Shown here piece by piece: positions 1 to 64,000 of a stretch of DNA of 64,000 bases (its first letter is position 1; each line of letters starts with the position of its first letter). The position numbers and the translations under genes are program-made. The DNA comes from Tsuneonella mangrovi. GTDB lineage: Bacteria; Pseudomonadota; Alphaproteobacteria; Sphingomonadales; Sphingomonadaceae. Under the pieces are notes generated by a model. That model searched no databases. It was not told where the DNA came from and worked only from the letters and a program-made list of their open reading frames with translations. The stretch spans positions 620,001-684,000 of the forward strand of contig NZ_CP022889.1 of assembly GCF_002269345.1 (NCBI RefSeq). The letters run 5' to 3'.

Positions 1-999
<999 letters not shown>

Positions 1000-1039
1000 T
1001 CGGTAGACGTGATCGAGATCGACCCACGCGGGTCGCAGG

Positions 1040-1068
1040 AAACCCCCGGCAGCAATGTCGGGGGTTTT
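1040..1068 (+). terminator. Intrinsic terminator of katG
   Basis: A 9-bp perfect stem (aaacccccg pairing with cgggggttt) with a 10-base loop ends in a T run at 1065-1068. It lies between the katG stop and the first plausible trhO start codons, which also argues that the GTG further upstream in the trhO frame is not the real start. Confidence 0.85.
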
Positions 1069-1110
1069 CCAATGCTGACGATCGCGCCGCCAGGCGCTAT
1101 GGGGCAGCCG

Positions 1111-2088
1111 ATGAACTCCCCGCCTGGCCCTGTTCGCGTCGCCGCGCTCTATTGCTTCACCCGGTTCGAAGATTGTGCCGCCTTGCGCGAGCCGTTGCTC
1201 GCGCGGTGCCGCGACTACGCGATCCGCGGCACGTTGCTGCTCGCCCCCGAAGGGATCAACGGGACCATTGCCGGCACATCGGCGGGCATCGACGCGATGC
1301 TCGCCCATATCCGCGCCCTGCCGGGTTGCGGAGAACTCGACGTAAAGTTCTCGACCGCGTCGGAAGTGCCGTTCCACCGCATGAAAGTGCGGCTCAAGCG
1401 CGAGATCGTGACGATGGGGCAGCCCGACATCGACCCGCGCCAATCAGTCGGTACTTATGTCGAGCCGGACGACTGGAACGAGCTGATCTCCGACCCCGAG
1501 ACGATCGTGATCGACACGCGCAACGACTACGAAGTCGCGGTGGGCACGTTCGCCGGGGCAATCGACCCCAAGACCACGAGCTTTCGGGATTTTCCCGCCT
1601 GGTTCCGCGCCGAACGCGAACGCTTGCTCGGCGAAGGCAAGCCGCCGAAAGTGGCGATGTTTTGCACCGGTGGCATCCGGTGCGAGAAGTCGACCGCGTT
1701 CCTGAGGCAGGAAGGGGTCGAGGAAGTGTTTCACCTCAAGGGCGGAATCCTCAAATACCTCGAAACCATGCCCGAGGAAGAAAGCCTGTGGCGCGGCGAA
1801 TGCTTCGTGTTCGACCGCCGGGTGACGGTAGGGCACGGATTGTCGGAAGGAAGCTACGGTCTGTGCCACGGTTGCCGCCGCCCGGTGAGCGAGGCCGACC
1901 GGCAATCGCCGCTGTTCGAGGAAGGTGTCGCCTGCCCCGCCTGCCATTCCGAGCGCAGCGAAGAACAGCGCGCCTCCTATCGCGAGCGTTCGCGGCAGGA
2001 AGCGCTTGCCGCCGAGCGCGGCCACGCGCATGTCGGCGCGATCTTCGGCGATCCGCTGCCGGATTTGGCAAGAGAGACAGATGACTGA
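1111..2088 (+). CDS. trhO: tRNA uridine(34) hydroxylase, rhodanese-like
   Basis: TrhO (YceA family) hydroxylates uridine 34 in certain tRNAs to ho5U. The protein (about 325 aa from this start) has an N-terminal alpha/beta domain beginning with [10 protein letters not shown] and [11 protein letters not shown], then a rhodanese domain with the active-site loop [11 protein letters not shown] (catalytic Cys near residue 185), and a C-terminal cysteine-rich tail with CHGC and CPAC pairs that may bind a metal. ATG codons at 1072 and 1099 are in frame; 1111 was chosen because family homology begins right after it, but 1072 is possible. The stop overlaps the next gene's start by 8 bases (ATGACTGA), suggesting coupling. 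Confidence 0.93.
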
Positions 2089-2698
2089 AACCTATTCCCA
2101 CAAGGCCCGGATTGCCGCAGCGGCGATTGCCTCGCTGGAAATCATCGCGCTCAGCCTCCAGACCGGGCTTGGCACCGCGAGAGACGGCTCTGCGCTGCTC
2201 GCCATTGCCGGAATGTTTCGGTTCTTCACGATCTGGACGAATTTCGCGGTGGCAATCCTGCTCGGCTTGGTCGCACTCGGCAGGAATGTGTCGGACCGGG
2301 TACTCCTGAGCCTCGAAACGGCCATCGCGATCGTCGCGATCGTCTATCACCTGCTGCTGGCCCAGTTGATGCACGAAACCGGTGCCGGCTGGTGGACCAA
2401 CCAGGTGTTCCATAGTGCAGCACCGGTCCTGACAATCGGCTGGTGGCTGGCATTCAGCCGAGGCCGAATGGCCGAATGGCGCGATGTCTGGTGGGTGATG
2501 GCGGCGCCGATCGTGTACACTGCGACGATCCTCGCGATTGCGCAGCACACCCATTTCTACCCTTATTTCTTCCTCGATGTGGCACAGTTCGGGTGGGCCC
2601 GGGTCGGCTTCAATATCATCGGGCTCGGCATTGGCTTCTTGCTGATGGGTGCTGCGTTGCTGGGAATCGGACGGGCGATCACCCGCAAGCGAGGCTAA
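2081..2698 (+). CDS. Pr6Pr-like multi-pass membrane protein
   Basis: A 205-residue protein with about six hydrophobic helices, typical in layout of the Pr6Pr / FAR-17a-AIG1-like membrane family: helix 1 near residues 12-30, an [13 protein letters not shown] segment near residues 46-58, a conserved His in the [10 protein letters not shown] helix, a WHxxxP-like segment (FHSAAPVL) and a PYFFLDV loop before the last helix. Members have no established biochemical role in bacteria. It overlaps trhO by 8 bases and is convergent with the Smr-domain gene, sharing a CTAA in which both stop codons overlap. The family name is a moderate-confidence reading; the membrane nature is plain. Confidence 0.7.
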
Positions 2699-3252
2699 CG
2701 CGCGCGCTTGAGCACGAGGTAGAGCGCACCCTCCCCGCCGTGCTTTCGGTGCGCCTTGCGGATCGCCGCGATCGCGCTGCCGTGGGGGCCCGCCGCCAGC
2801 CAATCGAGGATATTGGCACGAATTGCTCCGCGACTGGTCGCACGATCCGCTGCCGGAGCGCCCCGCTCCTTCCCCGCGATCAGCAACACGACCCGCGCGC
2901 CCATCGCGCGGGCCTGCGCAAGTCCAGCGTCGAGCCGTCCATGTGCCGCTTCGAGCGTATGGCCGTGCAGGTCGAGCGTGAAATCGGGTTCGATCGCACC
3001 GCGCACGAACCTGCGATCCCAGTGCGAATCGAGCCCGGGATCGGGGACTGGCCGAGGGGGCCTTTGGGCCGGTCGTGAAGGCTTCGTCGCGTTAGCCTGT
3101 CGAACGCTGGTGGATGATTGGGAAGCTGAAGGTCGATCTTCGGGCGGCTCAGCTAGCGGCTCGGCCGCTCTTCCAGCCATTGGCGTAACGGTTGCTGCGA
3201 GCCGCTCCCACGCGGCCGCCTCTTCCACTGTCAGGCCGCGCGGATGGCTCAC
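2695..3252 (-). CDS. Smr-domain protein (MutS2 C-terminal-like nuclease domain)
   Basis: The protein has 185 residues. An unstructured Pro/Ala-rich N-terminal half (about 30-75) precedes an Smr domain (about 90-185) with the signature LDLHGHT at 93-99 and a GxGxHG-like region degraded to HRKHGGEGALY near the end. Smr domains are nicking or RNA-cleaving endonuclease modules; free-standing Smr proteins of this size are common in alphaproteobacteria next to mltA and timA, with unknown targets. The start is GTG at 3252, overlapping the mltA stop as GTGA, so translation is probably coupled to mltA. The stop overlaps that of the convergent membrane-protein gene in a shared CTAA. Confidence 0.9.
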   Translation of the reverse strand: MSHPRGLTVEEAAAWERLAATVTPMAGRAAEPLAEPPEDRPSASQSSTSVRQANATKPSRPAQRPPRPVPDPGLDSHWDRRFVRGAIEPDFTLDLHGHTLEAAHGRLDAGLAQARAMGARVVLLIAGKERGAPAADRATSRGAIRANILDWLAAGPHGSAIAAIRKAHRKHGGEGALYLVLKRAR

Positions 3253-4427
3253 TTGCCGAGCAGCCGCGCCAAGGTGCCGCGCGGCAACAGCACCAACGCC
3301 TTGCCGTGCCCGCTCATCCCGCCGGCGATCTCGCGCGCCTCGTCACCTGCGCCCCAGAACGTGTCGAATCGATTGGGCCCCTTGATCGCCCCTCCGGTAT
3401 CCTGCGCGATCCACAATCCGTTGGCGATCGGACGGTCGGTTTCAAGCCACACCGGCGCGCCGAGCGGCACGAAAGCCGGATCGGCAGCGACCGAGGATTC
3501 CCGTTTCACCGGCACGCCCAGCGCGCCGATCGGTCCGGTACCGGTCAATTCGCGGAAGAACACCCAGCTCTGGTTGAGGTCCATCAGCGCCTTACCTTCA
3601 ACCGGATGCTCACGGAGGTAGGCCATGATGCCCTGCATCGAGGGCGGATATTGCCCCGGCCCGTCGCCGATCAGGCCCTGTTTGCGCATCGCGGCGCCGA
3701 TACTGGTGTATGCGTGGCCGTTCTGCCCGGCATAGCCGATCCGCATGACCGCGCCGTCGGGGGCGACCAGGCGCCCTGAACCCTGGACCTGGAGGAAGAA
3801 GAACTCGACCGGATCGGCGACCCAGGCGATCTCCAGCCCCTTCCCCGCGAGTGCCCCGGCCTCGATTTGCTCGCGGGTGTAATAGGGCACGAACTGGCCG
3901 GTTTCATCGTATCGCCCGAGCGGCGGGCGGCCCGTGCGCCGGGCTTCGGGCGTATCCGCCGGCCAAGCCCGCACCAGATCGGGCGGCAAGCCGTAGACCG
4001 GCACGTCGTAACCGGCGATGTGCGTCCGGCTGCCGCGAATTTCAGGCTCGTAGTATCCGGTGGCAAACGCCTTTCCGTCTCCGACCTCGGCGGTCTCGAA
4101 GTAGCGGACGAAAAAAGCCTTCGCCTCGAGCGGGCTCCACGCATCGGCGGCGGTGCAAGCGATCTGCCAGCCGGCTCCGGTAGTCAGCTGGGACTTGTCG
4201 GTCCGTTCAAGCAGCTTGGGACAGCTTTCGCGGAACGAGAACAGCGCATCGGCGGCATCGCGCGCATCGAATGCCAACGACGCGACCGGAGGGCCCGCGC
4301 GCACGCCTGCTGCAAGCGCATTGGCTGGTGGCGGCGGAGGTTGTTCGGGTCGCGGCGTCCGCACGCAACCGGCGAGCAGGGCCAGCCCGGCCAGTGCTAT
4401 GCCAAGCCGTGTCGCGCCCCCCAGCAC
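3249..4427 (-). CDS. mltA: Membrane-bound lytic murein transglycosylase A, lipoprotein
   Basis: MltA cleaves peptidoglycan glycan strands, leaving 1,6-anhydromuramic acid ends, at the outer membrane. The protein (392 aa) starts with a lipoprotein signal (lipobox LLAGC, Cys near 21). The MltA domain follows, with the PYYTREQIEAGALAGKG segment and the FFLQVQGSG motif, and the C-terminal 3D domain contains QDTGGAIKG and NRFDTFWG with the catalytic aspartate expected there. Length is usual for the family. It ends in a GTGA overlap with the smr gene and lies 10 bases after timA, so timA-mltA-smr is a likely operon. Confidence 0.96.
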   Translation of the reverse strand: MLGGATRLGIALAGLALLAGCVRTPRPEQPPPPPANALAAGVRAGPPVASLAFDARDAADALFSFRESCPKLLERTDKSQLTTGAGWQIACTAADAWSPLEAKAFFVRYFETAEVGDGKAFATGYYEPEIRGSRTHIAGYDVPVYGLPPDLVRAWPADTPEARRTGRPPLGRYDETGQFVPYYTREQIEAGALAGKGLEIAWVADPVEFFFLQVQGSGRLVAPDGAVMRIGYAGQNGHAYTSIGAAMRKQGLIGDGPGQYPPSMQGIMAYLREHPVEGKALMDLNQSWVFFRELTGTGPIGALGVPVKRESSVAADPAFVPLGAPVWLETDRPIANGLWIAQDTGGAIKGPNRFDTFWGAGDEAREIAGGMSGHGKALVLLPRGTLARLLGK

Positions 4428-4436
4428 GGCAGAAGA

Positions 4437-5093
4437 TCAGGCTTCGTCGGTTTCGTCGAGCAGCCAGTGCGGGTCCGGGTTGCGCACATCGCGGCTGAAG
4501 GTCCACAGATCGCGTGCTTCGACAGCGTCGTCGAGCGAACCGGCGATGACGTTGCCATCCTTGTCCCGGGTCACCGCCGCGATGTCGGCCACGAAACGGA
4601 CACGGACGCGCGCGGTCTTGGCAACCAGTTCGGCCATGTCGATCTTCACGTCGTCGATCCGTACCAGCCGGTTTTCGAGCGTTTCACCAGCCTGTTCACG
4701 CGCGGCGATCGCGGCGTCGAACCCGGCATAGACGTCGGCGTCGGTCAGTTCCTTCAATGTTTCCCGATCGCCTTTCCAGAACGCCTCGAGAATCATCGAA
4801 TAGGCACCCTTGGCACCGTCAAGGAAAGCTGTGATGTCGAAAGAGCGGTCGGCTGCGGCGATGTCCTGCACTCCGCGTTCGACGGCCAGTGGAGCGCCTT
4901 CCAACGCTGCCGCACGCGGCGGCTGCACGGGCCGCAATGTCGGCTGCTGCACAGGCTGGTCGGCAGTGTCGCCGGCATCGAAGCGCTGCGGCACAGACTC
5001 TTCCTCGTGCTCCGCCCGGCGCCCGAGCACCGAATAGAGACGCAGGCCCAGAAAAGCTGCGATCATGGCGAGGATGATGATCTGGAGAACCAC
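4437..5093 (-). CDS. timA: Tim44-like membrane-associated protein
   Basis: The protein (218 aa) has one N-terminal transmembrane helix (about 2-20, MVLQIIILAMIAAFLG), a charged linker of about 60 residues and a C-terminal Tim44 domain (about 70-215) with FLDGAKGAYSMILEAFWKGD and the closing DLWTFSRDVRNPDPHWLLDET, which is highly characteristic. In mitochondria Tim44 tethers Hsp70 to the TIM23 channel; bacterial TimA is membrane associated and its exact role is unsettled. It is divergent from secB across about 200 bases and co-directional with mltA, a common alphaproteobacterial arrangement that groups envelope and export genes. Confidence 0.93.
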   Translation of the reverse strand: MVLQIIILAMIAAFLGLRLYSVLGRRAEHEEESVPQRFDAGDTADQPVQQPTLRPVQPPRAAALEGAPLAVERGVQDIAAADRSFDITAFLDGAKGAYSMILEAFWKGDRETLKELTDADVYAGFDAAIAAREQAGETLENRLVRIDDVKIDMAELVAKTARVRVRFVADIAAVTRDKDGNVIAGSLDDAVEARDLWTFSRDVRNPDPHWLLDETDEA

Positions 5094-5300
5094 GTTTAGC
5101 CTTGTCTTTCCTCTGTAACGAAGCGGTGCTTCACCGCCGTTGATCCATAGGTGCCCTAGATAGGTACAAAATACAAATGAACAACGCCTGATGAGGGCAT
5201 TCGGGTCCGCCGTTGCGGTCCGCAGCGCGCGGTGCTACGCGGCGGGCCGATCACGGGCGCACGACTGCCCCAACCAGCGAAATACAGGATACGATACGAC

Positions 5301-5837
5301 ATGGCCGACGAAGGCGACGTTCTCACCGATCTCAACATGGACCCGGCAGCGGGCGGCAATGGCGCGGACAATCAGCCCGTCGCCGGCATTATCCAGCAAT
5401 ATGTCAAAGACCTGTCGGTCGAAAATCCGAATGCGCCGGCTTGCTACCAGTGGCAGAGCCAGCCGGAAGTGGACATCCAGTTCAACATCGCGGCCAGCCA
5501 GGTCGACGCGGAGATCCACGAGGTCGAGCTGAAGATCACCGCCAATGCCAAGGCTCCGGAAGGTAGCTTCTACCTTGTCGAGGTGGTCTACGGCGGGCTC
5601 GTCGGGATGCGCAACCTGCCCGACGAACAGGCGCACCATTTCCTTTATGCGGAGGCCCCGCGCCTGTTGTTCCCGTTTGCGCGCCGGATCGTCTCCGATG
5701 CGACCCGCGACGCGGGCTTCCACCCGATCCAGATCGACCCGATCGATTTCAACGGGCTCTACATGCAGCAGCTCCAGCGCAAGGCGGAAGAAGAAGCCGC
5801 TGCGGCCGCAGCTGCTCCGCCGGCGGGCGAAGCCTGA
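5301..5837 (+). CDS. secB: Protein-export chaperone SecB
   Basis: SecB is a tetrameric cytosolic chaperone that keeps preproteins unfolded and delivers them to SecA. The 178-residue protein matches the family: IQQYVKDLSVENPNAP near residue 30, the beta strands VDIQFNIAASQVDAEIHEVELKITA, and the conserved LLFPFARRIVSDATRDAGF and PIDFNGLY segments. The C-terminus is an acidic and alanine-rich tail, as in many alphaproteobacterial SecBs. The start ATG at 5301 gives the expected family length; a longer in-frame extension upstream lacks homology. It is divergent from timA. Confidence 0.97.
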   Translation: MADEGDVLTDLNMDPAAGGNGADNQPVAGIIQQYVKDLSVENPNAPACYQWQSQPEVDIQFNIAASQVDAEIHEVELKITANAKAPEGSFYLVEVVYGGLVGMRNLPDEQAHHFLYAEAPRLLFPFARRIVSDATRDAGFHPIQIDPIDFNGLYMQQLQRKAEEEAAAAAAAPPAGEA

Positions 5838-5867
5838 GCCCGCTAGCCTCAGCGTAGTTCGGCGGAC

Positions 5868-7478
5868 ATGAGCTCGCTCGTCCGCAACGTCGGCACTATC
5901 GGCGGCCTGACTGCGGTCAGCCGCGTGTTCGGATTCGTGCGCGACATGCTGCTCGCCCGTGTGCTTGGCGCCGGGCTGGCGGCCGACGCCTGGCAACTCG
6001 CCTTCACCCTGCCCAATACCTTCCGCCGGCTGTTCGCCGAAGGCGCGTTCAGCGTGGCGTTCGTGCCGATGTACACCCGGCGGCTGGCGGGCGATGGCGG
6101 CGAAGCAGCCGCCGACGAATTTGCGACAGACGTGCTCTCGGTGTTCATCTGGGTGCTGCTGGGTTTCTCGGCGATCTGCATGATCGCGATGCCCGGGATC
6201 GTCTGGCTGCTGGCACGCGACTTCCAGGCGGTGCCGGGCAAGTTCGAGCTGTCGGTGATGCTCAGCCGCGTCACCTTCCCCTATCTCTCGCTCGTCAGCC
6301 TGGTGGCGATGCTTTCGGGCCTGCTCAACGCCCGTTCACGGTTTGCACCTGGGGCGTTTGTGCCGGTGCTGCTCAACATCGTGATGATCGCAGGCATCAT
6401 TACAGGCTGGTACCTGCGAGGCGCCGGTGGCGACGACCGGATCGTCGCGTGGTCACTGGCCATCTCGCTATCGCTCTCGGGCGTGGCGCAACTCGCCTAT
6501 ATGTGGTGGGCGAGCCACAAGGCCGGGGTCAAGCTCAAGGTCAGCGCGCCGCGCTTCACGCCCGAGGTAAAGCGCCTGGGTATGCTGATCCTGCCTGCCA
6601 CCTTCGGCGCCGGAATCTACCAGGTCAGCCAGCTGGTCGACACGTTCTTCGCCACCAGCCTGCCGCAAGGTTCCCTGGCGCTACTCAAATATGCCGATCG
6701 GTTGAACCAGATGCCGCTGGGCATCTTCGGGATTGCGCTGGGCACAGCGATCTTGCCGATGCTGGCACGCCATATCCAGTCGGGCGACCGGCGCGAGGCG
6801 CAGCGGCTGCAGGCCAACGCAGTCGAGATAGCCACGCTGCTCTGCCTGCCAAGCGCGGTCGCGCTCGCGATCTGCTCCGAAGCCTTCACCGCCGGTATCT
6901 TCCAGGGCGGCAAGATGACCGCTGCCGATACCGCGATCATGGGCAATATCGTGATGGCGCTGGTCGCGGGATTGCCCGCATATGTGCTGGTCAAGGTGTT
7001 CCAGCCTGCGTTCTTCAGCCGCGAGGACACCCGCACGCCGGTTTTCGTCGCCGCCGGTGCGCTGGTGATCAACATTGCGCTCAATTTCTACGTCGTGCCG
7101 CGCTACGGGATCGTCGGTCTCGCCGCCGCAACGGCCACCACTGCAACGCTCAACGTCCTGACGCTCTATACCATCCTCCAGCTACGCGGATGGTTCTCGA
7201 TGACCTGGAAGCTGGCCGAACGCATCGTTCGCCAACTGCTCGCGACAGCAGCGATGGGTGCGGTGCTGTGGTGGCTCACGCCGGAGTTGCAGCCGTTCTG
7301 GAGCGGGTCCGCGATCGACCGCATCTGGTCGCTCGGTGCGCTGGTCGCGATCGGCGGTGTTGTGTTCTTTGCTGCCGCATTCCTTGTCGGAGCGCTCGAC
7401 AAGGACCTGATCGCCCAGTTGCGCCGCCGCCGCCAACCCGTGCCCAAGGACTCGGGCCCGCCCAACCTTTCCGAGTAG
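5868..7478 (+). CDS. murJ: Lipid II flippase MurJ
   Basis: MurJ flips lipid II across the inner membrane for peptidoglycan synthesis. The 536-residue protein has 14 predicted transmembrane helices, the usual N-terminus (SLVRNVGTIGGLTAVSRVFGFVRDMLLAR) and the conserved FRRLFAEGAFSVAFVP motif near residues 52-67. Further family marks are QVSQLVDTFFATSL and YADRLNQMPLGIFGIALGTAILP in the middle. It lies 30 bases after secB in the same direction; secB-murJ-trpS is a frequent alphaproteobacterial order. The start ATG at 5868 fits the family alignment. Confidence 0.97.
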   Translation: MSSLVRNVGTIGGLTAVSRVFGFVRDMLLARVLGAGLAADAWQLAFTLPNTFRRLFAEGAFSVAFVPMYTRRLAGDGGEAAADEFATDVLSVFIWVLLGFSAICMIAMPGIVWLLARDFQAVPGKFELSVMLSRVTFPYLSLVSLVAMLSGLLNARSRFAPGAFVPVLLNIVMIAGIITGWYLRGAGGDDRIVAWSLAISLSLSGVAQLAYMWWASHKAGVKLKVSAPRFTPEVKRLGMLILPATFGAGIYQVSQLVDTFFATSLPQGSLALLKYADRLNQMPLGIFGIALGTAILPMLARHIQSGDRREAQRLQANAVEIATLLCLPSAVALAICSEAFTAGIFQGGKMTAADTAIMGNIVMALVAGLPAYVLVKVFQPAFFSREDTRTPVFVAAGALVINIALNFYVVPRYGIVGLAAATATTATLNVLTLYTILQLRGWFSMTWKLAERIVRQLLATAAMGAVLWWLTPELQPFWSGSAIDRIWSLGALVAIGGVVFFAAAFLVGALDKDLIAQLRRRRQPVPKDSGPPNLSE

Positions 7479-7677
7479 GGGCTTTCGCGCCGCACCGCCC
7501 GGCGCTATGGCGCTTTTCCATGAACCCGATGCCTTCATTCGCAAACGCTGCGCCGTGCCGGTTTTTCGTGCGCGGCCGGGCGGCCTGGCGATGGCTGTGA
7601 TCGCCTGATCCAGCTTGCGGCCCGGCACGGGCCAGCCCAACCGTTTTGCGAATCCATTCTCTGAAAGGCATTTATCC

Positions 7678-8706
7678 ATGCGTGTCGTTTCCGGCATCCA
7701 GCCCACCGGCAGACCCCATCTCGGCAATTATCTCGGTGCCATCCGCAACTATGTGAAGTTGCAGGACGACGCCGTCGCTGCGGGCGGCGAGTGCCTGATC
7801 TTCATCGCCGACCTCCACGCGATCTCGATGCCGCACGATCCGGCCGAGTTGCGCGCCTCGACGCTCGAACTGGTTGCGACGCTGGTCGCGTGCGGGCTCG
7901 ATACGAACAAGACCGTGCTGTTCAACCAGGCGCAGGTCCCTGCCCATGCCGAGCTGCAATGGCTGCTGTCGGGCACCGCACGGATGGGTTGGCTTAACCG
8001 GATGACGCAGTTCAAGGACAAGTCCGGCAAGAACCGCGAAGGGGCCAGCATCGCGCTGTTCACCTACCCGGTGCTGCAGGCGGCTGACGTGCTGCTCTAC
8101 CAGGCGACGCACGTGCCCGTGGGCGAAGACCAGAAGCAGCACCTGGAGTTGGCGCGCGATATCGCGCAGAAATTCAACAACGACTTCTGCGCCGAAGACG
8201 CCCCGTTGTTCACTCTGCCAGAACCGATCATCCCGCCAGACGCGGCACGGATCATGAGCTTGCGCGATGGGACTAAGAAGATGAGCAAGTCCGACCCGAG
8301 CGAGATGAGCCGAATCGAGCTGGCCGACGACGCCGACACGATCATGAAGAAGATCAAGAAGGCCAAGACCGATCCCGAGCCGCTGCCGGGCGACAAGGCG
8401 GGCCTGGCAGATCGTCCGGAAGCGGAAAACCTCGTGTCGATCTGCGCCGCGCTGACCGGCGAAACGGTCGATGCGGTCTTGGCGCGCTTCGAGGGGCATG
8501 GCTTCGGCGCGTTCAAGCCAGTGCTCGGCGAAGCCTTGGTCGAGACGTTGAGCCCGATTTCAAAGCGCTACCGCGAACTGCTCGAAGACCGCGAGTCGCT
8601 CGACGCGATACTTGCGAAAGGTGCCTTCCGCGCCCGCGAAATCGGCACTCCGACGCTCGACGGGACCTATTCCGCGCTTGGCCTTGTGCGAGGGCGGGAT
8701 CGCTGA
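7678..8706 (+). CDS. trpS: Tryptophanyl-tRNA synthetase
   Basis: TrpS is a class I synthetase that charges tRNA-Trp. The 342-residue protein begins RVVSGIQPTGRPHLGNYLGA with the HIGH-equivalent PHLGN, and carries the KMSKS loop (KKMSKSDPSE, about residues 199-208), the expected DLHAIS segment and GEDQKQHLELARDIA. The start at 7678 is preceded by GAAAGG and gives the standard family N-terminus; an upstream in-frame ATG would add a non-homologous extension. The roughly 200 bases between murJ and trpS hold no gene that I can support. Confidence 0.97.
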   Translation: MRVVSGIQPTGRPHLGNYLGAIRNYVKLQDDAVAAGGECLIFIADLHAISMPHDPAELRASTLELVATLVACGLDTNKTVLFNQAQVPAHAELQWLLSGTARMGWLNRMTQFKDKSGKNREGASIALFTYPVLQAADVLLYQATHVPVGEDQKQHLELARDIAQKFNNDFCAEDAPLFTLPEPIIPPDAARIMSLRDGTKKMSKSDPSEMSRIELADDADTIMKKIKKAKTDPEPLPGDKAGLADRPEAENLVSICAALTGETVDAVLARFEGHGFGAFKPVLGEALVETLSPISKRYRELLEDRESLDAILAKGAFRAREIGTPTLDGTYSALGLVRGRDR

Positions 8707-8883
8707 ATCCGGCGCTCGGGCGAGACCGTTTTGATTGATCCGGCAACAGCTTGACCTGTCCCGCGTTCAAACACGGTTCACCACGGGCGCTTTACACTTC
8801 GCCGTATCGGTGACAGCGTGCGACGGTTGCTGAAGGGGTTGGGCCGTTTCACGCTCACGCCTTGATATGCGAGGTAAAATCTC

Positions 8884-9561
8884 ATGACCATGCCCACACA
8901 CTGGGTTCGCTCCGCCAAGCTGATCGTCGCGTCGCTGGCGTTCGCCGCGCTTGCGGCCTGCGCCACCCCCTTCAACGCGCAGGTTTCGCGCTTCCAGACC
9001 GATCTGCCCGCGCCAGAAGGCCAGACCTTCGCGATCGTGACCAACAATCCGAACCTGCAGGGCGGGCTCGAATTCTCGATCTATGCAAAGGATGTCGCCG
9101 CACACCTCGAGAAGCTCGGTTATGCTCGCGCAGCGTCGCCGCAGGCGGCCAGCTTGCTGGTGAATTTCGATTACGGTGTCGACAACGGACGCCAGTACGT
9201 GGAGCGCGATCCACTTGCTCCAAATCCGTATTTCGATCCGTGGTACGGGTATAGCCGCTATTACTACTCCCCCCGCTATTGGGGTAGCCCGTGGGCCTAC
9301 GGCTTTTACGACCCGTTTTTCGACAACGATCTCAATTCCTACACCGTCTACACCAGCAAGATCGACCTGAAGATCAATCGGGCGAGCGACGGCCAGCCGC
9401 TGTTCGAAGGCCGCGCGCAAGCACTGTCGACCTCGAACCACCTGCAGTACCTGGTCCCGAACCTCGTCGAAGCGATGTTCACCGGTTTCCCGGGCGACAA
9501 CGGCAAGACGGTCAGGATTTCGATTGCGCCTGAAAAAATGGCGGCCAAAAGGCCCGACTGA
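8884..9561 (+). CDS. DUF4136-type envelope lipoprotein
   Basis: The 225-residue protein has a lipoprotein signal (hydrophobic stretch about residues 12-24, lipobox LAACA with Cys near 26). The mature part reads like the DUF4136 family: the FQTDLPAPEGQTFAIV start, an LxxLGYxRAxSPQAASLLVNFDYGV strand pair, a Tyr-rich loop (residues about 105-145 with WYGYSRYYYSPRYWG) and a C-terminal KIDLKINRASDGQPLFEGRA strand. The function of the family is unknown. It follows trpS by 177 bases in which I see no other gene. The family call rests on motif resemblance, the lipoprotein call on a clear lipobox. Confidence 0.8.
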   Translation: MTMPTHWVRSAKLIVASLAFAALAACATPFNAQVSRFQTDLPAPEGQTFAIVTNNPNLQGGLEFSIYAKDVAAHLEKLGYARAASPQAASLLVNFDYGVDNGRQYVERDPLAPNPYFDPWYGYSRYYYSPRYWGSPWAYGFYDPFFDNDLNSYTVYTSKIDLKINRASDGQPLFEGRAQALSTSNHLQYLVPNLVEAMFTGFPGDNGKTVRISIAPEKMAAKRPD

Positions 9562-9595
9562 CCGCGCGATCGGGCATCATCGGTGCGGATCCCAG

Positions 9596-9898
9596 TTAAT
9601 GCCCTCCGCTGAGCTTGAGCCGGATGTGATCGAACATCGGTCCGTATAGTCGCTGGGCGAATTCGACCCCGACATAGCCGCCCTCGGACCAGACAACGCT
9701 CGCGTCGTATGGACCGAGGGTCTCGATCCGGATGCTGATACGCTCACCACCTCGGAGCCCGCTGAACTTGTCATAAAAGCGGCACCCGCTGTCGGACAGG
9801 TCCTTCAAGACGACCTCGCGCCGGACGCCGTTGGCGAGGCGATATTTGCCCCACACTTCGATCGGATAGCGATCGGAATGGCGATGCTCGCTCGGCAT
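9596..9898 (-). CDS. PilZ-domain protein
   Basis: A 100-residue single-domain PilZ protein. PilZ domains bind cyclic di-GMP through an RxxxR motif and a (D/N)xSxxG motif; here HRHSDRYPIEV supplies the first and LSDSGCRF the second (near residues 40-47), followed by beta strands ending GGYVGVEFAQRL. It could act as a c-di-GMP receptor, but the first arginine motif is not a perfect match, so ligand binding is an inference. The start at 9898 is preceded by GGGGGAG; an upstream in-frame start would add a 31-residue extension without PilZ character. Confidence 0.87.
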   Translation of the reverse strand: MPSEHRHSDRYPIEVWGKYRLANGVRREVVLKDLSDSGCRFYDKFSGLRGGERISIRIETLGPYDASVVWSEGGYVGVEFAQRLYGPMFDHIRLKLSGGH

Positions 9899-9993
9899 GC
9901 CTCCCCCATGTGCAACAACGCGTACGTCATAGCACAGTTTTCCGCAGAAGTCCTTCGTACAACTACTGAGGCGGCGGATGGCTCGCGCCACTG

Positions 9994-10458
9994 CTATCCC
10001 AAGCGCGCGTGTCCTCCGGTCGAGCCGAAGCCACCCGCTCCGCGCCCGGTCGCATCGAGCTCGGTCACTTCGCTCCAGCGCGCCTGCACCACCGGAGCCA
10101 AGACCAGTTGCGCGACCCTGTCACCGCGCGCGATGGCAAACGGCTCGGTGCCGTGGTTGATGAGGATCACCTTGAGTTCGCCGCGATAGTCCGAATCGAT
10201 CGTGCCGGGCGTGTTGGGCACGGTGATCCCATGCTTCAGCGCAAGCCCCGAACGCGGGCGGACTTGGATTTCGTATCCTGCCGGAATGGCCAGCGCGAGA
10301 CCGGTTGCGACCGCGTAGCGCGCACCGGGCGCAATCGTCACGTCTTCGGCCGAGAGCACGTCCATCCCTGCCGAGCCGGGCGTAGCATAAGCCGGCAGCG
10401 CCAGCCCCTCGCCATGCGGCAAGCGCTTCACGCTCACGGAAACGGGATCGGTCATCAA
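9994..10458 (-). CDS. dut: dUTP diphosphatase
   Basis: Dut hydrolyses dUTP to dUMP and pyrophosphate, keeping uracil out of DNA and feeding dTMP synthesis. All five trimeric-dUTPase motifs are present in the 154-residue protein: [39 protein letters not shown] and the glycine-rich C-terminal GGFGSTG. It lies 30 bases downstream of coaBC on the same strand, the widespread coaBC-dut pair. Confidence 0.98.
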
Positions 10459-10488
10459 TAGGCCCTCATGCTACGCATCGAGGGGCAA

Positions 10489-12249
10489 TTACTGGTCGCG
10501 CGGGTCCACCTTGTCGAGCGCTTCGGCGAGCTTTTCCGCAAGCGCCATCGCGACCTGTTCCTTGGGCATCTCGGGCAGGTCTTCCACGCCGTCGCTGCTG
10601 ACGATGTGGACGGTGTTGGCATCGCCGCCCATGACATCGCCCGACACGTCGTTGGCGACAATCCAGTCGGCTGCCTTGCGCTTTCGCTTGGTCTTGGCGT
10701 TCTCGACCACGTCCTCGGTTTCGGCTGCAAAGCCGATCAGCACCTTGGGACGCTGCTTGCCCGCCGCGACGATCGCGAGGATGTCGGGGTTCTCTGCCAG
10801 CAGCAGTGCGGGCGGCGCTGAACCGCGCTTTTTCATCTTCTCGGACTTGTAGTCCTTGCTGCGCCAGTCGGCGACGGCAGCAACCATGAACGCAGCATCG
10901 GCCGGCAAGGCCTTCTTGACCGCATCGGCCATTTCGCGCGCGGATTCGACGTCGATCCGGTCAACTCCCGGCGGAGTCTGGAGATGCACCGGGCCGGCCA
11001 CCAGGGTAACCCGCGCACCAAGCGCCGCGGCCGCGGCAGCAATGGCAAAACCTTGTTTGCCGCTCGAGCGATTGGCGATGTAGCGAACCGGGTCGATCGG
11101 CTCGTGCGTCGGCCCGGCAGTGACCAGCACGTGGCGGCCGAACAGCGGACGATGATCCGGGGCCACCTCGAACTCGGGCTGGCCTTCGAGCGGATCTTCC
11201 TCGATCGAAAATTCTTCCGGCACCGGTTCGGGTGCCTGTTCGCCGGTCCCTGTCTTGACCGTGTGGTTGATCGCTTCTGGATCGGTCGGCGGTGCCGAAC
11301 GCGCCTTGCCCTTGGTCGCCATCAGCGGACCGGACAGGTCGGGTTCGGGAAGCGGTTCGGCGTCTTGTTCCTCCGCGGGAGCTTCGCCGTCTTCAGACAG
11401 TCCCTCGGGCGCGTCCTCAAGCTCGGCCTCGTGCTCGGACAGCTCTTCGATCTCTTCTTCCTCGGGCGATTCCTCGCGCGGCTGGCGCGAGCGCGGGATA
11501 AGCGCGGAAAGCAGGCTTCCAAAGCCGCCCTTGCTTTCCGGCTCCGGCTCACCCTCTTCGCCCAGCACCTCGGCTTCGTCAGCATCATCGGCCAGCTTGG
11601 CCTCCGCCGGAGTGGACTTTGCCGAAGGCGGAGGCGGCGGCGCGACTTCACCCGGGTCGAGCCCGAGCTGGTCGGCAATGGCTGCCCAGATCACCGGCGG
11701 TTCGGGCAAGCGGCCCGGGCCAAATTCGCCGCACGCCATCGTCCCCTCGTCGGGATCGATAACGGTCACACCAGCATCACGCAGCCATTCAACGTTGCGC
11801 TGGGTGGTCGCGTGCTCCCACATCCGCACGTTCATCGCCGGGACCGCCATGACCGGCTTGTCGGTCGCCAGGATCAGCGTCGTGGCGAGATCGTCGGCGA
11901 TACCGGCGGTCATCTTGGCCATCAGGTCCGCCGTCGCCGGGCAAACGACCAGCAGGTCGGCTTCCCGCGAAAGCTGGATATGGCCCATCTCGACCTCGTC
12001 CTTGAGATCGAACAGGCTGGTGTAGACCTTGTTTTCGGAAAGCGCGCCTAGTGCGAGCGCAGTCACGAACTGGCTGCCGCCTTGGGTCAGCACACAAGTG
12101 ACGTCCGCCCCGCCCTTGCGGATCAGGCGCACGAGCTCGCACGCCTTGTAGGCCGCGATGCCGCCCCCGACGACGAGCAGGACTTTCGGGCCGCTCAAGC
12201 GCAGCGATTCCCGCGTGTCACGTGATGGCCTTGCGACCAGGTCGTGCAT
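10489..12249 (-). CDS. coaBC: Bifunctional CoaBC with a large acidic linker
   Basis: CoaBC makes 4'-phosphopantothenoyl-cysteine (CoaB) and decarboxylates it (CoaC) in coenzyme A synthesis. From the ATG at 12249 the protein has 586 residues, against about 400 for typical CoaBC. The CoaC domain (about 1-195) has KVLLVVGGGIAAYK, the PAMNVRMWEH segment and the substrate-clamp GxxACGEFGPGRL. The CoaB domain (about 368-586) starts HVLVTAGPTHEPIDPVRYIANRSSGKQG. Between them sit about 170 residues rich in Glu, Asp, Pro and Ala with no obvious fold. The frame is continuous, so this is an insertion, not two genes. An in-frame start further upstream is less likely. Confidence 0.95.
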   Translation of the reverse strand: MHDLVARPSRDTRESLRLSGPKVLLVVGGGIAAYKACELVRLIRKGGADVTCVLTQGGSQFVTALALGALSENKVYTSLFDLKDEVEMGHIQLSREADLLVVCPATADLMAKMTAGIADDLATTLILATDKPVMAVPAMNVRMWEHATTQRNVEWLRDAGVTVIDPDEGTMACGEFGPGRLPEPPVIWAAIADQLGLDPGEVAPPPPPSAKSTPAEAKLADDADEAEVLGEEGEPEPESKGGFGSLLSALIPRSRQPREESPEEEEIEELSEHEAELEDAPEGLSEDGEAPAEEQDAEPLPEPDLSGPLMATKGKARSAPPTDPEAINHTVKTGTGEQAPEPVPEEFSIEEDPLEGQPEFEVAPDHRPLFGRHVLVTAGPTHEPIDPVRYIANRSSGKQGFAIAAAAAALGARVTLVAGPVHLQTPPGVDRIDVESAREMADAVKKALPADAAFMVAAVADWRSKDYKSEKMKKRGSAPPALLLAENPDILAIVAAGKQRPKVLIGFAAETEDVVENAKTKRKRKAADWIVANDVSGDVMGGDANTVHIVSSDGVEDLPEMPKEQVAMALAEKLAEALDKVDPRDQ

Positions 12250-12391
12250 CTGCAATCCCACTGTTTCATCGCGCCAGACTAGCCCCGGCGCATACCGGTT
12301 GCCAATCCTCAACCCGCAATGGTTAAGATTACGCTAGCGCCGACCCGTAATGCACGAGTAGGAATCGGGTAACCGGAGGAGAAAAAGTACC

Positions 12392-12775
12392 ATGCGCCTG
12401 ATAGTAACCGCCCTGCTTTTCGCTGTCGGATTGCTGTTCATCCTCCTGGGGTTGAACTTCCTGGTGTTCCCGGTGAACGCAGGCGGCGGATTCGGCCTCA
12501 ACGCCAATGGCGCACAAGGCCTGGCGGTCCTGCGGGCGGATTTCCCGGCAATGTTCTTTGTCGGCGGCGCGACGATGCTGTGGGGGGCCTGGAAGCGAAA
12601 CGGAGAGCTACTGCTCGTGCCGGCTGCGATTTTCGGCCTTGCCTTGCTCGGAAGGTTCGTATCGCTGGCGCTCGACGGCACCTACCCCGCGTTCTGGTTG
12701 CCGATGGCGGTAGAGGCGACCGCCGCAGCCCTCGCATTGATCGGCAGCAAGGTACTGCCGCACGAAGTGGTCTAG
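12392..12775 (+). CDS. DUF4345-like small membrane protein
   Basis: The 127-residue protein has four hydrophobic helices (about 4-26, 45-65, 72-90 and 97-120) with short loops. An LRADFPAMFFVGGATMLWGAW segment and LLGRFVSLALDGTYPAFWLP resemble the DUF4345 family, whose role is not known. It is divergent from coaBC across about 140 bases and convergent with ubiB, sharing a CTAG in which the two TAG stop codons overlap. The start is supported by GGAGGAG about 10 bases upstream. Confidence 0.7.
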   Translation: MRLIVTALLFAVGLLFILLGLNFLVFPVNAGGGFGLNANGAQGLAVLRADFPAMFFVGGATMLWGAWKRNGELLLVPAAIFGLALLGRFVSLALDGTYPAFWLPMAVEATAAALALIGSKVLPHEVV

Positions 12776-14331
12776 AAATGCACCAACCCCACGGCGAACG
12801 CCGCAGCAACGGCAGCCCCGCCAATTAATCCACCCAGCAACAACTGAAGCCAGTTGAGCCGCGATTTGCGCCTGCGGTCCCACATCAGTTCTATCTCGGG
12901 GAGCGGCGGCGGTTCGGGTGCGCCTCCCTTGGCGGGGAACCTCTCCTCCACTCGCCGGACCAGGTCCGGCAGGCGCAGGAGCGTCTCAGCGTCTTTCTTG
13001 ATCCGGTCGGCGAGCGCGGCTTCCGGGCCAAGCTCGTCGCGAATCCAGCTGCGCACGAACGGCGCTGACACATCCCACATGTTGATCTGCGGGTTGAGGC
13101 TGGTGGCAATCCCTTCGACCATCACCATCGTCTTTTGCAGCAGAAGCAGGTGCGGCTGGGTCTCCATGTCGAAATCGCGGGTGATCGCGAACAGCCCGTC
13201 GAGCATCTGGCCCACGCTCAGCTCGCTCACCGGCTTGCCGCGCATCGGCTCGCCCACCGCACGCAGCGCGGTCGCGAACTCGTCGACCGAGTGGTAGCTC
13301 GGCACGTATTGCGCTTCGAAGTGGATTTCCGCCACGCGGCGATAGTTCCCGGTGGTCAGGCCATAAAGGATTTCCGCCAGCCATTGCCGTGCGCGGCGGT
13401 CGATCCGCCCCATGATCCCGAAATCGATCGCGGCAATCGTCCCGTCGGCGCGCACGAACAGGTTTCCCTGGTGCATGTCGGCATGGAAGAAACCCCCGCT
13501 GATCGCCTGGCGCAGGAACGCCAGCACCAGCCGTTCGGCCAGCTGTGGCAAGTCGTGTCCAGCCGCGATCAGCTCGTCGCGCTTGGAAATCTTGATCCCG
13601 TCGATCCAGTCGACGGTCATCACCCGGCCGTTGGTGCGATCCCAGTCGATCGAGGGAATCATGTAGCCCTCGACGCCGTGCATCGATTCGGCGAGTTCGC
13701 TGGCCGAGGCCGCTTCGCGCCGCAGGTCGAGTTCGCGATTGGTCCAGCGCTTGAAGTTGGCGATCGTTAGACGCGGTCGCAGCCGCTTGGCTTCGCCGCC
13801 AAACGCCTCGAGGTGTGCCGCGGCCCATTCATACGTCTCGATGTCGCGCGCGAGCCGCTTGCGGATGCCGGGACGAAGCACCTTGACCGCCACTTGCCGC
13901 CCTTCGGTCGTCACCGCCCGGTGGACTTGCGCGATCGAGGCCGAGCCGACGGGCTCCGGGTCGATTTCGGCGAAAAGCTCGCTCGTCGCCCTGCCGAAGC
14001 TGGACGCAATCGCCTGCTCGATTTCGGCAAAGGCAATCGGCGGGAGGTCGTCCTGCAACGTCAGCAGGTTGTTCGCAGCCGCTTCACCCACCAGGTCGGG
14101 TCGCGTCGCAAGCGACTGGCCGAGCTTGATCGCCGCCGGACCGATATCCTGAAACGCGCCGGCATAATCGGGCACGTGCGGCTGGTTCGTGCCGAAACGG
14201 GCAATGCGTGCAAGTCGCTTGACCTCGGGCGGCGTGTTCGGATCGCGCTCGATCCCGCGCAGGGCACCGTGGCGCGCCAGCGTCCGCCCCCACTTGAGCA
14301 GGCGAAAGATATGGGTGACGGGCCGCGTCAC
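12772..14331 (-). CDS. ubiB: UbiB, ubiquinone-biosynthesis atypical kinase
   Basis: UbiB is a membrane-anchored ATPase-like protein kinase homologue needed for ubiquinone synthesis. The 519-residue protein carries the KxGQ motif of the ADCK/UbiB family (AAIKLGQSLATRPD), the alanine-rich loop and lysine (VAVKVLRPGI), the catalytic HADMHQGNLFVRADG and IDFGIMGRID. Two C-terminal transmembrane helices (about 495-519) anchor it. The start was taken as GTG at 14331, one base past the ubiE stop, rather than an ATG inside ubiE; the family N-terminus begins there (TRPVTHIFRLLKWGRTLA). It is in an operon with ubiE. Confidence 0.96.
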   Translation of the reverse strand: MTRPVTHIFRLLKWGRTLARHGALRGIERDPNTPPEVKRLARIARFGTNQPHVPDYAGAFQDIGPAAIKLGQSLATRPDLVGEAAANNLLTLQDDLPPIAFAEIEQAIASSFGRATSELFAEIDPEPVGSASIAQVHRAVTTEGRQVAVKVLRPGIRKRLARDIETYEWAAAHLEAFGGEAKRLRPRLTIANFKRWTNRELDLRREAASASELAESMHGVEGYMIPSIDWDRTNGRVMTVDWIDGIKISKRDELIAAGHDLPQLAERLVLAFLRQAISGGFFHADMHQGNLFVRADGTIAAIDFGIMGRIDRRARQWLAEILYGLTTGNYRRVAEIHFEAQYVPSYHSVDEFATALRAVGEPMRGKPVSELSVGQMLDGLFAITRDFDMETQPHLLLLQKTMVMVEGIATSLNPQINMWDVSAPFVRSWIRDELGPEAALADRIKKDAETLLRLPDLVRRVEERFPAKGGAPEPPPLPEIELMWDRRRKSRLNWLQLLLGGLIGGAAVAAAFAVGLVHF

Positions 14332-14332
14332 G

Positions 14333-15076
14333 TCAGATCTTCCACCCCGAATGGATGGCGACGAGCCCGCCAAGGATCGGCTCGACCTTTGTCCGGCTGA
14401 ACCCGGCCTTGCGGATCATCGCTTCGAATTCGGGCATCGGCGGGAACCGGCGGATCGATTCAATCAGGTAGCGATACGAATCCTCGTCGCCAGCAACCAG
14501 CTTGCCGATCTGCGGCACCAGCTTGTGCGAATAGGCATCGTAGACGTCCTTGAAACCGGGCCATTCGGTGGTCGAGAATTCGAGGCAATAGAACCGCCCG
14601 CCGTGCTTCAGCACTCGGTGCGCCTCTGCCAGCGCCTTGTCGATATGGGTAACGTTGCGGATGCCGAACGCGATCGTGTAGGCATCGAACAGGCGGCTTG
14701 GATAGGTCAGCTCTTCCGCATTTTGCCGCGACCAGCTGAGCCCGTCGATCCCGCGATCGAGCGCGCGCTCGATCCCCACGTCGAGCATTTCCTGGTTGAT
14801 GTCGGCCACGGTCACTTCCGCGCCGCGCGCGGCCATGCGGAAGGCGATGTCGCCCGTCCCGCCCGCCATATCGAGGATCGCTTCGCCCGGTTGCGGCTTC
14901 ACCCGGCGGACGAACTTGTCCTTCCACAGCCGGTGCATCCCGGCTGACATGGCATCGTTCATCACATCGTACTTTGCCGCGACGTTAGAAAACACCGCAC
15001 CGACGCGGCGGGTCTTTTCATCGGGTGCAACGTCTTCGTAGCCGAAGGATACCTGTTCGCTTGCCTGCTTGCTCAT
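14333..15076 (-). CDS. ubiE: Ubiquinone biosynthesis C-methyltransferase UbiE
   Basis: UbiE is the SAM-dependent C-methyltransferase of ubiquinone and menaquinone synthesis. The 247-residue protein shows FSNVAAKYDVMNDAMSAGMHRLWK, SAM motif I (ILDMAGGTGDIAFRMA), the family signature NAEELTYP-x-x-x-FDAYTIAFGIRNVT, and FYCLEFSTTEWPGFKDVYDAYS. The start at 15076 matches the family; ATG at 15112 would add 12 residues overlapping the mutM promoter region. ubiB follows after one base. It is divergent from mutM, an arrangement common in alphaproteobacteria. Confidence 0.97.
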   Translation of the reverse strand: MSKQASEQVSFGYEDVAPDEKTRRVGAVFSNVAAKYDVMNDAMSAGMHRLWKDKFVRRVKPQPGEAILDMAGGTGDIAFRMAARGAEVTVADINQEMLDVGIERALDRGIDGLSWSRQNAEELTYPSRLFDAYTIAFGIRNVTHIDKALAEAHRVLKHGGRFYCLEFSTTEWPGFKDVYDAYSHKLVPQIGKLVAGDEDSYRYLIESIRRFPPMPEFEAMIRKAGFSRTKVEPILGGLVAIHSGWKI

Positions 15077-15132
15077 GGGCAAGCGCCTTAGGGGCAATTG
15101 CCGCGCGGGCAAAGGGTGTTAGAGAGCCTGCG

Positions 15133-15948
15133 ATGCCCGAGCTTCCCGAAGTCGAAACCACCGTGCGCGGGCTTGCCGCTTTCCTCGAAGGCGAGACCAT
15201 CGTGCGCGTCACGCAGAACCGGCCCGACTTGCGTCGCCCATTCCCGCCGGATCTTGTACAGGCGCTGACCGGAGCGAAGGTAACGTCGCTCGGGCGGCGC
15301 GCAAAGTACGGCTTGATCCACACCGACCGCGATCGGACGATGGTATTCCACCTGGGCATGAGCGGGCGCTGGCGGATCGACCCCGAACGCGCCGAGAAGC
15401 ACGACCATCTCGTGATCGAGACGGCCGGGCACCGCTTTACCTTGAACGATGCGCGACGGTTCGGGTCGGTCGACCTGATCGATACGCCGAGCCTCGAAAG
15501 CTGGCCGGCATTCGCCGCGCTCGGCCCCGAACCGCTTGGGCCTGGCCTGACTACCGCGCACCTGAAGGCAGCGTTCGCGGGCAGGAAGCAGGCGATCAAG
15601 CTGCTCTTGCTCGATCAGCGGATCGTCGCCGGGCTCGGCAATATATATGTGTGCGAGGCGCTGTTCCGCGCCGGGATCGATCCACGCAAGGCAGCGGGAC
15701 GCGTGAGCAGAGCCAAGCTGGAGTTGCTCGTCCCGGCAATCCGCGAAGTGCTTGAACAGTCGATCGTCGATGGCGGTTCGACCTTGCGCGACTACGCCAG
15801 GCCCGATGGCGAGCTGGGGTATTTCGCGACCCGCTTTGCGGTCTACGGACGCGAGGATCAGCCTTGCCTTCAGGGCGATGGCGGCAAGATCCGTCGGGTC
15901 GTGCAGGGCGGGCGCAGCTCATGGTTCTGCCCGCGCTGCCAACGATAG
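15133..15948 (+). CDS. mutM: Formamidopyrimidine-DNA glycosylase MutM (Fpg)
   Basis: MutM removes 8-oxoguanine and formamidopyrimidines and cuts the abasic strand. After Met the protein starts PELPEVETTVRGL, with the catalytic Pro2 and Glu3. It has the KYGLIHTDRDRTMVFHLGMSGRWR strands, GNIYVCEALFRAGIDP (helix-two-turn-helix) and a C-terminal zinc-finger region. That region reads QPCLQGDGGKI ... SSWFCPRCQR: only three of the four usual cysteines are visible, with a Gly where the second Cys of the first pair normally sits. Total length (271 aa) is normal. It is divergent from ubiE. Confidence 0.96.
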   Translation: MPELPEVETTVRGLAAFLEGETIVRVTQNRPDLRRPFPPDLVQALTGAKVTSLGRRAKYGLIHTDRDRTMVFHLGMSGRWRIDPERAEKHDHLVIETAGHRFTLNDARRFGSVDLIDTPSLESWPAFAALGPEPLGPGLTTAHLKAAFAGRKQAIKLLLLDQRIVAGLGNIYVCEALFRAGIDPRKAAGRVSRAKLELLVPAIREVLEQSIVDGGSTLRDYARPDGELGYFATRFAVYGREDQPCLQGDGGKIRRVVQGGRSSWFCPRCQR

Positions 15949-16091
15949 CGGCGAGATGGCTAGCCGATGCTTGACGATTCGCCCCCTTCCCGCTAGGGGC
16001 GCCGCTTTCCGGCGGATACCCGCCGTTAGCAACATTCGACACACAGGTTTTCGGCCGCTTGCCTGACGGGCGGCCAGCAGTAAGGACAGAC

Positions 16092-16352
16092 ATGGCCAAC
16101 ACGCCGCAAGCCAAGAAGCGCATCCGCCGCAACGACCGTCGCGCGGAAGTCAACACCGCCCGCATGAGCCGCATCCGCAGCTTCATCAAGAAGGTCGAAA
16201 CCGCAATTGCCGGTGGTGACAAGACGGCCGCTGCCGAGGCACTCAAGGAAGCGCAGCCGGAATTGATGCGCGGCGTTGCTCGCGGCGTGGTCCACAAGAA
16301 CACGGCTGCCCGCAAGATGAGCCGGCTCAGCAAGCGAGTCGCTTCGCTCTGA
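16092..16352 (+). CDS. rpsT: 30S ribosomal protein S20
   Basis: The 86-residue basic protein starts [20 protein letters not shown] and ends [22 protein letters not shown], both standard for bacterial S20, which binds 16S rRNA early in 30S assembly. The start at 16092 follows an AAGGACAG ribosome-binding site. A perfect intrinsic terminator lies 50 bases downstream. The position next to dnaA is conserved across alphaproteobacteria. Confidence 0.98.
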
Positions 16353-16402
16353 GTCGCGAGTCGCCCCATCTCGGGGCCGCTTGATCATCATCCGAACACG
16401 AT

Positions 16403-16431
16403 AACGCCGGTGCAATTGCGCCGGCGTTTTT
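16403..16431 (+). terminator. Intrinsic terminator of rpsT
   Basis: An 8-bp GC-rich stem (aacgccgg with ccggcgtt), extended by a self-complementary core gcaattgc, ends in TTTTT at 16427-16431. It insulates rpsT from dnaA. Confidence 0.9.
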
Positions 16432-16785
16432 GTTGCACCTGCGAGAGCAACTGTAACCGAACTGCAAAAAACCTAGGGATTCTGCCGATTCGCAAGCCTT
16501 GCACTGCAACGTAGTTATTTTTCAATGCTTTATATGCAATTGCTGGGGTTTCGGCGAGTCAACAGGTTTTATTTCATTTTTTTTGCACCCTGCCCCTTGC
16601 AAGCCGCGCCGCGCTGTTCAATTGAATGCCCGGTCAGCAGCAGGACAGCGCTGATTCTAACATCACTGGACACGACGTTTGAGCCTTAACCGGGGGGTTT
16701 TGAGGCACGCCGAAGTTTTGTCCAGCGACGGGGCAAACAGACAGGATCGGCGAATGCCGGATTTCGGGGACGGGGACTGGCATCG
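16432..16785 (+). promoter_or_regulatory. AT-rich dnaA upstream region with a GANTC cluster
   Basis: These about 350 bases hold no supportable gene. They are distinctly AT-richer than their surroundings (for example 16510-16545 and 16568-16582). GANTC sites occur at 16478, 16487, 16556 and 16653, with three more just upstream at 16336, 16351 and 16358. GANTC is the target of the alphaproteobacterial cell-cycle methylase CcrM, which influences dnaA transcription in Caulobacter. No consensus DnaA box was seen, so this is read as a promoter region, not an origin. A strong GGGGACGGGGA ribosome-binding stretch precedes the dnaA start. Confidence 0.55.
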
Positions 16786-18249
16786 ATGACTGATATGAAC
16801 AGCGGCGTGGGGTCGACGCGGCGCAAGGGCGGTGAGGGCAATATGGAAGATCTGGAGGCAGTAAACCTGGCAGCCGATTGGGCAGACATCAGCCAGGGCC
16901 TCCGAAAAGATCTTGGCCACCAGCTTCACAGCCAGTGGATCAAGCCGATCCAGGTCGGCGGGATCGACAAGGACAGCGGCACACTCAATCTCTACCTGCC
17001 GACCGAGTTTTCTGCCAACTGGGTCAACGACCGGTTCCACGACCGGCTGAGCCTGGCGTGGAAGATCGCGCGCGGTGAAGTCCGCCACGTCAAGATCATG
17101 GTCCACCCTGGCCGCCGCAAGCTGCCCGAACTCAATTTCGGCAATGGCCGCGCGGCGAACGATGGCGGCGACACCAGCATGATCGCGGTTTCGGCCAGCT
17201 CGATCGGCGATCGCGGGTTCACTTCGTCGGTCGGTCTGGATCCATCGCTGACCTTTGCCGCATTCATCACCGGCGAAGCCAACGTGCTGGCCTGCAACGC
17301 CGCGCAGCGGATGGCCGCAACCGAACAACCGCAGTTTTCGCCGCTCTACCTCAAGGCCGCAACCGGCCAGGGCAAGACCCACCTGCTCCACGCGATCGGT
17401 CACGCGTATCTTTCGGCCCACCCCCGCGCGCGGATTTTCTACTGCAGCGCAGAGCGGTTCATGGTCGAATTCGTCCAGGCGCTGAAATCGAACCAGACGA
17501 TCGAATTCAAGGCGCGCCTGCGCAGCTTCGACTTGCTGCTGGTCGACGACATCCAGTTCATCATCGGAAAGGCGAGCGCACAAGAAGAGCTGCTCTACAC
17601 GATCGATGCGCTGCTGGCCGAAGGCAAGCGGCTGGTGTTTGCCGCCGACCGCGCGCCTCAGGCGCTCGACGGGGTCGAGCCGCGTCTGCTCAGCCGCCTG
17701 TCGATGGGCCTCGTTGCCGATATCCAAGCGGCCGACATGGAGCTGCGCCGCAAGATCCTCGAATCGAAGCTCACCCGCTTCGCACCGCTCGACGTTCCCG
17801 CCGATGTGATCGACTTTCTCGCCCGCACGATCACCCGCAATGTGCGCGAGTTGGTCGGCGGCCTCAACAAGCTGATCGCCTACGCCCAGCTGACCGGGCA
17901 AGAGGTCTCGCTCCAGCTCGCCGAAGAGCAGCTGACCGATATCCTTTCGGCCAACCGCCGCCGGATCACGATCGACGAGATCCAGCGCACGGTGTGCCAG
18001 TTCTACCGTATCGACCGTGCCGAGATGGCCAGCAAGCGCCGCGCGCGCGCCGTTGTTCGCCCGCGCCAGGTGGCAATGTACCTCTCGAAGGTGCTTACGC
18101 CCCGCTCCTACCCTGAAATCGGGCGTAAGTTCGGCGGGCGCGACCATTCGACGGTAATCCACGCGGTGCGGCTGATCGAGGACCTGCGCCAGCGCGATGC
18201 CGACATGGACGGCGACGTGCGCAGCCTGCTGCGACAGCTGGAAAGCTGA
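16786..18249 (+). CDS. dnaA: Chromosomal replication initiator DnaA
   Basis: DnaA binds the origin and opens DNA for replication. Over 487 residues it has domain I (about 25-105), a short linker, the AAA+ domain (about 150-370) and the C-terminal DNA-binding domain with VAMYLSKVLTPRSYPEIGRKFGGRDHSTV. Walker B is LLLVDDIQFI. The P-loop reads AATGQGKTH (191-199), so the first glycine of the GxxxxGKT pattern is Ala. In-frame ATGs at 16795 and 16843 exist; 16786 was preferred for its ribosome-binding site. The AAA+ and DNA-binding signatures make the identity certain. Confidence 0.98.
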   Translation: MTDMNSGVGSTRRKGGEGNMEDLEAVNLAADWADISQGLRKDLGHQLHSQWIKPIQVGGIDKDSGTLNLYLPTEFSANWVNDRFHDRLSLAWKIARGEVRHVKIMVHPGRRKLPELNFGNGRAANDGGDTSMIAVSASSIGDRGFTSSVGLDPSLTFAAFITGEANVLACNAAQRMAATEQPQFSPLYLKAATGQGKTHLLHAIGHAYLSAHPRARIFYCSAERFMVEFVQALKSNQTIEFKARLRSFDLLLVDDIQFIIGKASAQEELLYTIDALLAEGKRLVFAADRAPQALDGVEPRLLSRLSMGLVADIQAADMELRRKILESKLTRFAPLDVPADVIDFLARTITRNVRELVGGLNKLIAYAQLTGQEVSLQLAEEQLTDILSANRRRITIDEIQRTVCQFYRIDRAEMASKRRARAVVRPRQVAMYLSKVLTPRSYPEIGRKFGGRDHSTVIHAVRLIEDLRQRDADMDGDVRSLLRQLES

Positions 18250-18272
18250 GCGCATTGCGCTATGGGGGCTTC

Positions 18273-18713
18273 ATGTCCCCGTCAGACCATTTCCACGCGC
18301 TCCCCGTCAATCTCCCGGCAACGTTCTGGCAAGCTGCCAAGCGCGGCGTCCGCTGCCGCTGCCCGCGTTGCGGCGGCGGCGAGCTGTTCGGCAAGTGGCT
18401 CAAGCCGGTCGAGCGCTGCCGCACCTGCGGTCAGGACTGGACCCATGCACGGGCGGACGATGTCCCGGCGTACATCTCGATCCTGCTCACCGGCCACCTG
18501 CTCGCCCCGCTGATCATCTTCCTGTTCGCGGACCTCGACCTGTCGCTGTGGGCGGCGGCGGCGATCATCTTCCCGCTCGCGACCGGAATGGTGATCGGCG
18601 GGCTGCAGCCGATCAAGGGCGCAGTGATCGCGTTGCAATGGTGGCTGGGGATGTTCGGTTTCAAGCGTGAGCGCCCCGCCGAGGCCACGCCTGCCCTCCC
18701 CGATACCCAATGA
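18273..18713 (+). CDS. DUF983 membrane protein
   Basis: The 146-residue protein is of the DUF983 family. A zinc-ribbon-like segment with paired cysteines (CRCPRCGGG and CRTCG, about residues 27-60) is followed by two transmembrane helices (about 70-90 and 95-115) and an LQPIKGAVIALQWWLGM motif. In some alphaproteobacteria DUF983 genes accompany cytochrome oxidase genes, but not here. Its stop overlaps the next start as ATGA. The function is not established. Confidence 0.88.
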   Translation: MSPSDHFHALPVNLPATFWQAAKRGVRCRCPRCGGGELFGKWLKPVERCRTCGQDWTHARADDVPAYISILLTGHLLAPLIIFLFADLDLSLWAAAAIIFPLATGMVIGGLQPIKGAVIALQWWLGMFGFKRERPAEATPALPDTQ

Positions 18714-19480
18714 GTATTTCGCCCGAACGCCTGCCGCGGTTCGCACGCCATATCGTGCTGCCGCAAATCGGCGGCGCGGGGCAGGTCGCGCTGGCGCAGG
18801 CGCATGTCATGCTCGTAGGCCTCGGCGGGATCGGCAGCCCGGCGCTGCAATACCTCGCCGGAGCCGGCATCGGGAAGTTGGCGCTGGTTGACGACGACAC
18901 CGTCGACGCCAGCAACCTCCAACGCCAGACGATCTATTCGGAGCGCGACATCGGCCACGGCAAAGCCGTTTCCGCGCGCCGCTGGCTGGCCAATTTCGAT
19001 CCGAAGATCGCGGTTGAACTCGACGATCGCCGGATCGATGCCGCGCGCGCACCGCAGATCGTGGCAGGGGCCGATCTCGTGCTCGACGGAACCGACAACT
19101 TTGCCACCCGCCTCGCAGTATCGGATGCGTGCGTTGCAGCGGGCGTTCCGCTGCTCAGCGCCGCTGTCGGGCGGTTCCAGGGCCAGGTCGGTGCGTTCGC
19201 GGGGCACCTGGCGGACCATGCCTGTTACCGCTGCTTTGTCGGCGACGCGTTCGACGCGGAAGACTGCGACACCTGCGCCGACGAGGGGATGCTGGGCGCG
19301 ATGGCCGGATGGGTCGGCACGTTTGCGGCGATGCAGGCGGTGCGCATCCTCCTCGCCCCGACCGGCGGGATTGGCGATCCGCAGTGGGGCAAATTGCACC
19401 TGCTCGACGGACTTCAACCGGGCATGCGGACGATGACTGTGCCCAAGGATCCGCAGTGCAAGGGCTGCCATAGCGCCTAG
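18710..19480 (+). CDS. ThiF/MoeB/HesA-family sulfur-carrier adenylyltransferase
   Basis: E1-like enzymes adenylate the C-terminus of ThiS- or MoaD-type sulfur carriers. The 256-residue protein begins RFARHIVLPQIGGAGQ, has the nucleotide-binding GLGGIGSPALQYLAGAG, the DNLQRQ equivalent SNLQRQTIYSERDIG, DGTDNFATR, and two zinc-binding cysteine pairs (CYRC and a C-terminal CKGC). There is no rhodanese domain. Which carrier it serves cannot be told because no thiS or moaD gene is in the window. It overlaps the DUF983 gene by 4 bases. Confidence 0.92.
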   Translation: MSISPERLPRFARHIVLPQIGGAGQVALAQAHVMLVGLGGIGSPALQYLAGAGIGKLALVDDDTVDASNLQRQTIYSERDIGHGKAVSARRWLANFDPKIAVELDDRRIDAARAPQIVAGADLVLDGTDNFATRLAVSDACVAAGVPLLSAAVGRFQGQVGAFAGHLADHACYRCFVGDAFDAEDCDTCADEGMLGAMAGWVGTFAAMQAVRILLAPTGGIGDPQWGKLHLLDGLQPGMRTMTVPKDPQCKGCHSA

Positions 19481-19548
19481 GCCGGGCGACGAATTCGTTT
19501 GCCGCTCCTGGGATTTAGTGCTTCGGTCCCGACAGGGGGCATCGACTG

Positions 19549-20835
19549 ATGGAACAATCCCGGCCATTCGGCATCTGGACTGCGACCGCTGTCGTAGTCG
19601 GCACCATGATCGGCGCGGGGATATTCGTGCTTCCCGCAGCCCTCGCGCCTTACGGCACCACCGGCACGGTGAGCTGGATCATCGCCGGGGCGGGCGCCAT
19701 CACGATAGCACTGGTCATATCCGCGTTCGCCGCCAGTCGGCCCGATGAACCGAGCACTCTCGCGATTTGCGGAGATATCCTTGGACTGATGCCTGCCCGG
19801 CTGATCGCCTGGGCCTATTGGACATCGGTTTGGACCAGCATGTCTATCGTCGCCATCACGGGCGCGGCATACCTGCTGCACCTTTTTCCCGCCGCCCCGC
19901 AGGGCACGTGGGCTAACGCGATCCTCGCCACTGCAATCATCGCGATCGTTTCAGCTGCAAACCTGCGCGGGGCAGGCACAGCCGGGAACCTGCAGGTTGT
20001 AACAACCCTGCTCAAGGTCATACCGCTTGCGGTCGTGATAGGCGTTGCAGCGTGGCTGGGAACCTCGTCGCCGCAAACCTTCTCTGCAACCCACGTCCCG
20101 TCCTTTTCGCTGGCTCTTCTGACCCCAACCCTTGCGATCACGTTCTACGCAATGGTGGGCTTCGAGACCGCCGGCCTGGTGGCAGAGCGGGTTCGCGATC
20201 CCGCGCGCAATGTCGCGCGCGCAACGGTAATTGGCGTATTGGCGGTGCTTGCAATCTATTGGGTCGTCAGCACCACCATCGTATATGCAGTTCCGACGAC
20301 AGAACTACAGCACAGCAACGCCCCCATCGCAGACTTTGTTGCCAAGTTCGTTGGCACCGGTGCCGGCGACGCAGTCGCGCTGTTCGCGGCCATTTCCGCC
20401 ATAGGCTGCCTCAACGGTATGGTGTTGGTAACCGGCGAAATTCCGCTTGGCCTTGCAAGGGACGGGCAAATACCCGGCTGGATGGCACCTACCAATTCAC
20501 GCGATGTCGCTGACCGGCCTTTGCTGTTGGGCAGCATTCTCTCGATCGCGCTCATCCTCGGCAGCGTGACGGGCCTTGGCGAACGGGTACTGGATTTCAT
20601 GCTGCGCCTGACAAATGCGTCGGCAATCGTGTTCTATGGCGGAATTTGCATCGCCGCAATCGCGGCCCGTTCGAAGCCCGTCCACGCCTTCATCGGTTTG
20701 GGTTTCTGCGTCTGGATGCTCTACGGAACCGGCTGGCAGGCTGGCGGGCTTGGGATGCTGCTGATGGCCGTTGCAGTTCCTTTGCACTTCCTGATCGGCG
20801 GACGCACGACGGCGCGCGGGACCGCGCCGGCCTAG
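19549..20835 (+). CDS. APC-superfamily amino-acid permease
   Basis: The 428-residue integral membrane protein has about 12 helices and the APC hallmark first helix (VVGTMIGAGIFVLPAAL, about residues 16-32), a FYAMVGFETAGLVAERVRDPARNVARAT segment typical of basic-amino-acid and polyamine/putrescine transporters, and a broken seventh-helix region. The substrate cannot be read from sequence. Its TAG stop is formed at the junction with the adjacent 266-bp repeat element: TA belongs to the target duplication and G to the element, so the insertion rebuilt the stop. Before insertion the stop would have been TAA at the same place. Confidence 0.9.
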   Translation: MEQSRPFGIWTATAVVVGTMIGAGIFVLPAALAPYGTTGTVSWIIAGAGAITIALVISAFAASRPDEPSTLAICGDILGLMPARLIAWAYWTSVWTSMSIVAITGAAYLLHLFPAAPQGTWANAILATAIIAIVSAANLRGAGTAGNLQVVTTLLKVIPLAVVIGVAAWLGTSSPQTFSATHVPSFSLALLTPTLAITFYAMVGFETAGLVAERVRDPARNVARATVIGVLAVLAIYWVVSTTIVYAVPTTELQHSNAPIADFVAKFVGTGAGDAVALFAAISAIGCLNGMVLVTGEIPLGLARDGQIPGWMAPTNSRDVADRPLLLGSILSIALILGSVTGLGERVLDFMLRLTNASAIVFYGGICIAAIAARSKPVHAFIGLGFCVWMLYGTGWQAGGLGMLLMAVAVPLHFLIGGRTTARGTAPA

Positions 20836-21102
20836 GCCGCGTGGACAAACTCCGCACGAGCCACGGTTCGAGACCCATTTGGCTGCTTGCGAGGCGCAAA
20901 ACCGAAGTCAGAGTGGGCCTCTTGCAAGGTTTTGCAACGAAGCAGGCGGCCAAATGGGCCGAACCCCGCAGGGGCCGGGCCGAAAAGCGCCATTTCTGCG
21001 TCGTTCTTCCTCGAATATGCCAGCATATCCTTCGTCCTCACTCCTTGAACTGACGCTTTTCGACTCCGGCCGTGACCGTGAGGAATTTGTCCACGCGGCC
21101 TA
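20833..21102 (+). mobile_element. MITE-like 266-bp element, copy 1 (between permease and cobB)
   Basis: The body is 20835-21100, flanked on both sides by TA (20833-20834 and 21101-21102). Its two ends are inverted repeats: the first 15 bases (ggccgcgtggacaaa) are perfectly matched by the complement of the last 15, with weaker pairing out to about 33 bases. An inner inverted repeat pairs 20874-20883 with 20949-20958, and ccccgcagggg lies near 20964. A second copy in the same orientation with about 18 mismatches and no gaps lies at 21814-22079. There is no transposase gene. The size, terminal repeats and TA duplication fit a miniature element mobilised by an IS630/Tc1-type transposase. Confidence 0.85.
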
Positions 21103-21801
21103 ACCCGCCAATACTTCCTCGACCCACGCCGGCACGACTTCGCTCGCCGAGCCAAGCCGCGTCTCGTCGAACCAGCTGCTGCCCTGGCTGCGCTCGAGGT
21201 TGAGTTCGAGCGTCTGCGCACCAAGGCTCCTGGCATCGCGCACGAAGCCCGCCGCGGGATAGACCGCCCCGCTGGTGCCGATCGACACGAACAGGTGCGC
21301 GGTGCGCATCGCCGCGTAGATCTCCTCCATCCGGTAAGGCATCTCGCCGAACCACACGACGTCGGGCCTAAGCGCGCGCGCACCGCAGCGCGGGCATGGC
21401 GGGCGGTCGGCAAGCGGACCGGTCCAGCGGCTGCGCTCGTCGCAATAGGTGCACCACGCATTGAGGTGTTCGCCGTGCATGTGCAGCACCCGGCTGGCGC
21501 CGGCCCTCTCATGCAAGTCGTCGACGTTCTGCGTCACGATCAGCAGGTCGCCATTCCACGCACGATCGAGCCGAGCGAGCGCATCGTGCGCCGGGTTGGG
21601 CAGCTTCTCCTGGATCGCCGCGCGACGCATGTCGTAGAACCGCAGCACGAGGTTGGGATCGCGCTCGAACGCCTCGGGCGTCGCGACATCCTCGACCCGG
21701 TGCTGCTCCCACAGGCCCCCGCCGCCGCGAAAGGTGTCTATTCCGCTTTCTGCACTGATCCCGGCACCGGTCAGGATCACGATATTGCGAATGTCTGGCA
21801 T
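21100..21801 (-). CDS. cobB: NAD-dependent protein deacylase (SIR2 family)
   Basis: CobB sirtuins remove acyl groups from lysines using NAD. The 233-residue protein has IVILTGAGISAESGIDTFRG (NAD binding), TQNVDDLHERAG, the catalytic HGE motif (LHMHGEHLNAW) and a four-cysteine zinc site (CTYC and CPRC). The stop codon TAG lies exactly on the end of MITE copy 1. The start codon at 21801 is only 10 bases from MITE copy 2, so the AGG of its probable ribosome-binding site straddles the element's end. The gene is thus bracketed by directly repeated elements and could be lost by recombination between them. Confidence 0.96.
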   Translation of the reverse strand: MPDIRNIVILTGAGISAESGIDTFRGGGGLWEQHRVEDVATPEAFERDPNLVLRFYDMRRAAIQEKLPNPAHDALARLDRAWNGDLLIVTQNVDDLHERAGASRVLHMHGEHLNAWCTYCDERSRWTGPLADRPPCPRCGARALRPDVVWFGEMPYRMEEIYAAMRTAHLFVSIGTSGAVYPAAGFVRDARSLGAQTLELNLERSQGSSWFDETRLGSASEVVPAWVEEVLAG

Positions 21802-21811
21802 GGCTCGATCC

Positions 21812-22081
21812 TAGGCCGCGTGGACAGATTCCGCACGAACCACGGTTCGAGACCCATTTGGCTGCTTGAGAGGCGTAAGACCGAAGTCAGAGTGGGCCTC
21901 TGGCGAGGTTTTGCAACGAAACAGGCGGCCAAATGGGCCGAACCCCGTAGGGGCCGGGCCGAAAAGCGCCAATTCTGCGTCGTTCGTCCTCGAATATGCC
22001 AGCATGTCCTTTGTCCTCACTCCTGGAATTGACGCTTTTCGCCTCCGGCCGTGACCGTGAGGAATCTGTCCACGCGGCCTA
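21812..22081 (+). mobile_element. MITE-like 266-bp element, copy 2 (5' of cobB)
   Basis: The body is 21814-22079, flanked by TA (21812-21813 and 22080-22081). The two ends match for 19 bases (ggccgcgtggacagattcc) as inverted repeats. Compared with copy 1, the base pair at position 14 from each end has changed together: A with T in copy 1, G with C in copy 2. The internal inverted repeat (cccatttggc with gccaaatggg) is conserved. The inferred empty target was CTAG, as preferred by IS630-type transposases. It carries any promoter that cobB has, since it begins 10 bases before the cobB start codon. Confidence 0.85.
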
Positions 22082-22184
22082 GCCCATGCAAGCGGTCCGG
22101 CAAAAGAGCGTGTTCCACCTTGGTCTCAATTCTTTGAAGTGATACCGCTCGTCCTTCTGACGCGCTTGGTGGAGGGGCGAGGAC

Positions 22185-23231
22185 ATGGGCATGAAGATAT
22201 TCGCGATGATCGCAGCGGCGGCCTTGGCCTCGGCGGCAACGGCGCAGGATACCGCGCCTCCGCTCGCCCCCGCCGAACCGCTCAGCACCTACCTCGACAA
22301 CACCGGCCGGCCCGATGCGTGGTCGGGCGGCGAGCGGATGGTGCCGATCACCACGCCCGACGGCACCTTCAAGGTATGGATCAAGCGTTACGGCAACAAT
22401 CCGCACATGAAGCTGCTGCTGCTCCATGGCGGACCTGCGATGGGCCACGACTACATGGCCGCGTTCGACAGTTTCCTCCCCGCGACGGGGATCGAGTTCT
22501 ACCAATACGACCAGCTCGGTTCGGGCTGGAGCGACCGCCCGGACGACGACAACCTGTGGACGATCCCGCGCTATGTCAGCGAGGTCGACCAGGTCCGCAA
22601 GGCGATCGGCGGCGACGCCAGCAACTTCTGCCTGCTCGGCCACAGCTGGGGCGGTATCCTCGCGATCGAATACGCCCTCGCCCATCCGGACAAGATCAAG
22701 TGCCTCGTCATCTCGAACATGATGGCTTCGATCCCCGCCTACAACGAATACGCAGATAAAGTGCTCAAGCCGCAGCTCGATCCGGCCAAGCTGGCGCTGA
22801 TCGAAAAGCTCGAGGCCGAAGGCAAGACCGACGACCCCGCCTACATGGGCACGCTGATCCCGGCTTGGTACGAACAGCACATCCTGCGGCGCCCGTTCGA
22901 CCAGTGGCCGATCGGCGCGATGCATTCGTTCGAACGGGCCAACCAGCACATCTACGTGTTGATGCAAGGGCCAAGCGAGATGGGTGCCGGCGGGACGCTC
23001 GTGAACTGGGACAGGTTCAACGACCTTGCCAACATCGCCTTGCCCACGCTGGTGATCTCAGGCAAATACGACACGATGGACCCGGCCTACATGGCAAAGA
23101 TGGCTGCCAAGCTGCCACACGGCGAGCTGCTCGCCACCAACGGCAGCCACATGGACATGTACGACGACCAGGCGACCTATTTCGCCGGGCTGAACGCATT
23201 CCTGCTGCGGCAGGCCAGGACCGGAAGCTGA
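22185..23231 (+). CDS. Secreted alpha/beta hydrolase, proline-iminopeptidase-like (S33)
   Basis: The 348-residue protein has a signal peptide (about 1-22, cleavage after ATAQ) and an alpha/beta-hydrolase domain of the S33 type. LLLLHGGPAMGHDY holds the oxyanion-hole HGGP motif, GHSWGG the nucleophile Ser, and the likely acid and base are Asp in SGKYDTMDPAY and His in NGSHMDMYDD. S33 enzymes release N-terminal proline or hydrolyse related amides; the exact substrate is not readable. dapB follows after 8 bases, probably in the same transcript. The start ATG at 22185 is followed by another ATG two codons later. Confidence 0.87.
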   Translation: MGMKIFAMIAAAALASAATAQDTAPPLAPAEPLSTYLDNTGRPDAWSGGERMVPITTPDGTFKVWIKRYGNNPHMKLLLLHGGPAMGHDYMAAFDSFLPATGIEFYQYDQLGSGWSDRPDDDNLWTIPRYVSEVDQVRKAIGGDASNFCLLGHSWGGILAIEYALAHPDKIKCLVISNMMASIPAYNEYADKVLKPQLDPAKLALIEKLEAEGKTDDPAYMGTLIPAWYEQHILRRPFDQWPIGAMHSFERANQHIYVLMQGPSEMGAGGTLVNWDRFNDLANIALPTLVISGKYDTMDPAYMAKMAAKLPHGELLATNGSHMDMYDDQATYFAGLNAFLLRQARTGS

Positions 23232-23239
23232 GACACGCC

Positions 23240-23968
23240 ATGACACGTATCGGGATTGTCGGCAGCGAAGGACGCATGGGGCTTGCGCTGGCCGAGGCGG
23301 TGGCCGACGCCGGGCTCGACCTCGCAGGAGGCGTCGATCAGGGCGGTGACTGCGCGCGTCTGGCGGATTCGAGCGATGTGCTGGTCGATTTCTCGTCGCC
23401 GCTGGCGCTCGAAGGAAACCTCCACGCCGCGGTGGGAGCAGGAATCCCGATCCTCGTCGGAACGACCGGGCTGGAAGAGCGGCACCACACCGCGATCGAC
23501 GCCGCCGCTCGGGTGATCCCGGTGCTGCAGACGGGCAATACCGCGCTCGGCGTCACCTTGCTCGCGCATCTCGTCAAGGAAGCCGCGTCCCGGCTCGGAC
23601 CCGAATGGGATATCGAGATTCTCGAAATGCATCACCGGATGAAGGTCGATGCGCCCTCGGGCACTGCGCTGCTGCTCGGGCAAGCCGCAGCGGATGGGCG
23701 CGGGATCGACCTCGCCTCTCATTCCGAACGCGGGCGCGATGGGCAAACCGGCGCGCGCAAAGAAGGCGCAATCGGCTTCGCATCGCTGCGCGGGGGAACC
23801 GTCGCTGGCGAGCACAGCGTGATCCTTGCGGGCGAACATGAACGCCTGACCCTGTCGCACAGCGCGGAAGACCGGATGATTTTCGCACGCGGCGCGGTCA
23901 AGGCGGCCCAGTGGCTGGTGGACAAGACCTCGGGAAGATATGGAATGCAGGATGTTCTAGGACTATAG
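23240..23968 (+). CDS. dapB: 4-hydroxy-tetrahydrodipicolinate reductase
   Basis: DapB reduces the dihydrodipicolinate precursor with NAD(P)H in lysine and diaminopimelate synthesis. The 242-residue protein begins TRIGIVGSEGRMG (Rossmann dinucleotide-binding loop), contains DVLVDFSSP and GTTG, the catalytic EMHHRMKVDAPSGTALLLG with the conserved His-His-x-x-Lys, and SLRGGTVAGEHSVILAGE near the C-terminus. The start at 23240 lies 8 bases after the preceding hydrolase gene. Confidence 0.97.
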   Translation: MTRIGIVGSEGRMGLALAEAVADAGLDLAGGVDQGGDCARLADSSDVLVDFSSPLALEGNLHAAVGAGIPILVGTTGLEERHHTAIDAAARVIPVLQTGNTALGVTLLAHLVKEAASRLGPEWDIEILEMHHRMKVDAPSGTALLLGQAAADGRGIDLASHSERGRDGQTGARKEGAIGFASLRGGTVAGEHSVILAGEHERLTLSHSAEDRMIFARGAVKAAQWLVDKTSGRYGMQDVLGL

Positions 23969-24007
23969 GTCAAATCTTCAGGTTCGATCGCATATAAAGG
24001 GGGCTAT

Positions 24008-24709
24008 ATGCGCCGGACCACGTCTGTTCTTTTGCTTATTGTACTATCAGGATGCTCGACACTGCAGGGCAGGCCAACACCTGTTCTTGACATGGGGAAC
24101 ATCGTAACGGCTGCCAGGGCACTCAAGCCGGACGAGACGCTCGAGAAATATTCCAAGCTCAACGATGCGAATAAGGAACGTGCCTACCGCGATCAGGTGT
24201 TGTTCACCTACATGGCCGCCATCGATGCCCGCTATCGCAATTTCATCGCGGGCCTGTCGAGCCAGAGGAAGGGTGGCAACGCACTTCTCTCGACTTTCGC
24301 CTTGTATACCAGCGCACTCGCCTCGGTAACGACCGGCGACACAGCCACCGGTTTCGCAACAAGCTCAACATTTCTTCAGGGCACGCAAGGCCAGCTCAAC
24401 AAGGAATTATTCTACGAGCAATCGTTGCCGGCCATAATCGCTTTAATGGAAAGCGAACGCGCCAAGGTCAGGGCCCAGATTCTCACAAATCTGAAGATCG
24501 ACAGAGCAAAAACCAATGTCGAGTATGGCCTGAGCGAAGCGTTCGTGGATATTGGGAAGTATGAGGATGCAGCTTCGGTTGAGAAAGCTGTTGCCCGACT
24601 CGTCCAGCAAGCGTCGCAAAAGCTCACTAGCGCCGAATACAACGAAGATAATGCTATCAAGGGCTTGTACGAAGCGCGCGAGAAAGCCGAACAACCGAAA
24701 GATCAATGA
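24008..24709 (+). CDS. Uncharacterised lipoprotein
   Basis: I do not recognise this 233-residue protein. It has a short lipoprotein signal (LLLIVLSGC, Cys near 16), a helix-rich body (about 45-215) with repeated Ala, Glu and Lys, and a Thr/Ser/Gly-rich central part (about 95-125). No catalytic motif is visible. Its base composition looks AT-richer than its neighbours (for example 24400-24560), which may mark later acquisition. It overlaps nth by ATGA, so it is translated from the same transcript as nth, though no functional link is evident. Confidence 0.72.
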   Translation: MRRTTSVLLLIVLSGCSTLQGRPTPVLDMGNIVTAARALKPDETLEKYSKLNDANKERAYRDQVLFTYMAAIDARYRNFIAGLSSQRKGGNALLSTFALYTSALASVTTGDTATGFATSSTFLQGTQGQLNKELFYEQSLPAIIALMESERAKVRAQILTNLKIDRAKTNVEYGLSEAFVDIGKYEDAASVEKAVARLVQQASQKLTSAEYNEDNAIKGLYEAREKAEQPKDQ

Positions 24710-25359
24710 CCAAAGACCAGATCTTCGAATTCTTCCGGCGGCTGGCCGAGGACAACCCCGACCCGCAGACCGAACTCGAGTTCGGCAACGCCTACCAGCT
24801 GGTCGTCGCGGTCGCGCTTTCGGCGCAGGCGACCGATGTCGGCGTAAACAAGGCCACCCGCGCACTGTTCGCCAAGGTGAAGACCCCGCAGCAAATGATC
24901 GCGCTGGGGGAGGACGGCCTCAAGGAATACATCAAGACGATCGGGCTGTTCAATTCGAAGACCAAGAACGTCATCGCGCTCAGCCATATGCTGGTCGACG
25001 ATTACGGCGGCGAAGTTCCCGACAGCCGCGACGAGCTGGTCAAGCTGCCCGGGGTCGGCCGAAAGACCGCCAACGTCGTGCTCAACTGCTGGTTCCACCA
25101 GGAGACCTTTGCGGTCGACACGCACATCTTCCGCGTCGGCAACCGCACCGGGCTCGCCAAGGGCAAGACGCCCGAGCAGGTCGAGGCCAAGCTGGAAAAG
25201 CGCGTGCCGGAACCGTTCCGGTTGGGCGCGCATCACTGGCTGATCCTGCACGGGCGCTACGTGTGCAAAGCGCGCACGCCCGAATGCTGGCGCTGCAAGG
25301 TCGCGGACCTGTGCAGCTATCGCAAGAAAGTGCTGGAGAAGCCCAAGGGTCGCGGCTGA
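24706..25359 (+). CDS. nth: Endonuclease III
   Basis: Nth is a base-excision DNA glycosylase/AP lyase for oxidised pyrimidines. The 217-residue protein has SAQATDVGVNKATRALF, the helix-hairpin-helix LPGVGRKTANVVLN with the catalytic Lys, the catalytic Asp in FAVDTHIFRVGNR, and the [4Fe-4S] cluster cysteines in C-x6-C-x2-C-x5-C spacing (CKARTPECWRCKVADLC). Length and order match the family. It starts in an ATGA overlap with the upstream lipoprotein gene. Confidence 0.97.
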   Translation: MTKDQIFEFFRRLAEDNPDPQTELEFGNAYQLVVAVALSAQATDVGVNKATRALFAKVKTPQQMIALGEDGLKEYIKTIGLFNSKTKNVIALSHMLVDDYGGEVPDSRDELVKLPGVGRKTANVVLNCWFHQETFAVDTHIFRVGNRTGLAKGKTPEQVEAKLEKRVPEPFRLGAHHWLILHGRYVCKARTPECWRCKVADLCSYRKKVLEKPKGRG

Positions 25360-25371
25360 CCGCCCTGCCCC

Positions 25372-26394
25372 TTATTTCGCCGCGCGTGCCTTCACCGCGA
25401 GGCCCGGATCGTCAGTGAACACGCCGTCGATCCCGGCAGCAGCAATCGCCTTGAACGCGGCCGCGTAGTTGCCCTTCGCCGCCGGATTGGTGCCGATCTG
25501 GAGCGCTGGCGGCAGGAACGCATTTTCCTTGCGCAGCGTCCAGCCGTGGATCTTGAGGCCTGCGGCGTGGGCATCGGCGACCAGCGCGGTAGGCTTGCCG
25601 TCAGGGTCGACAAGCTCGCGGAAATCCGGCCCGATCGCGTCGGCATATTTGGCGATATCGGCGAGCCCGCTCGGCGTGGCCATGTTGGCATAGCTCATCC
25701 CCGGTTCGTCTGCCGGGCCACCTTCGCGCTCGACCAGCTGGACCAGCTTGAAACGGCTGCGCTGCTTGAGGCGCTGCAACGCCCCGACCTCGAAGCATTC
25801 GATGAACACCGGGTAGTCGGCTGTTACACCGTACTTTTTAAGATCGAGCAGCAGGAGGTCGACGGTATCGATGCCCTGCTCCTGCAGCAGGAAGGTCGGG
25901 TGCTTGAGTTCGAGATAGAGCCCCACCTTGCGGCCCGTCTCGGCTTGCTTCGCGCGCACCAGCCGGACGATCTGCGCCAGCGTCGGCACCTGGTAGAGCC
26001 CGTCGAACTGCGCGTTGATCGGGCGGAGGCCGGGCAAGCGCTCCTTGGCGTGGAGCGTTTCGAGCTCGGCCAGCGTGAAGTCTTCTGCGAACCAGCCGTT
26101 GATCAGCTTTCCATCGATTTCCTTCGCCTTGCGGCGGTCGGCGAATTCGGGGTGGTCCGCTACGTCGGTGGTATCCGTCAGGTCGTTTTCGTGCCGCGCG
26201 ACGAGAACCCCGTCCTTGCTCACGACGAGGTCAGCCTCGATGTAGTCGGCACCATCGTCAATCGCCTTTTCGTAAGCCGCCAGCGTATGCTCGGGCCGTT
26301 CGCCGCTGGCACCGCGATGGGCGATGATCAGTTGGGCATGAGCGGTGGCGGGAACGGTCATGGCAAGTGCCGCAAGGGCGAGGAAGATTCGCAT
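25372..26394 (-). CDS. Secreted glycerophosphodiester phosphodiesterase
   Basis: GDPD enzymes hydrolyse glycerophosphodiesters to glycerol-3-phosphate and an alcohol. The 340-residue protein has a signal peptide (about 1-20, cleavage after AHAQ), then the GDPD core: LIIAHRGASGERPEHTLAAYEKAIDDGADYIEADLVVSKDGVLVARHE, with both catalytic histidines, and GLYLELKHP and VFTDDPGL further on. It resembles periplasmic GlpQ rather than cytosolic UgpQ in length and export signal. The start at 26394 places the signal peptide at the N-terminus. It is convergent with nth. Confidence 0.94.
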   Translation of the reverse strand: MRIFLALAALAMTVPATAHAQLIIAHRGASGERPEHTLAAYEKAIDDGADYIEADLVVSKDGVLVARHENDLTDTTDVADHPEFADRRKAKEIDGKLINGWFAEDFTLAELETLHAKERLPGLRPINAQFDGLYQVPTLAQIVRLVRAKQAETGRKVGLYLELKHPTFLLQEQGIDTVDLLLLDLKKYGVTADYPVFIECFEVGALQRLKQRSRFKLVQLVEREGGPADEPGMSYANMATPSGLADIAKYADAIGPDFRELVDPDGKPTALVADAHAAGLKIHGWTLRKENAFLPPALQIGTNPAAKGNYAAAFKAIAAAGIDGVFTDDPGLAVKARAAK

Positions 26395-26425
26395 GGAGGC
26401 GGTTGTGGCAGCGCCATTGCGAACG

Positions 26426-26935
26426 TCAACCGAGCACGCGCGCAATCGCGGCGCGCACCTGCACTTCCCGTTCGCTCCAGTCGCCCGAAATGACTTCGTA
26501 AGTCACGCCCGTCCGTTCCAGCATGTCCTGCGCCGTCGCCGCGAACTTCGCGCGCAATTCGGCCGTGCCGAAGAACCGCGTCCCGTCGGCAATCCACGGC
26601 ACATCGGGCGCAAACAACAGGTAGAGTTCAGCCTTGTCGTAGGTAAGCAATTCCTCCGGCACTTCGCCGAACAGCATCTGCGCCCATGCGGCGGTCATCA
26701 GAGGGTCGGTGTCGAGCAGCACCAGGGGCGGGTTGTCCACGCAAGCGGCGCGCATCAACCTGTCCTGCTCGCGTGCGATCGACAGCAAGTCCGCCATCGT
26801 GAAATCGGTAGTGACCTCCTCGGCATACGTACGCCCGTATTCGGGGACGAGCGGGCAGCCCAGGTCGGCGGCAAGCGTCTTGGCGAGCACGGACTTGCCG
26901 GTGCTTTCCGCGCCGTGGAAGCAGACCCGGATCAC
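26426..26935 (-). CDS. NadR-like ribosylnicotinamide kinase (AAA_28 ATPase)
   Basis: The 169-residue protein starts VIRVCFHGAESTGKSVLAKTLA, a Walker A P-loop (GAESTGKS) as in the kinase domain of NadR, followed by LVPEYGRTYAEE and a Walker B-like LVLLDTDPLMT. It lacks the NMN-adenylyltransferase domain. The start is GTG at 26935, overlapping the pnuC stop as GTGA, so the two are coupled. With PnuC importing nicotinamide riboside, a kinase making NMN is the natural partner. The role is inferred from family and context. Confidence 0.87.
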   Translation of the reverse strand: MIRVCFHGAESTGKSVLAKTLAADLGCPLVPEYGRTYAEEVTTDFTMADLLSIAREQDRLMRAACVDNPPLVLLDTDPLMTAAWAQMLFGEVPEELLTYDKAELYLLFAPDVPWIADGTRFFGTAELRAKFAATAQDMLERTGVTYEVISGDWSEREVQVRAAIARVLG

Positions 26936-27504
26936 GCTGGCGCTTCTCCGCGCCGATCGGCCTTGGTCCACTCCACCAGCCCAAGCACCGACAGCACGAG
27001 GAACACGACATAGAGCCCTGCCAGCAGGTGGAGGTCGCGGATCACGTAGAGCGCAATCGAGGCGACATCGATCACGATCCACAGCACCCAGTTCTCGATC
27101 CGGCGGAAGTTGAGCAGGAACTGCGCGGCGACGCTCATCCCGGTTACCACGCTATCGGCCATCGGCAAGGCGGCATTGGTCCAGCGCGACAGTGCCAACC
27201 CCAGTCCGATGCTCACCACGCCGGTCGCGATCGCCCAGATAATTCGCGAACGCCATCCCATCCAGCGCACCGGCACCTGGTTGTGCGAATCCTTGACCTC
27301 GCTCCACAGCCACCAGCCCCAGGCGTTCACCACGAAAAAGAACACCTGCAACCCGGCCTCGGCGTATAGCCGCGCTTCGAACAGCACCACCGCGATGCAG
27401 CTGACCATCACCATCGCGGCGGGGAAATTCCACACCGACCGGCGAACCAGCATCACGATGTTGACGAGGCCGAATACCGTTCCGGCGATTTCAAGCAGAC
27501 TCAA
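26932..27504 (-). CDS. pnuC: Nicotinamide riboside transporter PnuC
   Basis: PnuC proteins let nicotinamide riboside enter the cell by facilitated diffusion, trapped by phosphorylation. The 190-residue protein has about seven hydrophobic helices, the family's NAWGWWLW motif (about residues 61-68) and the WVLWIVIDVASIALYVIRDLHL segment lining the channel. Length and helix order match. The coupled downstream kinase completes a two-gene NAD-salvage unit. It is separated by 12 bases from the upstream yffB-like gene and may share its transcript. Confidence 0.94.
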   Translation of the reverse strand: MSLLEIAGTVFGLVNIVMLVRRSVWNFPAAMVMVSCIAVVLFEARLYAEAGLQVFFFVVNAWGWWLWSEVKDSHNQVPVRWMGWRSRIIWAIATGVVSIGLGLALSRWTNAALPMADSVVTGMSVAAQFLLNFRRIENWVLWIVIDVASIALYVIRDLHLLAGLYVVFLVLSVLGLVEWTKADRRGEAPA

Positions 27505-27516
27505 TGAACCGGTTCC

Positions 27517-27864
27517 TCAGCCCAGTGCAGCAGACCATGCCGCAGGATCGAACCCGACCAGCACGCCGCCCGGATGTACCGCCACCGGGCGCTTGATCAT
27601 CGAGGGATGCTCAACCATCAGCGCGATCGCCTTGGCCGCATCGATCCCGGACTTGTCGGCTTCGTCGAGCTTGCGGAAGGTCGTGCCGCGCCGGTTGAGC
27701 AACACTTCCCAGCCGACCTCCTTTTCCCACTCACGCAATTTGCCTGCGTCCGCACCCTCTTTCTTGTAGTCGTGGAAGGTATAGGAAATCTCCTCCCTTT
27801 CCAGCCACTTGCGCGCCTTTTTCACGGTGTCGCAATTGGGAATGCCGTAAAAATCGATGCTCAT
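27517..27864 (-). CDS. ArsC/Spx-family thiol reductase-like protein (YffB type)
   Basis: A 115-residue thioredoxin-fold protein of the ArsC family starting with a single redox cysteine in IPNCDTVKKARKWLE, as in E. coli YffB, and with RRGTTFRKLDE and SMIKRPVAVHPGG near the C-terminus. No second resolving cysteine is near it and the arsenate-binding Arg triad is not complete by eye, so true arsenate reductase activity is doubtful. It overlaps the upstream ABM-domain gene by ATGA. Confidence 0.85.
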   Translation of the reverse strand: MSIDFYGIPNCDTVKKARKWLEREEISYTFHDYKKEGADAGKLREWEKEVGWEVLLNRRGTTFRKLDEADKSGIDAAKAIALMVEHPSMIKRPVAVHPGGVLVGFDPAAWSAALG

Positions 27865-28175
27865 TTTCCGCCCCTTGACGTGAATTCATGGATGAGCGGA
27901 TCGTCGCACCCGAACAAGGTATAGCTTTGATAGTAGTCCGCGCGGCCCTTCGCCTGCACCGCGCGGTGTTCGGCGATCCGCCCCCACGCGCGCGCCGAGG
28001 CTTCGCTGTCCCACTCGCTGATCGCAACCACTTCGCCATCGTCGGCGGTGTATGACTTGAACGAGAGGTAGCCTGGCTGCGCTGCAGCCAGCGCTTCCAT
28101 CGCAGCCGCATCGGCAGCGTAGGCATCCGCATCCATGTCGGCGCGTTTGCGGTTACGGAACACCACCAGGTACAT
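27861..28175 (-). CDS. ABM-domain (antibiotic biosynthesis monooxygenase-like) protein
   Basis: A 104-residue dimeric-ferredoxin-fold protein: [19 protein letters not shown], then the AAAMEALAAAQPGYLSFKSYTADDGEVVAISEWDSEASARAW pattern, which is typical of the ABM superfamily with its strand and helix order. Such proteins include haem-degrading and quinol-oxidising enzymes but most are uncharacterised. Its start overlaps the ruvC stop by one base (TGATG), and its stop overlaps the next start by ATGA, so it sits inside a tightly packed cluster yebC to yffB. Confidence 0.85.
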   Translation of the reverse strand: MYLVVFRNRKRADMDADAYAADAAAMEALAAAQPGYLSFKSYTADDGEVVAISEWDSEASARAWGRIAEHRAVQAKGRADYYQSYTLFGCDDPLIHEFTSRGGK

Positions 28176-28645
28176 CAGCTTCCTCCCAGGTGCGCATCGG
28201 CTATCGCAACCGCCAGCGCGTCGGCCGCGTCGGCTCCGGCGACGGCGACTCCCGGCAAGAGCACCTTGAGCATTGCCTGCACCTGCGCCTTTTCCGCCCC
28301 GCCCGTGCCGACCACCGCCTTTTTCACCGCTCGCGCCGCGTGTTCGCGCACCGGGACGCCAGCCCGCCCGCACGCGGCGAGGACAGCGCCGCGCGCTTGC
28401 GCCAGCTTGAGCGTCGACTGCGGGTTCTTGTTGGAGAACACTTCCTCCACCGCCACCCGGTCGGGATCGTGCGCAGCGATCACTGCCGCAATCGCATCGT
28501 GCAAGTGATGCAGCCGCTCGGCCATTGGGGCCTTCGCCTGGGTAGGCACTTGCCCGTTGGCGATGTGCGAAATCCGGCTGCCTTCTGCCCGGATCACGCC
28601 CCAGCCGGTGCAACTGAGCGAGGGATCGAGGCCGAGGATGATCAC
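28175..28645 (-). CDS. ruvC: Holliday-junction endonuclease RuvC
   Basis: RuvC resolves Holliday junctions during recombination and repair. The 156-residue protein starts [16 protein letters not shown] (first catalytic Asp), has [23 protein letters not shown] (Glu), and closes with [15 protein letters not shown] (the acidic pair). The ruvA and ruvB genes are not in the window. It follows a DUF3147 gene by 10 bases and yebC upstream; a yebC-ruvC neighbourhood is widespread in proteobacteria. Confidence 0.97.
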
Positions 28646-28655
28646 GCCAGCGCGG

Positions 28656-29006
28656 TCACAGCCGCAAGCCGAAGCGCGGCCCGACCTGCATCATCGCGAG
28701 ATAGAGCGCTACGGTCAGGACGCATCCCGCCAGCAATGCGATCCAGAAGCTCGTCCCCGAACGCAGCAGCGCCGGTATAAGCAGGAACATCGGCAAGCTG
28801 GGCAGTACGTACCAGAAGGTCGCTTCGGCATGGATCGCCATGTTTTCCGCATCGGGTCGCGCGTGCCAAAGGAAGATCATCCCAAGCACGGAAACCAGCG
28901 GCAAGGACGCGACGATCGCCGCCGTCGCCGGCAGCCGCCGCCCGATCTCGGAAATCGCGGTGATCATCGCGCCCGCGAGCAATGCTTTCGCGAGCAGCGA
29001 CCACAT
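28656..29006 (-). CDS. DUF3147-like small membrane protein
   Basis: The 116-residue protein has four hydrophobic helices (about 4-22, 28-45, 61-80 and 86-108) separated by short charged loops (for example [13 protein letters not shown] near residues 18-30 and [13 protein letters not shown]). It resembles the DUF3147 family, of unknown function. Its start overlaps the yebC stop by one base (TGATG) and it lies 10 bases before ruvC. Confidence 0.7.
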
Positions 29007-29749
29007 CAGCCCAGCTTCTCCATGATCGCGTCGTCGACCTCGTAGTTGCCCCACACGGTCTGCACGTCATCATCGTCGTCGAGCGCGTCGATCAGGTTGA
29101 ACAGCGTCTGCGCGCTGCCTTCGTCGACGTCGACGGTGATGTTGGGCTTCCACGCCAGCTTGACGCTTTCCGCTTCGCCGAGCGACTGTTCCAGAGCGCC
29201 CGCAACCTCGTGGAGCGTTTCCATCTCGGTCCAGATGGTGTGGCCGTCTTCGCTCGATTCGACATCGTCGGCACCGGCTTCGATCGCCGCTTCGAGGACT
29301 TTCTCCTCGTCGCCTGCGCTTGCCGGGTACTCGATCATCCCCTTGCGCTCGAAGCCGTGACTCACCGCCCCGCTTGCGCCGAGGTTGCCGCCGTTCTTGC
29401 TGAACGCGGTGCGCACATTGGTCGCAGTGCGATTGCGGTTGTCGGTCAGCGCTTCGACGATCAACGCCACCCCGCCCGGGCCATACCCTTCGTAACGAAT
29501 CTCTTCGTAATCATCGCCTTCGTTGGCACTGGCCTTGTCGATCGCACGCTGGATGTTGTCCTTGGGCATCGACTGCGCCTTGGCGTTGTTGATTGCCAGC
29601 CGCAGGCGCGGGTTCATGTCCGGATCGGGCGTGCCCATCTTGGCCGCCACGGTGATCTCGCGCGAAAGCTTGGAAAACATCGCGCTGCGCTTCTTGTCCT
29701 GCGCGCCCTTGCGATGCATGATGTTCTTGAATTTGGAATGACCTGCCAT
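29006..29749 (-). CDS. yebC: YebC/PmpR family protein (TACO1-like)
   Basis: The 247-residue protein is plainly Yeb[21 protein letters not shown] at the N-terminus, [20 protein letters not shown] and [15 protein letters not shown] in the middle. Family members act on translation of proline-rich or mitochondrial messages (TACO1) and in some reports as transcription regulators. The start at 29749 gives the exact family N-terminus; longer in-frame extensions upstream are not homologous. It heads the minus-strand run yebC-DUF3147-ruvC-ABM-yffB. Confidence 0.95.
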
Positions 29750-29803
29750 GGGTTCGTTCTGACCGTGTGATTTCCTGATAAGGTGGACGGGGGCATTAGC
29801 CGC

Positions 29804-30565
29804 ATGGACGGGCAGCCGACAAGGGCCGGAATTGGCCCCACGATTCCCAGCGCGATCCTGAGCGAGTGGAGACGGTTGGGCGGGTTCCTGCGCAATCCGG
29901 TCTTGCCCGACAGCGCGACCCTGCGCCCGAGCACAGCGATCAAGACGCTCGCCCCGCTTTACCTGCTCGACATGATCCTGATGGCGCTGCTGATCGGGGC
30001 GATGTTCACGGCCAAGGCAATGGGCATCAAACTGCCCGAACACATGCTGAGCGACATGAAGCTTGGCCCCGAATTGCTGGCCTACATCATCGTCCTAGCT
30101 CCGATCGGGGAGGAGACGCTTTTTCGCAGCTGGCTTTCGGGTCGCGCGGGTCACTGGATCGCACTGGCGCTGATCCTTCTCGGTGGCGCATTGACTGCCG
30201 CCCTCGCCCCCGGCCACTCGGGCCCGAACGGGCTTCCGGTGACGTTGGGCATTCCGCTGCTGACGCTGGCGGCGGCCCTGACCGTCCTGTGGGCGAAGCG
30301 CGGTCGACCGCCGCTCGGCTGGTACCAGCGCCATTTTCGGTGGTTCTTCTATCTCAGCGCGGCGGCGTTCGCCTCGATCCACCTGATGAACTTCGTCGGC
30401 GTGGCGCATCCGGTGCTGCTGCTTCCGCTGGTGCTGCCGCAACTGATCCTCGGGCTGCTCCTCGGCTACCTGCGGGTCAATCGCGGGTTGTGGGCCTCGT
30501 GCCTGATGCACATGCTGCACAACGCGCTGTTCATCGGCCTCATCCTGGCGACCGGCGGCAACTGA
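29804..30565 (+). CDS. CPBP-family intramembrane metalloprotease-like protein
   Basis: The 253-residue polytopic protein has the CPBP/Abi signature: [12 protein letters not shown] (EExxxR), FASIHLMNF and the C-terminal [11 protein letters not shown] carrying the metal-binding histidine. CPBP members include CAAX-type prenyl-protein proteases and bacteriocin-immunity proteins; the substrate is unknown here. ATG at 29804 was chosen; a GTG at 29783 is also in frame. The stop abuts that of the convergent acetyltransferase gene as TGATCA, without overlap. Confidence 0.87.
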
Positions 30566-31054
30566 TCAGAGCAGGCGTTGCCACCAGCTGACGTCGCGCC
30601 ACGCGCCGAGCTTCCAGCCGACCTCGCGATAGACGCCCACTGCAGTGAACCCGACTGCCTGGTGCAACCCGATGCTGGCATCGTTTGGCAGCGCGATCCC
30701 GGCGAAAGCAGCATGGTAGCGACCAGCGAGACGTGCGAGCAGGTCGCCGTAGAGTGCCCTGCCCACGCCATGGCGCCTGAATCCCGGATCGACGTAAATT
30801 GCTACGTCGCATGACGAGCCATAGGCGGCGCGGGTCCGATGCGGAGAGCCGTAAGCATACCCGGCAAGTTTGCCGTCGTGCTCCGCCACCAGCCATGCAT
30901 GGCTATGACCGTACTCCGCGATCCGCAGTGCCATCTCTGCTTCGCTCGGTGGCTCAAGCTCGAAGCTGACCCACGTATCGCGTACGAACGGCGCGTAGAT
31001 CGCCGCGCAGCCAGGCGCATCGCGCTCGTCGGCCGGGCGGACGATTAGCGTCAC
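30566..31054 (-). CDS. GNAT N-acetyltransferase, phosphinothricin-acetyltransferase-like
   Basis: The 162-residue protein is a GNAT-fold acetyltransferase: a start VRPADERDAPGCAAIYAPFVRDT, an EPPSEAEMALRI helix typical of the Pat/Bar group, the acetyl-CoA loop region GFRRHGVGRALYGDLLARL, and HQAVGFTAVGVYREVGWKLGAWRDV at the end, the last being characteristic of this subgroup. The substrate may be methionine sulfone, phosphinothricin-like compounds or an amino acid; it cannot be told. The start is GTG at 31054. Confidence 0.9.
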   Translation of the reverse strand: MTLIVRPADERDAPGCAAIYAPFVRDTWVSFELEPPSEAEMALRIAEYGHSHAWLVAEHDGKLAGYAYGSPHRTRAAYGSSCDVAIYVDPGFRRHGVGRALYGDLLARLAGRYHAAFAGIALPNDASIGLHQAVGFTAVGVYREVGWKLGAWRDVSWWQRLL

Positions 31055-31116
31055 ATCGGTGCATCCGGAGTGAGAATGATCATGACGCTTGCACCGCTCC
31101 TTCGCCGATCGGGCGG

Positions 31117-31353
31117 TCAGCCGAGGCCGAGCGCCGCCTTGTAGGTGTCGAGCACCATTTCCATTTCGTTCCGGTCGTCGGGCTTCATTTTCCGCAACCG
31201 CACGACCTGGCGCATGATCTTGGGATCATAGCCGACCGCCTTGGCCTCCGCATAGACGTCGCGGATATCGTCGGCGATGCCCTTCTTCTCTTCCTCGAGG
31301 CGTTCGATACGCTCGATCAGCAGGCGCAGGCGGTCGTCGGTGGCATCGGCCAT
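31117..31353 (-). CDS. gapR: GapR-family (DUF2312) nucleoid-associated protein
   Basis: A 78-residue alpha-helical protein of the DUF2312 family, with [37 protein letters not shown] near the N-terminus (coiled-coil) and [17 protein letters not shown]. GapR in Caulobacter encircles overtwisted AT-rich DNA ahead of replication forks and helps topoisomerases. Nearly the entire length matches the family. It stands alone in a short minus-strand stretch. Confidence 0.9.
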
Positions 31354-31434
31354 GTAAAGTCAACTCCAATGGTGTGAGAATCGGTTGGCCGTTCGATAGC
31401 TTGCGACCCGCCCTCGCGAAACCCGCTAGAGCGG

Positions 31435-31749
31435 CTAATCCGCGCGATTTTTCGCGATGCTGGCATCCATCCGCGCGATCTGTTCGTCGGTCGCGGGTGA
31501 CTGGTATTTCGCCTTCCATTCCTCCATCGGCATCCCGTGGATCAGTTCGCGCGCCGCGCCCTTGTCGCCCGGGTAGCCGGCATCGCGAATCCAGTCGGCG
31601 AGGCAGTTGCGGCAGAACCCCGCCAGCCCCATCAGTTCGATGTTCTGCGCGTCATGGCGATGGCGCAGGTGGCGGACCAGCCGACGAAACGCGGCAGCCG
31701 CCACGGCATCGTCCAGCGCATCCAGCGGGTCACCCGAATTCGTATCCAT
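31435..31749 (-). CDS. DUF1244 family small protein
   Basis: About 104 residues, with the family core QNIELMGLAGFCRNCLADWIRDAG (Cys-x2-Cys) and ELIHGMPMEEWKAKYQSPATDEQIARMD. DUF1244 proteins are frequent in alphaproteobacteria and have no established function. An in-frame ATG at 31758 lies three codons upstream of the chosen one. It is divergent from pyk. Confidence 0.87.
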   Translation of the reverse strand: MDTNSGDPLDALDDAVAAAAFRRLVRHLRHRHDAQNIELMGLAGFCRNCLADWIRDAGYPGDKGAARELIHGMPMEEWKAKYQSPATDEQIARMDASIAKNRAD

Positions 31750-31800
31750 AGTTACCATCCATCCTTGTAATGTAACCTCGCCCTGCCATAGGCGAGAGCC

Positions 31801-33267
31801 ATGCAAAAGCTCGATCCGCGCAAGCGCAAGGTCAAGATCCTCGCTACCGTCGGCCCCGCGAGCCGCGATCCGGCGATGCTGGAAAAGCTCCACCGCGCCG
31901 GAGCGGACGCGTTTCGCGTCAACATGAGCCACGGCGACCATGCCACCCACGCCGAAACGATCAAGGCGATCCGCGCGCTCGAACGCACCAGCCAGCGCCC
32001 GATCGCGATCCTCGCCGACCTGCAAGGACCCAAGCTGCGCGTTGGCACGTTCAAGGATGGGCAGGCGGTGATCCGCCATTCGGGCCACTTCACGCTCGAC
32101 CGCAATCCCGAACCCGGCGACGAAACCCGGGTCGAGCTGCCCCACCCGGAACTGTTCGAAGTGCTCCAGAAGGGCCAGCGGCTGCTGATCAACGATGGCA
32201 AGATCAAACTCAAGGTGCTCAAGGCGGGCAAGGACGAGATTCTCTGCTCGGCCGAGGTCGGTGGGGTGATCTCCGACCGCAAGGGCGTAAACGTGCCCGA
32301 TGCCGAAGTGCCGATCCCGGCACTGACCGAGAAGGATCGCCGCGACCTCGCCTTCGCGGTCGAACAGGGGGTCGACTGGATCGGCCTGTCGTTCGTCCAG
32401 CGCCCCGAGGACCTTGCTGAAACGCGCAAACTGATGGGCGGAGCGGGGCCAGAGCGCCCGGCCCTTTGCGCCAAGATCGAAAAGCCGATGGCGGTACGGC
32501 GCCTGCACGAAATTCTCGAACTGAGCGACGGGATCATGGTGGCGCGCGGCGATCTGGGCGTCGAGCTCGATCCCGAGGAAGTCCCTCCGCTGCAGAAAAA
32601 GATCGTCAACCTCGCGCGCGGTGCGGGCAAGCCGGTGATCGTGGCGACGCAGATGCTCGAATCGATGATCGAAAGCCCGACCCCGACCCGAGCGGAGGTA
32701 TCCGACGTTGCCAACGCGGTCTACGACGGGGCAGACGCGGTGATGCTCAGCGCGGAAACGGCTGCCGGCGAATGGCCGGAAGAAGCGGTCGGGATCATGG
32801 ACCGGATCGCGCAGAACGTCGAACGCGACGATGCCTTCCTCTCGCGCGTCCGGTTCCTCGACACCCCGCCAGACAGCACCACGGCAGACGCGCTGGCCCA
32901 TGCCTGCATGACGATCGCCGATACGGTCTCGGTGAGCGCGATCACGGTCTTTACCGGTTCGGGCAGCACCGCCCGCCGGGTTGCCCGCGAGCGCCCGAGT
33001 GTGCCGATGCTCGTTCTGACGCCTTCAACCAAAACCGCCCGGCGGATGGCGCTGCTGTGGGGCGCGCACGCAGTCGCCACCAAGGATATCGGCAGCTTCG
33101 AAGAGATGATCGCCAAGGGCAAGCGGATGGCTCTGCGCCACGGCTTCGGGCAGGCCGGCAGCAAATTGATCGCGCTCGCCGGTGTCCCGTTCGGCACGCC
33201 CGGATCGACCAACCTGCTTCACGTCGTGACCCTCAGCGGAGACGAGCTCAAGAAGCACGGCGGCTGA
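31801..33267 (+). CDS. pyk: Pyruvate kinase
   Basis: Pyruvate kinase makes ATP and pyruvate from phosphoenolpyruvate. Over 488 residues it shows KVKILATVGPASRD at the start, FRVNMSHGDH, ILADLQGPKLRVG, the catalytic AKIEKPMAVRRLHEILE lysine region, MVARGDLGVE and MLESMIESPTPTRAEVSDVANAVYDGADAVMLSAETA. The second domain ends with a normal regulatory region. It is divergent from the DUF1244 gene and ends just before a strong hairpin. Confidence 0.98.
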   Translation: MQKLDPRKRKVKILATVGPASRDPAMLEKLHRAGADAFRVNMSHGDHATHAETIKAIRALERTSQRPIAILADLQGPKLRVGTFKDGQAVIRHSGHFTLDRNPEPGDETRVELPHPELFEVLQKGQRLLINDGKIKLKVLKAGKDEILCSAEVGGVISDRKGVNVPDAEVPIPALTEKDRRDLAFAVEQGVDWIGLSFVQRPEDLAETRKLMGGAGPERPALCAKIEKPMAVRRLHEILELSDGIMVARGDLGVELDPEEVPPLQKKIVNLARGAGKPVIVATQMLESMIESPTPTRAEVSDVANAVYDGADAVMLSAETAAGEWPEEAVGIMDRIAQNVERDDAFLSRVRFLDTPPDSTTADALAHACMTIADTVSVSAITVFTGSGSTARRVARERPSVPMLVLTPSTKTARRMALLWGAHAVATKDIGSFEEMIAKGKRMALRHGFGQAGSKLIALAGVPFGTPGSTNLLHVVTLSGDELKKHGG

Positions 33268-33275
33268 CAGGAAAA

Positions 33276-33305
33276 CGGCCGCTGCACCCGGAAGTGCAGC
33301 GGCCG
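33276..33305 (-). terminator. Hairpin terminator between pyk and aldehyde dehydrogenase
   Basis: A 12-bp perfect inverted repeat (cggccgctgcac with gtgcagcggccg) and a 6-base loop lie between the convergent pyk and aldehyde-dehydrogenase stops. On the minus strand it is followed by TTTT, so it best serves the dehydrogenase gene; on the plus strand no T run follows. Confidence 0.75.
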
Positions 33306-33326
33306 CCCTCTTGGATTACCGGTCGA

Positions 33327-34751
33327 TCAGACCAGCGCGTCGCGCTTGACCGTGATCACCTGCGAGTAAGTGAATTCCTTCAGACCCTCGACGCCGTATT
33401 CGGCGCCGAAGCCGGACTGCTTGTGGCCGCCGAACGGTGCGAACGGCGACAGGTTGAGGAACTCGTTGACCCAGACCGTGCCGGTTTCGAGCTGCTCGGC
33501 GATTTCCACGCCCTTTTCGGTATCCTTGGTCCACACCGCACCGGCGAGGCCGTAGTCCGAATTGTTGGCCCGCTCGATGACTTCGTCGATGGTCGAAAAC
33601 TTCATCAGCGGCATGACCGGGCCGAACTGCTCCTCGGCCACGATGCGGGCATCCTCGGGCGGATTGTCGAGGATCGAGATCGGCACATAGTAGCCGCTGC
33701 CGCTCGGGTCGACATCGCCGCCAACAAGGAACTTGTAGCCGTTATCCTTGGCGTCCTGGATCAGCTCGCAGACCCTGTCGAACTGCTTCTTGTTCTGGAT
33801 CGGGCCGACCCCGGTCCCTTGCTGCGACCCGTCCCCGACGGCCACGTTCTTCGAGTAGTCGGCAATCGCCTTGCTCAGGTCGTCGTAGATATCCTCGTGG
33901 ATATAGATCCGCTTGGCCGCCACGCAGATCTGGCCCGCATTGGAAAAGCTCGACCAGAACAGCTGCTCGGCCACCTTCTCCACGTCGGCATCGGGCAATA
34001 CGATCGAAGCGTCGTTGCCGCCCAGCTCGAGCGTGATCCGCTTGAGGTCTGCGCTGGCGCCTTCCATGATCTTCTTGCCGGTCGCGGTGGAGCCGGTGAA
34101 GGTGATCTTGTTGATGTCCGGGTGCGAGGTGATCAGCGGCCCGAGGCTGTCTTCGCCGGTGATGATGTTCACCGTTCCGGCCGGGACGACGTCCTTGATC
34201 AGCTCGCCGATCCGCAGGGTCGTGAGCGGGGTAAACGGGCTCGGCTTGAGCACGATCGTGCAGCCCGAGATGAGCGCCGGGACGATCTTCTGGAAGGCCA
34301 TCGCCACCGGGAAATTCCACGGCACGATCCCGCCGACCACGCCGACCGGGACGCGGCGCGTGCGGCTGAGGCGCACATCGTCGTCCTGGTTGATCACGTC
34401 GTCGAGCGTCAGGGTCGACTGCGCCGACGCGAACGCGGTGGTCATCATGATTTCCTGCTGCGCCTGGATATGCGGCTTGCCCTGTTCGGTCGTCAGCAGT
34501 CGGTAGAGTTCGTCGGCGTTGTCCTTGATGACCCCGGCAATCGCCTGCACGACCTTGGTGCGTTCTTCGGGCGTGGTCTTGCGCCAGGTCTTGAACGCAC
34601 GCCGGGCAGCCGCAACCGCACGATCCAGCTCTTCCTTGCCGCACGCCGGGACAGTCGCGATGACCTGCTCGTTCGCCGGGTTGATCACGTCGAGCGTGGC
34701 AGCAGTGCCGACCATCTCGCCATCGATCAGGTTCTTGTAAGCATCGACCAT
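33327..34751 (-). CDS. NAD(P)-dependent aldehyde dehydrogenase
   Basis: The 474-residue protein is an ALDH-superfamily enzyme oxidising aldehydes to acids. Motifs are PWNFPVAMAFQKIVPALISGCTIVLKPS, FTGSTATGKKIM, the catalytic Glu in ITLELGGNDA and the catalytic Cys in NAGQICVAAKR, then EEQFGPVMPLMKF and FGGHKQSGFGAEYG. The best-matching subgroup by eye is the phenylacetaldehyde / betaine-aldehyde-like ALDHs, but substrate is not readable. An alcohol dehydrogenase gene lies just upstream on the same strand, so the pair may oxidise an alcohol to its acid. Confidence 0.95.
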   Translation of the reverse strand: MVDAYKNLIDGEMVGTAATLDVINPANEQVIATVPACGKEELDRAVAAARRAFKTWRKTTPEERTKVVQAIAGVIKDNADELYRLLTTEQGKPHIQAQQEIMMTTAFASAQSTLTLDDVINQDDDVRLSRTRRVPVGVVGGIVPWNFPVAMAFQKIVPALISGCTIVLKPSPFTPLTTLRIGELIKDVVPAGTVNIITGEDSLGPLITSHPDINKITFTGSTATGKKIMEGASADLKRITLELGGNDASIVLPDADVEKVAEQLFWSSFSNAGQICVAAKRIYIHEDIYDDLSKAIADYSKNVAVGDGSQQGTGVGPIQNKKQFDRVCELIQDAKDNGYKFLVGGDVDPSGSGYYVPISILDNPPEDARIVAEEQFGPVMPLMKFSTIDEVIERANNSDYGLAGAVWTKDTEKGVEIAEQLETGTVWVNEFLNLSPFAPFGGHKQSGFGAEYGVEGLKEFTYSQVITVKRDALV

Positions 34752-34895
34752 TTCCTGGGTCTCCTATCGTTGGGACCGGCCGCCGAAAAAGGGGGGGCGG
34801 CGACTCGGCCAAGTTTCTGAACGCAACCTACCACTCCGGCCCGGCACCGCCCACCGCTGCTGCGGTGGGTCGGGCCGGATTTGCGGACGGCCAGC

Positions 34896-37046
34896 CTATT
34901 TACTGTCTTCCAGCGCCTTGTCCTCGTTGGCGCGCTTGATGATGTACTGGCGGATCGCTTCTGCATCTGCCGGAGTCAGCGCCTTTGCGAAACTAACCAT
35001 TCCGTTGTGCTGCAATGCGCCTTCGAGCACGACCGCCTTGATCGCATCCGGGCTGTCGATCGTTGGCGAATGCCGCAGGTCGGGCACAAGACCGCCGGAG
35101 ATCGCACCGTCGCCATGGCACACGATGCAATAGCGGCCATAGAGGTCGCTACCCAGCGCAACCTGCTCCGCAGTTCCCGTGAACGGCGGCGGATCGAGCA
35201 CCCGCTTGGCCATCGGCGGGGCCGCCGGCAGCTTGGCGGTGCCGCCCAGCTTGAACACCAGCAGGCGGCTGATGTTGCGCGTCGGGCCGGACTTGTCGGC
35301 CACCGCGCCCGCGACAAGGTCGTAAACTCCGCCCCAGCCTGCCAGGACAGCGACGTATTGCTCGCCATCGATCGAGTAGGTAATTGGCGCTGCGACGATC
35401 CCGGTCTGCGCCGGGAAGCTCCACAGCTTGGTGCCCTTGTCGGCACTGTAGGCCACAAACTGGCTCGCCGCGTTGCCCTGGAACACGAGGTTGCCAGCCG
35501 TCGCCAACGTGCCGCCGTTCCACGGTCCCTTGAGCTCGACCGACCAGGCCTTGGCTTGCTTGACCGGGTCCCACGCCAGCAACGCACCGGTGGTCATTGC
35601 ACGCGCCGCGGCGCGAGCAGCCTTGTCGGCCGGCAACGAGGTCTTTCCGCCGTCGAGCCCGATCTGGTAACCGATCGCGGTCGGCTTCCAGTCCTTCTGG
35701 GCGAGATAGGCCTGCGCCACCTGGTTGGTCGGGATATAGACCAGCCCGGTCTTGTCGCTCATGCTCATCGCCTGCCAGGTATGGGCGCCCATCGCACCGG
35801 GTAGCGAGATGAAGGCCTTGCCGGTCTTTTCGTAGCGGGCATCGGGATTGATCTTGGGCTTTCCGGTCTTCGGATCGATCCCGGTGGTCCAGTTCTGCGT
35901 CGCAAACGGCTTCGCGTTCAGGAACTGCCCGGTCTTGGCATCGAGAACGTAGAAGTAGCCGTTCTTGGGCGCGTGGAGCGCGACGTGGCGCATCTTCCCG
36001 CCGATTTCCAGATCGGCGAGCATGATCTGCGCGTCGCTGTCGAAGTCCCAACGATCTTCCGGGGTTTCCTGGAAGTGCCAGCGGTATGCACCGGTATCGG
36101 CGTCCACCGCAACGATCGAGGCGGTGTAGAGTGCATCACCGTCACCGCGATCGACCGCGTTCGGGTTCCACGGCTCGGCATTACCCGTGCCGAACAGCAC
36201 GAGGTTAGTCGTCGGGTCGTACGTGATCGCGTCCCACACGGTGCCGCCACCGCCGAGCTTCCACCATTCGCCGCCCCAGGTCTTGGCGGCATCTTCCATA
36301 GCCTTGGCGTTGGGGCCTTCCTTGTCGAATCCGTCAGCGGGATTGCCGGGCACGGTGTGGAAGGTCCACACCTCGCGCCCGGTCTTCCAGTCGAACGCGG
36401 AAATCGATCCGCGCGCCTTGTATTCCGCACCGCCGGAACCGATCAGGATCAGCCCCTTGGCCGCTCGTGGAGCGCCAGTGATGGTGTAGCTTTCCTGGTC
36501 GGGCACAGCGACGACCGACCATGCCACCTTCCCGTCCGACTGGTTGAGCGCCACCAGCCGGCCGTCGAGCGTGGCGACGTAGAGCTTGTCGCCATAGAGT
36601 GCGGCACCGCGGTTGACTGCATCGCAGCAGGCGCGAACCAGAGTTTCGCGCGGCACCTGCGGATCGTAAGACCACTTCAATGCACCGGTCTTGGCATCGT
36701 AGGCGAACACCTTGGACCACGCGGTAGTCACGTAGAGCACTCCGTTGTGCATCAACGGCGTGCCTTCCTGCCCGCGCGCGGTGTCGAGGTCGGCGTACCA
36801 GGCGAGGCTCAGCTTGCCGACGTTCTTGTCGTCGATCTGGTCGAGCGGGGAATCGCGTTGTTCGGAATAAGTCCGGCCATAGGTCAGCCATTCATTTCCG
36901 GCGGCTGCTTCGATCAATGCATCCGTCACGCCGGTCGTGGGCGGGGTAACGGCGGCGGCTTCTCCGCCACCCTTCTCGCCCGTCATCTTGCCACAAGCCG
37001 CAAGCGGCAGCGCAAGCGCTACCACGATCGCCAATCCCAAACGCAT
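34896..37046 (-). CDS. PQQ-dependent quinohaemoprotein alcohol dehydrogenase
   Basis: A 716-residue type II-like enzyme: signal peptide or lipoprotein signal at the N-terminus (LALPLAACGK), an eight-bladed PQQ beta-propeller with W-motifs (for example GLVYIPTNQ, DAKTGALKWSYD), the vicinal cysteine ring near residues 156-157 (RACCDAVNRG), the calcium-site segment GTGNAEPWNPNAVDRGDGDALY, and a C-terminal cytochrome c domain with CIVCHGD. It oxidises alcohols in the periplasm and passes electrons to cytochrome c or ubiquinone. No pqq biosynthesis gene is in the window. ATG at 37046 was preferred for its GGGAG spacing; 37052 is possible. Confidence 0.94.
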   Translation of the reverse strand: MRLGLAIVVALALPLAACGKMTGEKGGGEAAAVTPPTTGVTDALIEAAAGNEWLTYGRTYSEQRDSPLDQIDDKNVGKLSLAWYADLDTARGQEGTPLMHNGVLYVTTAWSKVFAYDAKTGALKWSYDPQVPRETLVRACCDAVNRGAALYGDKLYVATLDGRLVALNQSDGKVAWSVVAVPDQESYTITGAPRAAKGLILIGSGGAEYKARGSISAFDWKTGREVWTFHTVPGNPADGFDKEGPNAKAMEDAAKTWGGEWWKLGGGGTVWDAITYDPTTNLVLFGTGNAEPWNPNAVDRGDGDALYTASIVAVDADTGAYRWHFQETPEDRWDFDSDAQIMLADLEIGGKMRHVALHAPKNGYFYVLDAKTGQFLNAKPFATQNWTTGIDPKTGKPKINPDARYEKTGKAFISLPGAMGAHTWQAMSMSDKTGLVYIPTNQVAQAYLAQKDWKPTAIGYQIGLDGGKTSLPADKAARAAARAMTTGALLAWDPVKQAKAWSVELKGPWNGGTLATAGNLVFQGNAASQFVAYSADKGTKLWSFPAQTGIVAAPITYSIDGEQYVAVLAGWGGVYDLVAGAVADKSGPTRNISRLLVFKLGGTAKLPAAPPMAKRVLDPPPFTGTAEQVALGSDLYGRYCIVCHGDGAISGGLVPDLRHSPTIDSPDAIKAVVLEGALQHNGMVSFAKALTPADAEAIRQYIIKRANEDKALEDSK

Positions 37047-37235
37047 CCTCATCTCCCACTGTTCTGCTGCAAATGCCCGGGATCGTTCCGCCCCGGATCG
37101 GTTGCATCGAGGAACCTTGTGGCAGGACCGCGCGCCCGATGCGAGTCGATAATTTCGTCGGTCTCGCTCTGGACGCAACATTGGGCGCTGCTAGGCTGTA
37201 TCCGGACGGGGCTTGAACGACTGGGAGATGCACCG

Positions 37236-38123
37236 ATGTGCGATGATACCGATCTTGCCGAATTTCGCCGCCGTGGGGGCCTCAGCCGCCGCGAATTCGG
37301 CGCAGCAGGGATGGCGACCGGCCTTGTCGCTTGCACGCAGGGTTCGACCGGCGCGGCGAGCGCTGCCAGTGATAGCGCCACATCGGCGATGGCAGGGGAA
37401 ATGGTCTCTATCCCGACCGAGGACGGGACGATGGATGCTTATTGGGTCCATCCCGCAACGCCCTCGGCAGCAGTGATCATCTGGCCCGACATCGCGGGCA
37501 TCCGCGATGCCTTCAAGGCGATGGCCGGAAGGTTGGCAGGCGAAGGCTATGCGGTCCTCGTCGCCAATCCCTACTACCGTGATACCCCTGCCCCGCAGTT
37601 CGCCGACTTCAAGGATTTCCTCGACACCGGCGGGTTCCAGAAAGTCACTCCGTGGCGCGAGAAGCTCGATGCCAATTCGATCGGACGCGACGCGAAGACG
37701 CTTGTCCAGTGGCTCGACCTGCAAAGCGCGGTCGACACGTCGAAAGGCATCGGCACGCAGGGCTATTGCATGGGCGGGCCGTTCACCGTGTGGACCGCCG
37801 CCGCCGTCCCTGCTCGGGTGCGCGGATCGGCCAGCTTTCACGGCGCGGGAATTGTTCGCGAAGGCCCGCAGAGCCCGCACTTGATGCTCAAGGACACGAA
37901 GGCAAGCTTCCTGTTCGCAATCGCGCAGAACGATGATGCCAAGCAACCCGAAGCCAAGGACATGCTGCGCAAGGCCGCCGAAGCCGCGGGCCGGCCGGCC
38001 GAGATCGAAGTTTATCCTGCCGATCACGGCTGGTGCGTGCTCGACACGCCGGTCTACGACAAAGCGCAGGCGGAGAAGGCGTGGAGCAGGCTCAACGCGC
38101 TTTACCGAACTGCGTTGGCCTAG
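37236..38123 (+). CDS. Tat-exported dienelactone-hydrolase-family protein
   Basis: The 295-residue protein begins with a twin-arginine signal (GLSRREFGAAGMATGLVACTQ), so export of a folded protein, possibly as a lipoprotein, is likely. The mature part is a dienelactone-hydrolase-like alpha/beta hydrolase: YWVHPATPSAAVIIWPDIAG, the nucleophile Cys in QGYCMGG (DLH family uses Cys rather than Ser), and the His in YPADHGWCV. The substrate is unknown. It is divergent from the alcohol dehydrogenase and could act on esters or lactones connected to it. GGGAG precedes the ATG by 8 bases. Confidence 0.87.
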   Translation: MCDDTDLAEFRRRGGLSRREFGAAGMATGLVACTQGSTGAASAASDSATSAMAGEMVSIPTEDGTMDAYWVHPATPSAAVIIWPDIAGIRDAFKAMAGRLAGEGYAVLVANPYYRDTPAPQFADFKDFLDTGGFQKVTPWREKLDANSIGRDAKTLVQWLDLQSAVDTSKGIGTQGYCMGGPFTVWTAAAVPARVRGSASFHGAGIVREGPQSPHLMLKDTKASFLFAIAQNDDAKQPEAKDMLRKAAEAAGRPAEIEVYPADHGWCVLDTPVYDKAQAEKAWSRLNALYRTALA

Positions 38124-38407
38124 GCGCTTTCCTACTCTGCGCGAACCGTCCTAAACCCGCAAGCGATGGCTTGCGACCTACCGACGATATCGATCCGAAG
38201 CGACGGCGCGCCCGCCGAACTGCTCGCGACCCCGAAAGTCACACACCGGGCCGAAAAAGTCCTGCAATCCCCGTGTGCAACACGAACAAAGTCACACTTT
38301 TCTAATCCGGAAATAGCGTTCCGCTATCGCACGGCCTTTCGGGCTGGCCGCATCCGGTTTTCCTTGCCCGCCGCCCTCTGCCCGCTAGGATGCGGACAGA
38401 GGAGATT
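38124..38407. other. Intergenic stretch with a repeated 10-mer
   Basis: These 284 bases between the hydrolase gene and the band-7 gene hold no gene that I can support. The 10-mer aaagtcacac occurs twice, at 38235-38244 and 38288-38297. This may be chance or a binding-site pair; no known consensus fits. Confidence 0.3.
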
Positions 38408-39418
38408 ATGATGGGTTATTTTCTGATCCTGCTGCTGGTTGCGCTGCTCGTATTCCTGATGAGCAGCGTGCGCGTCGTCCGCCAGGGCTACGTCTATACG
38501 ATCGAGCGGTTCGGACGATTCACCAAGTCGGCCGATCCGGGCCTGCACATCATCACCCCGTTCATCGACCGGGTGGGTCACAAGATCAACATGATGGAGC
38601 AAGTGCTCGACATTCCGGGCCAGGAAATCATCACCAAGGACAACGCGATGGTCGGGGTCGACGCAGTGGTGTTCTTCCAGGTGCTCGAAGCGGGCAAGGC
38701 CGCTTACGAGGTATCGGGACTGCACCCGGCGATCATGGCGCTGACCACCACCAACCTGCGCACCGTGATGGGCAGCATGGATCTCGACGAAACGCTCTCC
38801 AAGCGTGACGAGATCAACGCCCGGCTGCTGTCCGTGGTCGATCACGCGACTTCGCCGTGGGGCGTAAAGATCACCCGCGTCGAGATCAAGGACATCCGCC
38901 CGCCGCTCGACATTTCCGAGGCGATGGCGCGGCAGATGAAGGCCGAGCGCCTGAAGCGCGCCGAGATCCTCGAGGCCGAGGGCGACCGGGCGAGCCGGAT
39001 CCTGCGCGCAGAGGGCGAGAAGCAGTCCGCGATCCTTTCCGCAGAGGGCAAGCGCGAAGCCGCCTTCCGCGACGCCGAAGCGCGCGAGCGTGCGGCGGAG
39101 GCCGAAGCGCGCGCGACGCAGATGGTGTCCGACGCGATCGCACAGAGCGGCAATGCGGCGATCAACTACTTCATCGCACAGGAATACACCAAGGCGGTCG
39201 GCAAGTTCGCGACCAGCCCGAATGCCAAGACGATCCTGTTCCCGGTCGAAGCGACTCAGCTGATCGGTTCGCTCGGCGGGATCGGCGAGCTGGTGCGCGA
39301 TGCGATCAAGCCGGGCGACGTTAATGTTACGTCGACCGTGCCGTCGGCATCCGGCACTCCTCTGCCCTCAGGGCGGTCGCGTACCTCGGTCCCGCATACC
39401 GGGCGCAGCAGCAGCTGA
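38408..39418 (+). CDS. SPFH/band-7 membrane protein (stomatin-like, paraslipin)
   Basis: The 336-residue protein has one N-terminal membrane helix (about 3-19), an SPFH domain (VRQGYVYTIERFGRF, PGLHIITPFIDRV, VLDIPGQEIITKDN) and a long coiled region (KAERLKRAEILEAEGDRASRILRAEGEKQSAILSAEGKREA). It matches the QmcA/stomatin-like group, which organises membrane microdomains and FtsH. It overlaps the NfeD gene by one base (TGATG), the classic stomatin-NfeD operon. ATG at 38411 is equally plausible as the start, given GGAG at 38401. Confidence 0.93.
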   Translation: MMGYFLILLLVALLVFLMSSVRVVRQGYVYTIERFGRFTKSADPGLHIITPFIDRVGHKINMMEQVLDIPGQEIITKDNAMVGVDAVVFFQVLEAGKAAYEVSGLHPAIMALTTTNLRTVMGSMDLDETLSKRDEINARLLSVVDHATSPWGVKITRVEIKDIRPPLDISEAMARQMKAERLKRAEILEAEGDRASRILRAEGEKQSAILSAEGKREAAFRDAEARERAAEAEARATQMVSDAIAQSGNAAINYFIAQEYTKAVGKFATSPNAKTILFPVEATQLIGSLGGIGELVRDAIKPGDVNVTSTVPSASGTPLPSGRSRTSVPHTGRSSS

Positions 39419-39906
39419 TGGACTGGCTGACCGACATCGATAGCTATTGGGCGTGGCTGGCCCTCGGGCTGCTGCTGGCGATCTTCGAGATGCTGGTGCC
39501 GGGCGTCTACCTGATCTGGCTGGCGCTCGCCGCGCTGGTCACAGGGGCGCTGACCTATGTGCTCGACTTTGGCGTCCCGCTGCAGATCGTGAACTTCGTG
39601 TTCCTGTCGTTGATCATCGTCTATTCTGCACGGCGAATAGTACGCGACAACCCGATCGAAAGCACCGATCCGTTCCTCAACAACCGGATGGGTCGGTTGG
39701 TCGGCCAGACCGGGACAGTCAGCCTCGCCATAACCAGTGGAACGGGCCGGGTCAGGCATGGTGACAGCGAGTGGAACGCGCGCGGGCCCGACCTCGATGC
39801 CGGCACGCGCATCAAGATCACCGGCTACGAAGGCGGGACATTGATCGTCGAGCCGCTGGCCCGGATCGAGGACCAGAGCGGCGAGGAAGGAACCGCACCC
39901 GCCTGA
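39418..39906 (+). CDS. NfeD family membrane protein
   Basis: The 162-residue protein has two to three N-terminal membrane helices (about 10-30, 34-50 and 57-72) and a C-terminal OB-fold NfeD soluble domain (about 90-150) with GRLVGQTGTVSLAITSGTGRVRHGDSEWNARGPDLDAGTRIKITGYEGGTLIVEP. It partners the upstream stomatin-like protein. This is the short form without an N-terminal serine protease domain. Confidence 0.95.
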   Translation: MDWLTDIDSYWAWLALGLLLAIFEMLVPGVYLIWLALAALVTGALTYVLDFGVPLQIVNFVFLSLIIVYSARRIVRDNPIESTDPFLNNRMGRLVGQTGTVSLAITSGTGRVRHGDSEWNARGPDLDAGTRIKITGYEGGTLIVEPLARIEDQSGEEGTAPA

Positions 39907-39912
39907 TGCGGG

Positions 39913-40857
39913 CTATCCGGCGACGGTTTCGTTGAACCGCCCGTATTTGCGATAGCGGGTCATCCAGCGATCGAGGAACAGGCCGAGCGGTCGCGGAGCA
40001 ATGCCCAGCTGCTTCATGCCGGGCAGCTTGCCGCTCGGCACGTTGCCTTCCTTGAGCATGATCCACTGATCGGTGCCCATCGGCGTACCCGGGAGCGCGG
40101 CAAAAACCGCCGACAGTATGTCGGGCATTTCGATGAAAGTGCGCTTGCGATGTTCGCTCGCCGCGATCCGCTTGTGCAGCTCGAACATGGTGATCGCTTC
40201 CGGCCCGCCGATCTCGAACGTCTTGCCGCCGTGCGCCGCCGGATCGGCAAGCGTCGCGGCAATCGCTTCCGCCGCATCGTCAACGAACAGCGGCTGGAGC
40301 GGCGAATGCGGCGCGAACACCGGCAGGACAGGAGCGATCGCGATCAGTCCGGCGAACATCTGGATGAACTGGTCGTCCTCGCCGAACAGCACCGAAGGCC
40401 GCAGGATCGTCGCCTTGGGAAACGCAGCCAGCACGGCAGCTTCGCCTTCTGCCTTGGCGCGGGCGTAGCCGCTGGCCGAATCGATACCAGCACCGATCGC
40501 GCTGACGTGGACCATCGCGCTTGCTCCCGCCTTGGCAGCGGCTCTGGCGACATTGCCAGCGCCCTCGCCCATCACTCCGGCAAGATCGCCCGAGAACGTG
40601 CCCACGAGGTTCACTACCGCGTCCGATCCGGAAACAACCGCGGCAACCGTGTGCGGCTTGGTCACATCGCACGGAAGGAATTCGATCTGGCCCAGTTGCG
40701 CCAGCGGCTTGAGCTTGAAGCCCTTCTCCGGATGCCGGCTGGCGATCCGCAGGCGCGCCCCGCGCTCGAGCAGCGCCTGGGCCACATGGTCACCCACGAA
40801 GCCGCTGCCGCCGATAATCGTCACCAGCTTGCCGTTGAGGGGATTGCGCGTTGCCAT
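39913..40857 (-). CDS. NAD(P)-binding complex I NDUFA9-like protein
   Basis: The 314-residue atypical short-chain dehydrogenase has LVTIIGGSGFVGDHVAQALLERGARLRIASRHP (Rossmann loop GGSGFVG), a YARAK Tyr-x3-Lys motif and ATILRPSVLFGEDDQFIQMF, the last being typical of the NDUFA9/complex-I-NDUFA9 subunit family and related alphaproteobacterial proteins. Its relation to respiratory complex I is by family only. The start at 40857 matches the family; an upstream in-frame ATG would add 30 unrelated residues. It is convergent with nfeD (7 bases apart). Confidence 0.9.
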   Translation of the reverse strand: MATRNPLNGKLVTIIGGSGFVGDHVAQALLERGARLRIASRHPEKGFKLKPLAQLGQIEFLPCDVTKPHTVAAVVSGSDAVVNLVGTFSGDLAGVMGEGAGNVARAAAKAGASAMVHVSAIGAGIDSASGYARAKAEGEAAVLAAFPKATILRPSVLFGEDDQFIQMFAGLIAIAPVLPVFAPHSPLQPLFVDDAAEAIAATLADPAAHGGKTFEIGGPEAITMFELHKRIAASEHRKRTFIEMPDILSAVFAALPGTPMGTDQWIMLKEGNVPSGKLPGMKQLGIAPRPLGLFLDRWMTRYRKYGRFNETVAG

Positions 40858-41033
40858 GGGTCTACCTCTGGAAGGTCGATTGGAGATGTGAATCTGTCCA
40901 GGCCGCCCTGCCAAAATGGAGCGCACGCTGCAACTGCGCATCGCCATGCGAAGTTCGTTGACAACAACCCGCCCGCTTCGCTAGTGGCGCCCGCCTACCC
41001 GCAGCCGGACTTCGATGACCGGAGCGCATGTGT

Positions 41034-41120
41034 GCCCAGATGGCGGAATTGGTAGACGCACCGTCTTCAGGTGGCGGCGCTCGCAAGGGCGTGGAGGTTC
41101 GAGTCCTCTTCTGGGCACCA
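41034..41120 (+). tRNA. tRNA-Leu (anticodon CAG), CCA encoded
   Basis: The 7-bp acceptor stem GCCCAGA pairs with TCTGGGC, followed by encoded ACCA. The D-arm has GGCGGAATTGGTAGACGC, the anticodon loop TTCAGGT gives CAG, a long variable arm (cgctcgcaagggcg) marks a type II tRNA, and the T-arm reads GGTTCGAGTCC. All are standard for leucine tRNA. Confidence 0.97.
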
Positions 41121-41249
41121 TTTCATCGATATTTGAGGGCGCCGGGACCACGGGCGCGGTGAGCGAAGCCGGTCTCGTTTGCGAACCTTGTGTTGCCTTT
41201 CGTCGCCTCGTATCGTCTCACTCGGATTGATCGAATCCGGGGGTGAAGT

Positions 41250-43193
41250 TTGGTCGACGTGTTCGTCTCGTATGCCCGCAGTTCGTCCGCACAGGCGCGT
41301 GCGGCGGCCGAGCGCCTGCGCGACAGCGGTTACACGGTGTGGATCGACGACGACCTGCCCGCCCACCGATCGTTCTCGACCGTCATCGAGGAAAACCTGA
41401 CCGCAGCTTCCGCTGTACTTGTGCTGTGGTCCGAGGATGCGCGCGCATCGCGGTGGGTGCCCGCCGAGGCGGACATGGCCTATAATGCCGACAAGCTCGT
41501 GCAAATGAGCCTTGACGGGGCGTTGCCCCCGCTGCCGTTCAACCGCGTGCACTGCGAAGTCGCGACCGGATGGCACGGCGAGCGCGATGCTCCTGCCTGG
41601 CGCAAGATCGACGCGAGCATCGCCGAGCTGGTAAAAGGCAAGCAGCATCGCGAGCTAGCGCCCGCACCCACGCGCCATGCGACCCGGCCCCTGCGAGAAA
41701 GAATGCTCGCGGTGCTGCCGTTCGACAACCTTTCGTCGGACGAGGAGCTGACCTTCTTTTGCGACGGCGTTTCGGAAGAAATCCAACGCTCGGTTGCTGA
41801 CGGCAGCGACCTCAAGGTAGTAGCCCGCTCCTCCAGCTTCCAGTTCCGCGGCGCAGACAAGGACACTGCCAAGGTGGCCGCCGCGCTCGGCGTCTCGCAC
41901 CTGCTCGACGGCTCGGTCCGCCGTGGCGGATCGAGAGTGCGGATCAGCGCCGAGCTGGTCGACTGCACAACCAGGAGCGCCATTTGGGGCGACCGCTTCG
42001 ACGGCGACCTAGAAGACGTATTCGAATTGCAGGACTCGATCGCACAGGCAGTGGCAAAGGCGCTCAAGGTCGCCCTCGCCCCGAAACCCAAGGAGCGATC
42101 GATGCCTCCGGATCTCTACGAAGAATTCATACGTGCTCGAGGCTGGATGGCCGAAGGCGATGCGATGTTCGACGATTCAGCAACGCGGGCGGTCCCACTG
42201 CTGGAAAAGGTCATCGCTGGAGCGCCCGACTTTGCTCCGGCTTGGGAACTGCTCGCCACCGCGCGCGCTTGGGAACTGCGGACCGGCCTCTACGAAGGGG
42301 AATACTCCATCGGGCGCGATAGCGTGATTCATGCGGCCCACACGGCTCTCGAGCTCGACCCGAGGCGCGGCGGGGCCTACGCTTCGCTTGCTAAGCTGGA
42401 GCCGTGGGGTTCTTATGAATCGCGCGAGAAGCTTCTATCGAAGGCACTTCAAGTGTCGCCGCGCGATCCGGCAATCCTGACCGACATGAGCGATTTCTAC
42501 TGGAGCGTGGGCCGATTTCGCGATGGGCTGGCGCTGGCCGAACAGGCTTGCGAACTCAACCCGCTCATGCCCTCGGCGCAGCTTCACGTATCACAGATGC
42601 GGCTCTATACCGGCGACTATGAGGGCGGGATCGAAATGAACCGCAGGATCAGGCGCCGGTGGCCCGACAACCCAGGCATCCTTCTTTCGTTGGTCAACAG
42701 TTCCAGCTTCCTCGATTTCTGGGATGCTTACGATGAGGCAGTCCCCTTCATCGAGAATTTCAGCGGCTGGCAGGTCAAGGACATGCGAGCAGCCAAGGCC
42801 TACGCCGATGCCAAACGCAGTATGGATCCGGACCTGATCGAGAAGCGCGTGGCGCGCTATGTCAAGCTGCTCGACGATACCGGCACGATGCCGCTCAACC
42901 TCATCCTTTCGATCGCTGCGCTAGGTAAGCTCGAGTTCGCGCTAGATCTCGCCGAGCGGGCCAACTACGATTACGTGTTCGATCGTGACGGAGCGCGCCC
43001 GAGCATCTACTATCCTGGCACGATCCTCGCGCGGTGGAGCGAACCTCTGCGTTCACCACGTATCACACGCCTGTGCCGCAGGCTTGGGTTGGCGGACTAT
43101 TGGGTCAACACAGATCAATGGCCCGATTGCGTCGAGTGGGTGCCTTACGATTTCAAGGAGGGAATCCGCGAAACACTGGCTGCCCCCGCCTAA
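41250..43193 (+). CDS. TIR-domain protein with TolB-like and TPR regions
   Basis: The 647-residue protein begins VDVFVSYARSSSAQARAAAERLRDSGYTVWIDDD, a clear TIR domain (about 1-130). In ASRWVPAEADMA, Trp69 and Glu73 fit the Trp-x3-Glu site of NAD-cleaving TIR domains. A TolB-like or FlgO-like domain follows (about 152-270, starting MLAVLPFDNLSSDEE), then TPR-like helices to the end. No membrane helix was seen. NAD cleavage or signalling is inferred. The start is TTG at 41250 after GGGGGTG. It is 129 bases after tRNA-Leu and convergent with an odd operon, sharing CTAA at the stop codons. Confidence 0.85.
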   Translation: MVDVFVSYARSSSAQARAAAERLRDSGYTVWIDDDLPAHRSFSTVIEENLTAASAVLVLWSEDARASRWVPAEADMAYNADKLVQMSLDGALPPLPFNRVHCEVATGWHGERDAPAWRKIDASIAELVKGKQHRELAPAPTRHATRPLRERMLAVLPFDNLSSDEELTFFCDGVSEEIQRSVADGSDLKVVARSSSFQFRGADKDTAKVAAALGVSHLLDGSVRRGGSRVRISAELVDCTTRSAIWGDRFDGDLEDVFELQDSIAQAVAKALKVALAPKPKERSMPPDLYEEFIRARGWMAEGDAMFDDSATRAVPLLEKVIAGAPDFAPAWELLATARAWELRTGLYEGEYSIGRDSVIHAAHTALELDPRRGGAYASLAKLEPWGSYESREKLLSKALQVSPRDPAILTDMSDFYWSVGRFRDGLALAEQACELNPLMPSAQLHVSQMRLYTGDYEGGIEMNRRIRRRWPDNPGILLSLVNSSSFLDFWDAYDEAVPFIENFSGWQVKDMRAAKAYADAKRSMDPDLIEKRVARYVKLLDDTGTMPLNLILSIAALGKLEFALDLAERANYDYVFDRDGARPSIYYPGTILARWSEPLRSPRITRLCRRLGLADYWVNTDQWPDCVEWVPYDFKEGIRETLAAPA

Positions 43194-44266
43194 TCGGCGT
43201 CCTTCGGACCGTAAGTATAGAGCGTGCGATCGACTTCGAATCGCGCATTCGAGGTGAATGACATCGCGAACTCGACAACAACCTTCGTCCGCGCCATGCT
43301 CCAGTCGGCAGGCAAGTCGTCGTCGGGCACGGGCGTGGGGATCGTGTGACCGTGCTCGTCCTTCGGACGGGGATCGGTGAGGCCGAACAACTTCACGAAT
43401 TGTTCCTGCATGGTGTCCGACCACATGAATGACAGCTCAACATCTTTGCCTGCATAGAACTGCGGCATCTTTGTAACAGTGTGACTTATCCGCGAAGCGA
43501 TTATCGCCCGATATGCAGCCGACTGCATGTCGAACACGTCCCGGAACTGCTTGAGAGTGTTGATCTCGATAAAGTGGGTTGGATCCGCGTCCTGCGCATC
43601 GGGTTGAATTTCGAAGAAAGGAACAATGCTGAGCAGAGCACCACTGAATGACCCAATTTGCCTGTTCGCGAGCATCAGCGAGGCCTTGTCGACCGGAGCG
43701 GCATTCTCCTTCATGCGAATGTGCATGACCGCTAGCTCGCGCGACTTGGACCTCGGGCTGAACTCGCGAAACCCTTGCGTTGAAAGGTCGATGTGGAGGT
43801 TGTCAGGCTCAAATCCTTCGTTAAGCGTGATGCGGCCAAGCTGCTTCTCGCTGCCCCAGATTTCGCGACTTGAGAACATTACCGTGCTACTGTCGTCGAA
43901 GTAGAACGGCTGGATCCACACGATCTTGTGGTCGCCTAGCAGGTTGTCCTTGTTCACTTCGTAGCGCTCAGCGGGAAACGACCAGAACACTTCCTTGTGC
44001 GCAAGGGTGTCCCATCCCTCTTTGCCGCTGTAGCCGCTCGAGAAATCGACGTGGTCGGCCACTGTGAGCATCCCGATACAGTCACCCGCCGTCGCCCGAT
44101 AGTAATACGGCGACCGATCGGGACCCGCCGAATTCAGATGGGTATCGAGGTACTCCTGCATGCAAAGCGGGTGCGCCTTGATGATGAAATTCCAGATGCG
44201 CGACCCGGTCGCGATCCAGGGGGGGATCAACTGCTGAGTGGTGAACGATTCGACGAATTCGGTCAT
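43190..44266 (-). CDS. Uncharacterised protein A, acetoacetate-decarboxylase-like (last gene of operon)
   Basis: I do not recognise this 358-residue protein with certainty. Segments HKIVWIQPFYFDDSSTVMFSSREIWGSEKQLG (about 113-144) resemble the acetoacetate-decarboxylase fold, where a GRExxGxPK strand carries the Schiff-base lysine; here the equivalent is SREIWGSEK with Lys141. It is a distant paralogue of the upstream protein, sharing the ordered features KEVFWSFP / REVFVSIP and the lysine loop. There is no signal peptide. It overlaps the upstream gene as ATGA, and its stop overlaps that of the convergent TIR gene. Enzymatic role is unknown. Confidence 0.6.
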   Translation of the reverse strand: MTEFVESFTTQQLIPPWIATGSRIWNFIIKAHPLCMQEYLDTHLNSAGPDRSPYYYRATAGDCIGMLTVADHVDFSSGYSGKEGWDTLAHKEVFWSFPAERYEVNKDNLLGDHKIVWIQPFYFDDSSTVMFSSREIWGSEKQLGRITLNEGFEPDNLHIDLSTQGFREFSPRSKSRELAVMHIRMKENAAPVDKASLMLANRQIGSFSGALLSIVPFFEIQPDAQDADPTHFIEINTLKQFRDVFDMQSAAYRAIIASRISHTVTKMPQFYAGKDVELSFMWSDTMQEQFVKLFGLTDPRPKDEHGHTIPTPVPDDDLPADWSMARTKVVVEFAMSFTSNARFEVDRTLYTYGPKDAD

Positions 44267-45414
44267 CGCCTCGCTCCTTTCCCGAACAATCCCTTGATCG
44301 GACGGAACCAGCGCGCGGTCAGGTCGCTCATCCCGGGCCGTGCGACAATTCCATCTCCGGCATCGATCGGAAATTCGTGGATGACCCGCATCAGGTCGTA
44401 GTCGACGTCGGCAGTGAACCGGAAGGCCGCTGTTGGGCTGGTCGAGATACATCCCGGTGGGCGTTCCTCTTTCAAATCGAGAAACACCCGCAGGATGTCG
44501 CGGAAGCTTCCGAAATCGTGGAACTTTATCAATACATCCATTTCATCATACAATCGCAGGTCGCGGACGTTCGTATAGTGGGAACGACAAGTGACCAGTG
44601 CCTGGTAGACGGCTTTTTCCGGATGCGCGGCGTCGCGGTATTGCTTGAGGCCTACCGTGCGCATCGAGGTGGGGATGAGACCAGCCGAAATGTAATCGAC
44701 GAAATTAGATAGATCGCCCATGCGTTCGATCGCGGCGGCGACCGCCGGACTGTCGAGCAACGTTGCGAGCGACAGCTCCGGCCTCGCGCCGAGCCTGAAT
44801 GTCGGCAGAAGCGGGCCGGTCGTGACTTCGAGAAACGGCAGCATCTCCTGATACTCGCCAGGCACATCGGTCTTCCAGCCCGGCATCATGACCGAACCAC
44901 TGAAGCTGTCGGGGAATTCGAATTCGCCGATGTCGATATCCGCCAATAGCTTGCCCAGCCCGAGCATTTCCCGCCCGCAAACGCACGACCACGGCTTGTC
45001 GACAACGATGAACGGAAGGATGCAGTTGGGCTCGCTTTTAGTGAAGAGGCCCGAGGTGCCATTGCCGTAGCGCATCACCGGAATCGAAACGAAGACCTCG
45101 CGCTGACTGGTAGTCCCGCGATTGGGATACGGAACTTCACCAGTATCCTCAGGCAGGCGGTTCGAGCTGACCATCTCGGGATAGTCGAGGAACATCAGCA
45201 TCAGGTACGGCCAGCTTGACAGCGGACGGTATTCGAAGCCGCGCTCTTCGCGCGAGCCGAGGTTGAGGAACTTGTCGCAGTATGCTTGCACCGCCGGCAA
45301 CTGCGCCTTCCACAGGAAGGAATTCACCGTCACCTTGGGGAAATGGTAGGGCGGCGGCACATCCTGGCTGGCGGCCGATTGGACATAGAGCCGCGAATGC
45401 CAATGATCGCTCAT
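44263..45414 (-). CDS. Uncharacterised protein B, acetoacetate-decarboxylase-like
   Basis: A 383-residue protein related by layout to the next gene. The CILPFIVVDKPWSCVCGREMLGLGKLLADIDI segment (131-162) fits the acetoacetate-decarboxylase superfamily pattern with Lys155 at the Schiff-base position, though the usual Pro before the Lys is Gly. The C-terminal part (about 230-383) has a VDYISAGLIPTSMRTVGLKQYRDA stretch of unknown role. It overlaps both neighbours by ATGA. No signal peptide or membrane helix is visible. The family reading is tentative. Confidence 0.6.
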   Translation of the reverse strand: MSDHWHSRLYVQSAASQDVPPPYHFPKVTVNSFLWKAQLPAVQAYCDKFLNLGSREERGFEYRPLSSWPYLMLMFLDYPEMVSSNRLPEDTGEVPYPNRGTTSQREVFVSIPVMRYGNGTSGLFTKSEPNCILPFIVVDKPWSCVCGREMLGLGKLLADIDIGEFEFPDSFSGSVMMPGWKTDVPGEYQEMLPFLEVTTGPLLPTFRLGARPELSLATLLDSPAVAAAIERMGDLSNFVDYISAGLIPTSMRTVGLKQYRDAAHPEKAVYQALVTCRSHYTNVRDLRLYDEMDVLIKFHDFGSFRDILRVFLDLKEERPPGCISTSPTAAFRFTADVDYDLMRVIHEFPIDAGDGIVARPGMSDLTARWFRPIKGLFGKGARR

Positions 45415-46478
45415 ACCGTTGCCTCCCTGGGAGTGGCAACGAACTCGGCTGCGCCGGCTTGGACGATGAAATCGGATCCGAACACCAGTGACGGGGTCTG
45501 GAAACCCGGTTGAACCTGTCCATCGCGGATCCGGTGCAAGGCTTCGGCCGAGGTCAGCGCGCTTGCCGAATAGCCGTCCAGTACGTGCATGCGGATCACA
45601 CGGGGCCGGCGCCAGCGATCGTGCGCTTCGACCACCAAGGTATAGCCGGTGCCTTCGGGTAAGCCGCCGGGAGGCTCCTCCGGCCAGATCTTCGATGTCG
45701 CGGCCCCAAGGCTGCGCCACGGCCCCGCCCCGGTAACCCGCGCAGTGAGCCCGGCCATGCGATAGCTCGAGCGGTGCCACCATGGCTGCTCGGTAAAAGT
45801 CTCGATGCTCCGGACCCCGGTCGAAAGCTCGCAGGTCACGACATCTGCCCAGGTCATTGCAGTCGCTTCGCTCAACCGGCCTGCGAAGTCGAACGCGCGC
45901 ACCAGGCTGCCGGCCGGAACCGGCACCAGCTCCCCGTCCCGCCTCACCACAAGATCGGCATCGAACACCCGCGCCGCGCTCGCCACGCTACCAGCCGAAA
46001 CGGCGTGCAGGCACGAAAATCCGATGTAGAATTTGACCGTGTCGGGCCAGGTCTCGACCGCGCGCTTGAGCAGGCAATCGCTCGCCGCAATCGTCAACCC
46101 CATACCGGGAAGCAGCATCACCCCCGCTTCACGTGCTGCCTCGTCGTGCGCGAGAAGCTGCCCGAACACCGGCCATTCCCCGGCGAGGTCGAGATAATGG
46201 CACCCCGCCTCTATGCAGGCATCGGCCATCCGTATTGCGGTATCGAGATACGGACCCGCAGCGTTGAGCACGACCGAGGCGCCGTCGAGCGCGTCGACGA
46301 TCGTGGCGTGATCCGACAGGTCGAATGCACACCATGGGAGATGGAACCTGTCCGCCACTTCCGCGACCCGCTCGGCATCGCGCCCCGCGATGACCAACGG
46401 CATCGTACCGGCGATCTCCTCGAGGATCTTCTGCGCGGTGAAACCCGTCGCGCCATAAAGGAGCACATGCCCGGTCAT
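45411..46478 (-). CDS. Saccharopine-dehydrogenase-like NAD(P)-dependent reductase
   Basis: A 355-residue protein beginning with a Rossmann fold (TGHVLLYGATGFTAQKILEEIA), then MPLVIAGRDAERVAEVADRF, SVVLNAAGPYLDTAIRMADACIEAGCHYLDLAGEW and MLLPGMGLTIAASDCLLKRA. This is the pattern of the saccharopine-dehydrogenase-like and trans-acting enoyl-reductase group, which reduces double bonds in lipid or polyketide chains in some bacteria. In this operon reduction of a prenyl chain or its head group is plausible. It overlaps both neighbours by ATGA. The start at 46478 was chosen over 46541, which would overlap the next gene more. Confidence 0.85.
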   Translation of the reverse strand: MTGHVLLYGATGFTAQKILEEIAGTMPLVIAGRDAERVAEVADRFHLPWCAFDLSDHATIVDALDGASVVLNAAGPYLDTAIRMADACIEAGCHYLDLAGEWPVFGQLLAHDEAAREAGVMLLPGMGLTIAASDCLLKRAVETWPDTVKFYIGFSCLHAVSAGSVASAARVFDADLVVRRDGELVPVPAGSLVRAFDFAGRLSEATAMTWADVVTCELSTGVRSIETFTEQPWWHRSSYRMAGLTARVTGAGPWRSLGAATSKIWPEEPPGGLPEGTGYTLVVEAHDRWRRPRVIRMHVLDGYSASALTSAEALHRIRDGQVQPGFQTPSLVFGSDFIVQAGAAEFVATPREATV

Positions 46479-47527
46479 TTGCGGTCGAAAATCCAGCGGA
46501 CAAGGCCGAGCAGGAAATCTCGGTCCTCGCCTTCGGGGCATTCGCCGTAGGCTTGGTCAAATTCCTCCAGGGCGCATCCGGCCATCGCCGCCGCTACCCG
46601 CTTGCCATAGGCGATCGAGCCCTTTTCGTGCATCAATTCGGCCAGCCATTGCCCATCGGCCCGGCCGCGCTCGCCGCGATCGCAGGCAAGGAAGGCGTCG
46701 ATCCGCTTGCGCTCGGCTGCACTCGCTGCCTCGCGGACATGGATCAGCATCAGCGTTCGCTTGCCTTCGAACAGATCGCCCCCGCGCTCCTTGCCGTAGC
46801 CCGGATCGGCGGTCAGGTTGCGCAAGTCGTCCTCGATCTGGAACGCGATGCCAAGGAAATGGCCGAACCCCATCAACCGGGCGGGGTCGACGCGTCCGCG
46901 CGAGCCGACAATCGCCCCGAGTTGCGCAGGCCAGATCATCCCCATCCACGCGGTCTTCTTCAGCGCCATGCGCAAGTAATCGGCGGTCGTCAGCCCGGTG
47001 ACGTTGTTGTCGCGCCACCCCAGCTCGAGCGCCTGGCCTTCGGCGGTCTGGCGCGCCATCTCGATCGTCGCATCGATGACTTGGCGGGCGACCTCGGGCC
47101 CGCAAGGGCGAACCGCGTCGAGCAATGGGCGAAAGGCGGTGAACATCAGCGCGTCACCGGCATTGATCGCCAAGGGCACGCCGTGCAGCGCGTGGAGCGT
47201 CGGGCGGCCCCGCCGCTCTTCGCTGCCATCCTGGATATCGTCGTGGATCAACAGCGCGTTGTGCAACAGCTCGACCGCAGCAGCACAGCGCACAACCGAT
47301 TGCAGCTCACCGCCGAACAGGCGCGCGTTGGCGATGCAGATCGCCGGACGCATCATCTTGCCGCCACGCCCGGGATAATCGGCCAGAAGATCGTCGAGGA
47401 ACGGAGCAACCGAAGGGTTGGTGAGGTAGCGCGTCAGTTCCCCGCGGGTGGCGCTGGCGTATCGGTCGAGCAGCCCGGCTGGGAGGCATCCTGCGGCGCT
47501 TTCCGCGCTTGTCGCCCCCTCCTCCAT
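46475..47527 (-). CDS. Trans-polyprenyl diphosphate synthase family protein
   Basis: The 350-residue protein joins isopentenyl diphosphate to allylic primers in its family. The first aspartate-rich motif is DDIQD (96-100), flanked by ALLIHDDIQDGSEERRG; the second is DDLRN (233-237) in GIAFQIEDDLRNLTAD, with its last position Asn where Asp is usual. GKERGGDLFEGKRTLM follows. The product chain length cannot be fixed by eye. It is a plausible chain-maker for the operon, with a desaturase, a reductase and ADC-like proteins. ATG at 47527 was chosen; GTG at 47530 is adjacent. Confidence 0.9.
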   Translation of the reverse strand: MEEGATSAESAAGCLPAGLLDRYASATRGELTRYLTNPSVAPFLDDLLADYPGRGGKMMRPAICIANARLFGGELQSVVRCAAAVELLHNALLIHDDIQDGSEERRGRPTLHALHGVPLAINAGDALMFTAFRPLLDAVRPCGPEVARQVIDATIEMARQTAEGQALELGWRDNNVTGLTTADYLRMALKKTAWMGMIWPAQLGAIVGSRGRVDPARLMGFGHFLGIAFQIEDDLRNLTADPGYGKERGGDLFEGKRTLMLIHVREAASAAERKRIDAFLACDRGERGRADGQWLAELMHEKGSIAYGKRVAAAMAGCALEEFDQAYGECPEGEDRDFLLGLVRWIFDRK

Positions 47528-47533
47528 CACCGC

Positions 47534-48490
47534 CTAGTCCTTGACCTGCACGACGATGACACCGAGCGGGATGTCCTGGCTGAGCGCCGTGACCATTCCT
47601 GAATAGACCCCCGCCGGCTGGTTTGGCGGCACATCGATCGTTACCAGGAGCCCTCCCGCTGAAACGTCCGCCTCGAATTTGATCCCGGCTGCGTCGATCG
47701 CGGGATTGTTTCCTTCTCTCGGAACGAGCGACGTCGAGGTAATTTCCCACACCCCGGTCGGGTTCGTTGGACGATCGAGCTCCTTGACCAGCGCGGCAGC
47801 CTTCTTGCCTGAAAACTGTATCGTGAGCGGAAGCTTTCGGTGATCCTGCCGGTGGTGTTCGCGGTGTGGTTGGTGCACCTTGACGCCGTGCTGAGCGGAA
47901 CCGTTTGTCTTGCCCTTGGCCTTGCCCTTGACGGGCTGGATATCGCGAAATCCCGGCACGGCGGAAGCGGTTTCGCCGGGAGGCGGTGGGCCGCTCGCTG
48001 CGGCAAACTGTGCCAGCAGTTGCTCGCAGATGTCGAAAGTCGTGGTGCTCAACTGCCGCGTGAGGTCGAGCAGCCGGTGAGCCATCGCCTCGACATCGTA
48101 GGGCACCTTGCGAAAACTGTAGTTCCCCTGGCGGAACAGCTCCGCCGCCCGCCGCCCCTGGGCGATCGTTTCCGACAGCACATCATAACCCGACCGGACC
48201 GCTTCGGCGACGGCCTCGTCGATATGGAGCGCTTCGCCAGAATTGGCAGTTTTGGCTTTCGCGTGCCAGCGATCGTGGTGGTGGCCATCGTCGGGACCGA
48301 ATTTCGGTCCTTGCTTCGCAGCCTCCGGTTCCGCGTGGCCCGGGTGCGGCGCGGCCGCTGCTATGTTTGCACCACTTCGGTCGGGGCGTTGACGAGGGGT
48401 GGGCTCGCGCTTGATCCGTTCCTTCTTCGACTTTGACGTTACGCGCTTCTTGCCGCGCTTGCCCGAAGCAGCATCATCAGGGGTGGTCAT
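47534..48490 (-). CDS. Uncharacterised phasin-like protein with C-terminal beta domain
   Basis: I do not know a family for the whole 318-residue protein. Three parts are visible: a basic, disordered N-terminus (about 1-90) with a His-rich DDGHHHDRWHAK run, a helical region (about 90-165, DEAVAEAVRSGYDVLSETIAQGRRAAELFRQG...) that resembles phasins, and, after a second His-rich linker (HQPHREHHRQDHRK), a beta-rich domain (about 220-318) ending PPNQPAGVYSGMVTALSQDIPLGVIVVQV. Phasins coat hydrophobic granules. A scaffold or surface role for the operon's enzymes is inferred. It overlaps the upstream flavoprotein gene by 14 bases. Confidence 0.65.
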   Translation of the reverse strand: MTTPDDAASGKRGKKRVTSKSKKERIKREPTPRQRPDRSGANIAAAAPHPGHAEPEAAKQGPKFGPDDGHHHDRWHAKAKTANSGEALHIDEAVAEAVRSGYDVLSETIAQGRRAAELFRQGNYSFRKVPYDVEAMAHRLLDLTRQLSTTTFDICEQLLAQFAAASGPPPPGETASAVPGFRDIQPVKGKAKGKTNGSAQHGVKVHQPHREHHRQDHRKLPLTIQFSGKKAAALVKELDRPTNPTGVWEITSTSLVPREGNNPAIDAAGIKFEADVSAGGLLVTIDVPPNQPAGVYSGMVTALSQDIPLGVIVVQVKD

Positions 48491-50594
48491 AGGCGGTGAT
48501 GTCCTCCAACCTGGGGAGCCCGCTCAGCGCATGCGCGGCGAGCAAGCCCGACATTACAGCTCCTTCGACGCAACCCGAATGAAAACCGCTATCGGTCCAG
48601 TCACCCGCGAGAGTCAAATTGTCATAGGTTATGTCGAGCGGTGATATCCGGTACCGCCAGCTTCCAGGCGTATGAATAACGTAGCGATCGGAAGGGTTTA
48701 CGTTTGCACGCCAATATTGCGAGGCAAACCGCGCCGGCCCTTTGGACTTACGCCCCTTCTCCGCCGGTTTGAGAATTTCCCAACGAAATTCGCCGCTTGA
48801 GTCGAATGCGCGGGGCCAGATTGCGCGAACCGGACCCTGCAGGAAACCTTCGGCGCTGGCCTTCACTTCAGCCGCGCGCCGCGCCGGATACCCGCTGTCG
48901 TCGTCCGCTGGCGGTTCGGGCGGATCGCGCAGCGCGGCGCAGAAATAGACCGAGGTCGCAGGCGGGTCCTTCCACCCTTCTTCCGGCACGACGTGCGCCA
49001 TGTCGCACCACGTGTCGAACGGCTTGGCAAAAGCACCGGTAATGTAGGTCGGGCCCGGCCAGCCAAGCGTTTCCAGATCTTCGGTCAGCCAGACCTGGAA
49101 TGCCTGCGAAGCAACAGTGGTGACATTGTCGCACATCGCCTTCCAGCGAGGATCGTGGGCCACGATTTCGCTGGCGACATAGGGCACCGCGGCGACCCCG
49201 ACCGTCAGGGCGACGAAGTCAAAGTCCTCGCCGACGTCGAGCGTCTTCTCCCCTGCCCGCCGCCGATCCCAGTGCGATTCGAGGTTCCACCCTTCCTTCG
49301 CGATCCGGTCGCCCTCGCGCAGTTGTTCGAGATCGGGTTCGGACGGCCAGCACGGCTTGCCTTGAACCTGCACTAGCGGATCGTATTCCCCGCCCCCCTT
49401 AACCGTCGCCTGCACGTCGAAGGTGAGTGTCGCGACATGGCCCTTGCCCCGACCCAGCCCCATGTTGGTTAGGCGGTGGAAGAATTCGAACTTTACTCCA
49501 CGCGCTTTCATCGCGGTGTAGAGCGGCGCGAACACAACGTCTCCCATTCCCGCGCGCATTCGCCACATGAACGCGCCGCGATAGCCGAAGAACGTGCGCA
49601 AAGTGCCGCGCAGCCCTTGCCCCGCCGATAGCGACGGGCGATCGGGATCGCCGTTCACGTAACCCATCGAAAGATCGTAGAGCCCGCGCAGGAATGGCGA
49701 TTGCAGCGCACGGTCGGATGCGCCGTTGATCTTCATCCATTCGCGGCATTCGTAGTCGTCGATCGCGTCGAGGCCATCGGGGTCGGACATGATGCCATAG
49801 CGCATAAGGCCCGTAATCGTAGCCAGCGTAAGATCGGCCACTTCCCACATGAAGCGGTTGGGATCGTCGGCAATCCAGCGATCCTCGATCCATTGGCGGA
49901 GCTGGCCGAGTAGACCGTCAGCCGATCGCAACAGCCCGTCGGCCGTCTCGGGCGTGACCGAACGGATGAGTGCCGCCAGCACGCCCAGCCCCTCGGCCAA
50001 TGCCGCAGCGCTCGCAAAAGTGCCGAGCCTGGCGAGGTAAGCGAGCCGCGAGACGATGTCGCCGTCGGGCGGACGATCGAACCAGGTCGCCGGATTATGG
50101 CCATCGACCTGGGTATCGAGGATCAGCGAGCGGAACAGTTCGAACGCGCGTGCCATGTAGAACGCCATCGTAAACGGTTCGTCCGGCGGGCGCGGATCGC
50201 CCGGCAACCCGGCCCGGGCAGGCATTCTGACAAACCATTTCTGGAAGCCGCCGTTCTCGCTGGCGGAACACAGCGCAATATCGTTCTCCGGCGTCCACGC
50301 ATCGCGCCAATCGCCGTAAACATGCCCCTGCCCCGCCGCCTCGAGCTCGGCATGGCATTCGCGCATCATCCGGAAGGCGTTGTCGTAAAACCCGAGCCAG
50401 ATATGCAGCCCGTGTTCCTCGATCCGTCCGCTCGCGCCGCGACCAGAAGCGCCCTTGCCTCCCAGCCGCCAGCCTTCCTGATAGACAGTGACTTCGTAGC
50501 GCCCGTTATGCTGTGGCTTCGACAGCTCCCACGCCAGCGCCATTGCCGCACACCCGCCGCCAATCACGGCAACCCGGATCGGCGCGTCGCTCAA
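48477..50594 (-). CDS. Carotene-desaturase/HpnE-like FAD-dependent oxidoreductase
   Basis: The 705-residue protein, first in the operon, opens with the FAD-binding VAVIGGGCAAMALAWELSK (Rossmann loop GGGCAA at 12-17) and GWRLGGKGASGRG ... EEHGLHIWLGFYDNAFRMMRE, the pattern of zeta-carotene desaturases, hydroxysqualene dehydroxylase (HpnE) and related amine-oxidase-fold enzymes. The C-terminus has LTLAGDWTDSGFHSGCVEGAVMSGLLAAHAL, the FAD-closing motif. It is longer than most family members (about 450-500). An isoprenoid substrate is likely. The start is TTG at 50594. Confidence 0.87.
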   Translation of the reverse strand: MSDAPIRVAVIGGGCAAMALAWELSKPQHNGRYEVTVYQEGWRLGGKGASGRGASGRIEEHGLHIWLGFYDNAFRMMRECHAELEAAGQGHVYGDWRDAWTPENDIALCSASENGGFQKWFVRMPARAGLPGDPRPPDEPFTMAFYMARAFELFRSLILDTQVDGHNPATWFDRPPDGDIVSRLAYLARLGTFASAAALAEGLGVLAALIRSVTPETADGLLRSADGLLGQLRQWIEDRWIADDPNRFMWEVADLTLATITGLMRYGIMSDPDGLDAIDDYECREWMKINGASDRALQSPFLRGLYDLSMGYVNGDPDRPSLSAGQGLRGTLRTFFGYRGAFMWRMRAGMGDVVFAPLYTAMKARGVKFEFFHRLTNMGLGRGKGHVATLTFDVQATVKGGGEYDPLVQVQGKPCWPSEPDLEQLREGDRIAKEGWNLESHWDRRRAGEKTLDVGEDFDFVALTVGVAAVPYVASEIVAHDPRWKAMCDNVTTVASQAFQVWLTEDLETLGWPGPTYITGAFAKPFDTWCDMAHVVPEEGWKDPPATSVYFCAALRDPPEPPADDDSGYPARRAAEVKASAEGFLQGPVRAIWPRAFDSSGEFRWEILKPAEKGRKSKGPARFASQYWRANVNPSDRYVIHTPGSWRYRISPLDITYDNLTLAGDWTDSGFHSGCVEGAVMSGLLAAHALSGLPRLEDITAYDHP

Positions 50595-50809
50595 GGGCGC
50601 GCCCCTGGGCGCATATGCGGATCATAAAAGATTGGGCCGGAATCAAACAACTCGCCACCTTCCGCGATTCTGACCCGTTATTGATTGCATAAGAACCGAA
50701 ATTTGAACGCATGGCAACCCGGTCGGGGCGAGCGGACCGATACTGGCTGAACAGATCGCAGTCATACGCAATGTCGCGCCTCATACGTGGCTGCGCTTAC
50801 AGACAGCGA
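50595..50809. other. Promoter region of the prenyl-lipid operon
   Basis: These 215 bases separate the first gene of the minus-strand prenyl operon from the stop of the RND pump gene on the same strand. No regulator or RNA gene was seen. The stretch around 50620-50710 is AT-richer than the coding sequence and is the only place for the operon's promoter; no clear -10/-35 pair was assigned. Confidence 0.4.
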
Positions 50810-53800
50810 TCAGGCGGGCTTCTTCCGGAGAGCGGAGCGACCGTCTGTCAGGCCCTGCACCATCGCCGGCAGGAACAGCAACACCAGCGGAACGGCGGCG
50901 ACCAGCCCGAAGATGATCGCAGTCGCAAGCGGCTTTTGCAGCCCCGCGCCCCGGCTGATCCCCAGCGCGAGCGGGGATAGCGTGAGTATCGCGATCAGCG
51001 CGCTCATCAGGATCGGGCGTAGGCGATTGGTGGCGGCGGCATGAAGCGCACCAATCGAGACAGGCTCGTCGCGGTCGATCTCTGCGAAGAAGAACACGAT
51101 GAGTTCGGTCACCATCCCGATCACCATTGTCAGCCCCATCAGCGCCGAGATGTCGAGCTCGATGCCGGTGATCCACAAGCCGCACAGCACCGCCCCGGCG
51201 CTGAGCAGCACCGTGACGATCGCCGAGATGGTCCACGTCAGCCGTTCGAACAGCAGCGTCAGCAGCAGCGCGGCCAGCAGCAGGGCCGATCCGAACACGA
51301 TCGTCATGTCGGTAAAGCTCTTCTGCTGTTCGGCATAGAGACCGCCGTATTCGACCCGGATCGACGGTGGGAGGTTGAGCCCCGCGACAGTGCTCTTGAC
51401 CCGTTTCATCGCAGTGCCGAGGCTGATCCCGTTGAGGCGCGCGGTAACATCGATGAACGGCGCGAGGTTCTCGCGGGTCAGCTGCTTCTGGCCGGCTTCG
51501 ATCGACACAGTGGCAATCTGGCTCACCCGCACGCTGTGCCCGTCGGGCGCAACCAGCGGCATGGTCGCGATCTGGCTGGCACGTTCGCGCAAGTCGCGCG
51601 GGCTGCGCAGCCGGATGTCGATCATCTGTTCGCCGACCCGCACCTGCGTCGCCGGGCTGCCATCGACCATCGCTTCGAGTTGGCTGGCGATCGCTTGCGG
51701 GTCGAGGCCCTGCTGCGCGGCCGCGCCGGGATCGACCTTCACCGAAATCGCATCACCCGCAACCCTGAGCCCGTCGACGACTTCGGCAACCCCGTTGATC
51801 TGGCCAAGCGCCTTTCCGACTTTCCTTGCCGCACCTTCGAGCGCCTTGGGATCGTTGCCGAACAGCTTGACTTCGATCGGTTGCGGCACGGCGGTGAGAT
51901 CGCCGATCAGGTCTTCCATCAGCTGCGCGGTATCGATCTGCAAACCGGGCACCTGATTTTCGGCCTTGGTGCGGATTTCGTCCATCACATCCCAGATCGG
52001 GCGCCGAGAACCGCCCTTGAGCCGGATGAAGTAATCGCCTTCGTCGGCCTCGGTCAGACCGCCACCGAGCTGCAACCCGGTACGGCGCGAATAGCTGGCG
52101 ACTTCGGGGGTGGAGGTAATGATCTTTTCCAGCTGGCGCAACTGCCGGTCGGTATCGGCCAGGGCAGCGCCGGGTTGCGCCTTGTAGTCGAGCACAAACC
52201 CACCCTCGTCCATCCTGGGCATAAATCCTGACGGCACGTGGGTAAGCGAAAAATACCCCCCGAGCCCCAGCAGCACCGCAACCACCAGCGCGAACAGTGC
52301 TGGCCGGACGAAAACCCGCTTGGCCAGCCGCCCATAGGCGTGCTGGAGCCGGTCGATCATCCCGCTCGCCTTCTCGGCAGCTTCGGCGTCTTCGTCGCGC
52401 AGCCAGTAGGCAGCGATCAGCGGTATCGCGAAGCGGGCATAGAGCAGCGAAATCGTAAGCGCGGCAACGATCGTGATCGCCAGCGCCTTGAAAAACCCGC
52501 CTGTCACGCCGCTGATGAACGCCAACGGCACGAACACCACGATCGTCGCGCCGGTCGATCCGACCAACGGCTTGCCCATTTCCGCCGCAGCCTCGAGCAG
52601 CGAAGGCGTATCGGTGCTCTTGCCCTCCTGCATCCGCCGCATGATATGCTCGAGCATCACCACGGCGTCGTCGACAATGAGGCCGACGGCAGCCGCCATG
52701 CCGCCCAGCGTCATCATGTCGAAGTGCATGCCCATCGCGTAGAGGATGAGGCAGGTCGCCGCGAGCACGCCCGGAAGCATCGCTGCGGTGATCGCCATCA
52801 GCCGCGCCGAGCGCAGGAACATGAACAGCACCAGGCCCGCTAGCAGCGCCCCGATCAGGATCGCATCGCGCACCGCTTTGGCTGCGCCCGCGACCAACTC
52901 CGACTGATCATAGAACGGTGTCACCTTGACGCTGCTGGGCAAGGCGAGCGCTTTGATCTGCGCCTGCACGTCGTTGACCACTTGCACGGTGTTGCCGCGC
53001 AGCGATTGGCGCACGTTCACCAGTACCGCGTTCTGCCCGTTCGAATTGACCAGCGTATAGTTGGGTGCCGACGAAGGGATGACCTGCCCGATACTACCGA
53101 GCGTGACCACGCTACCCGTCCCGCCGGCGGTCTTGACCGCGATCGATGCGATATCCTGCGGGGTCGACAGCTTGCTCTGGACCAGCACGAGATACAGGCG
53201 ATGGCGATCGGCTATCTTGCCCGCACCGATCACGACATTGGCGTTCGCCAGAGCGCTCGCGACATCGGTCGGGGAAACGCCCATTGCGGCCATCCGCGAA
53301 GGGTCGAGACGAACTTCGAATTCGCGCGGCGATCCGCCCAGCACATCGACCGCCGCGACCCCTTTGACCGAAGTCAGCGCCGGGCGGATGCGCAGCTCGG
53401 CGATCTGGCGCAGGTCTTCCTGGTTGAGCGTCGGAGACGTGAGCGCGAGGCCGTAAACCGGGAAGATCGTCGGATCCATCCGCCGCACATCGAACTGGAT
53501 GCCTGGCGGCAGCGCGCTTTGCATCGTCGCCAGTTCGCCTTGCGTAGCGAGCTGCGCGGCAACCATGTCGTGCCCCCAGTCGAAATCGAGCGCGAGTTCG
53601 GCCGAGCCGCGGCTGGTGGTCGAGCGGATCCGGGTGACCCCGGGGATCGAGCGCAACGCCAACTCGAGCGGGCGGGTGATCTGCGCTTCCATCCGTGCCG
53701 GGTCGCGCTCGCCCGCATCGACTGCAACGACAACGCGCGGATAATCGATGTGCGGGAACAGGCTGACCGGCAGCTTGGTCGCCGCCATCAACCCGCCCAG

Positions 53801-53857
53801 CGTCAGCAGCAAGATCGCCAGCCAGATGGTGCGTGCGTGATGGGCAAGCGAGCGCAT
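50810..53857 (-). CDS. RND-family efflux permease
   Basis: The 1015-residue protein has 12 membrane helices and two large periplasmic loops, as in AcrB/CzcA-type proton antiporters. Marks include LPVSLFPHIDYPRVVV, FLRSARLMAITAAMLPGVLAATCLILYAMGMHFDMMTLGGMAAAVGLIVDDAVVMLEHI (helix 4 with the Asp-Asp relay) and ALMGLTMVIGMVTELIVFFFAEIDRDEP. Sequence alone does not say whether it exports metals or organic compounds. It overlaps the membrane-fusion gene as TAATG and is the last gene of a regulator-linked operon. Confidence 0.95.
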   Translation of the reverse strand: MRSLAHHARTIWLAILLLTLGGLMAATKLPVSLFPHIDYPRVVVAVDAGERDPARMEAQITRPLELALRSIPGVTRIRSTTSRGSAELALDFDWGHDMVAAQLATQGELATMQSALPPGIQFDVRRMDPTIFPVYGLALTSPTLNQEDLRQIAELRIRPALTSVKGVAAVDVLGGSPREFEVRLDPSRMAAMGVSPTDVASALANANVVIGAGKIADRHRLYLVLVQSKLSTPQDIASIAVKTAGGTGSVVTLGSIGQVIPSSAPNYTLVNSNGQNAVLVNVRQSLRGNTVQVVNDVQAQIKALALPSSVKVTPFYDQSELVAGAAKAVRDAILIGALLAGLVLFMFLRSARLMAITAAMLPGVLAATCLILYAMGMHFDMMTLGGMAAAVGLIVDDAVVMLEHIMRRMQEGKSTDTPSLLEAAAEMGKPLVGSTGATIVVFVPLAFISGVTGGFFKALAITIVAALTISLLYARFAIPLIAAYWLRDEDAEAAEKASGMIDRLQHAYGRLAKRVFVRPALFALVVAVLLGLGGYFSLTHVPSGFMPRMDEGGFVLDYKAQPGAALADTDRQLRQLEKIITSTPEVASYSRRTGLQLGGGLTEADEGDYFIRLKGGSRRPIWDVMDEIRTKAENQVPGLQIDTAQLMEDLIGDLTAVPQPIEVKLFGNDPKALEGAARKVGKALGQINGVAEVVDGLRVAGDAISVKVDPGAAAQQGLDPQAIASQLEAMVDGSPATQVRVGEQMIDIRLRSPRDLRERASQIATMPLVAPDGHSVRVSQIATVSIEAGQKQLTRENLAPFIDVTARLNGISLGTAMKRVKSTVAGLNLPPSIRVEYGGLYAEQQKSFTDMTIVFGSALLLAALLLTLLFERLTWTISAIVTVLLSAGAVLCGLWITGIELDISALMGLTMVIGMVTELIVFFFAEIDRDEPVSIGALHAAATNRLRPILMSALIAILTLSPLALGISRGAGLQKPLATAIIFGLVAAVPLVLLFLPAMVQGLTDGRSALRKKPA

Positions 53858-54879
53858 TACTTGGTGCGCACCTTCATGCCATCCTCGAGCGCGGTCCCGC
53901 CCTGGGTCACGACCTTGTCGCCCGCTGCGACGCCGTTGGCTATCGCCACGATCTTGCCGTCGGTCGCTCCGATGCTCACGTCCCTGCGGTGGGCAACCCC
54001 CTTGCTTACGACGAACACATAGGGCTGCCCCGCGTCGTCGAGCAGCGCCGAGTAAGGAACGGTTACGGTATCACCCGACATCTGCACGGTGACCGTGCCC
54101 TTCAGCGGCTGGCCAGCGCCCACTTGGAAACGCGCCGGGACCGTTACGTAGATCGATGCAAGCCGGGTCTGCGGATCGGCGGAAGGATCGACCGAAACGA
54201 TCGGGACGGTCGCACCTGGCCCTCCGCCCGGCGCATCGAGCTGCATCCCGGCCCCCCGAGAGAGGTGCGCGACGAGGCTCGGGTCGATCCCGAAGCTCGC
54301 CTGCAGCGCGCCGCTGCGACTGATCGTGACGATGGGAGTACCGGGGCTCACGAGGTTACCCGGCGCGCTGTCGACCGACCGGACAAAGCCCGGCCCCGGA
54401 GCGCGAATGGCAAGCTGGCCTTGCTGGACCGACAGTGCAGAAAGGGCGGCGCTGGCAGACTGGGCGGCGGTGCGGGCGCTTTCGACATCGGCGTCGCTCA
54501 TCAGGCCATCGGCCCGCAGCCGCTGCGCGCGGGCGTAGGCGGCCTTTGCAGTCTGCGCTTCGCTGGCGAGGCGAGCGCTGTCGGCGCGGGTTGCCGGGCT
54601 GGGAGACAGCGCCACGACCAACTGGCCGCGCGAGACGGGCGAACCGACACTGGCGGCAATTCGGCTCACCACCGCTTCGACCGGTGCTGACAGCGTGAAC
54701 TGGGTGTCCGCATTCTGTTCGACCATCCCGTAAAGCGTCTGCGTCGAGGCCACGCTGCCGGTCTGCGCGGTCGCCAGCGAGACGAGCGCGGACGGCACAG
54801 CGCTGGTGTCCCCGCCCGATGAACCCGAACAGGCGGCCAGCGACAGGCTTGCTGCCAAAACCAACCAGCGAAATCTCAT
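53857..54879 (-). CDS. RND efflux periplasmic adaptor (membrane fusion protein)
   Basis: The 340-residue protein starts with a lipoprotein signal (LAASLSLAACSGS) and has a biotinyl-lipoyl-like hairpin (VEAVVSRIAASVGSPVSRGQLVVALS ... GQLAIRAPGPGFVRSVDSAPGNLVSPGTPIVTI), a coiled alpha hairpin between (about 95-155) and beta-barrel domains. It connects the RND pump to the TolC-type channel. The start at 54879 overlaps the upstream tolC-like stop as ATGA; an ATG nine bases upstream also lies close to a GGGAGG. Confidence 0.94.
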   Translation of the reverse strand: MRFRWLVLAASLSLAACSGSSGGDTSAVPSALVSLATAQTGSVASTQTLYGMVEQNADTQFTLSAPVEAVVSRIAASVGSPVSRGQLVVALSPSPATRADSARLASEAQTAKAAYARAQRLRADGLMSDADVESARTAAQSASAALSALSVQQGQLAIRAPGPGFVRSVDSAPGNLVSPGTPIVTISRSGALQASFGIDPSLVAHLSRGAGMQLDAPGGGPGATVPIVSVDPSADPQTRLASIYVTVPARFQVGAGQPLKGTVTVQMSGDTVTVPYSALLDDAGQPYVFVVSKGVAHRRDVSIGATDGKIVAIANGVAAGDKVVTQGGTALEDGMKVRTK

Positions 54880-56213
54880 TGCGGCCATGCCTCCCGCGGG
54901 GTTCCCGTCAACAATTCGAGCGCGATCATCTGTTCATCGTAATCCTGTTGGGCTTGGGCGAGCTGGATCTGTCGGTCGCGCAGCGCCTGCTCGGCGCTTT
55001 CTGCGGCTTCGAGCGACAGGTCGCCGCGATCGGCCGCCGTGCGCGAAGCCGCCGCGAAGTGCTCGATCCGATCGATCCCGGCCAGCGCGTCGGCCTTGCG
55101 CTGGAGCGCTGTGCGAACCCCGGCCTCGGCAGCGGCAATATCCGCCCGCGTCTGGAACAGGCGGGCCTGGTATTCGGCCTTGAGCGCCGCGCGGGTCGCG
55201 CGTTCGACGGCAATCGTGCCGCGATTGCGGTTCCACAGCGGCAAGGTGAAATCGACCGCCGGACCGAGCAGCAAGTTCCCGGCTGAATCCCGCTGGGAGT
55301 TGAGCGTCAGGCCGAGATTGGGAAACTGGTCGAGCACGGCCTTGTGAACCGCGGCTTCCTGCGCAGCGTAGCCTTCGCGCAATGCGGCCAGGTCGGTCCG
55401 GTTCTTCTCGGCGAGCCCGAACAGCGCGGAGGCTGGAGGCGGCGAGGCAATGTCCGGAATCGGGGCGAGCGCCAGCGGCTGATCAGGCCTCAGGCCCAGC
55501 AGGCGACGCAGATCGCCTTGCGCGGTAACGAGGCTTTGTGCAGCGGTGTTGTAGGTGTCGTCGGCGCTGAATGCAGCGACGCGTGCCGCCTGGAGCCGAT
55601 CCCCGGCAATATCGCCCCGCGCCGAGGCGCGTTCGTTGCGATCGAGCAGCGAGCGAGCGGAATCGCGCGACTTCTTTGCCAGCGAAACGATCTGCTGGAG
55701 TTGCTCGATCCTCACAGCCTGGATCTTCGCTTGCCCGGCAGTCTGCCATTCGGCCCATGCCAGGTCGAGGCGGACCTGCTCGCCCTGCGCGACTGCCCCT
55801 TGCCGGCGCACCGCGCGGGTGCGCAGCGCATTGAGGTCGAACCCCAGCGCGCCGGACACATCCAGCATCGTATCGGGCCCGCTCGCCACTTTGCTAGCAC
55901 CAATCGAGAAGGTTGGATCGGGCAGCAGGCCGGCGGCAAACACCTGGGCTTGTGCGACCCCGCGTCTGGCGCGCAGCGCGGCAAGGTCGGGGTTGTTGGC
56001 TACTGCCAGCGTGGCGATCGCATCGAGGCCGAGCGGCTTGGAAAGGTCGATCGATACCGGCTTGAGCCATGGCCGTTCGACCGCGCTCGCGCTTTGCTCG
56101 AGCACCGACGCCACCGGCTTCTCCAGCGCGTTACTGTCGCTTGCCAACGGGACCGGCACATACGTGGCGCACCCCGAGAGCATCAGCATGGCGGCCACAA
56201 TCGCTATGCGCAT
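54876..56213 (-). CDS. TolC-family outer membrane efflux lipoprotein
   Basis: The 445-residue protein has a lipoprotein signal (AAMLMLSGCAT, Cys near 15) and two outer-membrane-factor repeats: long helices such as RAVRRQGAVAQGEQVRLDLAWAEWQTAGQAKIQAVRIEQLQQIVSLAKKS and ALREGYAAQEAAVHKAVLDQFPNLGLTLNSQRDSAGNLLLGPAVDFTLPLWNRNRGTI. The family provides the outer-membrane exit duct. It overlaps the histidine kinase by 10 bases and the adaptor gene by 4. Confidence 0.94.
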   Translation of the reverse strand: MRIAIVAAMLMLSGCATYVPVPLASDSNALEKPVASVLEQSASAVERPWLKPVSIDLSKPLGLDAIATLAVANNPDLAALRARRGVAQAQVFAAGLLPDPTFSIGASKVASGPDTMLDVSGALGFDLNALRTRAVRRQGAVAQGEQVRLDLAWAEWQTAGQAKIQAVRIEQLQQIVSLAKKSRDSARSLLDRNERASARGDIAGDRLQAARVAAFSADDTYNTAAQSLVTAQGDLRRLLGLRPDQPLALAPIPDIASPPPASALFGLAEKNRTDLAALREGYAAQEAAVHKAVLDQFPNLGLTLNSQRDSAGNLLLGPAVDFTLPLWNRNRGTIAVERATRAALKAEYQARLFQTRADIAAAEAGVRTALQRKADALAGIDRIEHFAAASRTAADRGDLSLEAAESAEQALRDRQIQLAQAQQDYDEQMIALELLTGTPREAWPQ

Positions 56214-57556
56214 CCAGGCATCCTGTTGAATATAAGTCTTACCGCCAGACCAGGTTGAGCATCGTCGAGTTCGAGCCGCGCGCTGTGGGCTTCAGCGACG
56301 GCTTCCACCAGACTCAGGCCAAGGCCATGACCTGGAGTGGAGCGCGCTCCGTCAAGCCTGACGAAGCGCTGCATCGCGCGCGCTCTGTCTTCCCGGACAA
56401 TACCCGGGCCGTTATCGGCGACGAACAGGCTCACCCGCTTTCCCTGCATTGAAGCTCCAATCCGGATGGTAGAGCCAACCGGCGTATGGCGCATGGCGTT
56501 TTCGACGAGGTTGGACAGCGCTTGTGCCAGGAGATCGCGATCGCCAGGCACCAGCGCCTGCCCCGGATCGTTGTGCAATTCGAGGGTATGCCCCGATTCC
56601 TCTGCGGCGGGCTCGTGTGCCTCGGCAATCGCTTGCGTCAGTTCCGCAAGGTCGACCTCGCGAAAATGCTTTTGGATGCCGCCGCCCTCGACTTCCGAAA
56701 TTCGCAGGATCGCAGAAAACAACCGCAGGATATCCTCGCACTTGTCGATAGCGGCTTCGGCATGGTCGCCCCGCTCGGCCTCGGGAGCATTGAGAAGCGT
56801 TTCCAGCTGGCCACGAAGCTGCGTGAGCGGCGTACGCATGTCGTGCGCGAGGTCGGAGGTTACTTGCCGCAGGTTGGCGAGCAACGCCTCGATCCGGTCG
56901 AGCATGGCGTTGAGCGAGATCGCCACCTGGTCGAACTCGTCACCGCGCTCGGTCACGTCGGCGCGGCCACCAAAATTGCTCGACGCGAAAGCGATGGACC
57001 CCTTGGCAATCCCGTCCAATCGGCGGCGCAGGTACCGGCCGAGCATCAAGGCGAAGATCGCGCCGAGCGCGAGCGTGCCGGCAAATGCAAACGCAAACAC
57101 CACCAGGATCGTCTCGTCGAGGTGGTCGAGCGGTTCGAGGTCTGCGGCGACTACCAGCTTGTTGCCGTCGGGGAGCCGGGTTGCCAGTGCGCGCGCGGCA
57201 TCGGGACCTTCCAGCGGGTCTTCGAATGTAATCCGGCTCCAGCCGATCGGCGGTTCGGCCAGTTCCATATGCCCCGCAATCTTCTTGCCTCGGGAGGAGA
57301 ACACCGCGAATTCCAAAGCGTTGGCCGCGCTTGCTTCGCGCACCGCAATTGCTTCGGTGAGACCGACGTAGCGCTCGCTGTTGAATTCACCGACCAGGCT
57401 CACGCTCGCCTGCTCGATCGTGTCGTCGATCTGCTTCAGGAAGGCAGTGTGCACGGCATAAAGCACGGTCGCCCCGATCAGCAGGGTCGCCAGCGCAAAG
57501 CATGCGGCCGAAACGACCGCGATACGATAGGCAGCACTTTGCGGAAGCAGCCTCAT
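56204..57556 (-). CDS. Sensor histidine kinase of the efflux operon
   Basis: The 450-residue protein has an N-terminal membrane helix (about 12-34), a periplasmic sensor region (about 35-160), a second helix (about 162-185), HAMP, the phospho-acceptor H box (SDLAHDMRTPLTQLRG), an N box (NLVENAMRHTP) and G boxes (VADNGPGI and GHGLGLSLVEAV). The signal is unknown; because it is co-transcribed with an RND system, envelope or metal/organic-toxin stress is a fair inference. It overlaps the response-regulator gene as ATGA. Confidence 0.95.
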   Translation of the reverse strand: MRLLPQSAAYRIAVVSAACFALATLLIGATVLYAVHTAFLKQIDDTIEQASVSLVGEFNSERYVGLTEAIAVREASAANALEFAVFSSRGKKIAGHMELAEPPIGWSRITFEDPLEGPDAARALATRLPDGNKLVVAADLEPLDHLDETILVVFAFAFAGTLALGAIFALMLGRYLRRRLDGIAKGSIAFASSNFGGRADVTERGDEFDQVAISLNAMLDRIEALLANLRQVTSDLAHDMRTPLTQLRGQLETLLNAPEAERGDHAEAAIDKCEDILRLFSAILRISEVEGGGIQKHFREVDLAELTQAIAEAHEPAAEESGHTLELHNDPGQALVPGDRDLLAQALSNLVENAMRHTPVGSTIRIGASMQGKRVSLFVADNGPGIVREDRARAMQRFVRLDGARSTPGHGLGLSLVEAVAEAHSARLELDDAQPGLAVRLIFNRMPGCA

Positions 57557-58227
57557 GCAGCGTGGACCCGGTAGCCGGTTCCGCGACGGGTTTCGATCAG
57601 ATCGTCTAGCCCGCCCTCGTTCAGCTTTGCGCGCAGCCGGCTCATGTGGGTTTCGATGATCTTGGTTTGCGGGTCGAAATGGAAATTCCACACCCGTTCG
57701 AGCAGCATCGTGCGGGTCACGAATTCGCCGGGATGCCGCATCAGCTCCTCAAGCAAGCGGAATTCCTTGGGCTGGAGCAGCACGGGCTGCCCGGCGCGGC
57801 GCACTTCACGCGTAAGGAGATCCATCTCGAGTTCGCGGGATGCCAGCCGCGTCTGGACCTCGCTGGGTGATCGGCGTCGTGACAGGGCGTTGACCCGTGC
57901 GACCAACTCGCTGAACGCAAACGGTTTGACGAGGTAATCGTCCGCCCCGGCGTCGAGCCCTTGCACGCGGTCCTCGATCTGGCCCAGCGCGGTCAACATG
58001 ATCGCCGGGTCGTCGATATTGGCGGCTCGCAGCGTACGGAGCACTTCGAGGCCGTCGCGCCCCGGCATCATCCGGTCGAGCACGATCACATCGAACGGTT
58101 CGTCCAATCCAAGGCGGAGCGCTTCCTCTCCGTCACTGGCGACTGCAACGCTGTGCCCAAGCTCGGCGAGACCGCGCGCGATAAATTCGGCGGTCTCGGT
58201 GTCGTCTTCGGCGAGGAGGATACGCAT
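57553..58227 (-). CDS. OmpR-family response regulator of the efflux operon
   Basis: The 224-residue protein has a receiver domain (MRILLAEDDTETAEFIARGL; phosphorylated Asp in VIVLDRMMPGRDGLEVL; Lys in YLVKPFAFSELVARV) and a winged-helix DNA-binding domain with LLEELMRHPGEFVTRTMLLERVWNFHFDPQTKIIETHMSRLRAKL. It is first in the five-gene operon RR-HK-TolC-MFP-RND and likely controls it. An upstream in-frame ATG would add 42 non-homologous residues; 58227 is preferred. Confidence 0.96.
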   Translation of the reverse strand: MRILLAEDDTETAEFIARGLAELGHSVAVASDGEEALRLGLDEPFDVIVLDRMMPGRDGLEVLRTLRAANIDDPAIMLTALGQIEDRVQGLDAGADDYLVKPFAFSELVARVNALSRRRSPSEVQTRLASRELEMDLLTREVRRAGQPVLLQPKEFRLLEELMRHPGEFVTRTMLLERVWNFHFDPQTKIIETHMSRLRAKLNEGGLDDLIETRRGTGYRVHAA

Positions 58228-58426
58228 TGCGGCCAGAGTCAGCAGCGGCTCGCCGCGATCGCAGCGAGGACCGTCCCGCTCGCCGAGCTGTATGTCGTCG
58301 CACGTGTGAGCATTTGCAGAACTGCTGGTCCCCCTGTTTTGCGATGTTCGCATAGATCACGATCGATGCCGGGATACAAACTGCACATCGGCAATTTGTA
58401 CCCCGGCGCCCTGCGAGTTGCGACCC

Positions 58427-59158
58427 TCAGGGCATCTTTGAAAAGTAGTGTTCGAGACCATCGACAAGGTCGAGTTCGCGGGTCGAGGCGCGCCGGGCCA
58501 GCGCGACGTCCTTGGCTTGCGCGGCCTTGCCCATCGTATCGAGCGCAGCGGTGAAGTCTGCCTTGAGCTTCGCATCGGTCACTTTCGGCTCAACGAGCGC
58601 CCATTTGCCCTCGGCGAAGGCAAGCGCGGATTGCGCGTCATCCCATCGCGGAGGGCTGGCGGAAAGGTCAGCCTGGAAGCGGAAACCCGAATAGTCGAGC
58701 AGGCTCACCGCTTGCGGCACACGGCCCGTGTCCGCCGCGCTTTCCACCAGTGTGCGGTAACCCTCCACAGCGGCGAGCGCGACGCCTGTGCGGTCATCGG
58801 TCTTGATCGCGCTGTCGATCGCATCGAGCTGCGCTTCGAGCCGTTCGCCTTGCTTGCCGTCAAGAATGCTGGCCACTCCGGCTGCGGCAGCCTTGGCCTT
58901 GTCGACCAGCGCCGCGAGCTCGGCCGAACTGGTGCTTGGGGCGGATTCGGTGAGGTTTTCGAATGGCTCGGCGGCATCGAGCAACTGCTTGTTGCGCGCA
59001 GCAACCTCGCTGGCCGAAAGGCCGGACTCGGGAGGAGTTTGTGCGGCAGGCGTTTCGGGCGCTGCCGGGGAATGCGGCGCACTACACCCGGCGAGCGCAG
59101 CCGCTGCCGCAACGGGGAAAGCGAAAGTCCATCGGGACAAGGTCAATTGAGGCTCCAT
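58427..59158 (-). CDS. Uncharacterised lipoprotein
   Basis: The 243-residue protein is not recognised. A lipoprotein signal (VAAAAALAGCS) is followed by a Pro/Ala-rich linker (about 28-45) and a helical body, with AAEPFENLTESAP, LDAIDSAIKTDDRTGVALAAVEGYRTLVESA and, near the end, AKDVALARRASTRELDLVDGLEHYF. Such all-helical lipoproteins may be envelope anchors. No catalytic motif is visible. It stands alone between the regulator and tRNA-Ser; 200 bases upstream of the regulator gene hold no gene. Confidence 0.72.
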   Translation of the reverse strand: MEPQLTLSRWTFAFPVAAAAALAGCSAPHSPAAPETPAAQTPPESGLSASEVAARNKQLLDAAEPFENLTESAPSTSSAELAALVDKAKAAAAGVASILDGKQGERLEAQLDAIDSAIKTDDRTGVALAAVEGYRTLVESAADTGRVPQAVSLLDYSGFRFQADLSASPPRWDDAQSALAFAEGKWALVEPKVTDAKLKADFTAALDTMGKAAQAKDVALARRASTRELDLVDGLEHYFSKMP

Positions 59159-59289
59159 TTCCACACAAGGTTATGGGCCGAACGGCGCGGGTCAAACCAA
59201 TGTTCCCTAGGTTGGGAAATCGTATCCTCCGCGGACAGGGCAGTTCACACACCGAGTAGTGTCGATGTTAAGCTGGCGTCATCGCTTTG

Positions 59290-59380
59290 TGGCGGAGCGG
59301 GAGGGATTCGAACCCTCGATACGGGGTTACCGTATACACACTTTCCAGGCGTGCGCCTTCGACCACTCGGCCACCGCTCC
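59290..59380 (-). tRNA. tRNA-Ser (anticodon GGA), CCA encoded
   Basis: On the minus strand the acceptor GGAGCGG pairs with CCGCTCC, followed by G and encoded CCA. The D-arm reads TGGCCGAGTGGTCGAAGGC, the anticodon loop CTGGAAA gives GGA, a long variable arm (GTGTATACGGTAACCCCGTATC) marks a type II tRNA, and the T-arm is GGGTTCGAATCCC. All are typical of serine tRNA. Confidence 0.97.
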
Positions 59381-59399
59381 GCATGCCTGTGTTGGCAGG
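59360..59399 (-). repeat. 40-bp direct repeat, copy 1 (5' part of tRNA-Ser plus flank)
   Basis: These 40 bases cover the first 21 bases of tRNA-Ser and 19 bases of its 5' flank. An almost identical copy (39 of 40, one T/A change) lies at 59483-59522 without the rest of the tRNA. Confidence 0.85.
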
Positions 59400-59482
59400 C
59401 GCTGCCCTCTAGCTGCGGCTTGAGCCGCACGCAAGGCGTGCGCGTTGGGGGCTGCGCCCCCGCCTGCGCTGCGCTTCGGCCC
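59400..59482. other. Hairpin-rich spacer between the tRNA-Ser repeats
   Basis: The 83 bases hold three short hairpins in a row: gcggcttgagccgc, cgcacgcaaggcgtgcg and gggggctgcgccccc. There is no coding potential that I can support. Confidence 0.5.
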
Positions 59483-59522
59483 CGACCACTCGGCCACCGC
59501 TCCGCATGCCTGTGATGGCAGG
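59483..59522 (-). repeat. 40-bp direct repeat, copy 2 (truncated tRNA-Ser remnant)
   Basis: This copy repeats the 5' 21 bases of tRNA-Ser (GGAGCGGTGGCCGAGTGGTCG on the minus strand) and the flank, but the adjacent bases do not continue into a tRNA. It is a truncated duplicate, not a functional tRNA. Confidence 0.85.
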
Positions 59523-59611
59523 AAGCGGGCACCTAGCGGGCGCGAGCAGTGCTGACAAGCGGCAGGTTGTTGATCCTTGCCATCCGCGCGCCGCGTGGCA
59601 CAACGGCGGCC

Positions 59612-60583
59612 ATGAACAAGCTCATCCTCGCCGCGGCGATACTTGCCTCCCCCGCCCTTGCCGCCGACGAAGCACCTGCGCCGCCAACGCCGGCCTCGGT
59701 CGTCGAAGCCGCCAAGCCGAGCGAGTGGAAGGCGATCGATCCGGCCGACCTGCTGGTGATGGACCTCGCGCCCGATGCGAAGGGCAACAAGCGGCAGGTC
59801 ATCATCCAGCTGATGCCGCCACCGTTCAGCCAGGGATGGGTCGACAATATCCGCACACTCGCAAGGGCGCACTGGTGGGATGGGACGAGCGTCTACCGCG
59901 CGGTCGACAACTGGGTCGTCCAATGGGGCGACGGCGAAGGAGAGGACCCGGCCAAGGCCAAGCCGCTGCCCAAGGGGCTGAAGGTGGTGCCGGAGAGCGA
60001 GTATGTTGCTCCCGCCACAAAGGCCGAGCTGACAAATTTGGCAGACGGGGCAAGCTTTGGTGCTTCCGGTCTTGCGAAGACAACGTCATTTCTGAGTGAT
60101 CCATATGCGTCGCTTACCACTTTCTACGAGGGCTGGCCGATCGCCACTTCATCTAATGCCAAATGGCCAACCCACTGCTACGGCACCGTCGGCGTCGCGC
60201 GCGACCTTTCACCCGATACCGGCACCGGGGCGGAACTCTACTCCGTGATCGGGCAGGCCCCGCGCCAGCTTGACCGCAATATCGCGGTTGTCGGGCGCGT
60301 GATCGAGGGGATCGAGAACCTCTCGACCCTGCCGCGCGGCAAGGGCGATCACGGGGTCTATGCCGACAAGAGCCTGCGCGTGCCGATCATCTCGGTCCGG
60401 CTGGGCAGCGACCTGCCCACCGCCGAGCAGCCGCACTTCGAATACCTCGACACGGGCAGCAAGAGCTTCGCCGAGTACGTTCACGTCAGCGCCAACCGCA
60501 ACGATGCGTTCTACAAGGTGCCCGCAGGCGGCATAGCGCTGTGCAACGTCAAGGTGCCGATCCGCCGCGTTCCCGGTGAGTGA
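59612..60583 (+). CDS. Exported cyclophilin-type peptidyl-prolyl isomerase
   Basis: The 323-residue protein has a signal peptide (about 1-18, cleaved after LAADE-like boundary) and a cyclophilin-like domain: MDLAPDAKGNKRQVIIQLMPPPFSQGWVDNIRTLARAHWWDGTSVYRAVDNWVVQWGDG, where the cyclophilin FxRVxxxFmxQgGD pattern is recognisable in VYRAVDNWVVQWGDGEG, and GELYSVIGQAPRQLDRNIAVVGRVIEGIENLSTLPRG. Some active-site residues diverge, so isomerase activity is not assured. It is translationally close to the DUF1905 gene (8-base overlap). The ATG at 59612 puts the signal peptide at the N-terminus. Confidence 0.87.
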   Translation: MNKLILAAAILASPALAADEAPAPPTPASVVEAAKPSEWKAIDPADLLVMDLAPDAKGNKRQVIIQLMPPPFSQGWVDNIRTLARAHWWDGTSVYRAVDNWVVQWGDGEGEDPAKAKPLPKGLKVVPESEYVAPATKAELTNLADGASFGASGLAKTTSFLSDPYASLTTFYEGWPIATSSNAKWPTHCYGTVGVARDLSPDTGTGAELYSVIGQAPRQLDRNIAVVGRVIEGIENLSTLPRGKGDHGVYADKSLRVPIISVRLGSDLPTAEQPHFEYLDTGSKSFAEYVHVSANRNDAFYKVPAGGIALCNVKVPIRRVPGE

Positions 60584-60893
60584 GACGCTCTCGTTTGCTG
60601 CGCCGCTCACCCGCTGGCGGGGCGACAGGGGAACCTATCACCTCGTGACGATCGCGGGCGAGGCTGCCGACCAGCTCGCCATGCACGCCCGCCTGCACCG
60701 GCTCGAGTTCGGTCGCAGCCGCGGGTTCGGTTCGGTCAAGGTAACCGCGCGGATCGGCGAAACACACTGGAAGAGCTCGGTATTCCCGCAGCGGAAGCAA
60801 TCCGAATGGATCCTGCTGGTCTCACGCAGAGTGATGCGCGCCGAAGACCTTGCGGCGGGCGACACGGTCCGCCTCGAACTCGAACTGCTCTAG
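60576..60893 (+). CDS. DUF1905 family small protein
   Basis: A 105-residue beta-barrel-like protein of DUF1905: GTYHLVTIAGEAADQLAMHARLHRLEFGRSRGFGSVKVTARIGETHWKSSVFPQRKQSEWILLVSRRVMRAEDLAAGDTVRLELELL. The domain is often fused to YdeI-type proteins and its function is unknown. The start is GTG at 60576. Its stop TAG overlaps the convergent VOC gene's stop in a shared CTAG. Confidence 0.92.
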   Translation: MSETLSFAAPLTRWRGDRGTYHLVTIAGEAADQLAMHARLHRLEFGRSRGFGSVKVTARIGETHWKSSVFPQRKQSEWILLVSRRVMRAEDLAAGDTVRLELELL

Positions 60894-61252
60894 AGCCGCT
60901 GCATCAGTTCGATCCGGTTACCGAACGGATCGGACACGTCGCCGCGATCGTAACCATCGAGCGGGGAACCTTCGGTAAAGGTCACGCCCGCATTCGCCAG
61001 CTTCAGCCTCAACGCCGCAAGGTCATCCACCAACAGCGCAGGATGCGCTTTCCGCGCGGGGCTGAACGGATCCTCGACACCCAAGTGGATATGCGCCTCG
61101 CCGCCTTCGAACCAGCACCCGCCGCGCTTGGCGAGGTCCACGGGCTTGGCCACTTCGGCCAGGCCCAGCACCTCGGAGTAGAATCCACGAGCAGCGTCTT
61201 CACCGCCCTTCGGCATTGCCAGTTGGACATGGTCGAGACCGACAATCGCCAT
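60890..61252 (-). CDS. VOC (glyoxalase/bleomycin-resistance-type) protein
   Basis: A 120-residue vicinal-oxygen-chelate-fold protein with MAIVGLDHVQLAMPKGGEDAARGFYSEVLGLAEVAKP, a His-containing first strand (Leu-Asp-His-Val), AHIHLGVEDPFSP in the middle and the closing DRGDVSDPFGNRIELMQRL, which ends with the family Glu. The family includes glyoxalases, dioxygenases and resistance proteins; the substrate is unknown. It is 2 bases downstream of rsh and possibly co-transcribed with it. Confidence 0.93.
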   Translation of the reverse strand: MAIVGLDHVQLAMPKGGEDAARGFYSEVLGLAEVAKPVDLAKRGGCWFEGGEAHIHLGVEDPFSPARKAHPALLVDDLAALRLKLANAGVTFTEGSPLDGYDRGDVSDPFGNRIELMQRL

Positions 61253-61254
61253 CG

Positions 61255-63345
61255 TCAGAGCCTCTCCGCTTCAGCAACAGCATCGCTTGCGCGCAGGGCG
61301 CTGACGATCCGGGTCAGGTGGGCAAGGTCGGTCACATCGGCCTCGACTTCGTAAGTCACGAAAGGCCGGTCGGACTGGGTCTGCGCGAGCGAGACGACAT
61401 TCGCGTGCCCTTGGGCGAAGATTCCGGCCATTTCCGCAAGCGTTCCCGGCCGATCGTACAGCGTCACCGAAACACGCCCCAATGCGCCGTGGCTGCGCTT
61501 GCCCCAGCGCAGGTCGATCCAGTCGGCATCGACCCCGTTTGCCAACTCGAAGCAATCGATCCGATGCACCACGACCGTCTCATTAGGGCGGCGCAGGCCG
61601 ACAATCCGGTCACCCGGTACGGGATTGCAGCAGTTTGCGAGCGTGAATCCCACACCCGGGGTCAGCCCGCGGATCGAAATCGCGCGCTCCTGGTGTTGTT
61701 GTTCGTCGCCGTCCTCGAATTCGGCAGTGCTGCCCGGCACCAGCGCTTCCATCACGTCGCGGTCAGGGATCTTGGCTGCGCCGATGGCATACATCAGTTC
61801 GTCGGCGTCCTCGAGATCGAGCCGCTCGACCGCCTCGCGGATAGCCTTCTTGCCGATCCGTGCGGGCAAGCGCGCGGCGATCTCGTCGAACAGCTGGCGG
61901 CCCAGTGCAGCGACTTCCGCTCGCTCTTTCAGCCGCACTGCGCGGCGAATCGCGGCGCGCGCCTTGCCGGTGACGACGAAACCGAGCCACGAGAGTTGCG
62001 GCTCGGCCGACTTGCCTTTGATGATCTCCACCACGTCGCCATTGTTGAGCGGAGTGCGCAGCGGCATATGCCGCCCGTTGATCTTGGCCCCCACGGTCTG
62101 CGCACCAAGGTCGGTGTGGACCGCGAACGCGAAATCGACTGCAGTCGCTCCCTTGGGTAGCTGGAACAGCGCACCTTTGGGGGTGAACGCGAAGATCCGG
62201 TCCTGGTAGATCGCCAAGCGCGTGTGTTCGAGTAGCTCCTCGGGGTCGTTGCTGGCATCGACGATCTCGATCAGGTCGCGCAGCCAGCCGACCTGCCCAT
62301 CGGGCCGGTCGCCTTGCTTGTAGGCCCAGTGCGCAGCCAGCCCGAACTCGTTCGTGCGGTGCATCTCGCGCGTGCGGATCTGCACCTCCACCCGCATCGA
62401 GTTCTCGTAGATCAGCGAGGTGTGGAGTGAACGATATCCGTTTGTCTTGGGCGTCGAGATGTAGTCCTTGAACCGGCCCGGGATGAACTGCCACGTGTGG
62501 TGCAGAACCCCCAATGCGCGGTAGCAATCGTCGACGGTTTCGGCGATCACGCGAAACGCCATAATGTCGGTCACCTGCTCGAAGTTGACGTGGCGTTCGG
62601 CCATTTTGCGCCAGATCGAATAGGGGTGCTTCTCGCGGCCCGAAACTTCGACGGCAAGCCCCGCCCCGGCGAGCGCCTGCTTGATGTCGAGCGCGATCGC
62701 ATCGACCTGCCCGCCGTCCTGCGCGCGGATCTGCTCAAGCCTCCCAGTGATCGTCTGGTAACCTTCGGGCTCGAGCTGCTCGAATGCGAGCAGCTGCATC
62801 TCGCGCATGTATTCGTACATCCCCACCCGTTCGGCCAGCGGGGCGTAGATATCCATCGTTTCGCGAGCGATCCGCTGGCGCTTTTCGGGCGACCTTATGA
62901 AATGCAGCGTGCGCATGTTGTGCAGCCGGTCGCCCAGCTTCACCAGCAGCACGCGGATATCCTCGCTCATCGCCAACAGGAACTTGCGCAGGTTCTCTGC
63001 CGCGCGCTCGTTTTCCGGCATGGCCTCGATCTTGGAGAGCTTGGTCACGCCATCGACCAAGCGGGCAACGTCGGTACCGAAATTGGCCTCGACGTCGTCG
63101 ATCGTCGCGAGCGTATCCTCGACAGTGTCGTGCAGCAGCGCAGTAATGATCGTTTCCTGGTCGAGCTTCAGGTCGGTCATCAGTCCCGCCACTTCGACCG
63201 GGTGGCTGAAATAGGGATCGCCGCTGGCGCGCTTCTGGGTGCCGTGTTTTTGCACCGTGTAGACGTAGGCGCGGTTGAGTAGCGCCTCGTCGGCGTCCGG
63301 ATCGTAGGCCTTGACCCGTTCAACAAGTTCGTACTGGCGCAGCAT
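61255..63345 (-). CDS. rsh: Bifunctional (p)ppGpp synthetase/hydrolase (RelA/SpoT homologue)
   Basis: The 696-residue enzyme makes and breaks the alarmone (p)ppGpp. It has an HD hydrolase domain (HDTVED and GDRLHNMRTLHFI), a synthetase domain (DIMAFRVI, GYRSLHTSL and VEVQIRTREMH), a TGS domain (IFAFTPKGALFQLPKGATAVDFAFAVHTDLG), a CC segment and a C-terminal ACT domain. Alphaproteobacteria usually have one such Rsh. The start at 63345 (LRQYELVERVKAYDP) is the family N-terminus; a longer in-frame extension upstream is unlikely. Confidence 0.97.
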   Translation of the reverse strand: MLRQYELVERVKAYDPDADEALLNRAYVYTVQKHGTQKRASGDPYFSHPVEVAGLMTDLKLDQETIITALLHDTVEDTLATIDDVEANFGTDVARLVDGVTKLSKIEAMPENERAAENLRKFLLAMSEDIRVLLVKLGDRLHNMRTLHFIRSPEKRQRIARETMDIYAPLAERVGMYEYMREMQLLAFEQLEPEGYQTITGRLEQIRAQDGGQVDAIALDIKQALAGAGLAVEVSGREKHPYSIWRKMAERHVNFEQVTDIMAFRVIAETVDDCYRALGVLHHTWQFIPGRFKDYISTPKTNGYRSLHTSLIYENSMRVEVQIRTREMHRTNEFGLAAHWAYKQGDRPDGQVGWLRDLIEIVDASNDPEELLEHTRLAIYQDRIFAFTPKGALFQLPKGATAVDFAFAVHTDLGAQTVGAKINGRHMPLRTPLNNGDVVEIIKGKSAEPQLSWLGFVVTGKARAAIRRAVRLKERAEVAALGRQLFDEIAARLPARIGKKAIREAVERLDLEDADELMYAIGAAKIPDRDVMEALVPGSTAEFEDGDEQQHQERAISIRGLTPGVGFTLANCCNPVPGDRIVGLRRPNETVVVHRIDCFELANGVDADWIDLRWGKRSHGALGRVSVTLYDRPGTLAEMAGIFAQGHANVVSLAQTQSDRPFVTYEVEADVTDLAHLTRIVSALRASDAVAEAERL

Positions 63346-63662
63346 ACAAGGCCAAACTTGCGGTGCAGTCAGGCGATACGCAAGCGAAAGTCTTTGCGGA
63401 GGAAATTTTTGACCGGACCTTTGCGCATGGCGACTCACAGCTATCAATTAACAAAAAACGCAATCGATGTTGCATGTAACGCAGGAGCCATCCGGATGAG
63501 GATCGGATAAAGATGCGGATAGATTTCTACTTTCCTGTTGTTTTCAAGTATATTAGTCATGATATGAGGGGATGCAGGTCGACAGGCGTCGATCGCGCTT
63601 GCGACAGCTCCGCGATTGCCCTATTGCGGAAACACTTACATGGTTTGATAAGGTATACACCG
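63346..63662. promoter_or_regulatory. Divergent promoter region between rsh and cydA
   Basis: These 317 bases lie between the divergent rsh and cydA start codons. They are AT-rich from about 63440 to 63570 compared with the coding sequence, which fits promoters for both genes. No confident FNR/Anr box or -10/-35 pair was assigned; a TTGAT at 63634-63640 lacks a matching ATCAA. No gene was seen. Confidence 0.45.
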
Positions 63663-64000
63663 ATGGAAACCGAGAGCGCCCTTCTCCTCGCGCGCATCCA
63701 GTTTGCCTTCACGGTCAGTTTCCACTTCATCTTCCCGTCGTTCTCGATCGGGCTGGCGAGCTATCTCGCGGTGCTCGAAGCGCTATGGCTCAAGACCGGC
63801 AAGCAACTCTACCTCGACCTGTTCAAGTACTGGCTCAAGATCTTCGCGGTGGCGTTCGCGATGGGCGTCGTCTCGGGCATCGTGATGAGCTACCAGTTCG
63901 GCACCAACTGGGCGGTGTTCTCCGACAAGGCAGGCCCCGTGATCGGGCCGCTGATGGCTTACGAAGTATTGACCGCGTTCTTCCTCGAAGCCGGGTTCCT
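63663..64000 (+). CDS. cydA: Cytochrome bd ubiquinol oxidase subunit I, N-terminal part (3' end outside window)
   Basis: CydA is the quinol-oxidising, haem-carrying subunit of the bd-type terminal oxidase in the inner membrane. The visible 112 residues start METESALLLARIQFAFTVSFHFIFPSFSIGLASYLAVLEALWLKTGK, with the conserved His near position 21 that binds haem b595, and continue into FAVAFAMGVVSGIVMSYQFGTNWAVFSDKAG, the second helix region. The rest of the gene, including the Q-loop, is outside the window, so short or long Q-loop cannot be told. The start ATG at 63663 gives the family N-terminus. Confidence 0.96.
   Translation, partial: METESALLLARIQFAFTVSFHFIFPSFSIGLASYLAVLEALWLKTGKQLYLDLFKYWLKIFAVAFAMGVVSGIVMSYQFGTNWAVFSDKAGPVIGPLMAYEVLTAFFLEAGF

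Follow-up and report, generated by a model that had tools for sequence, protein, structure and literature searches.

A 270-bp MITE occupying the stop codons of a permease gene and cobB in Tsuneonella mangrovi, and the gene-end bias of its family

Introduction

In the stretch of the Tsuneonella mangrovi genome analysed here (64,000 nucleotides, positions 620,001 to 684,000 of contig NZ_CP022889.1, hereafter the window), a gene for an APC-family amino acid permease and cobB, which encodes a Sir2-family deacylase, converge upon a short palindromic element that contributes to the stop codons of both. The question that this locus raises is how an element can occupy two stop codons at once and leave both proteins as they were, and whether this is peculiar to one site or follows from the way the element ends and the sites at which its family inserts.

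Short, non-coding elements with inverted terminal repeats, a TA duplication and several copies per genome are known from bacteria as MITEs, for example the Correia elements, RUP and Nezha, and these are tied to IS630-type transposases.

Two further systems are relevant. The first is IS870 of Agrobacterium vitis, for which the title of Fournier, Paulus and Otten (1993), as cited in PMC6471742, gives a 5'-CTAG-3' target as needed for its own ORF to acquire a stop codon. The second is the IS427 group of the IS5 family, which is spread across the Alphaproteobacteria and has been described in Paracoccus as having two overlapping transposase frames, a 2-bp duplication, a DDE transposase and short inverted repeats (PMC3281130).

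The element and the two stop codons

Read directly from the sequence, the copy between the two genes (copy 1, Table 1) begins TAGG and ends CCTA, its 31-nt arms are 87% complementary, and the whole, an imperfect palindrome, contains internal hairpins and has a folding energy of -141.8 kcal/mol (z = -8.7). Two more full copies are present in the same genome, copy 2 in the window (93% identical to copy 1) and one elsewhere (97%), along with short or partial copies at three additional places. With its complementary arms, its fold z-score and the two further full copies, the ends of copy 1 are not due to chance.

Table 1. Coordinates in the window of the element copies, the two genes flanking copy 1 and their stop codons
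Feature	Position	Strand	Remark
MITE copy 1, flanking TA dinucleotides included (270 bp)	20833..21102	.	outer terminal inverted repeat TAGGCCGCGTGGACAAAYTCC
MITE copy 2	21812..22081	.	same orientation as copy 1, 93% identical, at CTAG
APC-family amino acid permease ORF	19549..20835	+	stop TAG takes the element's first G
cobB (Sir2-family deacylase)	21100..21801	-	stop TAG takes the element's terminal C/G pair
Permease stop codon, TAG made of the duplicated TA and a G of the element	20833..20835	+	sequence read directly
cobB stop codon, TAG made of the duplicated TA and a G of the element	21100..21102	-	sequence read directly

The preliminary description of this locus held that each of the two stops is completed by the element, and this is confirmed to the base. 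The permease gene ends GCG CCG GCC TAG, where T and A are positions 20833-20834 and the G at 20835 is the first element base after the TA, and cobB ends GCG GGT TAG, seen on the forward strand as a CTA whose C comes from the element. Its arithmetic is also right, as deletion of the element with one TA leaves CTAA, in which the permease ends in TAA and cobB in TAG with a 4-base overlap, and ends of the form TAGG/CCTA do give an in-frame TAG to both genes at a CTAR convergent stop. The rule is wider than that description stated, since an element that starts TAGG and finishes CCTA will always yield TAG on insertion into a TAA or TAG stop, and any such stop therefore stays a stop; where the 4-base CTAR overlap of convergent genes is hit, there is consequently one TAG for each gene. 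Longer C-termini were looked for in relatives and neither cobB nor the permease appears shortened: cobB in relatives finishes with LAG or LGG before the stop, or a near equivalent, and the permease tail is about as long as that of its homologues. The element occupies both stops without altering either protein.

Copy 2 lies upstream of cobB, 10 bp from its start codon, and may affect the ribosome-binding region of this gene; with both copies in the same orientation, cobB is bracketed by direct repeats. In most relatives cobB and dapB are divergent and nearly abutting.

Distribution and relation to insertion sequences

A search for the 21-base end across 397 genomes of the family found it in 36 genomes, which belong to 22 of 96 genera; in the genus of the window it is carried by the window genome only. 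A scan of named genomes gave 64 stretches, mostly from Novosphingobium, Sphingobium, Sphingomonas and Stakelama. Where ends are paired they fall mainly into two size classes, one of ~268 bp and one of ~1.16-1.39 kb; a 68-bp derivative (L025:982-1049, that is G000:C1:1759881-1759948) is little beyond the two ends joined. The short class is a non-autonomous MITE: at 270 bp it has inverted ends and no transposase gene, 33 copies can be aligned, and TA is present on both sides in most copies.

Ends of 19-21 bp are common to this MITE and to IS5-family insertion sequences, mostly of 1.16-1.39 kb, in related sphingomonads. These encode a two-frame transposase with matches to Pfam DUF4096 and DDE_Tnp_1 and to NCBIfam NF033580 'IS5 family transposase' (ORFB 164 bits, ORFA 115 bits, cut-off 110), and the copies that were read have two overlapping frames and a duplicated TA, as would be anticipated for an IS427-like element. 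Because a two-frame IS5 transposase lies between the same ends, the 270-bp element is best read as a MITE of such an insertion sequence; its interior has no obvious sequence kinship to the insertion sequences, and the partnership is drawn from the shared ends and the target site. An IS630-type MITE, which the TA duplication and CTAG had suggested, is ruled out, as the ends go with an IS5-family transposase. There is no NF033580 match in the window genome, and with no such transposase resident its copies are probably immobile relics.

The second transposase frame reaches the very end of the insertion sequence, and its stop consists of the TA of the duplicated target and one flanking base. In 11 copies the CTAG/YTAR target completes the stop in this way, with G as the completing base in 9 and A in 2, and these figures come from a listing that sought frames ending at the element edge and left failures uncounted; of the 13 frames listed, two were left out (the second frame of L129, which is short, and one in L147 that does not belong to a transposase), and the long copy L198 lies outside the 11. 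The C-terminus reads ...YWLKFVHAA in most copies and ...KFVHAA or a near variant overall. A relative annotated as IS869 is 43.6% identical. One MITE copy (L111:1295-1562) occupies the stop codon of an apparent further IS5-type transposase gene, the frame of which ends ...PFVHET.

As far as the title of the IS870 paper indicates, the insertion sequences described here resemble IS870 in completing the stop of their own transposase from the target, but whereas IS870 is autonomous and concerns its own ORF, the MITE is non-autonomous and rebuilds the stops of host genes. They likewise share with the IS427 group the two frames, the 2-bp duplication, the DDE transposase and the short inverted repeats, although the Paracoccus members are listed at 832-865 bp, in contrast to the mostly 1.16-1.39 kb of the insertion sequences that share ends with the MITE (PMC3281130).

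Unlike the Correia elements, RUP and Nezha, the element has IS5-family ends, a constant length of 268 bp and strong covariation. Elements of this general kind, a MITE and a CTAG-specific IS5-family element, are already known. No prior literature on this MITE family was found in the library searched, and within that library neither what it does at host stop codons, counted as here, nor its covariation as a family appears to have been described.

Target sites and gene ends

Among 71 paired elements the target quartets are CTAG in 49, CTAA in 6, TTAG in 6, TTAA in 5 and others in 5, so that the preference for CTAR proposed from the window copy is, across the other copies, one for CTAG (49/71) or more loosely YTAR (66/71). 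CTAG sites are scarce, with 88, 113 and 195 per roughly 400 kb in three genomes, and 13-16% of them fall at stop codons.

The preliminary description called for a tally of copies against stop codons, and this was carried out on 35 MITE copies whose ends and flanks were clean, each scored on the emptied site. A few of the 35 are shorter or longer and have nothing but the ends in common with the rest, and the copies as a set are not fully independent of common descent. Genes were called by a dicodon model trained on the same loci, not taken from curated annotation. This model recovers dnaA, moeB, the permease gene, cobB and the hydrolase gene with the expected ends, and most window genes near the element exactly, and was used instead of an earlier, weaker codon model that under-called genes, the permease among them. 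The background was 568 CTAG sites in 1.65 Mb, of which 85 fall in a single stop and 4 in a double one, whilst 221 are intergenic and 258 are within genes. Of the MITEs, 14 occupy a single stop and 3 the two stops of a convergent pair, whilst 15 are intergenic and 3 are within called genes. Gene ends are thus strongly over-represented (17/35 against 89/568, Fisher p=1.3e-5) and gene interiors depleted (3/35 against 45% of the CTAG sites, Fisher p=5.6e-6). When only sites that are not inside genes are considered, stops still account for 17/32 MITEs and 89/310 background sites (p=0.008), an enrichment that exceeds target availability, and so some extra bias or selection remains. Double convergent stops are likewise enriched (3/35 against 4/568, p=0.005), the three cases being the window, L078 and L160 (Sphingomonas sp. 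IC081). The suggestion that convergent stops are safe sites for the element therefore stands in that stops are tolerated and double stops enriched, but convergent stops are not special, as 14 of the 17 copies at stops hit a single gene.

That a stop can be hit with the end of the protein left intact is borne out by one comparison of filled and empty sites. In genome G234, which belongs to a genus other than that of the window, a gene ending QYVNELAGRAGRLI before the stop has a copy in its stop codon, and four relatives (G069, G193, G138 and G300) are without the element at this site and stop at the same codon, their ends reading RLL TAA, RLI TAG, KTL TGA and KSL TGA. A copy in G111 was left out of this comparison, as the alignments with its relatives mostly stay within the gene and seldom reach the gene end.

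The family is a clean, countable case of target specificity and terminal letters governing which places in a gene-dense genome are open to a transposon, and one in which the principle by which IS870 completes its own gene protects the genes of the host, sometimes two together.

Origin of the window site and of the gene-end bias

The history of the permease-cobB junction is less clear than its present state. The permease is absent from all 10 other genomes of the genus, which means that the junction without the element cannot be compared there, and the permease is missing from all 29 of the nearest cobB loci in other genomes. In the window the conserved dnaA-moeB-cobB-dapB neighbourhood is interrupted by the permease gene and by a gene for an alpha/beta hydrolase (22185-23231), and the permease gene codes atypically. 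It could be that the cobB stop was occupied by the element first and that the permease came later, with or via recombination between element copies. Its want of a counterpart in the ten congeners would fit this, as would its coding score of 0.238 per codon, the lowest among the surrounding genes, and the arrangement in relatives, where moeB faces cobB without the permease in between and in several cases overlaps cobB by 12 bases. Moreover cobB is flanked by two directly oriented copies, and the 2-bp TA duplication, being common to element copies, carries no history; as it also fits recombination between copies, insertion into a formerly empty junction cannot be proved from it. A weak sequence like an element end is also present at the moeB stop, where positions 19478-19497 read GCC TAGGCCGGGCGACGAATTC, resembling the end with one gap. 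This sequence is just a lead, and may be a decayed copy or chance given that 4 of 3666 TAG sites, the moeB site included, score that high without being known copies. Against the later arrival of the permease, the rejoined site CTAA matches the target preference of the element family, 4-base convergent overlaps are normal in the window genome (4 of 47 convergent pairs), and the permease and cobB ends are both of natural length, and we therefore regard it as a possible but rather doubtful account of the site.

For the family as a whole, it is very probable that we are dealing with a MITE mobilised in trans by an IS5-family transposase that prefers CTAG, with ends that restore stops and with selection piling up copies at gene ends. 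An IS427-group-like transposase of the IS5 family would move the MITE, inserting at the TA of CTAG, or more loosely of YTAR, and duplicating just the TA; insertions inside genes would be lost whilst those in stop codons would be near neutral, and for this reason copies would accumulate at gene ends. Mobilisation in trans and selection as the sorter are the parts of this that we infer. Target choice and the loss of genic insertions would together explain most of the bias, so that recognition of stop codons is not needed. The transposase or the element might instead actively pick gene ends, for example via transcription termination or convergent transcription, and both the enrichment of stops that persists once sites inside genes are set aside and that of double stops are in keeping with such a choice. 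The stop effect is modest, however, after genic sites are excluded, the element shows no bias in orientation with respect to the gene that it terminates (6 same, 6 opposite) and selection against insertion into intergenic promoters predicts an equal pattern, all of which makes active choice improbable.

Retention at gene ends might also be due to a function of the element there as a folded bidirectional terminator or RNA stability element, and it is here that the fold has to be considered. The 33 copies are nearly all 267-270 bp, their alignment (A1) is almost gapless and the distant ones are ~65% identical; the consensus fold has 85 pairs, with 97.3% of cells paired and 39 of the pairs changed on both sides, and pairing falls to ~42-44% in a control in which the partner was slid by one base. 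A constant length of ~268 bp and a covarying fold at ~65% identity are unusual for a decaying MITE, and the excess of G-U over A-C mismatches on one strand (66 against 31 cells) is a weak hint of constraint at the RNA level. Covariation is nevertheless expected both from selection on RNA or DNA structure and from palindrome correction during DNA replication, which can also produce compensatory change. The lack of any orientation preference toward genes and the position of 15 of the 35 copies between genes, away from any stop codon, also speak against a terminator, and Rfam has no match for the element, which rules out a known RNA family. Retention for such a function would on balance seem unlikely, and less likely still is a family specialised to gene ends, in which stop-restoring ends and the conserved fold would together make a two-way terminator between convergent genes; were it so, insertion between such genes would be useful to the host, beyond being harmless. 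Trans-mobilisation followed by loss of genic insertions thus stays the preferred reading, and the combination of constant length and covarying fold offers a test of selection against palindrome correction for the structures of bacterial MITEs. Finally, one copy (L168:3107-3374) seems to have the inside of its first hairpin turned round with respect to its sister copies, as if flipped via a cruciform or a template switch.

Follow-up and report, generated by a model that had tools for sequence, protein, structure and literature searches.

We think it fairly probable that a translationally coupled operon of Tsuneonella mangrovi, acquired by horizontal transfer, directs the synthesis and modification of an isoprenoid lipid and is controlled by a signalling protein whose gene lies at the locus too. 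The operon lies in the window, by which we mean the whole 64,000-nucleotide stretch analysed (contig NZ_CP022889.1, positions 620,001 to 684,000), and comprises six minus-strand genes at 43190-50594, transcribed in the order FAD protein, phasin-like protein, prenyl synthase (PPS), reductase, ADC1 and ADC2. The coordinates below include stop codons.

48477..50594, minus strand: FAD-dependent oxidoreductase, 705 aa (Pfam Amino_oxidase and NAD_binding_8)
47534..48490, minus strand: phasin-like protein, 318 aa (AlphaFold shape, without a Pfam or NCBIfam family)
46475..47527, minus strand: trans-prenyl diphosphate synthase, GGPP-synthase-like (PPS; polyprenyl_synt, 4.4e-54)
45411..46478, minus strand: NAD(P)-dependent reductase, saccharopine-dehydrogenase-like family (Sacchrp_dh_NADP, 9.9e-13)
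44263..45414, minus strand: ADC1, acetoacetate-decarboxylase fold (AlphaFold, Foldseek, VIA-align)
43190..44266, minus strand: ADC2, ADC-like paralog (ADC2-type alignment; fused behind ADC1 in some lineages)
41250..43193, plus strand: TIR - TolB-like - TPR signalling protein (Pfam TIR_2 and TPR)

Coupling and conservation of the locus

In transcribed order, the junctions between the six genes measure -14, +6, -4, -4 and -4, the last three being ATGA overlaps, and every element of the coupling claimed in a preliminary description of this DNA was re-found. This spacing is non-accidental, because the -14 overlap between the FAD protein and phasin-like genes was kept in 17 of 17 six-gene-type loci, and the junction between prenyl synthase and reductase, which follow each other directly in 22 loci, was -4 or -1 in all 22. 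The flavoprotein gene starts at a TTG with AGGGG 8 nt upstream, and the PPS gene at an ATG, with a GTG at 47530 as a possible alternative. A promoter scan of the operon strand yielded no sigma-70-like site, and a terminator scan yielded no candidates convincingly above shuffled sequence. When compared with one relative, the six operon genes and the TIR-TPR gene gave dN/dS values of 0.06-0.16; purifying selection acts on all seven.

The core block of FAD protein, phasin-like protein and prenyl synthase was found at 33 loci. The full six-gene order occurs in Sphingomonadales and at one Caulobacteraceae locus, and variants of it in Acetobacteraceae, Polymorphobacter, Cyanobium-type cyanobacteria, methanotrophs and Myxococcota; the unit is conserved yet sporadic, and is present in several bacterial phyla. 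Operon-type flavoproteins form a single clade (33 loci, support 100), the FAD and PPS trees broadly agree, and the cyanobacterial copies fall near or inside the alphaproteobacterial ones. Strong matches to the phasin-like protein were confined to 7 of the 348 genomes of the order, exactly those with an operon-type flavoprotein, which 10 species of the same genus lack. The preliminary description had allowed that the genes might stand together here by chance and proposed a neighbourhood search; the conserved loci and the one-to-one co-occurrence of phasin-like protein and flavoprotein rule this out. We place the RND efflux genes upstream outside the unit because their family is not conserved at other loci; beyond the genes listed, no conserved additional family was seen there.

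Flavoprotein and prenyl synthase in their isoprenoid context

By sequence, the flavoprotein is a member of the flavin amine-oxidase superfamily, nearest to HpnE and the phytoene and zeta-carotene desaturases; it has the superfamily and both end motifs in common with HpnE and with plant/cyanobacterial PDS and ZDS, which are its best-scoring named models, and phytoene desaturase 5mog was its only PDB match in a profile search. Those enzymes, however, measure about 430-500 aa against its 705 aa, and its scores lie far under the equivalog cut-offs (62 bits against 283 for the HpnE NCBIfam model; 31-32 bits against 569-622 for the phytoene and zeta-carotene desaturase models). Unlike the HpnE and desaturase systems, moreover, the operon is without HpnC/HpnD or a phytoene synthase.

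The best PDB match of PPS was the Thermus GGPP synthase 1wmw; DDxxD motifs are common to PPS and the Thermus and IdsA-type trans-prenyl synthases, whereas the second motif of the PPS group, DDLRN/DDLLN, sets it apart from them. In PPS itself the motifs read DDIQD and DDLRN, and a small residue (Ala/Gly) occupies position -5 of the first, as in long-chain enzymes; the product may be C20, as in a GGPP synthase, or longer. No curated NCBIfam model was passed by PPS, which scored below every cut-off, including that of the family 2 encapsulin cargo prenyl transferase (NF041169; 168 bits against 450). The genome encodes three PF00348 proteins, PPS plus one typed as FPP synthase (IspA) and one as octaprenyl synthase (IspB), from both of which PPS is distinct.

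An isoprenoid-directed flavoprotein is also found in the crtB-crtI-crtY and hpnCDE-shc clusters, but their defining synthases and cyclases are missing from the operon: a Pfam search of 43190-50594 found no crtB, crtI or crtY, and neither hpnC/hpnD nor SHC, and the genome's crtB-LOG-crtI genes lie at about 2.38 Mb, away from the operon, where the one SQS_PSY gene over the cut-off adjoins crtI. A known carotenoid or hopanoid cluster at this locus is ruled out on these grounds, in keeping with the earlier statement that no described pathway with this gene set could be named; no description of the set was found in the literature outside subscription journals. One point against an isoprenoid pathway is that the full operon encodes neither a terpene cyclase nor a squalene/phytoene synthase nor a prenyltransferase, which leaves a gap between the prenyl diphosphate and the flavoprotein's substrate.

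Isoprenoid enzymes occur beside minimal FAD-ADC modules as single cases each: an SQS_PSY gene stands between the ADC and FAD genes of a related module (locus L086), a Caroten_synth (CruF-like) gene before the FAD gene (L090), and a squalene-hopene cyclase gene before FAD-ADC (L049); at another locus (L051), RPE65 follows the operon. Such neighbours of related flavoprotein-ADC modules argue for isoprenoid chemistry, as judged from gene content, and together with the conserved neighbourhood they favour the candidate prenyl-lipid pathway that had been proposed.

Alternatively, the operon could be an accessory of the ordinary carotenoid pathway, PPS serving as CrtE in this genome while the usual carotenoids are tailored or stored by the other genes. 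Besides PPS, only prenyl synthases of the IspA and IspB types are encoded; with no separate CrtE, PPS could therefore also feed ordinary carotenoids. CruF-like and RPE65 genes adjoin some relatives, and crtE has been reported apart from crtB-crtI-crtY in Qipengyuania (PMC9241875). Against this, crtB-LOG-crtI is remote, the flavoprotein is missing from the 10 species of the same genus, and methanotrophs and Myxococcota carry the operon in other contexts; we regard the proposal as unlikely.

ADC pair, signalling protein and phasin-like protein

Among the preliminary family calls, those of the flavoprotein (Amino_oxidase/HpnE-like), prenyl synthase (polyprenyl_synt) and reductase (Sacchrp_dh_NADP) were clear, but both ADCs fell below the Pfam cut-off (PF06314, 24.9 and 20.0 bits against 29.8). 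Neither the ADC1 sequence nor its profile matched anything in the PDB, and no match was obtained in a viral collection; the identity of ADC1 was later settled by fold. Structure prediction had been proposed for the products of 43190-45414, and for ADC1 it returned an acetoacetate-decarboxylase fold: the AlphaFold model (pTM 0.82) gave Foldseek E values down to 2e-13, with ADC-family proteins in all of the top 19 rows, and VIA-align Z scores of 19-21.5 against ADC structures (best 2.6 A over 233 residues), as opposed to at most 5.3 for unrelated folds. K155 (in GREMLGLGK) and Glu106 of ADC1 correspond to K115 and E76 of CaADC, and the Schiff-base lysine was present in 42 of 42 ADC1-type domains. 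On the modelled fold and this lysine, membership of ADC1 in the acetoacetate decarboxylase superfamily is confirmed. The fold and the GREx5K lysine are common to ADC1 and C. acetobutylicum ADC, S. bingchenggensis aldolase-dehydratase, MppR and Swit_4259; ADC1 differs from these in about 100 extra residues and its isoprenoid gene context. The residue after the lysine is Leu in ADC1 and Gln in ADC2, the pKa-tuning Lys116 of CaADC being absent; by this residue and the PF06314 scores, ADC1 and ADC2 fall outside acetoacetate decarboxylase in the strict sense.

The operon also departs from the superfamily in encoding a paralogous pair, whose second member is frequently without the lysine: ADC2-type domains kept it in 5 of 20 cases, including K141 here, and lost it in 15. 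In methanotrophs and Myxococcota the two form a single fusion in which ADC2 follows ADC1. The pair looks like one Schiff-base enzyme with an often inactive partner, and not like two equal decarboxylases. Loci L040 and L041 have no recognisable ADC nearby; a glycine-zipper protein at these loci and L097 was considered as a candidate third ADC, and its register looks right, but the match is not significant (E 0.36).

That the ADC family includes aldolase-dehydratase type enzymes, and that FadL-type outer-membrane transporters adjoin three loci (L035, where it is PF03349, L036 and Azospirillum L055), would suit a catabolic module for the uptake of isoprenoids or related hydrocarbons and their breakdown by the FAD and ADC enzymes. 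The prenyl synthase, however, is anabolic and among the best-conserved partners of the full operon, and the loci share no conserved family of CoA ligases or beta-oxidation enzymes; we think such a module improbable.

The six coupled genes stood as first described, but a conserved member of the locus had been overlooked: the TIR-TPR gene, which is convergent with the operon, overlaps its last gene, ADC2, by 4 bases and belongs to the operon unit. Its product matched, at 987 bits, the profile of regulators at the same position in Sphingomonadales loci. The N-domain of these orthologs is either TIR or, in Novosphingobium-type loci, wHTH/BTAD; in other lineages its place is taken by a class III cyclase-AAA-TPR protein, whose family had, in all 5 genomes tested, either no other match in the genome or none that scored better. 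A dedicated role in regulation or sensing is probable for the TIR-TPR protein. A patchy distribution and the presence of TIR, class III cyclase and AAA-TPR domains might also be expected of a stress or defence module, with the TIR/STAND-like protein as effector and the enzymes making its signal; yet the wHTH/BTAD domain is of the transcription-activator type and points to regulation, the Thoeris model match is weak, and the enzymes stay conserved while the signalling domain varies, so that we give this reading little credence.

The phasin-like protein has a disordered N-terminus with a conserved RxxRPxPxRxxPIR motif (alignment), followed in the AlphaFold model by an amphipathic helical hairpin (residues 85-165) and an Ig-like beta domain (residues 219-316, pLDDT >93). 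The structure prediction proposed earlier for this product thus showed the hairpin and the Ig-like domain, which is generic (VIA-align Z at most 5.6) and gave no functional lead; the fold search barely probed the helical part. The label describes shape: like phasins, this protein is small and has an amphipathic helical hairpin, but it matched no Pfam or NCBIfam family, the phasin model included, and it adds the C-domain and the N-terminal motif. A polyhydroxyalkanoate-granule accessory system around a phasin, for which the hairpin and two PhaC synthases in the genome might speak, is very improbable given the missing family match, the distant PhaC genes, the conserved Ig-like domain and a distribution that tracks the operon exactly.

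Proposed pathway and its implications

Returning to an isoprenoid lipid as product, we infer chemistry, step order, product and localisation from what was observed above: which genes are present and in what order, how they are coupled and conserved, the fold and lysine of the ADC, and the linked regulator. PPS would make an all-trans prenyl diphosphate of C20 or longer, which the flavoprotein may desaturate or oxidise in the manner of carotene desaturases and HpnE. ADC1, with ADC2 as helper, would bind a carbonyl, either of the product or of a small co-substrate, as a Schiff base, leading to a decarboxylation, aldol or dehydration step, and the saccharopine-dehydrogenase-like protein would reduce a C=C or C=O bond. 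The phasin-like protein may tether the enzymes, or what they make, to a lipid surface. An ADC-family protein is listed in the Anabaena lipid-droplet proteome (PMC12923008), which we cite purely as an analogy. The TIR-TPR protein, or elsewhere cyclase-AAA-TPR, would sense a condition and switch the pathway.

More tentatively, and with our confidence leaning slightly against so broad a claim, the locus may represent an isoprenoid-lipid pathway of a class not described before, which horizontal transfer would have spread among Alphaproteobacteria, Gammaproteobacteria, Cyanobacteria and Myxococcota, and in which an ADC-fold Schiff-base enzyme and its paralog act on a prenyl-derived substrate, the phasin-like protein is a lipid-surface scaffold and TIR, cyclase or wHTH-TPR sensors are swapped in; a wider family would exist, with the FAD-ADC-sensor triad as its ancestral core. 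If true, marine Erythrobacteraceae, picocyanobacteria, methanotrophs and myxobacteria would have a bacterial isoprenoid lipid in common, the acetoacetate-decarboxylase fold, familiar from the chemistry of small keto acids, would gain a place in isoprenoid metabolism, and a biosynthetic operon would be linked with a TIR or cyclase-AAA-TPR signalling protein of its own.

Gene order in the window and in other genomes

The preliminary description had reported six translationally coupled genes, and the coordinates and junctions (in transcribed order -14, +6, -4, -4 and -4 bases) bear this out:

48477-50594, minus strand: flavoprotein (FAD), Pfam Amino_oxidase and NAD_binding_8
47534-48490, minus strand: phasin-like protein (PHA), without any Pfam match
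46475-47527, minus strand: prenyl synthase (PPS), Pfam polyprenyl_synt
45411-46478, minus strand: reductase (SDH), Pfam Sacchrp_dh_NADP
44263-45414, minus strand: acetoacetate-decarboxylase-like protein ADC1, under the Pfam cut-off
43190-44266, minus strand: ADC2, under the Pfam cut-off

The host genome is a single contig of 2.70 Mb, of which the window covers positions 620001-684000. RND efflux permease, membrane-fusion protein and outer-membrane factor genes (50810-56213, minus strand; recognised by eye) lie directly upstream and co-directional, and are not conserved at other operon loci; an SPFH/stomatin-like and NfeD-like gene pair occupies 38390-39906 (plus strand; recognised by eye from translation).

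A flavoprotein scan of genome contigs yielded 34 loci, onto which the six operon proteins were mapped (L numbers throughout denote loci); the operon order proved conserved across lineages, and FAD and PPS occur together in 33 loci, the window counted. FAD-PHA-PPS-SDH-ADC1-ADC2 is found in Erythrobacteraceae (the closest flavoprotein relatives in the tree), Novosphingobium-type Sphingomonadaceae and one Caulobacteraceae MAG, FAD-PHA-PPS-SDH-ADC in Cyanobium-type cyanobacteria and Polymorphobacter, and FAD-PHA-PPS-ADC in Acetobacteraceae; in methanotrophs and Myxococcota, FAD-PHA-PPS is accompanied by a pair of ADC domains, in most cases fused within a single frame. FAD and PHA overlap by 14 bases in 17/17 six-gene-type loci, the PPS/SDH junction is -4 or -1 in 22/22 loci, and dN/dS is 0.06-0.16 for all genes (window versus L099).

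Of 348 Sphingomonadales genomes, 7 encode the operon-type flavoprotein (at least 55% identity) and about 9 others have distant paralogs; ten species congeneric with the window's lack the flavoprotein. The phasin-like profile matched strongly in these 7 genomes, each time at the flavoprotein locus, with only two marginal matches elsewhere in the order. PPS and FAD trees are broadly congruent, cyanobacterial copies adjoining or lying inside alphaproteobacterial ones. Given this shared distribution and these matching trees, the operon seems to travel as a block, and we infer horizontal transfer.

The signalling gene

Convergent with the operon, 41250-43193 encodes a TIR - TolB-like - TPR protein (domain search; TolB-like part by eye), which scored 987 bits against a profile from the same-position gene of other Sphingomonadales; this gene is a seventh member of the locus. 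The N-domain of its orthologs is TIR (L019, L028, L029, L037) or wHTH/BTAD (L021, L024, L038). Cyanobacteria, Acetobacteraceae, methanotrophs and Myxococcota have instead a class III cyclase-AAA_16-TPR protein, adjoined in cyanobacteria and some others by a Crp-family regulator gene. In five genomes from four lineages, this cyclase-type protein at the locus is the sole or by far best genome-wide match, which marks it as a dedicated partner of the operon. In Erythrobacteraceae, TIR-AAA-TPR proteins blending both regulator types adjoin a second FAD-ADC module (L094:2482-5736, L095, L096).

Properties of the encoded proteins

The flavoprotein resembles HpnE and carotene desaturases most closely, yet scores far under the cut-offs for membership in either family. 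PPS, distinct from the host's IspA and IspB, resembles Thermus GGPP synthase, and nearly all orthologs have a small residue at the fifth position ahead of DDxxD; these features would fit a product of C20 or longer and do not fix its exact length. Structure prediction, which had been suggested for the 47534-48490 product and the ADC pair, models the former as a helical hairpin followed by a domain of Ig-like fold; an N-terminal RPxPxRxxPIR motif is conserved in the alignment. This protein matched no phasin family model, and PPS scored under the cut-off for encapsulin-cargo prenyl transferases.

The predicted ADC1 model (pTM 0.82) superposed on ADC structures with Z 19-21.5, the next unrelated fold reaching 5.3. 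Profile alignment pairs Glu106/Lys155 (numbers reduced by one for an extra leading codon) with Glu76/Lys115 of C. acetobutylicum ADC, whose sequence letters were verified against 3bh2. The lysine is present in 42/42 ADC1-type versus 5/20 ADC2-type domains, and the window's ADC2 retains it. Fusion of ADC1 and ADC2 in other lineages suggests a single complex, perhaps of catalytic subunit and partner. In physiology, the closest parallel is an ADC-family member reported from the lipid droplets of Anabaena (PMC12923008), an analogy only and not linked to the operon by sequence. At L040:8877-9944, L041:8921-9982 and L097:10693-11673, the ADC genes are replaced or joined by a gene for a glycine-zipper protein. 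It contains an ADC-like 'SDS..GYQKRP' stretch and may be a third protein of the ADC fold, inserted in the membrane; the hhalign comparison did not reach significance.

A probable isoprenoid-lipid locus

Sister-group flavoproteins (24 rows in the tree) are found together with an ADC gene, a signalling protein or both in Azospirillum, Burkholderia, Caballeronia, Catenovulum, Rhodobacterales, Rufibacter, several 6-8 Mb cyanobacterial genomes and Erythrobacteraceae. SQS_PSY lies between ADC and FAD in L086, CruF-like Caroten_synth precedes FAD in L090 and L091, squalene-hopene cyclase precedes FAD-ADC in L049 (Minicystis), and RPE65 follows the full operon in L051 (Polymorphobacter); these neighbours, each from one lineage, all point towards isoprenoid chemistry. 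The 16-Mb Minicystis rosea genome (G544; L049, L097, L098) has several FAD modules, including the cyclase-FAD-ADC one and one full operon.

The literature searched contained no description of the six-gene set, and the host's canonical crtB-LOG-crtI genes lie away from the operon at about 2.38 Mb; comparable separate crt placement is reported in Qipengyuania (PMC9241875).

In the pathway we consider most likely, PPS would make a prenyl diphosphate, the flavoprotein would desaturate or oxidise the chain, ADC1 with ADC2 would handle a carbonyl through a Schiff base and the SDH-like enzyme would carry out a reduction, with the phasin-like protein assembling the pathway at a lipid surface and the TIR-TPR protein controlling it; the gene-level statements are what the data show, and chemistry, step order and location are all putative. 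Because the full operon is without a synthase or cyclase for it, the step from diphosphate to flavoprotein is a gap in this scheme.

The earlier observation is confirmed and extended, and its prenyl-lipid interpretation is partly supported: conservation and the isoprenoid enzymes beside relatives favour it. The genes form a conserved locus, probably for an isoprenoid lipid, that seems not to have been described before and includes a signalling gene of its own.
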